A DNA stretch of 64,000 bases from Nyssa sinensis (lineage: Eukaryota > Streptophyta > Magnoliopsida > Cornales > Nyssaceae), in NCBI GenBank assembly GCA_008638375.1, contig CM018037.1:33093076-33157075 (forward strand). Reading direction: 5' to 3'. The notes below the pieces were generated by a model. It had not been told where the DNA came from. It saw only the letters and a list, made by a program, of their open reading frames with translations, and did no database searches. The position numbers and the translations under genes are program-made. Positions 1 through 64,000 of the stretch are shown here, piece after piece. The first letter of the stretch is position 1, and the number at the start of each line of letters is the position of its first letter.

Positions 1-2960
1 TTTTCAAATTTTTCAAAATTGTAAAAATAAATAAATAAAATAGATACTTTTATAAATTTAAATAAAACAAATTGACTGAATATGAAATATCTTTATATTG
101 TCAGATAAATTTTAAAAAATCGGTGTAATTATTATAAACTTCGTAATATGTTAATATAATTTTCCCTCTTGTTTTTTACCAACAAAAAAAAAAAAAAAAT
201 GTGCAAGACATAAAAAGCCTTTGAGAATATGATTGTTTATTGGCCTAAGGGTTGAATTGAATAACATAAGTCTATCCAATAGCTTGGCTTACGTTTGCCT
301 ACATAAATTGATTCTTCGGTAATAATTCAATTGGAGGTTTTAGTCTCGTTTGAGTAGTATTGTATAATGGGAGGCTAAGTGGGCTTATTATTTATGAGCT
401 ATTAATAAAATAGAATACTAATCTAACCTAATCCTGTCTGCTAAACAAATAGGGCTCAAACCCATTAAATTTATAACTTTTAATGTTTTGTGATTAATTT
501 TATAAACAGTTTTTAATGGGTGGAACGTATGATTTTTTACTAATATGACTTTTTGGGATGAAATATCCCTCCCAAATGCTACAGTGTTTTCATAAATAAT
601 TATTAATTTTGAAATTATGTTTGGTTAGAAACATTCTAAAATAATATTGCATTTACTCATCACCCATGCAAATTCTCTAACTCCCTCTAAAGATCTAGGG
701 TTTTGTAATAATTCATAAGTTGATGTTTTATGGTAAATCTAAAAGGGTTAATTGGTCTTTAAGTCCTTACAAAAAATGCCTAATTACTTTAGAGTTCAGT
801 CACTTTTTATCGTCGAAACGAAGGATTGTTAGTTTATTTTTTGTAAGATAAGATCTATTTTTATTAGTTGACACTTTAATTATTTTTCAAAATGGCAACA
901 ATATCCCTGCATGTTATTTATCACTGCCATGCCAACCCTAACCCTACCATCCCTCATCTTCGTTTCTCATTACATCTTATGAAAACCCACAACCACACTA
1001 CCGATCATCGATTCTGTTGTCGCCGCACGCTGCCATTATTGTCAACTCCAGTGAAAAATCATAATTTTCATCAGCAACCAAGAACAACTATCGACGCAAC
1101 AATTATGATCACTATTCAACCACTGAAATAACTCAATTGAAAACAACCAAAAGCCCCATGTGAACAACCCTGATCATCTCAATACAATTATTTAACAGTG
1201 ATTTTTGTTGCCAACATTTACAACTCATGTCATGGCCAGCCTCAACAACCAATGGCACAAGCCCCTTCAGTTACCACCATCGCAGCAGCCATGATTTCTC
1301 TAACTGAAGTCCCATCATGGAGAGATATATGTAATATAATTGAATAGAAGTAATTTTGTTGTGTAAGTGATTTTTTATTTATCTTTACTTTTAATATGTT
1401 ACAAACTACCATTCATTGTTGCATAGGTCAGTAATTAAGGGAACTTATATCAACTGCTTAATGGTAAAGATGGTCAATGACGGGATTTTATATCCACTGT
1501 CAATTTTAGAAAAGTAAATAATAATATTTTTTGTTTTGTGAAAAAGTATTTAATGTATTGAACAAAAACAACCAAACCAAATAACTCAATTTGAAGACTC
1601 CCAATTAGCAAATCTATCTTCAACTACATTTTTATTTTTTATTTTTATGAAATGTGTAAAATTCTACACTATCGCAAAAGTGTAAAATTTACACTTTTCA
1701 CATCTAATGAATTTTTAATCATCCATTCTTTAAATACAAATTTTTATAAACAAATTTTCATAGTCTTGAAAGTTAGTATTAAACATTCAGACTAAAAACT
1801 CAAAAAAACTAATAAAAATTGAAGAGTTTCTCAATTTTGTTATTACAAAACTGTAAAATTTTACACTTTTGGCTAAGACTCAATTTTTTATTGTAAAAGT
1901 GTAAATTTTAGACGTTTGCTGACGAAATTATACACTTTTGGAAAGGAAAAAAATTCCTTCAATTTCCATATTCAATACGAATATTGTTTGATAGATCTCA
2001 ATTTTTAGAATCCAAATATATAAAATTTATTAAAAACTGATCTATAATTTGTAAGTTATTGAATTTTAAAGTTAATTTTATTTATTTATTTTTTTTATAA
2101 GTAGTCTCATTCACGCGCCTGTATTTTTTAATTGATGAACTATTAGAAATGTAAAGAGTATTTTAGTCATGGTAAGTTTGAAAGATTTGGTGGGTTATTA
2201 AATTTAAATTTGGACTTCAGGATAATTTTTATATTTTTGATAAATTTATAACTGAATGACCCAAGATTTAATCATTTAGATATTAACAATCTTATAAAAT
2301 AATTTAGTATTTTATGTACTTAAACTACAAAAAGCATCACATGTTTCGTTTCCATACAATTTAAAAGATAACTTGCTTTTGATAGAATTGTAATTATGTA
2401 CATTTTCTTATTTTTAATTGGGATATAAAAGGAGTTTTTGAAATTAATGAAGTTTTTTTATTTCACTTTGATTTTTTTATAAAATTGTGATGGATGGTAA
2501 TTAAAAAATACAAGAAAATAAAGGGATAATTACATTGATAATTTTTGTGTAATATGTAATAATTACATGAATTTTTTGTGTAATATTTGATATTGCATTA
2601 ATTTAAATTGTTGAAAAACAAACATTGAACGAAAAATAATAAATTTATTATTTTGATCCTTATAGATAATAATAGTGAGATATGATAATTAAAGATATAC
2701 TTTTTATAATTTTTAAAACATAAGAAAACTCATTATAATATATAAACATAGTTTAGTCACATAATTTTTTTAACACGAATATTATATTATGTATGATAGA
2801 TAATTTATATATTGTCAGTATAATAAAATATATATTAGTATAATTTTAAGAAATATAAGAAACATTTATGTAATTATCAGATAATTAGGTGTGATTCATA
2901 TAATTATTCATAAAATAAATTATGTACCAAAATAAGGAGAAAAAAAAGAAAATAGTTTCA
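1..2960. other. Gene-poor AT-rich upstream region
   Basis: I see no convincing gene here. Short open frames (for example one at 892-1131) have low-complexity His/Pro/Thr-rich translations with no recognisable domain. The stretch is strongly AT-rich with many poly-T and poly-A runs. Around 1650-1940 there is a cluster of short palindromes built on GTGTAAAATTTACAC-like words, which may be the remains of a MITE. Confidence 0.6.
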
Positions 2961-3068
2961 TTTATTTTTGAATATAATAAATAATAATAAAAGAAAAAGA
3001 AAATATTTCCAAATGACGAAATCACCCATGAAATCATTAACAGTTTCAATCAATCGCAGTGGGAGAGA

Positions 3069-3078
3069 AAACCCTAAA
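3069..3078 (+). promoter_or_regulatory. Telo-box upstream of UTP10
   Basis: The sequence AAACCCTAAA lies about 230 bp upstream of the UTP10 start codon. Telo-boxes (AAACCCTAA) are known promoter elements of plant translation and ribosome-biogenesis genes, which fits a small-subunit processome gene. The transcription start is not known, so it could lie in the promoter or in the 5' leader. Confidence 0.6.
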
Positions 3079-3212
3079 CCCCGCCATCATTTGAGGTCGG
3101 TTGCTTTGCTCCCCCATTGCATATATCTCCCCCATAAAGAAGTCAGCCGTGTGTTTCTCCCCCTTCTTCCCCGAACCAACTCACCTGCGCACCAGTCATA
3201 GCGGCTTCGAGG

Positions 3213-3222
3213 TTTAGGGTTT
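3213..3222 (-). promoter_or_regulatory. Second telo-box, inverted
   Basis: TTTAGGGTTT is the reverse complement of the telo-box core and lies 85 bp before the start codon. Together with the copy at 3069 it makes a divergent pair around the likely transcription start of UTP10. Confidence 0.5.
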
Positions 3223-3306
3223 AACGAGACGCAAAGACTCTCTGCAGGGTTTCACAAGGTTCTGCACCAAGTTTCAGTAATATTCACACAGCCTTCCTCA
3301 ACAGCA

Positions 3307-4522
3307 ATGGCTACTTCAATAGCCTCACAGTTACAAGCAATAAAGTCACTGATACAAATCGATTCGGAACCGCGCAAGCGACCTTTCACTCGCCCTTCAA
3401 TCATATTCGACCCTAAAGAAGCTGCCGATATCGACCTTGACACCCTACTCGACATCGCACTCTCAGGTACCTATACTGTTCGCCTGTTTCCCCAAGAACT
3501 AAGGCACGGAGTTAAAAGGCTAAGCTGAGAGTTGGTTTGGTTCATTCGGTTTCGAACAATGAAAATATATCTCATTAATAGACTGTAGACGGAACATTTA
3601 GGCAATTTATTATTATTATTATTATTATTTTTTTGTTTTGTTTGTGATTTACTTTTCAGGTTTGGAAGCTCTGATTATGGCGGACAAAAAATTTTGTAAT
3701 TACAAGAATGATTTGTTTAGTTACAAGAGCAGGGAATTGGATAGAGAACTATTGGGCATAGAGGAAAATAACCGAATTAACGCATCTATCAGTTCATACT
3801 TGCGATTACTATCCGGACATTTTGAACTACCTTCGGCACTGAAGACACTCGAATACTTGATACGTAGATACAAGTAAGAACCACTTTTACCATTCTCTCA
3901 TACTTGTCAATTCCTTTTTAGTTGTTCTAATGTCTATATATTTTTCTTGAAATTATAGGATTCACGTGTACAATACTGAGGAACTGATTCTATGTGCTTT
4001 GCCATACCATGATACCCATGTTTTTGTTCGGATTGTGCAGTTACTCGATACAGGGTAAGCAAATGTGTTGTTTTTATTAAGTTTTTTATATCAGTACATC
4101 AGTCCATCGAGATTTTTGTATTCTGAATTGATTCTTCGTTGTGTAGAAATAGTAAATGGAAATTTCTTGATGGTGTTAAAGCATCCGGTGCACCTCCGCC
4201 CAGGAAGGTTATAGTGCAACAATGCATCCGAGATATGGGGATTCTGGAGGCTTTATGCAATTACGTAAGTCTTTGTTCCACATGCATCTGATTGGTCCAT
4301 TGATTAATATTTTCCTGTGGATGTTTCACAATCAAGTGTTTTCTTTAGGCCTCACCTACGAAAAAGTTTCAAGCTTCAAGGCCCGTGATTAACTTCTGTA
4401 CAGCAGTTGTTGTTGAGACTTTGGGTTCTCTCATGACTGTTGATAGCAATGTTGTGAAGAGAGTACTTCCATACGTAGTTTCTGGACTACAGTTTGGTGC
4501 GAAAGGAGGTCTGGATCACAAG
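3307..4522 (+). CDS. UTP10: UTP10 exons 1-5
   Basis: The exons are 3307-3466, 3660-3873, 3959-4054, 4147-4264 and 4349-4522, encoding residues 1-254. Phases run 1, 2, 2, 0, 0 and each junction restores a sensible codon, for example a Gly across exons 1/2. The exons are compact with introns under 200 bp, unlike the rest of the gene. No frame break is seen. The last donor, GTGAGC at 4523, opens the 8.7-kb intron 5. Confidence 0.93.
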
Positions 4523-7500
4523 GTGAGCTTGAAAACTTACTGTTTAACAGTGATTTTAGACACTCCTGTTTGCTCTGTTCTCCCTTGACTACTTTTTTTT
4601 TTTGGGCGAAGGTAACTTATGTGTTGTCATCAATCACTAATTCCTCAATCAAAATAATGCATGTTACATGGCTGTTATTTAAATAAAGGAAGGTTCAACC
4701 TATTTTCTCGGGTGCATGCGTAGTTATGGAAGTGATGCATCTTATGTCACGACTCGAAACCCACCCTATGCGGATCTCGTATCGTGGGGCCGACCCAATG
4801 GCCGTCCCTACTTTTTCCATTCTTTTACCAATGATAACAATAAATAATATAAACATGACATTAAAGTGCGGAAGCTGTATTACAATTATTGTTCAAAGAC
4901 TAAACTTCAAACTAACAATAAACTGATCCTAAACCACTCTTAGGTGGTGAGTACATGGGAGAGACTTCATTCATTACTATTATGCTCCTCAACTGTCTCC
5001 TTAAGCTCCTGATCTCCTACTGTGGTTCTGTTCACCTGAAAAATTTAGTAAGGGGTGAGCTACAAACTCAGTAAGTAGAAGCCTATCCCCAATACGGGTG
5101 GGGATGACATAAATGATTACAAGTCAAGGTAACATGATAGCCAGTCATGATAACAATTCCAGTCAACTGTAAAATGCCACAATGACCAATGAATGACAAG
5201 GTACAATAACAATCAAGAGTAACCAATGAACGACAACGTACAATAACCGTCAAGAGTAACAGTGTAGCATGAATATAGAATAGGCTCGATAAACACAATC
5301 AACATAAATACTGCCACAATGAAATGGTCACAATCAAGTCCAATAAATCAAAACCAATCAACATAGAACTATATCAATTAACATGGATGATGCCTTTACT
5401 CTGTTCAGGGTTTGGCAGACCCTCGGTCATTTGGGGCCCGGCATACCCCCCATTAACATAAATGCATATAAAATGCCCATTATCCTTAATGCGTAAAAAC
5501 GCCATAATTGCCATATGTCTTTTTGACCCGTAGGTCCCATAAATTGACCCGTAGGTCCCAGTCAATCAGATAGCATCAGATAGGTAATGTGGCTGAGCAA
5601 AAAACCCGGCACTTAACATAAATTAAGATTCTATAGTATTCCATATGAATGTACAAAACATGGAACATCATAACGTAACATACAGTAAATGGATATCAGT
5701 GAAATGAATCAGTCATGCAACACCAACCAATAGGCATCCACCAGGTAGAGCAATATCCATGGTGGGAAACAATGACAGTGAGTACATATAAGAGTACAAG
5801 ATTGGCAGTAATAGAAAGAACGTGGCTTGGAAACCACGTATCAAAGATAGGAATCCACTTACCTCATCAACGTCTTAATATCCCGTGACTTTCTCCTTTC
5901 TTTTTGACTTGCCTATAAATCAATAAACAAGTTTCAGCTTTCATATCATTTACCGAATTTATGCCTCGTTATTCTAAATACCTTCCTTACTAATTTATGT
6001 TTTATGATTTCCATTTTAAACTTAATTTACCCAAGGGCAACATGGTCATTTACGTGTCTCTACTTTTTGTGTTCTGTTTTCATAATTTGGACTCCACCGT
6101 TGAATCCAGTATGTTTGAATTAATAAAAATTCACTATTTACTTAACTAAATCGGAGTCCATTTGACTCACCTTTGACGTAGGGGTATTTTGGTCATTTTG
6201 ACATTCTACGGGTATTTTATTTTTTTTGGAACTCCGTCTCGTAAAACGGACCTCACCATTAAATTCAGTGGGTCCAAAATAGTAAGTTTTCATTATTCAT
6301 TTTACTAATTTACGCGTCGAAATTAAATTTGAAATTTATTCATTTAAACCATTTATTTACATTAATTAATCTAGCTAATACATATTAATATTTGAGCCCA
6401 AACAGACCACATGTGCCTTGGTGGCACAGTGGCTAAGCTTCTCACCCTTTCCCTTTTGGTCACAGGTTCAATTCGCTGCCCATACCTTTTTTTCATTTTC
6501 TGTTAATACATTTTTCATTTTTTTTTTTCCATTTCCGGTTCAAGTTTAAGCCAACCATTGGATAGCTCTCCTTTCTAATCAAACACTATCTAAACTCAAA
6601 TTTAAAAATTTACCCATGAAGTACAAGTGTTGGGCAGTCATCTGAATGGGTGGGTCGGGTTAGACCCGACCCGGTTTGGCCAAAATAAAATCGCAAAGTC
6701 CAGCTGCACAGCAACACTTCCCAGCGTGTTGGTTGTCTTCTCCGTCAATGGCGGCTCGCCGGCGACGAATTTGCTAGCGTTTTCCAGTGGGGTTAACACC
6801 TACGAGTTATGGGCAACTCAAATCTACCGTCGGATTTCAAATCGGAGTGCCGGAGCACTCCCAAAATGACCGGAACAGTAGCGCACCAGGGGCTGTGCGG
6901 TTTTCCGGCAGCCCCTTTCCCTTCCGTTTTTCCCTGTTTTCTCCTACAGTTTCCATCCCGATTTGATTCTAAAATTTACCTACACCCAAGAGAATCAATT
7001 ACACATGATCTAAACCAATTGATCGCAACAAAATCGCCCCACCCGATCAGTTTTTCTTCTTTGTTTTTCACCGTTTCCCCACGTTCAGTTCTGTTCGTTT
7101 TTTGTTTTTTTTTTTTCTTTGTTTTCCTTCATTCAATTCCAACACCAACGCAGTTCCATGCATCAATTAAGTTCCCATCCTCCACAAGATTCTATATCAA
7201 AGTAGGAATTCATGCTTTAAAAATCCAAGACGAAAGGTTCACTGGTTTACCCTGTTCCGAGTGATCCTCTGTCCTGGGCGATGACAATGAGTGGAAGGGA
7301 TTCGGAGTCTATCTTTTGGGTTAATGTTGCTGATTCAGGTGGCAAACCTGACAACTAGGAAATCTCTGGTTTTCCTTCGGAACGATCTGATGGTGAATCC
7401 GTTGAGAACCAATCTGATCGAAACGGCAATCGTCTGGTGGGGCATTCGGCCATTGATCTGGCAACTCAATGGTGCGGTTGAGCTGTTCGTTGCCATCAGC

Positions 7501-7900
7501 CTCCATTTTCTTGAGCTGGATCTCCGACCACGAGTCCATGGTGACGGATCGGATGAAGCTGATATGGACACCAAGGCCACGGTGTTGACTTCGAGACGTG
7601 AGAGATGGTCAGATCCATGGAGTGAGAGGGGTTGGATTTGCTGAGAATTGGATGTTTCAATTGGGTGAGAGAATGAGAAATCTAGAGAGAGATGCGCCTG
7701 GAGAACGTTCATCTTCTCCTCTGTTTCGCTTCTCTCTCTACCCGTAACCCCCTCCCCCTTCAACGCCCCACTTTCTCTCTAACGCATAACCGCCTCCCCC
7801 TTTTAACGCCCAACTTCTCTCCCTATCTAATCTTTTTTTTTTTTTTTTTTGAACCCAAATCCCCCTGATCCACAGTTGAGCCTCTCTACTTATCCCATTT

Positions 7901-7947
<47 letters not shown>

Positions 7948-9992
7948 ACACCTTACATATACATATCCGTAGATATATATATATATATATTAGAAATATA
8001 TATATACATATCTCTATATATAATTACATAAATAATATTTTATTTATTTATTATTATTTTATTTAGTTATTTATTTATTTTTATTATTACTATTATTATT
8101 ATTATTATTATTATTATATTCCAGTATCTGTTCGTGATTTGCTCGGGCATCGCCCGGGCATGACCCGTACTTCCAACTATTAAGATTCTGACTCATCCGT
8201 TTATTCAATATTAAACTAAAAAGCTTTAACGGCTTGGTTCACATGGTTCACCTGGTTAAAATTTGGGTCAGGGTGTTACATCTTACCTATGAAACCTCGT
8301 AGTTAAGAGCTGCCTTTTGGAAACTGTAAATTTTACGAAAGTGTGGAAGGATTTGTAGTGTTCGGGGGTGGGGGAAAGGGAGTGATCAATTTTTTGTTCT
8401 TTGGGATAAAGGCAATGTTCAATAGTTAAACTGGAGTACCCAGAATGAAACCGAAGCCATTTGTGTGAAAAAGGAGAGCCAGGGGTTAGTAGATAATTAT
8501 AAGTTAATCAACTGACTCGACTAGGCAGGGCAACAAATTTGTTGGATGGAGTCCATCTAATAGAAATGGATGATACACTATCAAAATTTTATCCCATTCC
8601 AAGCCTAGACAAAAAATGTCACCTCAGAACGAAGAGTCTCCACATCATCTCTTTTGCCAGAAATATCCTTTAGCAGTCACCCTGCAATTACCCAAAAAAG
8701 ACATCATATAAAAAAGATGCATGATATGCAGTTGGGAGAAAGCGTCATCCATCTTCTTCTTTATTGTGACGCTCTGGACATTTTATGTCTTATTATCCTT
8801 GTTTGGGGTTTCATGGGTTATGTTGGGTTCAGTTGGGAGTTTGTTGGCTAGGCAAAGTAATTTTGTGCTCATTGGAGTGTTAGGAAGGCTTGGAATAATG
8901 GCCCTGTTATGTTTATTGTGATGTATATCTGTATTTCATAGGTTTACGGTTTGTTTTTCTGCTCTTTTTTTTTGGGTGGGACTTATGGGGGAGATTCACA
9001 TGCCGGTAGAGACTCCTGTAAGGTTTTGGGAAAGTTTGTATGTGGCTTTTTGATTGTATACCTCCTGCATACATGGGTTGCACCCCTGCTTTGGCACTAT
9101 TTATAATATTATATTGGCTTGTCAAGAGAAGAAAAAGGTTGATGGTTGGGGGCTAAAATTAGGCAATGAAGGCAATGTTTTGGAGCTGTTACAGGACTCT
9201 GAGCAATTCCTGTTAACTGCGAATGTAGTAAAAAAAAGCTGGTTATGTCTCCGTTGTTTGTTAGCCTCCTAATTTTATTTAATTGAAAGAGGCAAGGGTT
9301 AGTGAGTTAAATATGATTTTAAAGGGTAGAAAAGGGTTTAGAAAAATTTGGTTATGGGTTCCTCAGGCTGATAAGGAGCAACAAAAATTCAAGTAAAGAA
9401 GCAGCAGCTAAGCATCACACCTACTTGTATAAGAAAAAGAAGTGAAGCATTTAAACACCCCCCGACCCCCCCAACCCAATACGTGACATCACACAATCCT
9501 TATAGAGCTTCAAAGCTATTGGAAAGTTATCAGAATTTGTTATTTATTATATTGAAAGTATTCCAGTAATATATACTGTCTATATTTCGAGAGGTCCCAC
9601 ATGGTTCCTGTCTTAAATTGGATCAATTTTCAAAAAAATCTTCTTTAAAAGTGCTATTTCTTAAGCCTCTTATGGACTGGGTCACCAAGCAATAGTAGTT
9701 AGGATGTTGGGACATTGGATTCTCTTGTTAGGGAAGAAGTTATCAATGTGGTATGCATGAACGAATAGATTCAACCAACTGATGTTGACACCACTTTGTT
9801 TTTGGACGGTCAGGAAGTTTTTTGGAATTTCTATACTTCTTTGTTGAACTTATAGTTGATTTGTCTTGTGTAACAGCTTAGTCTTTTATACTCTATAGTC
9901 TACATGCTAAAAAGCATGGTTACGACACGACATAGACATGGAATTTTTTAAAGATAGGACATAGACATGTTTGGAACAAGTTTAATAATGGA

Positions 9993-10040
<48 letters not shown>

Positions 10041-13000
10041 CATGTAATCTAATTATAGCAATATTTCAATGCTACCTATTAAAAATTAATATTAATAATT
10101 AACAAATTATTTTATATTTAAAAAAACAAAAAAAAAATTATTTTATGACATATTTCATTAAATTGATTTACAAAAAAAGTAATATAAATTTTTTAACTTT
10201 GTTATATAACATAAGTATATAGGTGAAGTATACGAATTAAAAGATTAAATATATAAATTATTATAATTATTGTTATTATTATTTTTTTGATCCAACAAAT
10301 AATAAAGATTAAAGTGGTACCAAACAATTTATTATTTTAAACTTTTTAACAATGAAAGTTAAAAATAAATAAATAGAAATTAAATTAATTTAAAGAATTT
10401 AATAAATATTATAATTAATACCTATAAAACAAATAATATTAACAAAAGTTTAAAGGGGGCTTTGACAGGTGGAAACTAAAGATGGTTGGGGGGGGGTTTG
10501 ACACATCCACGGGGGGTGGGGGTGCGTCAATACAAAGAGATGTGGGGAACCTTTCTAGCACGCCCGTGTGAGAGAGAGAGAGAGAGAGAGAGGAGGTAGG
10601 ACGAGGACGTACATACTTGGGTATTTAGGTCATCGATCTCACACAATTATGAGGTGAGTTGCCGGTTGTCCATCTTCACTTCTCTTTCTTTACCTTTGAT
10701 GAGAAACCTTCTTCTCTTCTCTTTACCTTTGATGAGAAAACCTCTTCTATTCTCTTTCTTTACCTTAGACTATTCTCCCCTCAACTGTTATTAATTTTAG
10801 ACTCATCTCCCTTCACCATCAATGTGTCTCAACGTGTCAGGAACATCCCGATTTTTTGAAAAATAAAAAAAATTCAGACACTTGATTTGAACGTGTCGAA
10901 CACATGTCCAAGTGTGTCCGTGTTTGTGTCCTAGACGTGTCGAACACTGACACTCCGGCTTCCAAGATGTGTCTGTGCTACTTGGTCTACAATTTACACG
11001 TGCATAGATTGCCCAACTTTAGGTGCTTTGTTTATTATACTCATAAAGAAAAAGAAAAGTAGTGAAAATGCAAAAAAGTATCTTTTAGAGAGCCTATTAG
11101 AAAAAAAGAGTAATGAAGAGTACAAAAAATAAAGAAATTCAAGATAGGCCTTACCTAACTACTTCTAGGCTTGCTATAGTTGTTTGTGGTTGATGAGGAT
11201 GATTCTTGCATAAGGAGGGAGGATTTTTAATGGCGATCTCCGTTAAATTACCAACTCATCTAAAAGCTTAAGCTTTTAAAGAATGAGCCAACAATGTATA
11301 TCAAGCTCTCAACACTCTCCCTCACATGCGACCCCGGATTCACGCTTAGAGAGACAAATAAACCACATAAATACGAAGTAGAATATGATGCAACTTTGCA
11401 CAAACAAACTAAATGGGAAATAAATGCAAACGGAGAGACTTGAACCCAAGACCTTCAATAATCAAGGCTCTAATACCATTTTAAATCACCAACTCATCTA
11501 AAAGTTTAAGCGTTTAGAGAATGAGTCAACAATCTCATTGCATTTTATCCATACTTGACAGATTTGTTGTAAATATCTTGATTAGTGGACATCAGTTACA
11601 CTTATGTTTACGTTCTTGTCAAGGTGAATGGTATATTGGCTTATTTCTTGTCTTTTTTAGTCTTGTCCAAAATGACTGTTTTGCTTTGTAAGGAGGAGTT
11701 TGGAGTTATTTGCCTCATTTACATTGCTCGATGTTCAACTTTCAATGGTTTTTATAAATTTTTTTTGTCTGCTTTGTTTTTAGTGTGATGTATGTAATAT
11801 CTATATAAACATGACTCGATAATGCCAAGAAAAGGAATATAACAAGCTTTGGGGGAGATCTCCATCCCAAATAACCTGTCGAAGAAATAATTCCATAATA
11901 TTGTCCTTATTAACTGCGTTGATTATCTTTGCTAACATAACATTTCCAAGAAACATTAGAAAAGGTCGGGAGGAGTTCTTTGTGCGAGTGGAGTTTGAGG
12001 TGGGACGTGGCATGAGGGTTCGACTTGGGCATGATGTGTAGTGTGGGGAAGTTCCCTTGCAGCAGAGATTTTTTGATTTGTTCCGGATTGCTTTGAACAG
12101 GGGGGCACAGGTGGCAGATTATATGTGAAACTTAGCTCAAGGGTTAGTTTGAGACCTTCGTTTTTTAGGGCTTTCCAATATTGGGAAGTTCTGTAGTGGA
12201 GGAGTTGATGGTGGTGTTGGTGGCAAAAGAGACTGGCGATGTCATCAAATGGAAGCAGGGTTCGAAGGGGAGATTTAGCGTGCAATCATATTACGGTGCT
12301 TGAAAGGGAAGCTGAGAATCGATTTCTGTGGAAAGGTATTTGGAAGGTGAACGTTTCTTCCAAGATGTATTATTATTTTTTGGTTGGATAGTGGCATTGG
12401 AAGCGTGATCCTCATGTTTGACAATCTTGGCAAAAAGCAGAAGCTGCTGCCAAATTGGTGTTGTATATGCAGCTTGCTTAGGAGACGAATAATCATCTGT
12501 CATTTCATTGTTCTGTCGCTTCATTGTTTAGTTGTTTGGGAGGTGTGGTCTATGCTTTTTGTAGTGTTGTATGGGGTTAAGGTGGTGGAAGAGATGGAGG
12601 ATGTCATCTAATGGAAGCTGGATCTTGTGAGATTTACCGTGCGATCTTATTATTGTGAGCTTGAAAGGGATATGGGAGTCGATTCTGTGAAGGGTATTTG
12701 GAAGGTGAATGTTCCTTCCAATGTGTCCTTTATTGTTTGGACAACAACCTTGGAAGCAATCCTCACTATGGGGACAGTTTTGGCAAAAGGGAAAGCTGCT
12801 GCCAAATTGGTGTATGTGCAAGAGTGCTGAGGACATGACTAATAATCTATTGCTTCATTTTTCAGTGGCTTGGGAATCGTGGTCTATGCTTTTTGTGGTT
12901 TTTAGAGTTTGCTGGACCATGCCTTTGTTGGTTTTTAGAGTATGTTTGCTTTTTTTTTTTCCCTCCTATGCTATGCTATACTCTTTGTTAGCTACCTTGC

Positions 13001-16000
13001 TAGCGCACTTGAGGTATACGTGTTTCAAAAAGATGATCATTTCAATAAGTTCATCTTCAAATTTGTAATCCTTCTAAGGCAATGAGTGCACTTCTGCACA
13101 ATTTCATTTTTTCTCGTTCAGCCTAATTTCTAAAATTTCTAGTACTCTTTAATTGCTAACTGATTGAAAATTTTATCATTATGTGTGTTTAGGCTGGTGC
13201 ATTGATGATTGTTGGTTTACTAGCGAATAAAGTAACATTGTCCCCTAAAATGGTCAAAAGCTTGATTCAGTCAATTGCTGATGTAGCTCAAAATGCTGCG
13301 AAGGAGTCAACCGATTTACAATGTTTCCGTATGTCATTGATGGCTTTGATCAACCTTGTTGAGGTATTGCCATGTGTTGTTATGAGCCATTGTTTTTCAT
13401 AGTTTTATTTTGAAGCACCAATCAATGTCTTTCAAACTTCATTTTTGGCTCATGGTGGTGTGTGTTACACTGTTTCTTTTATGTGTTGCTAATGTTTTGT
13501 CAAGTGTTGCTCTTATTTATGCTTCGATATGCATTTATCTAAATAGATTTCTTTTCACTAACATGACCTAAGACTTATTTTCTTGTAAACATATATATTA
13601 TTAGAAGAAAAATTAGGAGGCAGAAAAAGGAATCAAATTATTTATGGTGAAATAATAATAATAGTAGTAGTACTAGTACTAATTATTATTCAACTGGAGC
13701 CTTTTGAGTAATCCAATGTGTTAGCAATCCCTTTGTTGGATCATGTTTCTCATTTGCATGATATGCACACCAAATATATTTAAACTATTTGAAGGTCTGG
13801 GACCAATGAAAAATGATAAAAGAAAGTAAAAAAAAAAATTTTAATTATTCATATAAATAATCAAAGGCAAGAATGAAAATAACATATATACTTGCAGGAA
13901 TTTTTTTCTTGGACAAGTGGGGAAGAAATATAGGTAAAAGAATATAGTTAGGGAAATATTCATATAGGAAATAAATACATTGTAGGTCTGAAACTAAAAA
14001 AATTTATAAATCAAACAATATTCTATATGAGATTTAATAAGTATTATGGAATAAATTGAATGATGGAAATGGAATAAAATAAGTCTACATATATAAAAGG
14101 CCACAACATCTGTATCCACCGAAATCCGAGACAAATAAGGAGACCTATCTTTAAGGGCTACCTCTCCGCACCAATGGTCATGCCAAAATGTCATATTTGT
14201 CCCATCCCTTGTCATGAAATCAACATAAGAAGAGTAATCTGGCCAGCCATCCTTATATCCTTCCATAATCCCTAGGGCTGTAATGAGTCAAGCCGAGCCG
14301 TGCAATGAGTTGTTCAAGATTGGCTTGCTAGAATAAACAAGTTTCAAATTGTGTTTAAGCTCGGCTTGTTAATATCTTGAGCCCATCTTGAACGAGCCTC
14401 TAAGTGAGCTGAGCTCGAGTAGCTTGATTTTTTATATAGTATTATACCACTTATTTACTTATCGAGCCGAACTTGAGCTGAGCTCAATAAATTAATGAGT
14501 CTCAAAATATGTTTAAGCTCGATTTGTTTATCTCGCGAGTCGATTTCGAACGAGCCTCTAACCGAGCCGATCACGAGCCAAGCTCAAAAAGCTTGGTTTG
14601 TTTTATAGCCCTAATAATCCCACCCCCACCCATGGTTTTAAATCGCGGTTGCGGGACATGACTCGGTTGCAATGTAATGGTATCTGGAGTATTGGATCAT
14701 TCGTAATGAGAATAAAAAACCGCAACCATGATTTTTTTTTTTTTTCAAATACTAGCAAATCTCTTAACAGTCATTGATACGCATAACTTGACTACAATTA
14801 TCATATTTTAATATTTTGTACTACTATTTTTTCATTTTTTAACGCCTAAATTTTTTCTTCTTATAAATAACACTTGATAATATATTTTATTATTTAAACA
14901 AAATTTTTAAAGTTAAACTAATGAGAAGTATCATTTAATTTGAATAACTTTATAACAAATATAGCTGTCAAAACGTGTATCGGAAGTCGTGTCATTTTAA
15001 AAAAAATGTGTATCATATCGGGTATCGTATCGTGTATTGTAGATACGTATTATTTTTTTAAAAATACATTTAAAATATATATACATGAATATATATAATG
15101 TTTAAAATGATATAAATATCATTTTAATTTACTTGAAATACAAATTAGATATATAAATTATTATTATTTACCCAACAATTAAAAATCAAAGTGGTACCAA
15201 ACATAGTGGTCTCGTTTTTCAAATCTATTGTATCATGTTGTAACTTGTATATAATGTTATATAGATACAATATATAAAATAACAAAAATTATATTTTAAC
15301 TCACTTATAAAAAAACAACTTAAATTTCATCCAATACAAAAAATCAAGATTTATAAATACTACAAATTTCAAACTAAAATTAAATAATCCAACCAATATA
15401 TTTCATTAAGATAATTTAAAATTATTCATTTTTATAATTCATCCCATTTTCATCTTAATATCTAATTTCAATGGCATCAATATCATCATCACCATCATCA
15501 TATACCAATAGTTTTTTTTTTTTTGATAAGTAAGAAGGATATATTAAGAAACCCAAAAAAGGGTAGAAGGGCAAAAACCCCAAAACATTACATCGTCTTT
15601 AAAGACGCCAAAAAGTCAACAAAAGAAAAAACATTTACAGGAGATGTCTCTTTGGCCTAATAAAATAATAAACGCAAAAAGGTCTCTTTAAGATAAGGAG
15701 TAGGAAGCTCTCGATCCTCGAAGACCCGATTGTTCCTTTCTTTCCAAAGGTACCAAAAGAGGCAAATGGGGGCCAGTCTCCAAATTCTCTTAATTTCTTT
15801 AGGAAGGATGCATCCCTCCCACGCCAATAGGTGATCTTTGACGGAGCCTGACATGACCATGAGAAGCCAAACGCGGCGAAAATGATATTCCAACAGTTCC
15901 AAGGGACTTGGCAATGAATAAGAGTGTGCTCCATACTTTCCTCATTATTCCTACATAAATAACATTTGCTAGCCAAGTGGAAACCTCTTTTCTTCATATT

Positions 16001-19000
16001 TTCTGCAGTTAAAATAGCCTTCCAAGAAGCTTCCCAAACAAAGCAGGAGGCTTTGGGAGGGGCTTTTGAATGCTAGGTGAGTTTCCAAGGAAAGGGAGGA
16101 CCACTATAATCAAACAAACTCTTATAAAAAGAGCTAACCGAGAAGGAAGACTTATTCGGCAACCAAATCCTCTTGTCTTCTCTATCATTCATTGCCCGAA
16201 AATTGTTGATGTGACATAAAAAAGAGGCCACTTCCTCGAGCTCCCAATCAAAGAAGTTCCTTTTAAAAGAAGGAGTCCAAACAAGAGTATTCCCAATGTT
16301 CACCACGTACTCACTAACCTAAGTCGATTTGTTGGTAGCCAGACTGTAAAGCCTTGGGGATAACGTCTTCAGCGGCATAGCACCACACCAGGCATCGTCC
16401 CAAAAATGCACTCGGTCACCCTTGTCGATAACAAACCTACATCTTTCTTGAAAAACTCTCCGCTCTCTTCGCATGTAAACCCATAGACCACAGCCCATTG
16501 GGCCTTCCACGCTGCCCGAACACCATCTCCGAGAATCACACCCATACTTGGACACAATGACCTCCTTCCAAAGATCTGTGTCGCTTTCACCAAATTTCCA
16601 TAACCATTTCCCTAAGAGGGCTGTATTGAAAATTCTCAAGTCCTTCACTCCTAGACCCCCTAGAGACAATGACTTCTTGATTTTATCTCACGCCACTAGG
16701 TGAATCTTCCTGCAGTCTCCCTCATGGCTCCAAAGAAAGTCCCTTTGAATCTTTTCTAGACGTCTGCTCATTGTCTTTGGGATCGGGAAAAGGGACATGA
16801 AATAAGTGGAGAGATTGGCCAAGGTGCTTTTAACAAGGGTGAGCCTGCCTCCTTTAGAAAGGGTTTGGCTTTTCCATTGTGACAGCTTGCGATGAAACCT
16901 CTCTATCACAGGGTCCCAAATCCCAATAGACCTTGTAGGAGCAACCAACGGAAGACCTAAGTAAGACGAGGGGAAACAACCCACTTTGCATCCCAGAGCC
17001 CTTGCTACCAACAGTTTTTTACTTTCTTTTTCTTCTTTAACTTCTTGTATGTTATTCATTATCTACATCTTTTCAAAATATTTACTTTTCTTCTTTCTTA
17101 TTTGAAGAAACATTTCAAGGTGTTACAAAGAGGCAATATAAAACTAAATAAACAAAATTTTTTTTCCTATATATATAACAAAACAATAAAAAAGAGGTCA
17201 AAATGATATTGTTTAGCCCAATTTTCGTATCTTGTGTATTGTGCATTTCAAAACGTATCGTAAGATGCATATTGTGTATCGTAAGATACTAACAACTATG
17301 ATAATAAGTAATATAAATAATAGCAAAAAATGATTATGAGCATGAAAATTAATATAGTGTGATTAGTTATGGAATAAATTTTTTTAAAAAAATTTTGAGG
17401 GCAAAAGGAATTTTCGAATTCGTATTGACCCAAATATTTTAGTAACCTATTTCAATTTTTTTTTTTGAATTATTTTTTGAGTATTTCTTTGATATATAAA
17501 TTTATAAAAATAGAAATCATAAGAATTCGGTAAAATAAAAAAAACTAAAAATTAAAAATTTGAAAAAAGAAAACTTAAAAACAATTGTAACAGTCTTGTA
17601 ACGGCCGATACGAAATGGTATTCGCCGATACAGGCTGTGAATTTTAATCACACTGATATATTGGCCAATGTCAGTATCAGAGGGTCAACAATCGATATGT
17701 AACGTAATGGCCATTATTTAAAACCATGATCTTTTCTCTGTCATGAAATGATAGAAATAGTAAAGAGTGAAAACACTCCCTTTGGCAAAAACCAGTTATA
17801 ACTGTCCACTTGTTTGCTGTAGCCTGAAGCCTACTTGATAGTGTCAATGGATGCTACAAAAATTTGAGGATCTGGTCCAAAAAGTGGAAGACTTTCAGAT
17901 GGTGCCAAGAGACGTTTGGTAAATTGAAATGCTCCTGCAAATTGAGGACCTAAGCCACCATCTGCTCTGGAGGATGCTATACTTCTTACTCTATTACCCT
18001 AAGAAGCACGGATACGGACACGGGACACGGATACGACACGACACGGACACGTAGACACGTTATTTCTCAAAAAAGTAGGACACGGACACGTTAGGAACAC
18101 GTTGAATATATATAAATTTTTATATTTTTTATATGACCATATAATAAAAACCTAATGTTATTTCAATTAAACTTGGCATAAAAACACACAAAGTTAAAAA
18201 ATATTATTAAGATATTAAAATAACGAAGTCATTAAATAAAAATTAAAGAATTTCTTTATTTAATTATCAACATCCATGATTCAAATATCCGGACACGTGT
18301 CCGGGAAATGTCCGAGAGTGTCGGTGTTCGACACGTGTCCGACACGGACACGTGAGCCAAAATAGAGTGTCCGTGCTTCTTAGCTATTACCTCTGTTAAA
18401 ACATCTGATTCTTAGAGGGTAGAGTATGTATTTACGATTTCATTTCCAATGTATGAAAGAGGCAAGAGTTTTTATCAAATATTATTTAAGCACAGTGATG
18501 TATGCTGAATGATGGAACCTGCAAAACTCCCCACATCTCCCTTCGATTGATTGAATGACCAAGACTGATTGGTTGCTGTTATAGGATACCACCTCCCCCG
18601 CGCCCCCAGTTCCCTTTCTTTTGATTTTACTACCCATATCTATTGAATCATGAATATTAGCACGTGTTCTTTTGTTTTCGATGTTTTGTGTCCGTTGTAT
18701 AAGTTGTATTTGCACCCTTACATTGGTTTGCAATGTATTTTGCTAGTTGCAATCTGTCAAAATGTTCCCCAAGAAGGCCATGGATATCCTAAAAGAAATC
18801 AGGTTGGTTTGATGCCTGAAATGTTTCTTTGCATCTATGGTTTATGCTGGTGATATTTTAATTTTTAAAACATTTTCTTTTGCTTTGTTTCGATTCTATA
18901 TTGAAGGGATATTTCGGGGGTTCTTACCGGACTGACCAAGGAGTTCAATATTGATAAATTCTTGGCTGTGTTTTTGGAATCCCTTCTTGAGTACAGGTAT

Positions 19001-19344
19001 GAAACATTGCATATTTCAGTTCTCTCTGTAGAGTTGTCTCAACTCCTCACACCGTTGAACTAATTATTGTATTCTCGCAGTTCTTCTGATGTTACGTACC
19101 TTCCTACTTTGATATCAATTATAGAGACAGTTCCTCTGAAGGGATTTGTGGATCATATAGTCTCTAAGCTCCTTCATTCTTGCGTGAGATTTGCACAGAG
19201 AAAGAGTGATCCGACATCATCTGAATCAGGTTCATTCTGTTCTGGTGCCGGAACATTTACTATTTGCTGTTTTGATTTGACTGGTCTATTCTGGGATTAT
19301 AACATGCACCCACATTTACTTCAGATGCTGAAAATCCTTCTTGT

Positions 19345-19379
<35 letters not shown>

Positions 19380-22300
19380 TTTGACTTTTGTTATCTTGGG
19401 CTCTTACCTCTGTTTTTCTGTGTGATTTTTTTTCTTCTATTGAATGATTCTGAAACAATTACTAGGAACTTGGGCCAAGCAAATTCTGGTTTCTATTAGT
19501 AGAAATTATCCATCTGAATTCCATGGAGCTGTTCACAATTTCTTGGAGGTTTGTTCTCCAATTGGTCTCTCTCTCTCTCTCTTACTCGCTTCCACTTTTG
19601 AATTAATCCTCTTTTCATATTTTCTCTTAGGATCCTGAAGTTCATTTGAAGAAAGAAGGTTCGATATATGAAATTTTGTCCAGAATGTTGGATGAGAATT
19701 TAAATTTGTCACATGAGATCTCTTATTCAAAAATTTGGTTTGCTCTGGAACATCCGAAGGTATCATCTGTTGGCTCGCTGATTCAATACACATGCTGACA
19801 AACTCTTTTCTTTTGTTAGTGTTTTTCATTCGTAGTTGTTTTCACAAGCTTTGCTAGTATGTTTTAATTTTGATTTTATGTGGCAGTCTCCAGTCCTATT
19901 ATGCTTAAACCTGTGTTATAATTTTGTTATGTGGCATAGGCTGAGGTTCGACGTTCGACACTCACAGGATTGGATGCATTTGGCATTCTGAAAGAGAAGA
20001 CTGTTGATTCTCAGGTGACATTTTAATTTTTTTCTTCTTCTTGCGTTGTGGAAAGAATGCATAGAGTTTACACCAACCATTTGCTTCACAGTACTTCAAT
20101 CAATTATTCATTCTTGGTGCTTTAACTTTAAAAGGAATTGTTTTGTGCCTTTGATCTCATGTTGAGTTCTTAGTTTCTGATTGAAGCTTGTCTATTGATT
20201 TTTTGCTCACTATCAAATCCGTTGGTCAACGTGTCATTAGATATGCATTTTGCTGTACTTCTTTGTCAAAGTTTTGTTTATTAGAATTATCTAGCTTGGT
20301 TTAAATTTGGGGCTTATGCTATAATAAAATTTTTAAGTTTCAGTATTTGGTTTGGCCTAAATCATGGTCAAACTTGGATTTCAGCTGTTGAAATTGTTTG
20401 TCAATTGTCAGTTGTCAATTACCATTATCAGCATCTGTTGGGTGATAATTGCAGTAAAGATATTTCTACTGACAAGTTACTGGTCATGCATCCAACTTGA
20501 CCCAATTCAAGAAGTTATTGTTTCTGAACGGGTTTATGCGGAAATTTCTCTACCATTTACTTCTATATAGTTCCATTTCCTTAGTAAAATCACAGGCCCT
20601 GTCTTTTGCTGTTTAAAACCACATTCCCTTTGGCTTGCCTCTTGTCCTTGAAATGCTTTGTATTTTTGAAACGGTTTGCTCACGCTTGCTGGTGCAATTG
20701 TTGAGTTTTGTTGCACGAATGCTCATCAGTGGCCAATTTTCAAAATTTCAGTTTCTAACTGCTAATCATTGTTTCAAATCACCCATTAAATTTGGCTTGG
20801 TATCATTGCAATTCTCTTTACGTATCTATATATATCAATGCCATTTACCATTAAGTTGTTGAGAAATTAAATCTTATCTATTGGTCTGTGGTTTTATATG
20901 TTAGTTGTTGTCCAGCAATATCACTGTTGATGCTTGCCCACAGATTATAAATATATTTACATTCGTTGGACTTCCATTACCCATCACCTGGCATTCTTTA
21001 CATTTGGCAATCACAAATGTCGTTCATGCAACTCTACTTGTTAATGTGTATTGTTCCTTTTTATCAGCCTTTGAATCAGTTTGTTTGTAACGGAGAAGGA
21101 TAAGACCATCAACCTTAGTTGTTTTGATTTATTTTTTTTGCCATGATCTTCGATTCTGTTTGCTAAGTTGCTATATAGTTGCCTTGTTGGCATGGGCAAA
21201 AGGTTTCCCAGAAAAATTGCCGTAATGTTTCTCTGGGTGTTCTTAGTGAGAGGTCAATCAAGGGGAGCTGCATTTTCATTGAATGACAGGCCCAAGCATT
21301 AGTTGCTTCGACAGGGTCATTCGTGGGCAAATCTATCCTTTTTTGTTTTTTTTTGGTCTTTTGTACTTCTATGTCGTCTCTTATAAGAGCTTGATGGTAT
21401 TGAGCTCCCTTTATTTTTGGATTTCGGGAGGTTCATCTATGTTGTTAGATTCTTTTGTATCCTTTTTGTATAGCATGAACATGTGGATATAGTAGTTTTG
21501 TATATGTTTTTTGTAATTGGGTTCACCTATAAAAAAAAATTTCATCTCTCATAAAACCGAGGGCTTTGGACATCAGTCCATCAGTCTGGGTTTCAGATTG
21601 TTAAATTTAAGATTCTAAATCTACTTGGATTTAGTTTTAATTGATTTCAAATCGACCTAAGTTCTTTTATCTTTGATTTCTGAATTCTGACACTTCGTCC
21701 TTATCCAGAGGCTAATAACTATACAAGATGCAATATTGCGCCGGCTTTGCGATGACGATCTGAGTGTCGTTCAGGCAGCTCTAACTCTGGATGGGTTGTC
21801 TGAAATCATAACTTCTCAATGTCTTCTTGACACACTTCAGAATGTGCTTCAAAGATGCTTAGGCATTTTGATGTCAAGTGAGTATGCTTTTATCCATCCT
21901 CTCCACTGTTTGTCTTTACTTGTCTTTGTTTCCATTGCATATGATAGGTAGATTAGATCATGTTTTTGTGCTCTATTGTGACAAGACTGTACATTTTACT
22001 TGGTGACCGTGCCTTCAATTATTGTGCACGTTATGTGGGTGATTGCGAATGATTTCCATCTTCATTCACATCCATTGCACAGATCAGTGTGGAGGGAAAA
22101 GACTTAATTGGTTACGTGTTAATACGGATTTATCGTATGGCTTCTTAATGTTCATTGGTGAATCAGTAACCATATTTCGATCTTCAGATGTCTGTTTTAC
22201 TGATTTGATGGCTGCTTACTATCACACATTTTTTCATGTGTGTGTGTGTGTGTGTGTGTGTTTCATTGCTTGTGGATATGCTGCTTTTGCTGAAATGCAG

Positions 22301-25300
22301 TCAAACAGGGATCATTTTGTTGGACAAATTGGCCTTTTATCTGTGAGAGGGGCAGATCAATGTTAAACCTCCTAATTTTTGTTCGGTTTTTATAGCTATG
22401 GTTGACTAGACGCTGATTGCAAGTTATACACGAATTAACTAAATTAGTTAATTGAGTGGTAGTATAAGAAAAATAGAGTAAGATATGTATGCTTGTGTGA
22501 GAAGTTAGGGTTGGAACCAATTGAAGATAAGATTGAAAAATCACCTAAGATAGTTTTACCATGTGCAGGATTAAGACCAAAAAGAGCATGGATAAAGGCC
22601 ATGACATAAGGTATAATTGCTAGGGATTATTGAGGAAAAATGTGATGTAAGAAGTGAAACTTGAAACTCAAAACAAGGCTGGCTACAGTTGATCATGTGA
22701 TGAGATAAGGTCCTAGTAAGGTTATAGGTGTAGGGTAAATGCGTGGAGGAAATGCTGTAGAGTTTGTAACGGAAAGGAGAAGGAGTTGGCTTGTTTGCCA
22801 AAAAGTGAAGAAGTGTGCTGGAATGTTGTGCACAGAAACTCTCTTGAGTTTTAGGTGTTCAACTAAAGGCAAAATGGTAGGGGAAAGTTTTAGGATTATG
22901 AATCTAGGGTTTGGGGATGAAAAAGTAGAAAATAAAGCGCTAATTGTAAGTAGAATAATGAATCTTATTGCAGAATATTACTTATCCAACAAAAAAATGA
23001 TTGCAGAGAATTGAAGAGAAGAGTTGAAGAAAAGTATTAAGAAGTATCTTCAATTTTGCCTAGATACCTTTAGTGTTCGCCCCTTCAAAGGTGATGGTTA
23101 TTCATGTACTCCACACCCTGTATGCATATTATTTTTGGAGCTATTTGTCACAGGCTGGACTCTGACCCAAAAGCTGCAACTGATGGGTAGAGGTACCAAA
23201 TCCCTTATATGACCCAAGATCCCCCTACTCACAACCGATGTGGGATCGTGACATACTCTCCCACCCGAATCCGCGAACGTCCTCGTCGCGGTCGGGCCAC
23301 AAGGCGTGTTCAGGCCAGTAGGAATCCTGGGCAGGCCGGGCTTTATGGTTACCACCGGGTCATCGGAGTCTCGGGTCGGCTCTGATACCATTGTCACGGG
23401 TTGGACTCTGACTCAAAAGCTGCAACTGATGGGTAGAGGTACCAAATCCCTTATATGATCCAAGATCCCCCTACTCACAACCGATGTGGGATCGTGACAT
23501 ATTGCACATATGCAAGTGGAGCATATGGCAATTTTAAATTAAATAAAAATGTTTAATTTTTTATGCTTTCTTGATGAATGCTGAAATTGGCTTTCACTTC
23601 ATGAATGCCAATTTTTTTGGGAGGTTTTTATGATATTTTTAAATAAAATTTGGCAAAGCATCATTAAGTTTAATTGTTACTGTATAAAAAATACTTGTGG
23701 AGTCACATTGAACTATTTAGATTAGTCCGTCAAAATGGAAATGTTACAAGAATCTTCACATAAAACAGTACTGCCGTTGGTTGTAAAGTCCTGTTTTGTT
23801 AATGATGTGTAGCATTGGCTTTGTAATCGAAATTTGCATGTTATCTTACAACACAACCAATATGAAATACTTGATATTGTATCAGTTTGCATAGTTTTTG
23901 TCTGGGAGCTTTGAATTTTTTACTTCTTCAAAAAGCGCATTACCCTGTGTTGGTCTAGTCAATTTAGGATGCTTAGAGAGATGGGCATACTTGAATCCAT
24001 AACTAGTTAAATTACCTAAAATGTGATGAATAAAAAAAAAAAAAACCTAAGATGCGGTTGTGTCGAGTTTTTCAATGTGTGAAACTATAGTTCTAACTTA
24101 TTTGTCAGATACTCTTTTAACTTTGGCAGGAAATGGACTTATATGCAGCTCTCTCTCATTCACTGCTGACATTGCAGGTACATCTGATAAGTCATCTCTA
24201 GCTGGTGATGTTGCTGTGTCATGCTTGGAGTATGCAATTTCAAACTTCCAAGATCTGGATGAATCTGCAAAGAAACTTGCTACAATGATATTACCCTTAC
24301 TTCTAATATTACCAAAGGTACCTTTTTCATAAGTTGATATGTCGTTGTTGCGTCCATGATACATCAATTCTTTTATTGTTGTGTGCTGTTTTGCTAAATG
24401 CAGACTTTGAAGTTAAATTTGAAGGCTTTGGATTTGGCCAAGAAAGTAAAATGGCATTTTTACCAGAATCTCATCAATACCTCCAGCCCAGAGAAGGTAA
24501 ATGATTATTTTGAAGTTTCTGTTTGAAGCAGTGATGGATATCTGTGCCTTAGAAATGTGCATGTGGGAAAAATAATAAGTTATGGTGATGCATGGTTGCA
24601 TTAGAAATTTATATCACCATGGGTGCGAAGGTCCCTCCCTTCCCGGGGTGGGGGGATAATTCTTGATGTCCTTCAGGTTTGTTGATCTGATTCACTCACG
24701 ACTCAGACTCAGTGTCTTCTGTCTTTCATGGGCACAGCTCCTATATAGAAGTATTGATGCTACGTAGGTCATCATCTTTGCTTCCATCCATCGGTGTTTG
24801 GTCTTCTTATGCTAGAACAAGTGGTTGCCTCTTCACTTGGGAGCCAAGTCATATTTATGTATTTTTATAGAATGAAGTCCATGATATGACAATGCTATCA
24901 ATTGGTGGCAAAGTTGGCGAAATAATAGGCTACTACATTACTTTGAACTTTGTCAATGAAAAATAGTGTAGCTAGTGAGTTTTTGCCTAAGACTTATCAA
25001 AAAAAGAAGGGAAAAAAAAACTTATCAAGCCCAAGGTTGGCAAAGTTTTTCTCTGTTTACTGCTCTCTCTTTAGCAAGCTTGAATTTACAACTGTCGACA
25101 ATCGACATAATTGTCAATTTGCAAGTCGCAACATTGAAGAGCTACTAAGCGTGGAAATATATATTTTCTGGATTAGTATACAGTTCTCCATCAGCCAATA
25201 TTTTCAAAATAATCAATTGCACTTCAGTGATAACAAATTTATGGGTGCACCTAAGAAGATAAGATTCCTACCATGTTTTACATTTGGACATATACTGATT

Positions 25301-28300
25301 TAGGGCCCCCGGCCCCCCAGGGCAAAGCTTTTTTGTAATGCACTGATGTAGCTACATACTAATCATGAAGGTGTGAATAGAATCTAGTACTACAAGCACG
25401 TAGTGATTTTCTAAATTTGGTCTGTGGACACTTGTTGAGCCTCAACACTTGGGTAGACATGCCATTTGGCAATATAGCACCAGCTGTAATTCCATTCTCA
25501 CACTGGAAGTAAATTGAATTCTTGTTTTAATTTTCTGTTTTGGAAAAGAAAAAGAAGAAGAATGGCTTCGATTTAGTGCCTTCTTTCCACTATATTAATG
25601 TGGATCAAATGCTTGGTTGGCCTCACGATAACATCCAAAAATTTCACATGGTAGTGACACAAATTGGATGGTGTATCGGTGTCAAGAGGGAAAATACTCA
25701 AAATAGTTTTAATAAATTATTACTTAATTTTTCATTCTTTTGAACTTCAATTATTGGGAGAATAAAAATTTTTATTTTATTTTATGTATATATAATTAGC
25801 CTTGGGATATTTTTACTTGCTTCTTGTTTGTCTTTGTTTATATATATATATATTTAATTTCTTTCTTTTAGCACTTATAATTTTTTTTTCTTTCTTTTAG
25901 TATCCAATATTTGATCATGATTATTACACTCTTTCATGCTTCCACTGAAAATTTCTGAAATTTTTGTCTTGAAATAATGCAGAAATGGGAACATGGACGC
26001 ATAACTTCAATTAATTTGGACATCATTAGTGGGTTGGCAGAAACATTTTCAATGAGCCCTGAAGAATATATGCCATGGCTTCTTGAATGCTGCAATGTTT
26101 TTAAGCAGTCAAAAACATTATTCTTCTTGGTTTTGCTGCAGTCATTCATGATGCCGAAGATTGGTAAACCCCTCCATCTTTGTTATTTCTTAATGCATGG
26201 TGCTCTTTTGCTACCAATTTCTTCCCCTCTTTATCAATTTATGTACTTACCTGGGTGGAGTTTTGACTCCTTAAATTGTTTATTTTTCCATTTGCTATGA
26301 TTATTCGCCTGTCAATCCACCAGTAAACAACTTTGCTGAGATGTTACTGTAGTGGGGCCTTTTCAACTATGGGATTATGGAAAACATTGACACGGCAGGG
26401 GACGTGCAGGTAAAATTAAACACCAAACTTGTAAAATACCCCCTCATGATTAATTGAACCCATTAATTAAAGTCAGAAAATAGGAATCACATTTAATTAT
26501 TACACCTATTATCATCCAAAAAAATAAAAATGTAAATAAAAAAAATGAGTAGAGGTGGTCCAGTTGTATGGTACCTGGTCAGTGGGGCTATCAGGAGGTT
26601 CAACCAGTTGGCTGGGAAGCTCAGGACCCTTGTCTTTGGGGTGGCAGCGGCGGTGGCGGCGAAGCCTAGCACCATCCGAAAACATTAGTTGACAATGCCT
26701 GCCACACAACGCTGGGCTCTGTGTCTCTCTGGCTTGTAGCTTCCCGGAGCTCCGACCCTTCCCACCAAACATCGGCTGCAATAATCAAGGTTCTCCTTGT
26801 AGGAGCCATACTCCACCACAACATCTGCCACATTCTTCTATTACCCATCCTCACCCCCAAATCGTTCTCTGGCCATCTTTTCACCGCGGCCACTTCCCGA
26901 TATGGCCTATGAGTGCTTCATGTAATTGATGACTTCTTTGTGTAAGGTGGATTGGGTGGAGGGAAGGTTGAATGGGTTCAAATGGAAGGGGTTTTGGAGA
27001 CGAAAATTTACAGTACGCTCTTTTTATTGAAATTTGGTGGACGGATGATTCTTTTTCGTGGCGGCTGCTTTTGAAGCCTAGGGTGCCAACAACGGCCGCT
27101 TTTTTTTGCTTGGGAAGTGGTTTGGGTCTCTATACTAACAGCGGGTAATCTCAAAAGGGCGGGATACCATCTTTCGAGTTGATGCCCTTTGTGCAAAAAG
27201 GAAGAAGAGACGGTAGATCATCTCCCATTGCATTGTAAGTTAGCTCTGGACTTGTGGAATTTGCTATTCACCATTTTTGGTTGTAGTTGGGTTATGCCGG
27301 CCAAAGTGAAGCAACTTTTTTTGGGATGTAGATGTAGATGTAAAAGAATTAGGAAGGAGTTGAGAATAGCCCCGTTTGCCTTAGCTTGGTGCATTTGGCG
27401 GGAGAGGAATAAAAGAGTTTTTGATGGAGTGGAGTCTCCTCCATGGAAGATGAAAGAGACTTTTTGGAAAACTATTTTCTTTTGGATTAAGAAGTATGCC
27501 CTATGTACTTAGATAGGCTTATGGATTTTTTTGGAGGATTTTAGGCTTTAGTTTTTGTAGCCGGTCCCTTTCTCTTGTAAATTTGGTTTGCCTTTCTCGG
27601 GCCCCATGCATTTAATACAAATTTCCTTCACTGATCAGTATATATAAAACTCAAAATTCCTCGCGACTCCTGTTTTTTTATTTGTTCTATCCTAGTCTAC
27701 CCCCTCAGTTAAAGGACATTCTGTCATATCTTTCCTTGTTATCTAAACTCATGCTGATTTTGGTCTTCCCCCTCCGGGCCCTCCCCTAACATGACTCTTA
27801 ATGTGGAATATGCCACAATTATTGGCCTATATTGCATATGGCTGGGGCATCTTAATTGGTTTTCTCATTTTTTTGTCTCCTTGTGGAATCTTTATCACAT
27901 ATCAAAGATGGGAACCATGAATTGGAAGCTCATGGAAGATTTCACTCTTGTGAAAATTTTTCCTAAAAAACTTGGTAGAGGAAAAAGGGATCATTCTGTT
28001 CCGCCCTCTCTCGTATCATATACTTTTTCTTGGGGACTCACTTGCACGCTCTCTCATATCATCAACTCCTCGTTGTGGACTTTGTGGTTGCTTTCCGATG
28101 CCATCTTTGTTACACTTGCTCAATTGAGCAAATGATATGTTATGCTTCATGTTAGTTACCACATGGGATGACATTGTTGAGGTTGGCCAGTTGAAGCAAC
28201 CATTGATAACAGTCAAAAGGATTGCTTCTGAAAAGAAAAGCTGAACTTGTTAGTGCGGGGCTTGTTGAATGAGATTAGTGAGAATTGCAATTTCAGGAAC

Positions 28301-31300
28301 CATTAGATTTTGTTTTTTAAGGTTTTGTTGACACATGTTGCAATCTTGCATCTGCCACAGTATGGTTGTCAACAGGCAGTTGATCCCCTAAAACCTCCCA
28401 TATGTTTGCTGGCAACTTGTGTGGCATCTCTCTTGCAGTGGGCTGATGGAGTCAACACCTTTTGTTTCATATCCAGAGGGTCTAGTGATTTCAGCAAGCC
28501 ATTGCCCCAGTTGTTGGGAAATATCCAATGGTGCAGGCCACGGGTGATATCCATGGAGAGGTGCCAAATGTCCCCCCTAGATTTAGTTATAAACAATAGG
28601 TAAATTCAGATTCACTGTAGTTGTTTTCATGTTGATTGGGTGATGCATTTGGGTGGAGGCTTTCTTGTTTTCCTGTACTAATCATTCAAGCAGCAGATTT
28701 AGGATTGCTTCTGTTAGTGCACTTTATGTAATATACTAATGGATGGGGAATTTGTTACCTCTCATGTTGGACATTTTTTTACTTCTGTTAATGCATTTGA
28801 GTGTCATTCTGTCATATAATTTTCTATATTACTTTCACTGCCTTTCTTTTTTATGATTTTAAATTGCTGACTTCTTTTTAATTTTCTTTTTTTAACTTAT
28901 TTTTGGTGTCTCTCAGACATTGGTCAATTTTTTGCATTATATGAAGCCTGCTCTCCAGTTTTGCGAACTGAGTGGAAAAGTTTTGAGTCTGAGGGTGATG
29001 TTTTATCCATGGAAGAGGTACAAGAATAATTAAATTGTTTTTTTTTTTTTGGTTGTGGAGTAGATTTCATATGACTATTAGGATTGCTGACTTCTATGAT
29101 TTTTGTCCTTATCTATTAGCTCACTCTGCTATGTAATTTACAGGCCGACACAAGAATGCTAGACGAGGATTGTGAAGCATTTTTGGATCAGCTAGTTGAT
29201 ACCAACTTTATAGATTTGAATGCTAGGATTCTCATTTGCTTATTTTGGAGGATACTCAAGGCATTTATTTCAACATCTACAGATGTCACATTGGTTGGTG
29301 ATGCATTTTTTTTATAATACATAGTTTACTTATTTGTATGTTTTTGTTTCAAGGCATTTATCTCAACATCTACAGATGTCACATTGGAGGGTGATGTTTT
29401 TTTTTAATATATATTTTACTTATTTATATTTTTGTTTTTTTGTAGTAGATAACTGCCCCATTTCCTGGTTAGTTATGCCTTGGTGGTTGAGTTTAGTTTT
29501 ATCATTGTCAATGCTGAATGTGAACTTATATTTGTTGCAGGATAATGATGGGAAGTGGGTGTGCAGACTTCAGGATCTGTTTGTGTTTTTTGCTACATCC
29601 CCGTCAAAGCATGTTTTCAAGAGGCATCTTCAATACCTAGTTGCAAAATGCAAGATTTCTCCAGTCCATTTTCTGTCCAAGTTTTTTACTGAAGAAGGTT
29701 TTTTTTTTTTGGCTTCCTCTTTCATCACATATTCTGTTATGGTTATGTTGTTCTTCCTTTTTTGTTTCAATTGGGCATTTTGAAATTGTTTAAAGATTGA
29801 GACACGTCTAGGCTAATCTGATGGGCGTCCAAATTCTGGGAATGTTTGAGTGGATATACAATCAAATCGAGGTCTCAAACCTGGTCTCCATGCAAAAGCT
29901 GGGATAAGAATATCCCTGGGGCATGGATGTCCTATTCACTCCGTATATCCTCTGAACCAAATGTACCATTTGATTAGACATGTATTCAACCCCCACCCTG
30001 GGGGGGGGGGGGTGTCATATGCTCCTCTTTTAGCTAGCTCCTTTCATGATGGTTTCAGTGTTTGCCTGTTTCATTGTTTCACACTTCCATTTTGCAGGTG
30101 TTTCTGTTGCAGTTCAAGTTGAAAGTCTTCATTCCTTTGCGTATCTTTGTTCTCAGACAGAGGAGAGCTTATTTTTTCAACTCCTTGCCAATTTCCCTTC
30201 AATTCTTGTTCCGCTCTCCGGTGATAATCAGGTTTCAGAACTTTCTGTTGACTCTCCTGTGCTCTTTGCAGCCTTAGCAAGACTCATCAAAGAAATAGTT
30301 TCCTGTTTCATTTATTTCTTGCTAAGAATGCTGATATAGTTGATTTAACATCGTTGGTTATGAATATATTTTGCTTTAGTTGAATTATTATTTTGCTTTA
30401 GTTGAATTATTACATTTACTAAGTAGGATTTGTTTACCTTTTTCAGGATGTACGAATTGCTGCCATGAGCTGCATTGAAGGACTATGCACACTGTGGCCT
30501 CGTGTTAATTTTCCTAAATGGAAAAATGGTATCATCCCTGTCAGATTCACTCTTTCTCTGTCATCATTTTGGTAGTTTGCCTTCAAAAGTGGCTTTCTCT
30601 AATCCAGAAAATTGACAGGAACCAATGCAATTTGGAGTCATTTTCTTGGGGAACTTTTGGGCTTAATCATCCAGCTAAAGAGGCTTATATTATCAGACAG
30701 AAATGTTCTATCCTCGTTTTTTACATCTTTGCTCAACTCCTCTTGCCATAACATCTTAGTGCCGGAGACTATTGGACAGAGGTTTTCTTCTTATATTTAT
30801 GTCATCATCATAAGTGTTGTCATCTTCACTATCACCACCATTGGCTTTTTGTTTCATCCCCTTTGTCAAGACTATAAGCATTGTATATCATTGATGTTTG
30901 CACCTATGTTAGATGAACTCTTATGTGTGTAAAGTGCAAGAACATGCCTAACTGCCTAAGTATCGGACATACCAAATACTCAAAAACATGGACAGGGGGA
31001 TACGACAAAATGTATATATTTTTTTTAATGTTCTTCTCAATCATGCAACTAAAGGAACACTGATAAGAGAGTTTTACGCACAATTATATAGTGAACTTGA
31101 ATTAGTGGACATGTTTGGTGCATGTCCAATTCGGCATGTCAAACACATATCCCATATCCATGTTTGTGTGTCAGGATGTTTGACACGGGTACTTCAGTGC
31201 ATAAAGAACAGCCTGTGCAACATAGATTTATGCTATATGAACAGATTCTTCCCTCACTCTTCATGGTGCATGTATTCTATAAAATGATGCCGTTTGTCTG

Positions 31301-34300
31301 ATTAAAAGAAACATGCCGTCTTTTTTACTTGCTTATTAGAGCAGTTGTAGTATAAAGAGCTTGATAAATATAGCTTTTGTGTCACATTATGTGAAATAAG
31401 GTAACTGCCTCCATGATATGAAAGTTGTATTTGCATTACGGCCGAAAATATTTTTTCAATATTTAAAGCAAAGATATTTTTTTCGATATTTAAGGTGAAG
31501 TGGGGTGGCATGACGACTCTCTCTTAGCATTCAAGTAGCTATGGAAGGGTTTTGCACAAGGGGACTATTGCAGATGACAGGAATATGGTGGGAAAGAGTT
31601 GGGAAAAGTTCTGCAGTGGTTTAGAATGAGATCAGGAAAGGGTGTTCGAGGGAGGGATCCTTGCACAGAGATAACTCCTACAGGTGAAAGCAACTTTCTG
31701 GGCAATACTTTTTTTTTCCCCATTAGTGAAAGCAACTTTCTGGGTATAGGCGGGGTGGTGCAAGGTTGGAGTGACACAGAAGGGGCTCTAATTCCGGGAT
31801 TCGAAGAGGCAGCTTTGAATGTGGAGTGTAGGAAGAGGAAGATGGCTGAGGTATCGGGATAGTTGTGTGGAAAAATAGAAGGGGTTTGTAAATTTTTGGG
31901 TGTCTCGTCTCAGATGATGGCTTTGAGGATATTTTTTTTTTTGATAGGTAGCTTTGAGGAAAACTTGATGAATCTTTTTGCAGCTCTGGAGCATGCTAGA
32001 GGGTTAGGGAACGTGATAAGGAAGATAGGAGAAGGAAAAAAGGAAGCTCTAATGGTTGAGAGTAATTGAAGAATCTGTCCAATTTGGTCAAATATGAGTC
32101 AAGGAGGGATAATGGGGTGGGAGTTTCTTCCAACAAGAAGGGGAGGGGACAATTCATTGATTTAAAGTGACACTCGGAATCTTTTTTCATGGAATGTGCT
32201 GGGTTTAAACAACTAGAGAGAGAATTCTTATCAAGGCAATGCTTAAGGAGTGGGAGATAGGTGTGATATGTTTGCTGGAAACCAAAATGGAGAATGTATC
32301 TAGGGAGATTGATTGGAGTATTTTGGGGAGTTGATAGGTGAAGTGAGAATTCGTAGGGGCAATAGGGGTACAGCTTTTTTTTTTTTTTTTGGGGGGGGGG
32401 GGTGTTATGGTGTTGTGGGATTCTAGATTGCTTGATAAGGTGGATTCTTGGATGGGGCTTTTTCAGTCTCTTGTTTGTTATGTATTATGGAGATGGTTTT
32501 TCAATGGTTGTTTTCAGGGGATTATGGTCCAGTGGATGATAGAGATATAGGAGGCTTCTATGGACTGAATTGGAGGAAGTTTGAGTTAGATGGGTTTGCT
32601 TGATATGCATAGGGGGCTTACTTCAATGTGGTTTGGTTTCTTTGTGAACGGTAGGGATGTATAGAACCACAAGAGAGAGTAGGGAGTTCTCAGATTTTAT
32701 CGATGGTGTGAATTTGTTTGATTTCCCATTGGGAGCCAGACTTCACATGGTTAAATGGGAAGGAGAATCTGTCTTGTCTAAACTGGACAGGTTCTTGGTC
32801 TTGCCAGATAGGGAGGAACATTTTATGGGGCTTCTTAGTTTTGACTTCTTGGACCCATGTTAGATCATGTTCTTGTTATGTTCAACGGTGGAGGATTGTG
32901 AAGGGTAAAAGGATTGTTCCATTTTGAGAACATGGGGCTTAGATCGGAGGGCTTTGTGGAAATGATGACTTTGGTACTGGATTGAGTTGTATGACTGGCT
33001 TCTGGCTGGTGCTATTAGAAGAAATTTTTTGGCACAATAAATCTAGTGCTCTTTTTAATTTATGGAGACAAGAATACCGCATTCTTTGATAGGGTTGCCA
33101 ATGCTCACGGGAGAGCTAATCATATTGGAACAATAGTTATAGATGGACTATAGGTTCTTATTCTTTTATTGTTTGATTATTTTGTAGAGTTCTCAAGGAA
33201 TATGAGCTTTTGCTTGTGATTTTGTATTGTTGTATGTCTAACCACTTTTTTTTGGCTCTTACATTGAATTTTTCTTATAAAAAAATGTTAAGAGGAAAGT
33301 GTAGGAATGTTTCTCAGTACTTCTTGGTCTGTCTAAGATGTAGCAAAAACGAGTTTTGTGACATCATAACTAGCTTGTACGGTCCCAAGTTAAGAAGCAT
33401 GGACACTTCGTGGGAGGTGTTGGACTTCGTGGGAGGTGTTGGACATATGTTGGACACCTACACTTGTTTGTCTAATGCATCTTGGACATGTACATAATCT
33501 AAAATAAAAGTCTCAATTTTGGACACTTGAATAACACTTCTTGAGCACTTGCCAACATATGATCTATGAAACTTGGACTTCAAGGATGGTTTTCTTTTGT
33601 GGCATGGAAAAAAGTTCAATTTCTATTAAAAATATATAAGAAGCTCGACCATACTTGGAAAACAAAGTAAGATGTTAGAAGGTTCTATCAAAGGCATGGG
33701 AATAGGAGAGTTGTCATAATTATGTGTACATGAAAGTATACATATCTACATGCGTGTGCACACACACACACACACACACCTCTTTTTCAAGGGAAAAATA
33801 TATGTACACGCAGGCATTGTGTCGTTGCTATTTCTTTGACGTGACATGGGTGATTATTGATCATTATGTTTTTTTTTTCAAGTATGGATAATTATTATTC
33901 GTAACTTACAAATTTATGTTACAACCATAATATTAGATTTTTTTCCTCTAAAATAATTGTTAGAGAATATAATAATAAATTACACCCCTCTCTAATAGCT
34001 TAAGTTTTTAGATGAGTTGGTGGCTTAACATGGTATCAGAGTAGGCAAAAGGTCATGAGTTTAAATCTTATCGTCATCCTGAATATATGAATTGACGTGT
34101 AGGCTTAAATTGGCCACATGTGAGAGGGCGTGTTAGAGAATATAATAATAAATTACACCCTCTAATAGCTTAAGCTTTTAGTTGAGTTGGTGGTTTAACA
34201 ATAATGATCATGTGATTCATGTGTATATAGGATCAAGAGGATATTATTCCACCATTTTTTTAATTTGGTTGTCCGGGAGTTTCCCGGACTTGATACATAG

Positions 34301-37300
34301 TTTTTTAGAGTTTATAGCTGATTTGAATTGTAAATATTACGCTATTGTTTTGTTCTGTTCCTTTTGTATATGGGTGCGCCCCCTTGGGCGCCCTTTTATA
34401 ACAACTCCTTTACTCTTATTTTTGGATAGGTAAATCATACACACAGACACAGTTTGCCACTGAGGGGACTTCCTCAACCTCCCATATGGGGCGGTAGAGG
34501 AGGTACCAGGCAAGCTAGAGCTTTTTAGTTAATAACTCCTTTGCTTAATAATTTTTTTTTTCTTTGTTGTGTACTAGCTATGTCTATGGCTTACTTTTCT
34601 ATATTTGCTATGTTAGTGTGTCTGTGTCGTAGCCTGTCTGCGTGTTGCTGTCCATGCTTTATAGGTCCCAAATTATGGAACCTATTGATTTATGCATAAT
34701 GATGTTGTATGGAGAGTCGTCTGATGGGTCATTGCCGATACATTAAGTTGCACTTTTAACTAGTGAATATCGTATAATGAATGACCGTGTCAGAAACTCA
34801 TATCGAGGACTTTCTGGATTGACTGAATCAAGTGGTCCTTGCCGATTCTTAAAACACTAATTTTCTGTAGTATTTCAGACTTGTTAACAATATCTAATTT
34901 TGTTTAAATAAGTATTACTGATATCTAATTTATTTGTATTATTGAACTAAAAGAGTCTTGTTTGACATGCTTTTTCAGGTTTGATCAGTCTACAAAAGAT
35001 GACATATTGGGTTTTATTTTAGGCTCTGCTCTAAAACTTCCTGCATATGCCAAGGTTAGTATGCATTAACGAATTTTTCCATTTGTCCCTTGCAACTTAT
35101 TTAATGTATCAGTCGGCCTTTTTATGAAGATAAATTATTTATGGATCAAGACTTATAAAAGAAAACTTATTCACACATATATATATATTTTTATTTTCTG
35201 TCATGTTTGCTCCATAAAAATTTGGGACTTCACCATAATTGCTTGGGAGAAAGAAGTAATGAAATTAATGTTTTTGACAGCTAAGAATTCTATGTTTGCT
35301 CAAAGGCGTGGGAAATGGAGTTACGTGTGTCAAAGATGTTGAGTCATTGTTGTGTGAACTTTTGCAAAGACGGCGTCAATATCATATTAAGTTTGATAAG
35401 TCATGCCCTAAATTGTTGAAGACTGAAGTTGAAATCCTATGCCTTCTATTGGAGGTAATGCGAAGATGTTCCCCCCTCCCCCTCCCCCTCCCACAACCAA
35501 ACATATTTGTGTCTCATACTTCCTTATTTAATGAGAACTCAAATTTCTATTCATGCTAGAGCTGTGCGGTGCCAGCTTCATCATTCAGTGGACAAATTTT
35601 TGAAGATCATGTATTGAAGGCCTTGGAGGTAAATAGCTATTTGCAACCTGTTTTGTTTATTTGGCATTTTTAAGTTTCTTAATACTGCAATATGTATATT
35701 TATGTCTTTTTCTGTACCGTTACATTTCCAGTTAGACTGCATGTCCTCCGAAGACCCTGCCATTGTACAGCCTTGTATAACTGTTTTGAGGAATCTCAGC
35801 AATACCTTGTACGGAGCTTTGAAGAAAGAGATACAGGTAACTTTTATTCATTAATAGAAACATGACAGAGATACAGGTAACTTCTATTCATTAATAGAAA
35901 TATGCCTGGAATTTTTGTTAAAGATTACATCAGCATCCTGAATTTTTGTAGATAACTAATGGAAAGAGCAACAGTCGGGTGCCTTTTTTGGCCTGATAAT
36001 TTAAAAATACATTGCAGATACACACTCATTCCCATGGTTAAACCTCAAATTTAGATATATGCTGGATGTTGTTTAATTATTTAGACATCTTTTTTTATCA
36101 GTAAATGTCATCTAATATTAACAAGGCCCCCAAGGGGGGTGAACCTATGTACAAGAAGGGGAAAAGGCCACAAAAATCAAAGGCTAAGGTCCCCTAAAAG
36201 ACCTAAGAAGTTGTCTAAATAAATGGGAGGTTCTTCTTTGAACCAAAAGAAAGCCAACGGAAAAAATTGTCTTTAAACTTCCAAGGAGAAAGTTCAACTC
36301 CTTGAAAAGTTCTCTTGTTGCTTTCTCTTTGAATGCACCAAATAAGAAGAAGTGGTGTCCTTCTCCAAGTGTGCCTCAAATCCTTCCTTACATGGCTATA
36401 CCTCCAACCCAAAAATAAATCTCCACTGGTTGCCGGCAATTACACCCAAAAAGAGATAACACTGTGCATCTCTCGCCATTACCTTCATCAACATTTCCTG
36501 TATTTTGGGCTACCTATAGGTTTTTAAATTGACATCTTGATGTCATATAGTTATCAAATCTATCAAAATATATTTCTTTAGCAATTTAGTTTTCTTTTTT
36601 TTTTGTTAATTTCATGTTTTGAAATTTGATTTTTTTTTGGGGTCAATTTAGAGGTAGGTTATGAAATAAATTTTGCGTCAACATTTTTAATGTTATATTT
36701 TAGTCACCTTGAGGGGGTGGAGCTGGCTGTAAATGGGCTTAAGGATGTTACATTATGAAGTTTGCATTTTGCAATTAAGTACTTATTCCTTGCCACTCTC
36801 CATGTAAAGAAGGCCTTCAAGGTCCAATTTGAACCCGCATTTGCCCAACAGAAAAACCACGTCCCCACAGTAAACCACTTGACCTTGATTTCAACCTATA
36901 CATCAATTTGGGATCTTGACAGATTTTTTCTGGCATCAACATATAAGAACCTTAATATTTAGTATCCTAACACAGCTAATGTTTTTTTTCCTCTCAAGGA
37001 AACTAAATCATTTTTTTATACCAAAAACAAACTAAAATATTAATATTATCAACAAAGATTATGAGAATGATCTGTAATATGCTTCTATGTTTCTCATAAA
37101 AGTCGAAATTTGTGGATATTTACTCCCCATGAGGAGTTAGGATTGGGTTTGTGGAGGTTTGGGTTGTTTATGGTTTCTTGTAAGTGAAGGATTCCTCATC
37201 CTTCTGTTATTTTCTCTAGTCTCCCCCCCACTCCCTTCTCTATGTTTCTTTTTTGATAAGCAAAGGAAATTCTATTAAAGCTGCCCGAACGGGGCACAAA

Positions 37301-40300
37301 ATACAAGCAAAGGGGGCAGCTTACAATTAAATGCTTAAACCCCCCAAAAACTCAACAAAGAACCAATATTACAAGGAAACGACTCTATGACCCAAAAGTA
37401 TAGAAAGTGTAATACCCCCCCCCCCCCCCCCCCCCCCGGGGGGTCTCTATGTTTAATGAAATCATTGTCTCATTGTGTGTATATAATACTATATATATAT
37501 ATATTTGGATTTGTGAAATGGAACATTAGAGTATGGCACATCATATTAAATCTATATGACATTGTGTGGATGCATATGAATAAAGTGGATGTAATTGAAA
37601 AATTTAATGCACAATTGAAGATTAATTTCAACTGCATGTCACTGATATATTATAACATTTGAGACAGAGATATAGATATACATGAAAGAGGTGTATAGTG
37701 AAGGTAAGGTAAGACAACAATGTTCAGTTTCAGGCCTATTGTTCGATTTTTGAATCGTGTGCTCTATCTAAACTAAGTTGGGAATTCATTGAAAGTTCTA
37801 AGCCGTAAAATGCAGCATTAAGGTTATACTGACTTAGGATTGTTTAAATGTCTGTAAATGTTAAAGTCATTATGGAGCAAGCAACTAACTTGTTGCTTAT
37901 CAAATATTGGCTTTGCTTCAGTGGTCTGTTGGCCATTATACCGACAGTTAAGTTGATATTCTGTTATTTGTTTTTTTCTTCTCTCATGAGCTAGCTGCTG
38001 TTTTAAGCACCAGAAACATTTGTTAGCGTTGAACGCACTGTTTGAAGGATTTCATTGATTTCTACTTTTGAAATTATCATCCCAGTGAACCTTGTTACAT
38101 ATTTTTGCTGGGAAAATAAAACTACAATTCATTCCTATTCTATGAACTAGAGTTTTATTTAGTTTCTTGTTTTGACAGGAACTTGTTTTTCGAGACCTCG
38201 TGTCTCTGTTTCGAAATTCTAACGGTGATATACAAAGTGCCACCAGAGAAGCCTTGCTGCGTTTAAATGTTTGTTCCTTTCCCTCTTTTTGTCTGGCATT
38301 TTTATTGGTTTTTGTTCTAAATACTTTAAAAGTTACTTGTATTACTTAAAACATTTATTTCCAGCCCCTTATGTGGTATGATTGTTTCTCTCTTGCCAAG
38401 CTCATACTCTGATCATGAAAGATTGTATGTATCGGTTTCACCTTGGCAAAACTGACCTATGTTTATTGAACAAAGTGTGAAATGGTTCTTAGGATCATAG
38501 ACAGTTCAGTTGTTAATAAGGAAGCAAAACATCTGCCTGATCAGATGACAATTTGAGTTATTTTATAATTAATTTCTTTGAATTGTAAAATTGTATTTAT
38601 AAATTTTCAAACCCTGCTTTCAAATTATCTGGTGGTGTTTGGAAATTCTTGGACTGGTTTTCTAGGCCATGTGATCACTACTGTAATTGTGACATTATTT
38701 ACACGATGAATATTTTAGTTCGACAAAATATTCGCAAGAAATACTTGTTGCATGTTTATATACTTGTCGCTTGTTCTTGTGAGTGAATGTTGGATGGCTC
38801 ATGTATGAATTGTCTGATGCAACCTGGAAGCCTGAAGAAAAGGTATCGTGTGTGGCAGTGAGCTGTTGGAACTTGGAATGGCGATGACTGTAAGATTGTC
38901 CTGTAAACAAGTGCAAGGGCTAGTAGTTGGTTCCATGAGTTGGCCATGGACTATATATAATATATTGCTTATAAAAAAAGGAATAGGCCATGGAATTAAA
39001 TGGATTCCTGGAGTTATCAAGCTTGGTGTTTGACTCTTGGACCATGATGGAGTGCTAAGACGATCATGCAGAACGACATTTCTAAAAAAAAGAACACTGA
39101 TACGTCGAGAACACATTGAATATATATATATATATATTATGGTTTTATATGACCACATAATAAAAATCTAACATTATTTCAGTCAAAATTGGCATAAAAA
39201 ACACTCAAATTATGACAATATTATTAAGATAACAATCATTAAATAAAAATTCATGAATTTCATCAATCATCAATATCCATGATACAAGTTTTAAAATAAA
39301 TTTTCTAACTATTACATAAAACATACATATACAAATATGTATATATATATATATATATTTGTATATCTATAACACAAAAAAAAGTGCAGAAGATGAGAAA
39401 ACGAGGGAAATTCCAGAAAACGTGTCCCTAACGTGTTCAGTAAGTGTTCAAAATTTAGAAAAATGAAAAGAAATTGGACACTCTTTTCTTGCGTATCTGG
39501 GACGTATCTGTGTCCAGCACGTTTTTGACAGGGATATGTGAGCTAAAACAGGTGCTTCATAGATGGAGTATAAAGAGGCCAAATGAAGCGACTTGGTCTT
39601 TCTGTAAATGGATTAGGGATGGTGATGTTGGTATACAGTTCAAAATTGCCATCATGCAGTCCAATTTTGAATGATTATGGGTGCATAATATATGGTCTCA
39701 AGTATCATATGATGCTGCTGTGTGGCTGATGCAGAATCTTTTAAAATTTAGCGCTATTGGGGACTAAGGCTTCATGTAGAAAGGTTCAAGTTTGGGTAAG
39801 AATGGGTTGGATAGGGTTTGGGATTAGGAAAGTTAGGTTTTCAGTGTTGTTTAGGGGTTTTTCCTGTGCCGTGAACAATCATTGACTTTGGTTTTGTGCT
39901 TGAATCTTGATAGAGGGAATGATAGGGCTTATGAAAGAGTGGTTAACAGGGTTTGTTTATAAGAATGATATTGAAGAAAATTGAAAGGAAGAGAAGAAGA
40001 TTGGGAAGGCGGAAGGCACAGGCAATCAAACCTAAGTTCTTAGGAACTCAAACCAAAGGAAAGATGCATCATACACCATAGGTAGTGAACTTTAATAGAT
40101 TTCTTCATTTCCTATCCAAATAAAGGTAATACATGCTTTCTGTGGAAGACAAGGACTTGGACACTACGGAATATATAGAAGACAAGGACTTGGAGATTAC
40201 GGGACATGGTGGCCAAGTTTGTCTCAAAGACATGGGCTCCTTTTAACCCATTTAGACCCACCAGAGCTGCCCTAAAATACATTAGTGAGCCCATTACTAA

Positions 40301-43300
40301 AAACCCAAAATGGCAACCCATTCTACAGCTGATAAGCAAAACTACTGAAATGCCCCTAACATAAAATACTTAAGAAATATATAAAAAAGGAATAAATAAA
40401 TATAATTAATCTATCAGGCAATCACTAAACTAGAATCTTATCAGATGACTATGTTGGCCTTTGAATATGATTTTCTCGTTCTCTTATAATACTTTCTCAA
40501 CCTCCCGAGCGCATCCTTTGTATTAGTCACATTATCACAAGGTGCTGATTTTGAAAATGCCTTAGAGATAAGGACCGGAAATGAAGGACCAAGGACAGTT
40601 ACTCTTTCCATGTGCACTTATGGTTTCACCTGTATTTAACTTGCCAGCTACCCTGTTGGTAAAGTCTTTTCGCAGATATAATAGAACCTGGGAATGAATA
40701 CCACCTTCATCAAGGTTTTGGAGGTTAATATAAAAGGGAAAGAGAGAAGAAAAACGAAAGAGAAGAAAATATGCTGATCTTTGCTTGGGGAAATGGTAAA
40801 TGGTTGGGCTGTCAAATTAAAGAATGCAAGTTCTGGACTAAGGATGGAAATTGGTGCAAATTAAGAAGGAGTTGATGTTTGTACCTTGTCTTCCCCTCCC
40901 ATACGGCAAATTGATGGGCCAGCATAATCATGACCGTTTTAAATAAGCAGATTGTATTGCACTTGCATATTTTAGTTGTGTTTTCATGTACTAAAATATG
41001 GGAGTTTATACTTCATATAAATTTGAAACCTAGACACACCCATGTGCAGTCCACATGACCAGGTCACAGTAATATAGCCTGGAAGATGTCTTCTTTCATG
41101 TGTAAATCCTACTATTCAGAAATAAAAGGATTGTAGTGCAGAGTTGTTCTACTTGGCTTGATGTTCCTTAATTGTCCATTTTTTTTAAACTTGAGAAAGT
41201 TAAAGAAAAAATGACTTGTAATTTGTTGATATATATTTCCTTTAAGAACCTGGTATCTGGTAACTTTTTCAGATGTTTCTTTATGTCTGACGTATGCCTA
41301 AGTGATGCCCTGTTGGCTTTTGTGTGGCTCCACCAGTTATGAATTTTATGGTTTTTTTATCAGAATCTTGATTTACCCTGACACAGCTTGCCCAAGAAGT
41401 TTGTGGATGATCCTATTGGCATTCCTCTAATGTTGCAGATTACCAGCTCCACTGTAGGTCGGATGCTTGATTTCTTTTTTGAGCAGGAAGGCCTATTCAT
41501 TGGTTTGGCATGTGGGAAGAAGAAAAAGAAAGCAATAAAACATCAAAACAGCGAACTACGTCATGATGTAATTTGCAAAGGAGAGAATGCACTTCCGTTT
41601 CTTAGCTCAGCTCCTTGATATTATGCTATTGAAGAAAGACATGGAGGACAGGTCTCTAGTTTTTGATTATCGCGATTGCTTGTTTATTGTAGTGGTCATT
41701 TTGTGCTTACTGATCTGTTTTTAGTCTTCTTCAGAGCTGGTTATATACTCAACTAATTATGTTTTGATAAGTATATACTTGAATAATTATATCCTATCCT
41801 TTGTTTTATAGGACTAATCTTATAGGGCCTTTGTTTAAGCTTCTTCGCAAAATATTTTTGGATGAGTGGGTCCATGAGTCTGTTGACCAAGATGGGAAAT
41901 ATATACAAGCTTCATCTGGCACTTCTCAAACATTTACCAGCACATTATGTTACATTCAACAGACGCTATTATTAGTTCTGGAAGATATTTGTGCTTCACT
42001 CTTATCTGTTATTCCAATAAAGGTGTGCCTCCCATTCACTGAATAAATGTCTCATGGTTACCCAAGTATTTTCTCCTTTCCTCTCTTTTCATATAATCAT
42101 GAGTAACACAGGTTTCATTGCAGGAGGACATAGTTAATTACTTTGACTTGAAAATGTTGGTTGAATGTGCCCGTTCTGCAAAGGATGGAATAACCCGCAA
42201 CCATGTGCTCTCGTTGTTATCTACCACAGCAAAGGTCTTACCAGACAAAGTTTTGGACCACATACTAGATATTTTTACCGTTATTGGGGAATCAGCTATG
42301 ATGCAGGTCTGTTGGTGTTTTGGCCTCATGTTGGTTGTATGATGTAACTTGTGAATGTATACAGCCATGCTTGAGATTCAATTTGAGATATTTAGTGTGT
42401 GTGGGTGTTTGCATGAATACTTTTGCTTATATCTATATATTTGTTTGTAGTTTGACAGCCATTCACAACATGTATTTGAAGACCTCATTTCTGCAGTAGT
42501 CCCATGTTGGCTATCTAAGACCTGACAATGCTGACAAATTGCTTCAGGTAATTTTATAATTATTTCTTCAGCTGTACCTTCTCACTGCTGCCTTAGCAAG
42601 TTTTTCTTATATTTAGGCACTAACTTTGTTGACTTTGGCCTTCAGATTTTCATAAATGTATTGCCTGAAGTTTCCGAGCATAGAAGGTTATCAATTATTG
42701 TGCACCTTTTGAGGTATTATTGACAAATTTTGTTTTTCCAGTTGAGTCCTTAGCTTTTGCTCGACTTTGACACGCTTCCTTTTCAGGACATTAGGAGAAT
42801 GTAGTAGTTTGGGTTCATTGCTCCAACTCCTTTTCCATTCACTGGTTTCAAGGAGAAGGTTATCTTGCCCCAGTAATAGTATGGAATCTATGGACTGTTT
42901 TACTTCTACTACTCGTAAAGAATGGGAGTTCTTATTTGCAGTGCTAGTATGTGAGCAGTACTCATGCGTGATATGGCTTCCTTCTCTTATTATGCTACTT
43001 CAACATATAGAAGTGGGTACTTGGGGTGAAGAACATGTGCTTGGAACTGCTTGTAGCTATGCATTTTAGTTGCTCGACAAATTAAAAGATCCTGAGCTTG
43101 CATTTAAGCTCGATTCTGGTGAAGATTCGGATAACATTCAGGTATATGTTGATTAAACTTTTGATCCTTGTTGTATTAACCTGTAGCTTGAAATGGAGAA
43201 TTTTTCCTGCTTTACTGTCACACCATGTGATGGCCACTATAGTTCCACCATTCATGGTGGGTCCTACGTAGGGTTCACAAATACTTGAATCACAGTGGCT

Positions 43301-46300
43301 GTCGCATGGTTATGACAATCACATGGGATATTTCTCCTAGGAAATGTAGCATTCTTTTGTCCACCAACTCAGCATTTAATGCTTATGTCGTGTTATATCA
43401 TCAACTCCTCTAAAAGCCTAAGTTGTTAGAGTGGGTATATATTAAGTATTAAATCCTCTAATATGCCCCCCTCATGTGGCTAGAGGCCCCATCACGAGTG
43501 GGCCAACAAGTGCATTAATTATAATTATTAGGGTGATGGTGAGGTTCGAATTCATGACCTTTGCTTTCACTGATATCACATTAAACCACCAATTCTTCTA
43601 AAAGCTTAAGCTATTAGATAGGGTGTAAAATGTAAATTAAGTATTTAATCCTCTTAACAGGTTGCATTACTTGACTGCTACTTGACTGAATTATTTTTTG
43701 CAGTAGCCATAGTCTGAACAATCACACAACTGTTTGCATCTAGTAACTTGAATGGAGAGAGATGTTACTGTTTTCATTCTTTATTTTTATTTTTTATTTT
43801 TTTTAAATCATGCATTGATATAGTCATGATATGATTTTCCATGGGTTATGCACTAGTATTACTCTTTTCTTTTTTTTTTTGTTTCCATGTTCTCATTATA
43901 ATGCTTATCGCGAACTAAAATACAAGGGAGTACGGTTTATTCTATTCTGGGCATTTGATCAATAATTTTGCAAGCTTGTAATCTTATTAACTTGTACTAT
44001 AACTAGGCTGGAAAATGCTTAATATCCAATAGATATGAAGGTTTTTTTTTTAGTGGGAGTGAAATGAATATTATGCTACACTTTTGTTCTGGTAGTTTTC
44101 TGGTGTTTAGTAAACATGGAGGATGCTTTCTTCATGAATATTTCCCAACTTGAACGTATCTTTATGATAATTTATTTACTTAACAGAGAACAGTTGGAGC
44201 CCTTATGGAGCAAATTGTCTATCTTTTATGTATGGTTGACTCGAGAAGAAAGCACACAAGTGCTCCCCTTGCCCTCAGGAAGGAACTCAAGGAGTGTATG
44301 GGTACTGTCTTAAAATCTATTACAAAGGGCCTGCTACCCTTGGCATACTTCAAAGGCATCATTAAATTGCTGGGCCACACAGATAGAAATGTGAGAAGGA
44401 AGGTAAGAAGCACATTATATTTATTTATCATCATCATGAATAATTTTGTATTAAAGGGAAGGTATTGAGCAGAGCAATGGTCTTCCAGGATTTTCTCAGA
44501 GAGATTTCCTGTGCTAGAAGTTAGTGTAACTGTCCCTTCTTTCAATTGCCTTGGACTGTTTGAAAGCATGTAAGATTGTCCCAAAATTAAGGTTGACAAC
44601 TTAGATTGGCCAATATATATGCTCTCAGAAAGTGTTTGAACTTCAAAGGCTGCAGGACATGTCAGATATCATTTTAACAGTCCGTTTGAAAATTTCTACT
44701 ACAAATTATCCAATGGATCCTCTGTTTTGCTCATAATTGCTTCTGTATTATTTTTATTATGATTTTCTTTGAGTTATATTATACATTTGCTAGATGGTTG
44801 AGCACTGTCATCTCTGAACACATCAATATTTATTTTCTTTACAAGCAGGCTCTTGGGCTTCTATGTGAAATAGTGAAGGACTCTGGCAGAGTTAAACTGA
44901 AACATGAGAGAAGGGAATTGAATTCAAATTCAAGTCATTCTTGGCTTCATCTAGATGAGAGCGCACTTGAGTCCTTTGACAAGATGTGTCTAGAAATTGT
45001 GAAGTTAGTTGATGACTCTGCTGATGATTCAACCACTTCCTTGAAACTGGCAGCAGTTTCGGCATTGGAAGTATTGGCCAACAATTATCCTAATAATCAT
45101 TCTCTCTTCAGCACATGCCTTGCATCTGTCACTAAAAACATCCCTTCAGACAACTTGTCCGTCTCTTCCAGCTGCCTTCGGACAAGTGGTGCTTTGATCA
45201 ATGTGCTTGGGCCAAGGGCATTGTCTGATCTTCCTTGTATCATGGAGAATGTGTTAAGGAGGTCTCGCGATGTCTCCTCATCTCTAGTGGCAAAAACCAA
45301 ATATAGTGATGATAGCACTTCTAATGCATTAAAAAATTCTAAGGAATCTCTCTCAATGTCAATTCTTATCACCCTGGAGGCAGTTGTTGACAAGCTTGGT
45401 GGTTTTTTAAACCCATATCTTGGGGATATCTTAGAACTTGTCAGTGTTGCATCCTGAATATGTGTCAGGATCTGAACTAAAGTTGAAAATGAAAGCTGAC
45501 GTAGTGCGGAAACTTGTAACAGAGAAAATCCCTGTAAGTTTCTTTATCAAGACGCTTGATGGTCGATTTTTGTTGGATCTCTTGGTTTCATTCACTTATT
45601 GGTAACCTTACTTTCTACTGATCCAGATTTTGTTGGCTAGGTTCGGCTTTTACTTCCATCTCTGCTGAAGATATATTCTGAAGCTATTAAATCTGGAGAT
45701 TCTAGTTTATCAATTACTTTTGAAATGCTAGGGAACTTGGTTGGTAAAATGGATAGATCATCTATGGGTGCTTGCCATTCAAAAATTTTTGACTTGTGCT
45801 TGCTGGCGCTAGATCTTCGTCGTCAACACCCTGCCTCAATTACGAACATTGATGTTGTTGAAAACAATGTCATCAATGCCATGATTGTTCTGACTATGAA
45901 GCTCACAGAGACCATGTTTAAGCCTCTTTTTATTAGGAGTATTGAATGGGCAGAGTCAAATGTGCAAGAAATTGAATCTACAGGAAATACAAATATTGAT
46001 AGGGTTATATCTTTTTATGGCTTGGTCAACAAACTTGCTGACAGCCATCGGTGAGTCAATTACTCCCTTCTATATTTCAAGTGTTCTTCCTTTCTAGTTT
46101 TGCTTGTGTGGTGTTACCTGATTAGTTTTTAGCTTGTACCTGGATCGTTATGGAGCACGCTATAGGACTGTGTACGTGGTGCACTGCTTTACCAAGAATG
46201 AGGATGGGGGTTTACTTGTATAAGCAAAATAAATTTATTAATTAGAAGTTAGAATATTATTTAAACTGCTAATTGTACCTAATGTTTTTGGCATTTTCTT

Positions 46301-49300
46301 ACTGGATGGATATTTGCTATTTATTTACTTATATATTGTTTGGTTTGCTAATTGAGAGAAGAAGAGAAGTCTTTGACGAGAGGAGGGAGAAAGAACATGG
46401 AAAGCTTCAAAATTTCATCCGTTTAGTTATAGGGAAGAAGTTAGTTGACTAGTTTTTTTGAGATTTTCTAGCCTTTTGTTTTTTTGGGCTTGCAAACACC
46501 ACCAACAAGATTGACAAGAGAAGAACCAGGGCACACACAAGCAATTTATAGTGGTTCGGCTAAAACACTTGGCCTACATCCACTTTTGGGTGATGGTACC
46601 TTGATCCAACACCCATATATCCACTAAAGCTATTGACAAGCTTCACCTTTACAACTTATCATTCACAATACAAACTTCTATTCAGTTGATACGGGGCCGA
46701 TCTTCCACAATACAATACAACAACACAAGAGTACCTCTAGAATGGGCAAGATACAACAATGAATACATAATAATAGAGAGGATATAGTTATGAAGATGAA
46801 TATAGAATCTCTTTTTCTTTACTCTCTTGAGTGGCTTGAGATTTGAGAGTTGAGTCTTGGCCTCCTCTTGATGGAATCAAAGTTTTTTTTTTTTTTTTTA
46901 TCAGTAAAGGATTCTTCTATTAACACGGGGCCCGAGGGGCATACACCCATGTACAAGGAAACGAAAGGACCACAATTAAAGCCTTAAATCCCCCCCCCCC
47001 CCCCAAAAAAAAAAAAAAAAAAATTCAAAAAAAAAACTATCTAGAAGCATCGGGCTTTCTTCTTTCACCCAAAAAAAAAAAACAATCTCTAAAAATTGTC
47101 TTTAATCTTCCATCTTGATGACTCCACACCTTTAAGAATCCTCTACTATTTCTTTCCCATCAAAGACACCACATAAGACATGGGAGAAATCCGCCAAGCT
47201 GGACGCAAAATTCTCTTCATACGGCTACACCACCAACTTAACAAAACATCTCTAACTGATGCTGACATCACCAACATGCATCCAAAAAGAGAGAAAACCA
47301 AATTCCACCCGTCTCTAGCCACCTTGCAATGAATCAAAAGATGATCCACTATTTCCTCTTCCTCCTTGCACATATAACACATGGATAGGCAAGCAAAAAC
47401 CTCTTTTCCTAAGGTTGCCTGTCGTGAGAATTGCTCCCCAAGCTGCCAACCAAATGAAAAACGTAGCTTTCTTTGCCATGGAAATGCTAAGCACCAAGAC
47501 TTCTTCCTTTTCGAGAGTCTTGGTGCTTTGAATTTCAAAGGTTGAGCCCTTGAATTGTCTCTTAATGAGCCAAGCCTCTCTTTTTATATTCTTTCCCTTG
47601 AATTGTCCCTTTAGATTGAGCCCTTGAATTGTCCCTTTAGATTTGAAAACATGTGGTTAGAAAGTGAAGGTTTTGTGAACTTGGTGAGAAATTGGTGGGA
47701 GTCTTATGTTGTGACTGGGTCTCTAAGTTTCTGTATTGCCAGAAAGCTGAAACTTCTCAAAGAAGACCTTAAAAAATGGAATCGTGAGGTCTCTGGTTTA
47801 ATTCAGGATAGGAAGTAGTCTATGCTGAATAACTTGATGGAACTAGACAAGGAAGATCAGATGGGATCCCTCTCTGTTGAAAAAAGGGTTGAGAGAGAAG
47901 TCCTAAAGGGTCAAATTGGACAGATTCTCAAGATAGAGGAAATCTCTTGGAGGCAGAAATCTCGGGCCGTTTGGCTTAAAGAGGGTGATCGCAACACAAA
48001 ATTCTTTCACAGAATAGTTTCTTCACACTACAGGAAGAATAAAATCTTCTCTATTGTTATTGACGAACAAGTTCTCACTGAGGAGGAGCCCATAAGAAGG
48101 GGAAATTGTTGACTTCTTTTCTAGCCTTTACTCAGAGCTGCGCAGCTGGAGACCTGGAGTGGATGATATCTTCTTGAAAAGACTGAACGGGGATGAAGCC
48201 TTTAATCTGGAAACTCCTTTCTTGGAGGATGAAGTGGTGAGAGCTTTAGAGGCATGCAATGGGAATAAAGCTCTAGGTCCAAACGGGTTCACTATGGCCT
48301 TCTTTAAAAAATGTTGGGTTGTGTTGAAAGCGGATGTGATCGTGGTTTTTGGGAGCTTTCATAGGGAGGGGGGGGGTTTGAGCGAAGCCTCAATGTTTCT
48401 TTCATTGCCCTCATTCCTAAAAAGGAGGGTGCTGTTAGCATTAAGGACTTTCGCTCTATGAGTCTAGTGAGCAGTGTTTACAAACTGATCGCAAATGTTC
48501 TTTCGTTAAGATTGAAGAAGATTATGGGTAGTATCATCTCTCCCAGTCAAAACGCTTTTGTGGAGGGTAGACAGATCCTGGATGCGGCTCTCATTGCTAA
48601 TGAATGCATTGACTCTAGGATAAAGCAGAAAAGGAAAGGGCTGGCTTGCAAGCTGGATATTGAAAAGGCTTTTGATCATGTAAACTGGAGTTTCTTGATG
48701 GGTATGTTGGCAAAGATGGGTTTTGGGGGCAAGTGGAGGAAGTGGATCCAGTCGTGCATATCCACAGTATCTTTCTCGGTCATCGTCAATGGATTCCCTG
48801 CAGGCTTCTTTTGTTCTTCTAGAAGTTTGAAACAGGGGGATCCCCTATCCCCTTTTCTCTTCATGATTGCTATGGAGGCCTCGAGTTACTTCATGTTTCG
48901 TGCTGAGGAAGTTGGCCTCATCAAAGGCTTTCAGGTGGGGGAAAGAAGGGGTGGAGGCGCTGTCATTTCCCACCTTTTATTCGCTAACGACACCATCATT
49001 TTTTGTGACCCCACAATGTGTCAGCTTCGCTTTCTTTGGTGCATTCTCGTATATTTTGAAGCCAGTGTCAGGCCTACGGATCAATCTTGCTAAAAGCAAC
49101 ATTACTCCGGTTGGGGCGATACAATGGACGGATATGTTAGCCAACACTTTGGGCTACAGAGTGGGCTACTTCCCCTCGACTTACTTAGGTCTCCCGTTGG
49201 GAGCTCATGCGAGATCCATTGGGGTTTGGGATCCTGTGGTTGAAAGGTTTCTTAGCAAGTTGTCAGGTTGGATAGGCCAACTCCTTTCTAAGGGAGGCAT

Positions 49301-52300
49301 ACTCACTCTTGTTAAAAGCACCTTGACCAACCTCCCTACCTCTTTCATGTCTCTTTTCCTTATTCCGAAGACAGTTAGCAGAAGACTGGAGAAGATTCAA
49401 AGGGACTTCCTATGGGGCCACGAGGGAGATTGTAGAAAGATTCACTTAGTTGAGTGGGATAAAATCAAGAAGCCACTATCTCTAGGGGGTTTAGGGGTGA
49501 AGGACTTGAGAATCTACAATATAGCTCTTTTAGGGAAATGGTTATGGAAATTTGGTGAAAGTGATAAGGAACTTTGGAGGGAGATCATTATGTCCAAGTA
49601 TGGGTGTGACAATGGGGGTTGGTGTTCGGGCAGCGCGGAAGGGCCGAGGGGATGTGGTCTTTGGGGATACATTAGAAGCAATTGGAGGATTTTCAAGGAA
49701 AGGTGTAGTTTTGTTATCGGGAAGGGAGATCGGGTAAAATTTTGGGATGATGTTTGGAGTGGGGCTGAGCAGTTGAAGGTGAAATTTCCTATGTTATACA
49801 GATTGGCTAGCAACAAGTCGGCTTGGGTTAGCGAGTGTGTGGAGAGTGTTGGGAATAGGTTTGTTTGGACTCCTTGTTTTAGAAGACACTTTTTTGATTG
49901 GGAACTAGAGGAGGTGAGCTAATTCCTTTGTCACATCAACAATTTCCGGGCAATGGAAGGTGAAGAGGATAAGAGAGTTTGGATGTCGGATAAGATATCA
50001 TTTTCTGTTAGCTCTTTCTACAAGAGCTTGTTCGTTTTTGAAAGTCCTCTCTTTCCTTGAAAGCTCATTTGGCACTCAAAAGCCCCCCCTAAAGCCTTCT
50101 TCTTCGCTTGGGAAGCTTCTTGGAAGGCCATTTTAACTGCGAAAAATATGAAGAAAAGAGGTTTTCTTTTGGCTAGCAAATGCTATTTTTGCAAGAATGA
50201 TGAGGAAAGGGTGGATCACGTTCTCAGTCCACTGTCATGTTTCTTGGAGCTGCTAGAACCTTATTCTTGTCCATGTTTGGCTTCTCCTTGAGTTATGTCA
50301 GGTTTCGTTAAAGACCTTCTGTTGGCTTAGGGAAGGGTGCATCATTTCAAAAGGGATTAAGAGGATTTGGAGACTGACCCTAATTTGCCTCTTGTGGTGC
50401 CTTTGGATTGAAAGGAACAATCGTGTCTTTGAAGATCGGGAACTTCCTACTCCTTATCTTAAAGATGCCTTTTTGCGTTTAGTTTTTTTTTTGGGGGCCA
50501 AAAAGGCTTTCCCGGTAAATGTCTCTTCTTTTGTTGATTTCTTGGGGTCATTAAGACCGATGTAAAACTTTTTGGGGTTTTTGCCCTCTTGCCCTTCTTG
50601 GGCATCTTTATATATACTTCTTACTTATAAAAAAAAAAAAACAATGTACTATAATTTTAAACAATTAGGAATTGCATAAACTATTTGTCATGTCTTCTTT
50701 GCATTTGGCTTGCATTTCGTAGTGTTATGACAAAATTTGTGGGACAGTTAATTCTTACCTACTCAAAACTGGGTTTTGTATGGCATGGGCTTGTTTTGTA
50801 TAGTTGTGGGCCTGGACTTATGCGATTTATCTTCACTTCATCTTGGGTGAAACAAATGTGTATACAGCCTGAACCTCCTTTAAACTGAAGTAACCGTAGT
50901 CCTGTATTTTTTAGGATTTTTCATTTTTTTGGGTTCAATTTCAGTTATTTCCCATGATTATAAGGTGCAAGGCAAGTTCTCGGCTCATGTACTTTGTGTA
51001 AAATCTGTTGTACATTGAGATTTTTTTACTGATGATATTGAATTTTTAATGCAGATCGTTGTTTGTCCCATACTTCAAGTACTTGCTTGATAGTTGTGTA
51101 CGACATCTTATAGATGCTGAAGATGCAAAACTTGGTCTGACGCATAAGAAGAAGAAAGCCAAGCTTCAGGAAGCAGACAGTAATAAGAGAGATGTAGACA
51201 CTGCGTTATCACTTGGAATATGGCATCTGCGGGCATTGGTGTTATCATCATTACATAAATGCTTTCTTTATGATACTGGGAACCTGAAATTTCTTGACAC
51301 ATCAAATTTTCAGGTTATAAAATCTCCCTGTTTTCTTCTATACTCTACAATATTTAGTAGTCCCTTCAATTTTTCATAATACATAACTTAACATCGTGGA
51401 CATACTTGCTGCAGCTTGTATCAGTATTTTATCCATTATCGTAATTTATAATTGAATTCTTTTTCTTATAAATCAGAACAGTTAAGTTACTGGGATGGCT
51501 GATCACTATAATGTCTGATCATTTGATCTCTTCTTTTTATGTCTTTTTTCTGACCTTCAGTTTGATAAATTGCATTAGTTTAAGATTTTTTGTTGTTTCC
51601 TATCAGTTAATCAGAAAACTCCCTTGAGGATTGAAATTATAAATATCATTGCTACTTCCTCCACATTTTTAGGATGTTCTGTTGCGATTTTGGTAAGCTG
51701 TACTTTGATTTATCCATTGATTACCCAAGTTTTCTAATTAATTGGATGTTCAACGTTTGGCAATTTTCTCTTGTTGGTTGTTGAAGTTCGTAGTTTTGCA
51801 TTGTACGTCTTGTAGGTCAAGCAAAATCACACAGGAGACCTTTGTTTGACTCGACACCTGACTTGTTTACTATCTTCACCTGCTTATACTAACAAAAGAA
51901 CCATTGCCTATTTTGTGTTTGTGCGCGTGCACGTGTGTGTGTGTGTGAGGGAGGGAGGGAGGTGTGAGTTCCCTATTCTTAGCCTTGTATAGGTTGTTAG
52001 CTTCCAACTAAATTTCATTATGATAGTGAAAAGAAAGGGAGTCAGGGTTTCACCATCTACTGGTTCCTGTCAATTAACCAACTGTACCCAGCAAGGATCA
52101 AAATTTCGTTTCTTTTCCATCGTAATGGCCGAAACGTTTCCGTTTCTCAAGGAACCGAAATGAAACACTAGTATAATATCGAAATTCACATGTTTTCAGG
52201 AAACATACAGAAACTAGTGGAAACATACCGAATCAGAAGAAACATTTCTTTTGTATCAACAATAATTCTAGAAGTTAGTAAAAAATAATATCCATTTATT

Positions 52301-55300
52301 TTTCAAGGATTAAGACTCAAAATTACAATAAAATATTTTTATTATTTTTCCTAAAATAATAGAAAAGTAATAGGAGAAATAAAGTGTAGAGAAATAACTA
52401 TTTTAATACTAAGTTATTAATTATAATAGGTTTAAATCGCTATTTGTTTTACTTTTTATTTTATATGTAACTTGTGTCAAATTATCTAATTCGTAGATAT
52501 TACATAGTATATATCTATTATGTTATTTATCATGAATTAGTGTCGTTTATCATGAATATGATGTATATGTGTTAAACATGCACAAATATTCAATAAATAG
52601 GCTTATTTGTATAAATAAATAAAGTTTAAGTTATGTTTCCACATGTTTCTAATTTTTTCTCCGTTTCCATTATGTTTCTGAAACGTTTCCGAAACTTTTC
52701 CATTTCTGGACAGACCGAAATTATACATCGAAACGATATTTTGATCCTTGGTACCCAGAGCATGGTTTGATGAGGCTTAGAAATTTTTTCCCAAAAATTT
52801 CTTAAAGACCCTGTAATTTGAATATTCTATTTAGTCAGATTTGAATGATGAATTCATCAAAAGGGGATGAATTTAATATTCTATCATGTGCTTCCAAAAC
52901 TTTCTATTATAGTTTGAAATGATATTGATTTATGAAACATGATTCATGCAGCTGACACCAAATAGTTAGGATAAGGCTTTAATGAGTTGAGTTGGCAGTT
53001 TGGTATTGACTTATCTATTGTACTTTGCAGGCTGGTCTATTTGAATATGCTTCTGGGAGGAGTATGGAATAATTAATTGGGTTTATTTTGACTATTTGGA
53101 TGTTGTTTTGTGTAGTAATTATGTTTTCTTACTGTGGTATCACTTGTCATTTTTTTATTTTTTATTTTTTGATCAGTATCACTTGTCATTTTATTGGTTT
53201 ATTTTGATATGGAAGTGTATAAAAAAAGGAGGTTCAATTAAGCTTTTATATTCTTGGTGTTAATTATATGTCTGAACCTTCTATGCAAATACAAGTCCCA
53301 GTTCACCGGGTGGCTTTTAATCATCTTGATGTTATGCATGCCCTAGCATCCTTCAATAACCAATATTTGACTTGCCTCCAATTTGTAACTTAATTGCTGT
53401 TCCCCTTTAATTGATTCGTGTCTTCCTGTTTCTGCAGGTCCTCTTGAAACCCATTGTTTCGCAGCTTGCCGCTGAACCACCCGCTTCTCTAGAAGAGTAT
53501 CCGATCATACCGTCTGTGAAGGAGGTTGATGATTTGTTGGTTGTTTGTATTGGTCAGATGGCTGTTACAGCTGGCACCGACCTCCTTTGGAAGCCCCTAA
53601 ATCATGAGGTGAGTGAAGAATCACACCGCATTTAAAACCTCGTTTTATTCTGCAAGTTGCTCTTAGCTGTGAGCTTAACATTATGTACTTCTAATGATGA
53701 ACTGTGCCCATATGCAACAGACATGTTGGGTCTTTATTTTTGGCTGAAATATGTTAGTTCCAAAATACGGGCCTCTCTCTTATCATGTAGAGTTGATCCC
53801 ATGTAATTTGCTTTGTATGATAAGTTGCCATGGGGCCAAAAACTGCGGTCTTATTTCGAAATGCATACATCTTTGGATGTCTGAGAAATAGGGAGACAAA
53901 ATGGTTGACTAGTGCTTGGGATCACTCCCACTTAGGTTATTAGAGCGTATAGTGAGAGTGCAGGAGTGGTGAATGTGGCATGGTTCAGAGCATCTCTATA
54001 GTGGCTTTTTTTTTTGTACAAGTATTATGTAGACTGAACATACATTTCTTAGTTATAATTAATTTATATTTAACAAAATTCATTGTGCTGCTCATTAGAT
54101 GACCAGAAGGCAGCTGGTTTTGGTTCTCTTAGGGGTAAAAGGCAACCAAAACGAATTTATTGAATATAATTTTATTACATTTTATAATTAACTTTGTTGC
54201 TCACTAGAAAACCAAAAGTGGCTGTTTCTTGCTGTCACTACAGGGTGAAAGGCAATGAAAATGCTTGACATTCAAGCCCCCACTCTCCTTGAAGTGTTCC
54301 ATTTTTTATTCAATCTGTGCATTCCAAGTCGAACTACAGGTCCCCCAACCCCCTTTGGCTTGGTTATCCCAGCTCATCATTGACATTTCCCTTTTTTGTT
54401 AATTGAACCTGTACTTCCCTGCCTTTTTTTTCTTTTTCAAGCATGTGTTTATGCCCTTCCATGTTCCATCTCAAGTCATATCTATCTCGAGTCTCTTGAC
54501 ATAGTGTCCAATGGATATGTTGAGGTTCACTGTCATGAAGTCTTGCATTTAGACATGGCTAAGGAGTTCACGTAAGGCTTCATAGTTCATGCTGTTATTA
54601 ATGGTCATGTCAGTCGTGGTCTCATGAGCACCAAAAATGACCTGCTCACCACCCCTTCACATTACAACTGACTGAGCTCTTTAATATTTATTTAGTTATT
54701 AATTTTTTTTTGTTTTTTGGGTGGCAATGGGGGAGATGAAGCCCCACTTACCAGAAACAAAGAGAGGAGAATGATGGGAGGGGGAGCAGGAGAGGGTAGG
54801 GTAGGGTGCTTTGGAAGTTCCAAATGGATCTTGCTATAATTTGTAACACAAGTTTTGAAGAGGGAACAGTGGAAGGGCAAGAGACCCAACAGCTAAGGCA
54901 GGGGCTTTCTTCATTTTGTTTCATTGATTGGGTCAGTACTGCCCTCAAGTTGTGTGAAAACTACAAAAAAAAAAAAAAACCAATAATAGCCTGTGATTTT
55001 GGGTTCACCAAGCCCCCAAATATTGGTCAATGGCTAGTTGCTTCATTTTTATTTGCTCGAACAAATTTTTTTGGCTTCATGTTTATGACCGACTCTCTTT
55101 TATTTATTTTATTTTGGGATTTAAAATATTAACTAATACTGGATTTCCTCTATTGTGTTTCTCAAATTTTCATCACAGGTGTTGATGCAAACACGTAGTG
55201 AAAAGGTGCGATCCCGTGTTTTGGGCCTGAGAGTCATCAAGTATCTCGTGGAGAATCTGAAAGAAGAATATCTAGTGTTGTTGGCTGAAACCATCCCCTT

Positions 55301-55409
55301 CCTTGGCGAATTGCTTGAGGATGTGGAGCTACCTGTTAAATCTCTTGCACAGGAGATTCTCAAGGAAATGGAGTCCATGAGTGGTGAAAGCCTTCGGCAA
55401 TACCTCTAA
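3307..55409 (+). CDS. UTP10: UTP10 / HEATR1-like small-subunit processome protein, 39 coding exons, frame broken in exons 28-35
   Basis: UTP10 is a nucleolar HEAT-repeat protein of the t-UTP/UtpA part of the SSU processome. It binds early pre-rRNA and supports 18S rRNA maturation and rDNA transcription. I joined 39 exons with GT-AG borders and continuous phase. The rebuilt product is about 2164 residues, close to the usual ~2150-2200 of plant and animal members. It starts [15 protein letters not shown], and the AUG at 3307 is the first one in frame with the conserved N-terminus. The U3snoRNP10 domain should fall near residues 240-360 and the BP28CT domain near 1830-2010, judged from family layout. 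The C-terminus ends ...[10 protein letters not shown]. Exons 28, 31, 33 and 35 contain frame breaks, so direct translation would stop near residue 1192. It is either a decaying copy or locally flawed sequence. Exon coordinates are in the block entries. Confidence 0.93.
6414..6490 (+). other. tRNA-like Pol III A/B boxes (possible SINE or LTR motif)
   Basis: TGGCACAGTGG at 6422-6432 resembles an A box and GGTTCAATTCG at 6465-6475 resembles a B box, about 32 bp apart, followed by T-rich DNA. This could be the head of a tRNA-derived SINE inside the solo LTR, or a motif of the LTR itself. No cloverleaf is supported. Confidence 0.3.
7904..7943. repeat. AT microsatellite
   Basis: Near-perfect run of AT dinucleotides, followed to about 8030 by further imperfect AT/ATAC-type repeats and then TTA trinucleotide repeats to about 8116. 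Confidence 0.9.
8286..9127 (+). mobile_element. Degenerate LINE 3' fragment
   Basis: Translations around 8710-8850 resemble the C-terminal Cys/His segment of plant LINE ORF2, with a weak [14 protein letters not shown] match to the [16 protein letters not shown] pattern of the clearer copies in this window. Near 8385 the FWD-like word FFGIKAM lies in another frame. It ends near GGCACTATTTATAATATTA before an A/G-rich stretch. It is full of stops. Confidence 0.4.
9907..10985. mobile_element. GACACG-family hAT-like MITE copy, enlarged
   Basis: The left end CTAAAAAGCATGG and right end CTGTGCTACTTGG match the ends of the intact copy at 17999-18383. The interior is rich in GACAC/GTGTC words. Flanks TCTACATG and TCTACAAT (6 of 8 matching) may be a decayed 8-bp target duplication. 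A TA microsatellite (about 9977-10037) and an unrelated stretch with poly-G and (AG)n (about 10450-10850) enlarge it. Confidence 0.55.
11241..11531 (-). mobile_element. TRIM element, 291 bp
   Basis: Two 53-bp direct repeats (11241-11293 and 11479-11531) flank a 185-bp middle. On the minus strand the first repeat is followed at once by TGGTATTAGAGCC (11466-11478), a near-match to the initiator-Met tRNA primer-binding site TGGTATCAGAGCC. The element ends in CA and is flanked by ATCTC on both sides (11236-11240 and 11532-11536). It has no coding capacity. It belongs with the copies at 33958 and 43391. Confidence 0.8.
11955..13075 (+). mobile_element. LINE ORF2 3' fragment with internal tandem duplication
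   Basis: Frames around 11990-12100 read like the [17 protein letters not shown] pattern seen in plant LINE ORF2 after the reverse transcriptase. Two copies of the following segment occur in tandem: one starts GATGTCATCAAATGGAAG at 12238, the other GATGTCATCTAATGGAAG near 12600, a period of about 360 bp. Both include the KGIWKVNV motif and the Cys/His tail. All frames are interrupted. Confidence 0.65.
13193..13363 (+). CDS. UTP10: UTP10 exon 6
   Basis: This 171-bp exon is preceded by TGTGTTTAG and followed by GTATTG. It encodes residues 255-311 ([19 protein letters not shown] and onward), a helix-rich HEAT segment in the N-terminal U3snoRNP10 region. It stands alone between intron 5 (8.7 kb) and intron 6 (5.4 kb). 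Confidence 0.92.
13364..13990. other. Intron 6 start, no feature seen
   Basis: AT-rich intronic sequence with short repeats (AATAATAATAGTAGTAG near 13655). I see no gene or delimited repeat. Confidence 0.6.
14100..14272 (-). mobile_element. LINE ORF2 fragment
   Basis: The minus-strand translation includes [20 protein letters not shown], matching the FWxDxWCG segment of the clearer LINEs at 15.5-17 kb and 47.6-50.6 kb. It is cut by the MITE at 14273. Confidence 0.55.
14273..14613. mobile_element. hAT-like MITE, 341 bp
   Basis: The ends TAGGGCTGTAA and TTATAGCCCTA are 11-bp terminal inverted repeats with one mismatch. The element is flanked by the perfect 8-bp duplication ATAATCCC (14265-14272 and 14614-14621). 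The interior repeats GAGCC/GAGCTC words and has no coding. The 8-bp duplication points to hAT transposase mobilisation. Confidence 0.85.
14960..17305. mobile_element. Inner element of the stack, GTATCGTAT-rich
   Basis: Both arms carry GTATCG/CGTATC repeats (about 14970-15050 and 17225-17290) in opposite orientation, with ends resembling ATAGCTGT and ACAACTAT. It is therefore probably a MITE that was later split by the LINE at 15512-17005. Confidence 0.45.
15512..17005 (-). mobile_element. 5'-truncated LINE, reverse transcriptase C-terminal half to poly-A
   Basis: The minus-strand frames give the post-RT region: [66 protein letters not shown] and a Cys/His tail ([13 protein letters not shown]). 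Several stops and frame shifts break it. The poly-A tail is the T run at 15512-15524. Flanks TACCAATAGTTTTTT (left) and TACCAACAGTTTTTT (right) are a 15-bp target duplication with one mismatch. It is the same family as the copy at 47.6-50.6 kb. Confidence 0.9.
17999..18383. mobile_element. hAT-like MITE, 385 bp, GACACG family (best-preserved copy)
   Basis: It has perfect 14-bp terminal inverted repeats CTAAGAAGCACGGA / TCCGTGCTTCTTAG and a perfect 8-bp target duplication CTATTACC (17991-17998 and 18384-18391). Subterminal regions are dense in GACACG/CGTGTC words and the middle is AT-rich. There is no coding. Other copies lie near 9907, 30957, 33390, 39055, 56237 and 61630. Confidence 0.9.
18747..20014 (+). 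CDS. UTP10: UTP10 exons 7-12
   Basis: The exons are 18747-18802, 18907-18996, 19081-19229, 19466-19548, 19631-19759 and 19940-20014, encoding residues 312-505. Phases are continuous (2, 2, 1, 0, 0, 0) and no stop occurs. Intron 9 contains a TG/TA microsatellite at about 19347-19379. A clear motif is the Lys-Lys-rich start of exon 7 ([13 protein letters not shown]), which is followed by a tract ending [17 protein letters not shown]. Confidence 0.92.
20015..21708. other. UTP10 intron 12
   Basis: T-rich intronic DNA. I see no gene. The last part (about 21240-21540), ending in an A run, has the look of a LINE 3' tail but no protein match was readable. Confidence 0.5.
21709..21877 (+). CDS. UTP10: UTP10 exon 13
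   Basis: The exon starts at AGG after TTATCCAG and ends at the GTGAGT donor (21878). It encodes residues 506-561, including [20 protein letters not shown] second AG two bases downstream (CAGAG) could also be used but would break the frame, so the 21709 start is preferred. Confidence 0.9.
22237..22261. repeat. TG microsatellite
   Basis: Uninterrupted TG dinucleotide run in intron 13. Confidence 0.9.
23146..23499 (-). mobile_element. TRIM element, 354 bp, 108-bp LTRs
   Basis: LTRs at 23146-23253 and 23392-23499 differ at 4 of 108 positions and both run TGTCAC...GTGACA. On the minus strand the 5' LTR is followed after one base by TGGTATCAGAGCC (complement of 23378-23390), the initiator-Met tRNA primer site. 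A purine tract (GGTGGGAGAG) precedes the other LTR. Flanks TATT/TATT give a 4-bp target duplication. No coding capacity. Confidence 0.88.
24178..26163 (+). CDS. UTP10: UTP10 exons 14-16
   Basis: The exons are 24178-24317, 24404-24496 and 25983-26163, encoding residues 562-699. For exon 14 I prefer the acceptor after ...ACATTGCAG, which follows a strong CTCTCTC pyrimidine tract and joins exon 13 smoothly as MSSTSDKSS. An upstream in-frame acceptor at 24129/24130 would add 16 residues. Exon 16 includes the stretch [15 protein letters not shown], which agrees with what I recall of plant UTP10. Confidence 0.88.
24497..25982. other. UTP10 intron 15, no gene seen
   Basis: Intronic DNA with short low-complexity runs. 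Short open frames near 24950-25300 and 25540-25743 have no recognisable domain. Confidence 0.5.
26540..26930. other. GC-richer unrecognised insert in intron 16
   Basis: A stretch of GC-richer DNA (GGCAGCGGCGGTGGCGGCG near 26643) set in AT-rich intron, directly upstream of a LINE. Both strands have short frames, but none matches a family I know. It could be the 5' region of that LINE or a captured gene piece. Confidence 0.35.
26935..27640 (+). mobile_element. LINE 3' fragment
   Basis: The frame at about 27189-27512 encodes the ORF2 tail: [20 protein letters not shown], then [14 protein letters not shown] and [10 protein letters not shown], matching the Cys/His tail of other LINEs here. Upstream is a PFLFAWEV-like region with stops. 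A 3' UTR follows to about 27640. Confidence 0.82.
27650..28910. other. Rest of intron 16, unassigned
   Basis: No gene is supported. A 98-codon open frame at 28310-28603 and its antisense partner have no recognisable motif. Confidence 0.45.
28917..30781 (+). CDS. UTP10: UTP10 exons 17-22
   Basis: The exons are 28917-29017, 29144-29293, 29541-29697, 30098-30231, 30447-30528 and 30619-30781, encoding residues 700-961. Exon 20 is ended at the GTTTCAG donor because this joins cleanly to [12 protein letters not shown] in exon 21. The open frame continues past this donor to 30339, so a longer variant is possible. The 3' end of exon 18 is copied in tandem into the following intron. Frames are intact. 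Confidence 0.9.
29258..29443 (+). repeat. Tandem duplication of the 3' end of UTP10 exon 18 (93-bp unit)
   Basis: Copy 1 is 29258-29350 (last 36 bp of exon 18 plus intron) and copy 2 is 29351-29443. Both contain ACATCTACAGATGTCACATT. The GT donor of copy 1 (GTTGGT) is changed to GAGGGT in copy 2, which therefore no longer offers the same splice site. Confidence 0.9.
30957..31196. mobile_element. GACACG-family MITE copy, degenerate
   Basis: The left end CTAAGTATCGGACATACC and the right portion GTGTTTGACACGGGTACTTCAG resemble the family at 17999-18383. No clean target duplication. Confidence 0.5.
31570..33280 (+). mobile_element. LINE 5' part with endonuclease-like region, internally deleted
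   Basis: Near 32180-32310 the frames read like the LINE AP-endonuclease start ([10 protein letters not shown], then [11 protein letters not shown]), then [16 protein letters not shown] and, near 32760, [19 protein letters not shown]. Near 33065 a [20 protein letters not shown] match marks the linker before reverse transcriptase. After this the RT is missing and a short A-rich end follows, so the copy is internally deleted. Many stops occur. Confidence 0.75.
31930..31950 (-). mobile_element. Ultra-short LINE tail insertion
   Basis: A 21-bp T-run plus GATAGGTA is flanked by the direct repeat GCTTTGAGGA (31920-31929 and 31951-31960). It looks like a LINE insertion that lost almost all of its length, landing inside another LINE. 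Confidence 0.5.
33390..33547. mobile_element. GACACG-family MITE fragment
   Basis: TTAAGAAGCATGGACAC at the left, GTTGGACA repeats in the middle and CACTTCTTGAG at the right match the family pattern. An 18-bp unit (CTTCGTGGGAGGTGTTGG) is duplicated at about 33407-33443. Confidence 0.5.
33756..33779. repeat. CA microsatellite
   Basis: Uninterrupted CA dinucleotide run in intron 22. Confidence 0.9.
33958..34200 (+). mobile_element. TRIM element, 243 bp, complete with 5-bp target duplication
   Basis: The 5' LTR is 33958-34030 and the 3' LTR 34131-34200, both TGTTAGAG...TTTAACA/CTTAACA. The primer site TGGTATCAGAG starts directly after the 5' LTR (34031) and a purine tract TGAGAGGGCG directly precedes the 3' LTR. 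Flanks ATAAT (33953-33957 and 34201-34205) match perfectly. The internal region is only 100 bp and non-coding. Mobilisation must rely on proteins of another retrotransposon. Confidence 0.92.
34979..35836 (+). CDS. UTP10: UTP10 exons 23-26
   Basis: The exons are 34979-35054, 35281-35454, 35560-35628 and 35732-35836, encoding residues 962-1103. Exon 22 joins exon 23 as [14 protein letters not shown]. Exon 24 contains [14 protein letters not shown]. Exon 26 ends ...YGALKKEIQ at a GTAACT donor that is itself duplicated 40 bp downstream; using the second donor would insert a TAA stop. Frames are intact. Confidence 0.91.
35827..35906 (+). repeat. Tandem duplication of the UTP10 exon 26 donor region (40-bp unit)
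   Basis: The unit AGAGATACAGGTAACTT... is present twice (35827-35866 and 35867-35906), so the end of exon 26 and its GTAACT donor are repeated. Reading through to the second donor meets a TAA, so the first donor must be used for a full product. Confidence 0.9.
36092..36530 (-). mobile_element. 5'-truncated LINE tail
   Basis: The T run at 36090-36096 is the poly-A tail of a minus-strand copy. The minus frame encodes [15 protein letters not shown] and [19 protein letters not shown], the ORF2 C-terminus of the same family as the 26.9-kb LINE. Flanks GACATCTT (36084-36091 and 36531-36538) are a short target duplication. Confidence 0.75.
37251..37414 (-). mobile_element. LINE 3' tail fragment
   Basis: TTTTTTGATAAGCAAAGGAA followed by GGGGCACAAAATACAAGCAAAG resembles the complement of LINE 3' ends in this window (for example at 50.6 kb). 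No coding remains. Confidence 0.5.
37415..37443. repeat. Poly-C run joined to poly-G
   Basis: Twenty-three C residues are followed directly by six G residues in intron 26. Long homopolymers like this are rare and error-prone. Confidence 0.9.
38179..38268 (+). CDS. UTP10: UTP10 exon 27
   Basis: This isolated 90-bp exon is preceded by TTTTGACAG and followed by GTTTGT. It encodes residues 1104-1133, starting [13 protein letters not shown] and ending ALLRLN. It is the last exon before the region with frame breaks. Confidence 0.9.
39055..39562. mobile_element. GACACG-family hAT-like MITE copy, 508 bp
   Basis: The ends CTAAGACGATCATGC and GTGCTTCATAG match the family. The 8-bp flanks are ATGGAGTG (39047-39054) and ATGGAGTA (39563-39570), 7 of 8 identical. 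The AT-rich middle includes AACACATTGAATATATATA and a second AT microsatellite near 39337. Confidence 0.75.
39571..41438. other. Rest of UTP10 intron 27
   Basis: No gene seen. A 33-bp tandem pair built on GAAGACAAGGACTTGGA occurs at about 40145 and 40178. Confidence 0.5.
41439..43141 (+). CDS. UTP10: UTP10 exons 28-33, with three damaged exons
   Basis: The exons are 41439-41651, 41812-42022, 42124-42306, 42451-42547, 42646-42713 and 42787-43141, encoding about residues 1134-1508. Exon 28 carries a Lys-rich loop ([11 protein letters not shown]) and an apparent extra base near 41610. Exon 31 has an apparent one-base gain or two-base loss near 42523. Exon 33 has a TAG at 43067-43069 within a short stretch that reads better in the +1 frame. 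All splice sites and all other residues look well kept, so the damage appears recent or artefactual. Confidence 0.88.
41610..41610 (+). other. Apparent +1 frame break in UTP10 exon 28
   Basis: The frame reads ...[11 protein letters not shown] then TGA at 41616. Dropping one base near 41610 gives [18 protein letters not shown], which continues to the donor and matches the family. No long homopolymer lies here. Confidence 0.8.
42523..42523 (+). other. Apparent frame break in UTP10 exon 31
   Basis: After WLSKT the frame meets TGA (42523-42525). A shift of one base here restores DNADKLLQ up to the donor. A two-base loss or one-base gain explains it equally well. Confidence 0.8.
43043..43069 (+). 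other. Compensated frame shift with stop in UTP10 exon 33
   Basis: The net phase of the exon is kept, but the in-frame reading contains TAG at 43067-43069. From 43044 to 43067 the +1 frame reads ELLVAMHF, which fits the family better, so a one-base gain near 43043 and a one-base loss near 43068 are likely. A plain nonsense change is the alternative. Confidence 0.65.
43391..43659 (-). mobile_element. TRIM element, about 269 bp, degenerate
   Basis: Direct repeats at about 43391-43464 and 43578-43659 share the AGCTTAAGC / CTAAAAG core of the 33958-34200 TRIM, in opposite orientation. The primer-site region is altered (complement of TCACTGATATCAC). No matching target duplication. Confidence 0.65.
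44187..46050 (+). CDS. UTP10: UTP10 exons 34-36, with a frame break in exon 35
   Basis: The exons are 44187-44402, 44849-45533 and 45641-46050, about residues 1509-1944. Exon 35 is the longest (685 bp). It reads cleanly for about 198 codons to GDILELV, then needs a one-base shift near 45443 to continue as [12 protein letters not shown] and reach the donor. Exon 36 is intact and enters the BP28CT-type C-terminal domain ([17 protein letters not shown]). Confidence 0.9.
45443..45443 (+). other. Apparent +1 frame break in UTP10 exon 35
   Basis: The frame runs ...[13 protein letters not shown] to TGA at 45455. Removing one base near 45443 gives [16 protein letters not shown] and runs to the GTAAGT donor at 45534. 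Confidence 0.85.
46490..46870. mobile_element. Plant LTR-type repeat fragment
   Basis: The block contains ATAGTGGTTCGGCTAAAAC and GGCCTACATCCAC, words that recur in plant retrotransposon-derived repeats. No ends, coding or target duplication could be defined. Confidence 0.35.
46883..47540 (-). mobile_element. 5'-truncated LINE, ORF2 C-terminus
   Basis: The T run at 46883-46899 marks the poly-A tail. The minus frame at about 47146-47538 encodes FAWQLGEQF-like sequence, then [20 protein letters not shown] and the tail [16 protein letters not shown] run of C then A near 46990-47022 lies in the 3' UTR. It abuts the + strand LINE that starts near 47600. Confidence 0.8.
47600..50642 (+). mobile_element. 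LINE with nearly whole reverse transcriptase, inactive
   Basis: A 3-kb copy in intron 36, 5'-truncated before the endonuclease. In order: linker ([20 protein letters not shown]), RT motifs [54 protein letters not shown] and [10 protein letters not shown], then [13 protein letters not shown] and FWDDVWSG regions and a Cys/His tail (CYFCKNDEE). A frame shift near 49000-49060 joins two long frames (48458-49093 and 48867-49922). The catalytic FADD motif reads FAND. A poly-A tail ends at 50642. Confidence 0.95.
51055..51313 (+). CDS. UTP10: UTP10 exon 37
   Basis: This 259-bp exon lies after a 5-kb intron that holds two LINE copies. It completes the split Arg codon of exon 36 and encodes residues to 2031, including [11 protein letters not shown], a [10 protein letters not shown] basic patch and [18 protein letters not shown]. 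It belongs to the end of the BP28CT domain. Confidence 0.92.
51314..52083. other. First part of UTP10 intron 37
   Basis: T-rich intron with a TG run and GGGAGGGAGGGAGG near 51930-51965. No gene or delimited element. Confidence 0.5.
52092..52750. mobile_element. hAT-like MITE, 659 bp
   Basis: Terminal inverted repeats CAAGGATCAAAATTTCGTTT and its partner (one mismatch in about 21 bp) bound an AT-rich middle with GAAACGTTTCC-type subterminal repeats. The flanks are a perfect 8-bp duplication, GTACCCAG (52084-52091 and 52751-52758). No coding. Confidence 0.9.
53154..53175 (-). mobile_element. Ultra-short LINE-tail insertion, 22 bp
   Basis: A T-rich 22-bp insert ending GATCA is flanked by a perfect 17-bp direct repeat GTATCACTTGTCATTTT (53137-53153 and 53176-53192). 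The insert looks like only the reverse complement of a LINE poly-A end. Confidence 0.6.
53438..55409 (+). CDS. UTP10: UTP10 exons 38-39 and stop codon
   Basis: Exon 38 is 53438-53608 (residues 2032-2088) and exon 39 is 55179-55409 with TAA at 55407-55409 (residues 2089-2164). They encode the conserved tail with [16 protein letters not shown] and [17 protein letters not shown] motifs. Both frames are intact. The 1.6-kb intron between them contains only degenerate repeats. Confidence 0.93.
53609..55178. other. UTP10 intron 38
   Basis: No gene. Around 54080-54265 a diverged tandem pair (about 110 bp) repeats a TTGCTC...AAAAGGCAAC-type segment. Confidence 0.45.
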
Positions 55410-56230
55410 TATTGTACAATGACAAAAATTATAGTTAATCTTACTGCATGATTGCCTCTTGACTATCTGCAAGTACAGCAGTACAGCTTTTCCATCTAAC
55501 CGGTATCTCGATACCTATCTTTTGTACATAAATGCTAGCTTTTGAAGGAATTTTTTTGTAGCAAACTCCAGAAAGTGGAAGATCGTTTGTTTAGTTGAGT
55601 AGACATGTAAAATCATTGGATGATACAAATTTTGTAATAGGCCATGTTAGAGATTTTTTGGGGTTATAAATCTTCAAAGTTATGGGTATTGTGTGTGACA
55701 TATATCCCCAGTAGATGATTCACACATGTATTTTTTATGATTCGTATTCAACATCGTCATCTGTAAGACCCAAAAAAAAACTGTATGAGATTAACCCAAC
55801 ACATTGCCACATTGGGTGGTTAAAGTAAGTTTTAAACACTGATTTGATCTTATCAGTTTCTTTTTCTTGTAGAGATGAAGAATCATTGACCATAATGTAC
55901 TGAGCCTGATTCAATCATGTTCATTTTCATCTTCATTTTGTTGGACGTTTAGATTATTTTCATGGGAGAAATTTTGTTTTGGGAATGTGCCTTTGAATAA
56001 TTTGTATTAGAATTGTTGTGCTTTTGACTAAAAAATTATTGTTACATTACCTTCTTTATCTTTTTTTTTTTATTTTTTATTTTTTAATGCAATTAGAGTT
56101 GCTTTTTACCTCTTAGATGGGTCTTGTTCACATCAGGTGCTAGGTAATTAGTGATTTACCTGTATTGATTGTGTGTGTAGAGATCTTTAAGTACTTGTAT
56201 ATTTGAGTACAATGTTTGTTTTAAAGTAGT
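55410..56230. other. UTP10 3' UTR and intergenic DNA
   Basis: Follows the UTP10 stop. The first 250 bp or so are probably 3' UTR. No clear AATAAA was chosen. No further gene seen. Confidence 0.5.
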
Positions 56231-56236
56231 GATTTA

Positions 56237-56799
56237 CTAAAAAGCACAGATATAAATACGGATATATAACACGAATATATATATATAGACATGTCATTTT
56301 TTTTAAAACGTAAGATATGAACATGTTAAGAAGACGTTGAATATATATAATTTTTTATATAATAATATAATAAAAATTCAACGATATTTTAATTAAAATT
56401 ACATAAAAATACAAAAATCACAAATAACATTATTAAGATATTAAAATAACAAAGTTATTAAATAAAAATTTAACAACTTCTTGATTTAATTATCAAGATT
56501 TATAATTCAAGTTTCAAAACAAATTTATTAATTATTACATAAAATATATATATATATATATATGTATATAATCCAAAAAAATAACTAAGAAGAAGAGGAG
56601 AAAAAAATCCAAAAAAGAAAGGGAGGGGGGAATGAAAACTTGTCCCAAAGGTGTCCAATTACGTGACTAAAATTCAGAAAAAATAAACTAATTTGAATAC
56701 TATTTTTTAACTTGTTTGAAAAATATTCAAGAATATCAGTATTTAACATATATCTAACATGAACACATGAATTAAAATAAAATGTTCATGCTTCATAAG
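56237..56799. mobile_element. GACACG-family MITE copy
   Basis: The left end CTAAAAAGCACAGAT and right end TGTTCATGCTTCATAAG match the family ends. The middle has GTTGAATATATATA as in the intact copy. The flanks are too changed for a sure duplication. Confidence 0.6.
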
Positions 56800-57559
56800 T
56801 TATTTAAGATAAATAATTGAATGATTTAAAAAATAAAACACCATGAAGTTTGGGATGTAATTTCAGAAAAGATAGATAAAGAGAAGAAGAAGAAAAAATA
56901 TGAAAAATAAATGGAAAAAAGAAAAATAAAAATGTAACCAAAACAAAAAAGAAACTCTTATGTTATGCTGGATAACTAGGAGGAAATTTGAAAGAGACTG
57001 ATAATATTAAATATTAGGAAAGAAAAGAAAGGAAATGGAAGATGGTGAAAAAAAATAGGAAAATTTTTGAAAATCTAAATTGAAATCGAGAGCAATACGA
57101 CTATCAATTTTAATGACACCGAGACATCGAATTATATTAGCTTTAATTTATTTTAAATAATACTAATATAAATTTAAATTTATATGACACGGGGTGTTTT
57201 AATTTTTAAATAATCTCAAAACTTAAAATAAAATAGTTGGGATAAAGAAAATTCAATTTCGAAATTCAATAATTAAACTTTTTTTTCTTTCCTCTTTTGG
57301 CCTTTTGACAAAATCTCCCATTTTTCTAATACGCCTATTTTATCTCCTCTCACTTTAACGACGCCGTCTCTTCCAGCCCGCCACCGTTGATCAGGTATAC
57401 TTTTAAGGTGGTGACGTGGCTAGATCAAGCGGTAGATGATGTATGTGGAGCAGCTAGTTTTGGAATGTGTGTTAGTGATGAAGGCCACGCACGATTTTTT
57501 GCGGACCGTTAGATTTACATACTTTTCTTCCTAGGTTCCAGATTTTTTATATTTTTTTA

Positions 57560-57569
57560 TTAGGGTTTA
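57560..57569 (-). promoter_or_regulatory. Telo-box-like motif upstream of the chaperone gene
   Basis: TTAGGGTTTA, the complement of TAAACCCTAA, lies about 350 bp before the start codon and close to the likely 5' leader. Confidence 0.4.
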
Positions 57570-57589
57570 AGAGCTGTTACGGAAGAACT

Positions 57590-57699
57590 TCCGGAAAATA
57601 TAGAAAACAGAAAACATTTTTGAAATTCAACAGCGAACGACTGAAAGAATCAGCAGCAGGAAAACTTAATTCTCTTCGCCTTGATTTCAGGTTTGTACT

Positions 57700-57733
<34 letters not shown>

Positions 57734-57896
57734 GTTCTTTAAAGAATGCTTGGAAATCGACGAGACAGTACTATGAACGCCTCCCTGTCAATTCACATTT
57801 CTATTCTGCTTTCTCAAATTGTAATTTATTGAAGATTACTTTATATTTTCTATTGTTAATGAGTTTTAAGAAATGTTGTGTTGAATTTTCTGATAG
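57590..57896 (+). other. 5' leader with intron, chaperone gene
   Basis: A donor GTTTGT at 57691 follows GATTTCAG, and an acceptor TTTTCTGATAG ends at 57896, leaving ATAACAACCACA before the ATG at 57909. A 5'-UTR intron of about 206 bp containing an AT microsatellite (57704-57731) is therefore likely. The transcription start is a guess. Confidence 0.5.
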
Positions 57897-57908
57897 ATAA
57901 CAACCACA

Positions 57909-60900
57909 ATGTTACCAAGATGGAGCAGAGCTATTACTCATGTCTCTAGATTTGGAACGCTGAAGAACATGGAAATTAGTGACAATTTATGTTACAATTC
58001 GTGCCGAGGCTTTTCAAAAGTTGCTGCTGCTGTCATACCAAATTCAGCCGATTCCCTGCAGAATAGCTATGCAAGTAAACCGGAGGTATAGGACTATAAA
58101 TTTAGACCAATTTTGTAATTGTGAGATGTATATGCAGAAGATCAATTTTTTGGTTTCTTTTGTTGATTAAGAGTACTCTTTTATGGAGTAGTATTGGAGT
58201 CGAGTTTGATGATATTAGCTGTTGATGGGTGTGGATTTTAATGCAAAAAATCAATTTAATTGTTGACTTTTAGAACCATCTATATCGAATTTTCAATCAT
58301 ATATCCACGCGAGATCAACTTTTAGGTTGCTAATTTAAGGGATCAGTAGTAGTACTCTTTTATTGATTTGCCTCATGTGGAGCATCTGGACCGAAAGGAA
58401 CAACCTGTGTTTTTTAAGATATGGAGCTCGCCACTCCTCTCTTAAAAGATGCTTTTTTTGCGTTTATTATTTTTTTGGGCCAAAGAAGCTTTTCTTATAA
58501 ATGTCTCTTCTTTTGTAGATTTTTTGGATTCTCTAAAATAGATATAAGCTTTCGGAGGTTTTTGCCCTTGATGCCCTTCTTGGGCACCATTATATATACA
58601 AATTATACTTATCAAAAATTGATTTCGTTGATTTCCCAATGATTATTGTAATTTTATCTTCAGAGAAGTGAATTGTTACTTAATTTTGGTGATCAGTGCA
58701 TTTATCTGAATTTAATTTTGGTTATCTTTTTGATTCGACATTCCTGACTAAATCAGTTCAAACTTCTTGTTGCATTGACTATCTTTTTCACTTTTTTTTT
58801 ATGATGTGCACATACTTTATTCTAACCAAAAAAAGATTGTCATCCTTTCTTTATTAATTTCTTCTTTTTATTCTGTCATTTGATATATGAGGGATTGATC
58901 TTAAAAATTTTCACTACTGAACTCTTCCTGATAGTGTCTAAAATGCCATAAACTTCATTGGGCCCAGGAGCTATTGCTTGCCTAAATGGGACCGACAATA
59001 GGTAATGGCCCAGGAGCTATTGCTTGGTGCAATGGATATATATATATATATATAATTGTCAGTTGTTTTCGATTAAAATAAATATAATTAAAACAAAGAG
59101 ATCTTAGATGGTGTAAGTTAGATATTGAAAAGACATATAATCATATTAACTAGAATATATTGATTTTTTACTTGGGGGTCTGGAGATAGATGGAGGAATT
59201 GGATGAGATAGTGTAATTTTTTTGTTTCTCTCTCAGTGCTGGTGAATGATTCCGTACCAAGCTTTTTCTAGATTTTGAGGGGGCTAAGACAAGGGAATCC
59301 ACTTTATTGTTCCTTTTCGTTATTGTCATGAAATCTTTGAATAGAAAGTTATACAGAAGTTGTGGAGGGTGGCTTGTTGGAATATTTTGGGATTGCGGAT
59401 AATCTGTGTAAACATATTGCTGATATATCATCTTCTTTTTGTTGACGATACAATTACTTTTTGTGGGGCAGAGTCATTTAAGGAGAGTCAGCTGACTCAG
59501 CCCAGGTATTTGCATTAGGTCTTGGGGTGTTAGGCTATTGAGTTGGTCCTTTAGTCTGTCTGGGTTTTCTCTTGGGAGCCTATTCAAAAACCAAAGTTGT
59601 GTTGGACACAATGGTGGAGAGATTTTAGAAGCGACTAGCAGGGGTGGAAGAGATAATACCTCTCTAAAGGTGGGAAGATTTGCTTTAATAAAAAGTACTT
59701 TAGTTAGCCTCCCAACCTACTATATATTCTTTTTTCCTATGCCAGCTTCAATGGAGAAGGAGTTGGATAAGTTTCAACGGGACTTTCTTTGGAGGGTATA
59801 GAGGAGGTGGAACTCTAGGGAGGCGTTAGGTCCTTATGGGTGTGGCGTATGAAGAACTATAAGAAATGAACTGGTGGATTTCTTCAGGTTCAAATGCTTT
59901 GAAATGGGTGAAGGAATGAGGGTGAAGTTTTAGATGGATACTTGGAGTGGAAATGTTGATTTGAAAGATCAATATCCTTAGTTATTTAGGATTGCATCCA
60001 ATTGAAATGCTCTTGTTGTTGATTGTCTTGGTCAAAAGGTGATATGGTTTGGGCTTCTTGTTTTAGGAGAAATCATCAAGATTGGGAAATGGTGAATTTG
60101 TGAGCTTGATGGGGTTTCTTAATGGCTTTTGGGTCATGGGAATGAAGGAAGGACTCCTTGGTTTGGACCTTGAAGAGGTGGAAACGGTCAACATCTTGTT
60201 TCTCCATTGCACAGTAGCCATAGATGCCTGGGGTTTCCTTCTTTCTCTTTTGGCTGTATGTGGACAATGTCTGCTTCAATAAAGGGTCTTCGATCTAGTG
60301 AGGGAGGAGGTAGGGTGAGAGAGAATTTAAGGAAAGTTTGGAGAATGTTCCTAATATGCCTTTTTTTGGTGTTTGTGGAGAGAGAGGAATAGCCAAATTT
60401 TTTAGGGGGAAGATCTTCCCCTCCCTAGATTTAGGGATAATTTTTTGAGATTGTTATACTTTTGGGTTAGAGAGGCATACCCTATTTATGTAGATTCTAT
60501 TTTTGATTTTGGAGGGTTTGCGGCTTTATTTTTTGTGCCGAGACCCTTTTGTATACATGGATTTGCCCTTTTTGGCTATTTTAATACAATCTTTAGTTTA
60601 ATTATAAAAAAAAAATTGAACTTTTAGATGGTTTGAATTTTGTGATATTGCATGACGGTTTATGATTCTTTCTGTGTTTAATGATTTTCCATATAGCCAA
60701 AAAGGGCAAAACCTGCATGACAATTCTGCTACTTGGTTGTTCATCTGTACTGGTATACTGTTGCTCACTGTCCAAGTTGCCTGTAGCTGAAACTTACTGT
60801 ACACTTTTTGAGCAGGTAAATTTGAATAAGATGTTTTGGTCCAAGCCCTCTTCATTGGCTTTGGCCCCTGACTCTCCGCTGAGAATTGAAGAGCCAAAGT

Positions 60901-62351
60901 ATGAGGGCATCCGGCATATTATCTTCAAGCTTTTGCTGTTTTATAGTAAACAAAGCAAATCCATTAGAGGGGCAAATGTGGTTTACCGCCGTATCGTATC
61001 TCAAGTTGATAAACCTGCTATCTATAATGGTTGGTTTTTCCTTGTTGGTTCTGAAATAATACAATCTTTTACCTCAAGCTTTATTGTACTGTAGTTTGCA
61101 TGTAAGTTTTCCAATATATATCTTAAATTTCAATGGCACTGTATTGATTTCTATTTTCTACACAAGGGAAATTGATTGTAGTCAAGTTGCCTATATTTAT
61201 ATGTTTCTAGGATTAATTAAAATTTCTGATTGGGATGAATGAATTTGAAAGGAAGGCATCAGTCAAACACCTAATAATGCAAAACAAATTGGCCTCTTAT
61301 ATCTCAGTTTGCTAGTTGAATATGTATCTTTTGAAGTTTGAATTATTTTAGAGAAAATCCCAATCAGAAGTTGATGGTTTAGGCTTGCTATGTTTTATCA
61401 CAAACAAGTTTGATTTCCTTTTCACATGCTCCAACATAAAGGAAACCAGGTGGTTTTCTAGTGATCATCCATTTTAGGTCAAGTCTGTGTTGGGCCAACC
61501 TTAGTAGTACAAACAAAGCAAATGGTGAAATCCTCAGCACCTCAAAAAGGTTCCAACCAACTCATATTGGCATGGTAAATCTACAATGGATAAAAACCAA
61601 CTAAAGAAGAATGGACCCTTCTATAAGGGTTCCATATTCGTGTCAGATACATGTTGAACACCTATATGATACTCCTAAATACATGTTCAAAACCTTGTGC
61701 ATGTATTTATGATTCATTATTTTGGACATTCAAACACTCCTAAATACATGAAAGAAAATTTAACATTATAAACATGGCTATTGCAAGTCAAACATGAGTA
61801 TATTAAGGGAGTAGTATTGATATATATAATATAATAATCCTTATTATTTTTGTCGAACTTTATCTTCCACATTATGCAACTTTAGTTTAGAATTTAGAAA
61901 ATTAATCAAACTGCCATATTTGTATTTTATAATAAAGGTATACATACATATATATATATATATTTATATTGTCGTGTCCTTATTGTATCCATATCCTTCT
62001 TTTTTTGCCTGTGTCAATGTCGGTGTTACTTAGAAAACCAACCATTCCATCTGGCCATATTGTTCCCATATGACGTACCTTTCTTCTTTTTTGGAAAGCC
62101 AACAAGGTTAAAAAGATGGTCAAGCCTAGAGAGTTGAACCACCCAAAAAGAAAAGAAAAAAAAAGGGACTTGGGGCCATGACTATAGTACAATCCACACT
62201 TACCATAATTCGACACACACTGATGCACATATATATACACATATGTACTGCAATCGGCCATACATAATAATTTTCTTGATTTCTAGCTATACGATCTGGA
62301 CTTCTGATGAAAATTCTATCAACAATAAACTAGAATCATCGTTTTAGAGAG

Positions 62352-62387
<36 letters not shown>

Positions 62388-63807
62388 AGATTTGGGGTGC
62401 TACATATGATAGAAATTTGGGAAATGAATTGGAATTAAAGGTTGGTGGGTTTGCTGAGAGAGACTTGGAGAATGAGAATCAAATTTGGGAACCCATTTAT
62501 GTTTCATACTCAATTTAAATAAAGTTTTAATGTAGTGTGTGCTATACATTCATGCACAAACTACTCACAGATTAATTGCCACATATTATAAATATTATTT
62601 TTAACATATATAAGTTACGATCAGTGGTAAACTTGGTGTAAACTATTACACCAAATAAAGTTTCACTTTGGAGTTCCATCCCATGAGAACTTGCATATTC
62701 TTTAAAAATAATAAGAATAATGATAATAGTACAATTGAAAAAAAAATGTATGAGATATTGACAAAACATAAGACCTTATGAAATTTTTTTATTTTATTAT
62801 GAGGTAGAATTTTGTCAATGTATAAATATATGTGTTTGTGTGTATGTAATATGTATGTATATATATACAAGTATGTATATTATAAATATGATCTAAGAAG
62901 TGTTTCACATTCCAAATATATGTATTTTGTTCCGACAAAATAATCTGAATAAGTCTACCTTCAACGTACCACATTTCTTAACAATTGACAATCTACGTTC
63001 CCGTACGAGTTCCACAAACCATAACGATTCGTGTTCCAGTTAACATGGATACAATCTCTAACATACATTACTAGATATGGCAGCGTGCATCTTCCTCTTA
63101 CAATTTAAGTCGAGCACCAGCAGGTAGCTTAAAAGCTGCTTTGCCATTGTAAATTATGTCAGGTGATGGTAAACTATGTCAGGTGGTGCTGTTCATTTTT
63201 TTGATAAGTAAAAAATAAACATTATTGCCTGACATTGGGATGTCTAGAAATAAGCCATATTTGGAAATTGTAATCACTTGTAGCCATATATCTTTCTGTG
63301 GAAATAAGGTTGCTGGAGAGCAACAAAGATGTAAAAAGGGAATAGAAGGTAAAATGTGCAAGCATCAAATATGTTTTGGATTGGTCTTTTCCAGTGAATA
63401 TTCTGTTGCCATCTTATGAAGAGAAATATGATCGGCACACGCTTTGCTAATTCCCCAACACTAAATGGTGGCCTTAACATCCTTTCTTTACACTTTGGAA
63501 TTAATCTAGAGATTTCATGCCATATTTGAGATAGGAATTATCTACATATGTAGTTAGTTTGTATGCCTGCCCTATTATGTTGAATTTTTTGGAGTTTTAT
63601 GTAATGCTCTAACGTGAACTTTATACTCTTTCACATGCAGTTTTTAGCTTGGAGAAGACCTTCAAAACAACATTCTCTTTGCTTGTACTTCATACGTGGC
63701 TTTACTTGCGCCGCTTGAAAGAAGAGGGAAAGGAAGGCGTAGAGTTTGGGCAATACTTGTATGAGATTTACAATCATGATGTGGAGATGAGAGTATCTAA
63801 GGCTGGG
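57909..63807 (+). CDS. CBP3: Ubiquinol-cytochrome c chaperone (CBP3/UQCC1 family), 3' end outside window
   Basis: Mitochondrial assembly factor for respiratory complex III; in yeast Cbp3 acts with Cbp6 on newly made cytochrome b. Exons: 57909-58085, 60816-61029 and 63641-63807, phases 0, 1, 0, giving 186 residues so far; the donor GTTAGT at 63808 opens an intron running past the window. The N-terminus (MLPRWSRAITHVSRFG) is Arg-rich and amphipathic, like a mitochondrial presequence. The conserved domain begins in exon 2 (KMFWSKPSSLALAPDSPLR, KYEGIRHIIFKLLLFYSKQS) and continues in exon 3 (EKTFKTTFSLLVLHTWL, EIYNHDVEMRVSKAG). Plant members are around 300 residues, so roughly a third is missing here. 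Introns 1 and 2 carry LINE and MITE insertions. No frame break seen. Confidence 0.9.
58365..58618 (+). mobile_element. LINE 3' tail fragment
   Basis: The stretch from IWTERNNLCFL-like coding to CTTGGGCACCATTATATATA closely resembles the last 250 bp of the LINE ending at 50642. It is 5'-truncated and lies in chaperone intron 1. Confidence 0.72.
59100..60615 (+). mobile_element. Degenerate LINE, reverse transcriptase to poly-A
   Basis: Near 59190-59300 the frames show the RT segment GDRWRNWMR and LRGLRQGNPLYC, then FVDDTITFCG near 59440, with GRFALIKSTLVSLPTYYIFF and ELDKFQRDFLWRV by 59800, and a Cys/His tail at about 60190. A poly-A run ends it near 60615. Stops and shifts are numerous. Confidence 0.85.
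61625..62033. mobile_element. GACACG-family MITE copy, degenerate
   Basis: Left TTCCATATTCGTGTCAGATAC, right GTGTCAATGTCGGTGTTACTTAG, with an AT-rich middle. It lies in chaperone intron 2. No clean target duplication. Confidence 0.45.
62355..62396. repeat. Poly-G run of 42
   Basis: Forty-two consecutive G residues in chaperone intron 2. Confidence 0.95.
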
Positions 63808-64000
63808 GTTAGTGTTCTGTACCTGTGCGCTGAATTTAAACTTTTGAATTTCAAAATTGTTGACTGTTTGTTGCTTGATCACTATTCTCTTACCAGGGAA
63901 AAAAACAGTTCCAGATGGTAGTCTCTTTTTGAAAATTGAGAATTTATTTGGCATTTTTAAGACCTGCACGGATCATGATTATAGTTTTTCTAAGGAAAGA

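What the first reader, a model, noticed from the sequence alone, without database searches (positions are those of the whole stretch)
41439..45533. UTP10 frame broken in four exons while all splice sites stay intact
Exons 1-27 and 36-39 read cleanly, yet exons 28, 31, 33 and 35 each need a base shift (near 41610, 42523, 43043/43068 and 45443), and exon 33 also shows an in-frame TAG. UTP10 is expected to be essential, so either this is a recently duplicated, decaying copy with a working one elsewhere, or it is a patch of uncorrected sequence. The breaks are not at long homopolymers, which argues somewhat against simple homopolymer error.
Basis: partly seen in the sequence, partly recalled or inferred. 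Interest (0 to 1): 0.75.

Follow-up and report, generated by a model that had tools for sequence, protein, structure and literature searches.

The report
Assembly-error patch in tupelo UTP10 gene
A Chinese tupelo tree's gene for a ribosome-assembly protein looks broken in several places, but the pattern points to a short stretch of faulty genome assembly rather than to a dying gene.

Summary
Four of the five breaks are net +1; the fifth is net +2 (equally -1). The "in-frame TAG" lies inside the mis-framed stretch of exon 33. The window is the Nyssa sinensis assembly (contig lengths agree), made from PacBio long reads with FALCON, Quiver and Pilon, haplotigs purged last. The deposited protein P0107 steps round the first breaks with odd introns and stops at the last, losing its C-terminal domain. 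The damaged exons show no relaxed amino-acid constraint, and an exon-35 DNA search of the genome finds only itself. Best reading: a local assembly artefact, perhaps both alleles of heterozygous sites written into a merged consensus, a failure published for early FALCON. That sub-mechanism fits but is not shown: its signature is no commoner than chance. Reads were not available, and a whole-protein search for a second copy did not complete (26 attempts).

The parts
3307..55409 (+). UTP10/HEATR1 (At3g06530-type) gene, 39 coding exons
   Evidence: spliced alignment to Cornus florida P0106; BP28CT on exon 36
3307..38268 (+). exons 1-27, one open frame, no breaks
41439..41651 (+). exon 28, net +1 break near 41610
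41812..42022 (+). exon 29, no break
42124..42306 (+). exon 30, no break
42451..42547 (+). exon 31, net +1 break near 42523
42646..42713 (+). exon 32, no break
42787..43141 (+). exon 33, net +1 break near 43034 and a second, compensating break (net +2, equally -1) near 43063-43078; TAG at 43067-43069 lies between them
   Evidence: pair called in 6 of 10 runs
44187..44402 (+). exon 34, no break
44849..45533 (+). exon 35, net +1 break near 45443
45641..55406 (+). exons 36-39, no break, include the BP28CT domain
41511..41607 (+). stretch of exon 28 that the deposited model P0107 leaves out as an intron (to within a few bases)
42950..43090 (+). stretch of exon 33 that the deposited model P0107 leaves out as an intron (to within a few bases)
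45455..45457 (+). stop codon at which the deposited protein P0107 ends, created by the exon-35 break

Best explanation
The gene in the tree is probably whole, and the breaks are errors in the assembly. In a stretch of about 4 kb the consensus built from PacBio continuous long reads kept a few extra single bases, which shift the frame in four exons. The most likely cause (inferred; about 0.53 overall) is that FALCON merged the two parental haplotypes here and wrote both alleles of some heterozygous sites side by side; Pilon then polished while the haplotigs were still in the assembly, and they were purged afterwards. The next most likely cause (about 0.35 overall) is ordinary uncorrected long-read insertions. 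Shown: the breaks, their sense, their clustering, normal amino-acid constraint, the assembly method and the distorted gene model. Not shown: read support, or which of the two causes.
For: Assembly recipe: PacBio Sequel 99x, FALCON, Quiver twice, Pilon once, Purge Haplotigs after Pilon, heterozygosity 0.87% (PMC6877568, parts 1-2 of 3 read). Same assembly: contig of 37,867,720 bases both in G000 and for protein P0107, Nyssa sinensis F0562_026456. Four of 5 breaks are net +1 and the fifth net +2; residues on both sides match at least some of the 8 relatives shown. Clustering p 0.003 to 0.0009, optimistic because the patch was drawn round the breaks. No in-frame stop. Changes at conserved columns in Nyssa: 3 of 131 in the patch, 12 of 389 elsewhere; Cornus 2 of 131 in the patch. 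Nyssa terminal branch 0.141 in the patch, 0.135 in exons 1-27, 0.104 in exons 36-39; Cornus 0.195, 0.206, 0.156. [quoted passage not shown] a collapsed assembly giving false frameshifts (passages of PMC8445201).
Against: No reads or same-species transcripts could be examined: the search with the patch read-through gave 11 hits, the best 62% identical, and the exon-35 search at best 71%. The authors report few homozygous SNPs (5,768), though that count does not include indels. The signature expected if both alleles were written (either letter gives the same protein), 4 of 6 by my own reading, is not rarer than chance: a random insertion shows it 42% of the time, p 0.21 for 4 or more of 6. The second exon-33 break is read as a one-base loss in the 6 runs that call it. 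No sequence gap lies within 30 kb on either side, so this is not a contig-end effect visible as a gap. The FALCON version used for Nyssa is not given in the parts read, and the published artefact concerns an early version.
Confidence: 0.88

Rival explanations
1. A recently duplicated UTP10 copy is decaying here and an intact copy works elsewhere.
For: Several frame breaks with splice sites in place is what a young pseudogene can look like.
Against: Exon-35 DNA finds only itself in the 1.0 Gb assembly. Conserved columns and branch lengths show no relaxation, though a very young copy would show none either. No nonsense substitution in the model. All breaks lie in 31% of the coding length (patch drawn after the fact). 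One sense of shift: if 40% of natural frame-shifting indels are insertions (an assumed share), 6 of 6 has p 0.004 and 4 of 4, the certain ones, p 0.026 (arithmetic). The whole-protein search for a second copy did not complete, so a copy missing from the assembly or diverged at exon 35 is not excluded.
Confidence: 0.06
2. The breaks are a real loss-of-function haplotype in the sequenced tree, heterozygous with a working allele.
For: The tree is 0.87% heterozygous and haplotigs were purged from the assembly.
Against: Five or six lesions on one haplotype with normal amino-acid constraint would need a long-lived null allele of a gene expected to be essential (general knowledge of UTP10, not tested).
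Confidence: 0.03
3. Plain uncorrected PacBio insertions, perhaps in a thinly covered stretch, with no link to heterozygous sites. This is the second half of the best explanation, so its odds are part of the 0.88.
For: Long-read errors are mostly indels (PMC8445201 passages); local clustering.
Against: 99x coverage and three polishing rounds should remove most; no site touches a homopolymer longer than four bases, and one touches a run of four. Neither point is decisive; local coverage was not available.
Confidence: 0.35

Closest known systems
Indels from haplotype merging in early FALCON assemblies (PMC5632298, passages seen)
   Same: FALCON, PacBio continuous reads, diploid sample, indels introduced where haplotypes were merged, altered gene predictions
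   Different: There phasing removed the problem and transcripts were used as a check; here neither could be done
Apparent frameshifts in a collapsed assembly of a diploid eukaryote (PMC8445201, passages seen)
   Same: Collapsed PacBio assembly; truncated reading frames caused by nearby allelic variants
   Different: Another organism (Trypanosoma brucei), and read support was available there
Plant UTP10 / HEATR1 (At3g06530 family)
   Same: Domain set and 39-exon gene that aligns end to end with Cornus florida
   Different: Frame breaks in four exons of this assembly; none of the 8 relatives shown has an extra residue there

Membership tests
UTP10 / HEATR1 | U3snoRNP10, HEATR1 and BP28CT domains | tested here: met
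   BP28CT on exon 36 (E 5e-25); U3snoRNP10, ARM_At3g06530 and HEATR1 domains in the locus's deposited protein P0107
UTP10 / HEATR1 | End-to-end alignment with orthologues | tested here: met
   2167 residue pairs with Cornus compared, 73.9%, 73.7% and 82.9% identical in exons 1-27, 28-35 and 36-39
Pseudogene of a duplicated gene | A second, intact copy in the genome | tested here: inconclusive
   Exon-35 DNA: 1 place, itself; whole-protein search unanswered in 26 attempts
Pseudogene of a duplicated gene | Relaxed amino-acid constraint | tested here: not met
   3 of 131 versus 12 of 389 conserved-column changes; branch lengths
Pseudogene of a duplicated gene | Nonsense or splice-site lesions beside indels | tested here: not met
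   0 in-frame stops, 38 GT..AG introns; the alignment program itself admitted only GT or GC and AG sites
Long-read assembly indel patch | Assembly made from continuous long reads, collapsed diploid | tested here: met
   PMC6877568 methods
Long-read assembly indel patch | Indels clustered, without excess of amino-acid change | tested here: met
   Clustering (patch drawn after the fact); amino-acid changes. Silent changes were not tested
Long-read assembly indel patch | Accurate reads contradict the indels | not testable with these tools
   No reads held
FALCON haplotype-merge artefact | Each extra base is the second allele of a heterozygous site | tested here: inconclusive
   Compatible, but the signature is as common by chance (p 0.21)

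The most novel reading that the evidence does not exclude
The breaks are real in the only UTP10 gene of this tree, and the protein is still made, through alternative splicing that skips the shifts or through correction at the RNA or ribosome level.
Probability: 0.01. Interest if true: 0.9.

Novelty: not a real feature. Interest (0 to 1): 0.1.

Why it matters
It warns users of this assembly that the deposited UTP10 model (F0562_026456) is probably wrong: it leaves out parts of exons 28 and 33 as introns, moves the start of exon 31, and lacks exons 36-39 with the BP28CT domain. Counts of lost or shortened genes from this genome should be checked against reads. If haplotype merging is the cause, similar patches may exist elsewhere in the assembly (not tested).

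Tried and rejected
Noncoding test: repeats inside the patch and intron 27 were to show whether noncoding DNA there also holds extra bases; the copies found in 124 kb of local sequence are only 69-90% identical, too old to use. Same-species transcript: three protein searches gave none that I could recognise; the best hits other than P0107 were 71%, 70% and 62% identical (one search lists 120 of 439, many unnamed). Gap at the patch: no N in the window or 30 kb either side. Plasmid collection search with exon 35: no match, and not a fitting collection for a plant. Plain tblastn for frame switches was too coarse: exon 28 with 4 of 6 references, exon 35 with 1 of 6, exons 31 and 33 with none. Paper searches on UTP10 pseudogenes in plants and on residual indels with polishing returned 0 papers. 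Host RNA genes in introns: Rfam 0 matches, tRNA 0. Programmed frameshifting was rejected because none of the 8 relatives shown has an extra residue at any of the five places.

Full report
What the window is. The window lies at C15:33093076-33157075 of a 1,000,968,657-base genome. C15 is 37,867,720 bases long, the same as the contig that carries protein P0107, named by its source as hypothetical protein F0562_026456 of Nyssa sinensis. From exon 27 to its end P0107 matches the window exactly, piece by piece, apart from two residues that fall on exon junctions. The genome is therefore the Chinese tupelo assembly of PMC6877568 (parts 1 and 2 of 3 read): PacBio Sequel reads at 99x, FALCON, two rounds of Quiver, one of Pilon, Purge Haplotigs last; estimated heterozygosity 0.87%. 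The FALCON version is not given in those parts.

The observation. I aligned the Cornus florida UTP10 protein (P0106) to window 1-56000 with a dynamic program that allows introns and frame shifts. It returned 39 exons from 3307 to 55406, 38 GT..AG introns, no stop in frame, and five shift points: 41610 (+1), 42523 (+1), 43034 (+1), 43068 (+2) and 45443 (+1). The program admits only GT or GC donors and AG acceptors, so the splice-site result means that usable sites exist where the homology needs them. With five references and two penalties, the shifts at 41610, 42523 and 45443 came back in 10 of 10 runs and the exon-33 pair in 6 of 10. The second exon-33 shift returns the frame to the one in which the exon began, so the TAG at 43067-43069 is a by-product of the mis-framed stretch. 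That shift is read as +2 and as -1 in the 6 runs that call it; two single extra bases would do as well. By my reading of the alignment, the number and kind of residues in relatives favour the +2 or two-base reading. I therefore speak of six extra bases as the simplest count, with four certain.

What the breaks are like. In the alignment (33 rows, 9 shown at each break) the residues on both sides of each break match at least some of the 8 relatives shown, and none of these has an extra residue there. No site touches a homopolymer longer than four bases; one, near 43069, touches a run of four (sequences printed). The coding part of exons 28-35 is 2028 of 6510 nt, so five of five points there has p 0.003 and six of six 0.0009; the patch was drawn round the breaks, which makes both values optimistic.

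Is the gene decaying? In 131 patch columns where at least 93% of the other plants agree, Nyssa differs in 3; in the rest of the gene in 12 of 389; Cornus differs in 2 of 131 in the patch. Terminal branch lengths for Nyssa are 0.135, 0.141 and 0.104 in exons 1-27, 28-35 and 36-39, against 0.206, 0.195 and 0.156 for Cornus. By ratio to Cornus the patch is slightly longer (0.72 against 0.66 and 0.67), which I judge to be noise without having tested it. There is thus no sign of relaxed selection on amino acids, though a very young lesion would show none either. Silent changes could not be tested, as only proteins of relatives were held.

Is there a second copy? The DNA of exon 35 finds one place in the assembly, itself. 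Among the 120 listed relatives (of 439) only P0107 is named as Nyssa, but many carry no name. The search of the assembly with the full protein was tried 26 times and never answered, so this point rests on one exon.

What the depositors' model shows. P0107 (1689 aa) leaves out about 95 bases inside exon 28 and about 140 inside exon 33 as introns, starts exon 31 late and in the frame that follows the break, and ends at the stop made by the exon-35 break. It has lost the BP28CT domain, and its HEATR1 domain is split into two matches. An annotation forced round frame breaks is what an assembly error produces, but a real lesion would do the same.

Mechanism. PMC5632298 (passages) reports that early FALCON merged haplotypes and introduced indels at some nucleotides that differ between them; PMC8445201 (passages) reports false truncations in a collapsed assembly for a like reason. 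The Nyssa pipeline has the same elements. By my reading, four of the six extra bases can be read as two synonymous letters written side by side and the other two as conservative changes. A simulation in intact exons of the same gene shows that 42% of random insertions look like that, so 4 or more of 6 has p 0.21. In the same simulation 43% of random insertions equal a neighbour; at least four of the six here do not under any reading I found, which is not unusual. The mechanism is thus plausible and published, but not shown here.

Verdict. The frame breaks are in the deposited sequence as described, and they are most likely not in the tree. As biology the finding is ordinary; its use is as a warning about this assembly and its UTP10 gene model.

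Noticed in passing
47600-50570: A LINE-type retrotransposon with a reverse transcriptase domain (RVT_1 on 48365-49090, E 2.4e-25) sits in intron 36 of UTP10; its reading frame appears broken in several places. Whether by decay or by the same assembly error was not tested.
   Followed up: partly
39060-39487, 18062-18284, 56341-56706, L005:8543-8785: Copies of one dispersed repeat, 69-77% identical.
   Followed up: no
43391-43628 and 33980-34200: Two copies of another old repeat in opposite orientation, about 70% identical, in introns 33 and 22.
   Followed up: no
4523-13192: Intron 5 is about 8.7 kb long and several other introns exceed 3 kb, so the gene spans 52 kb.
   Followed up: no
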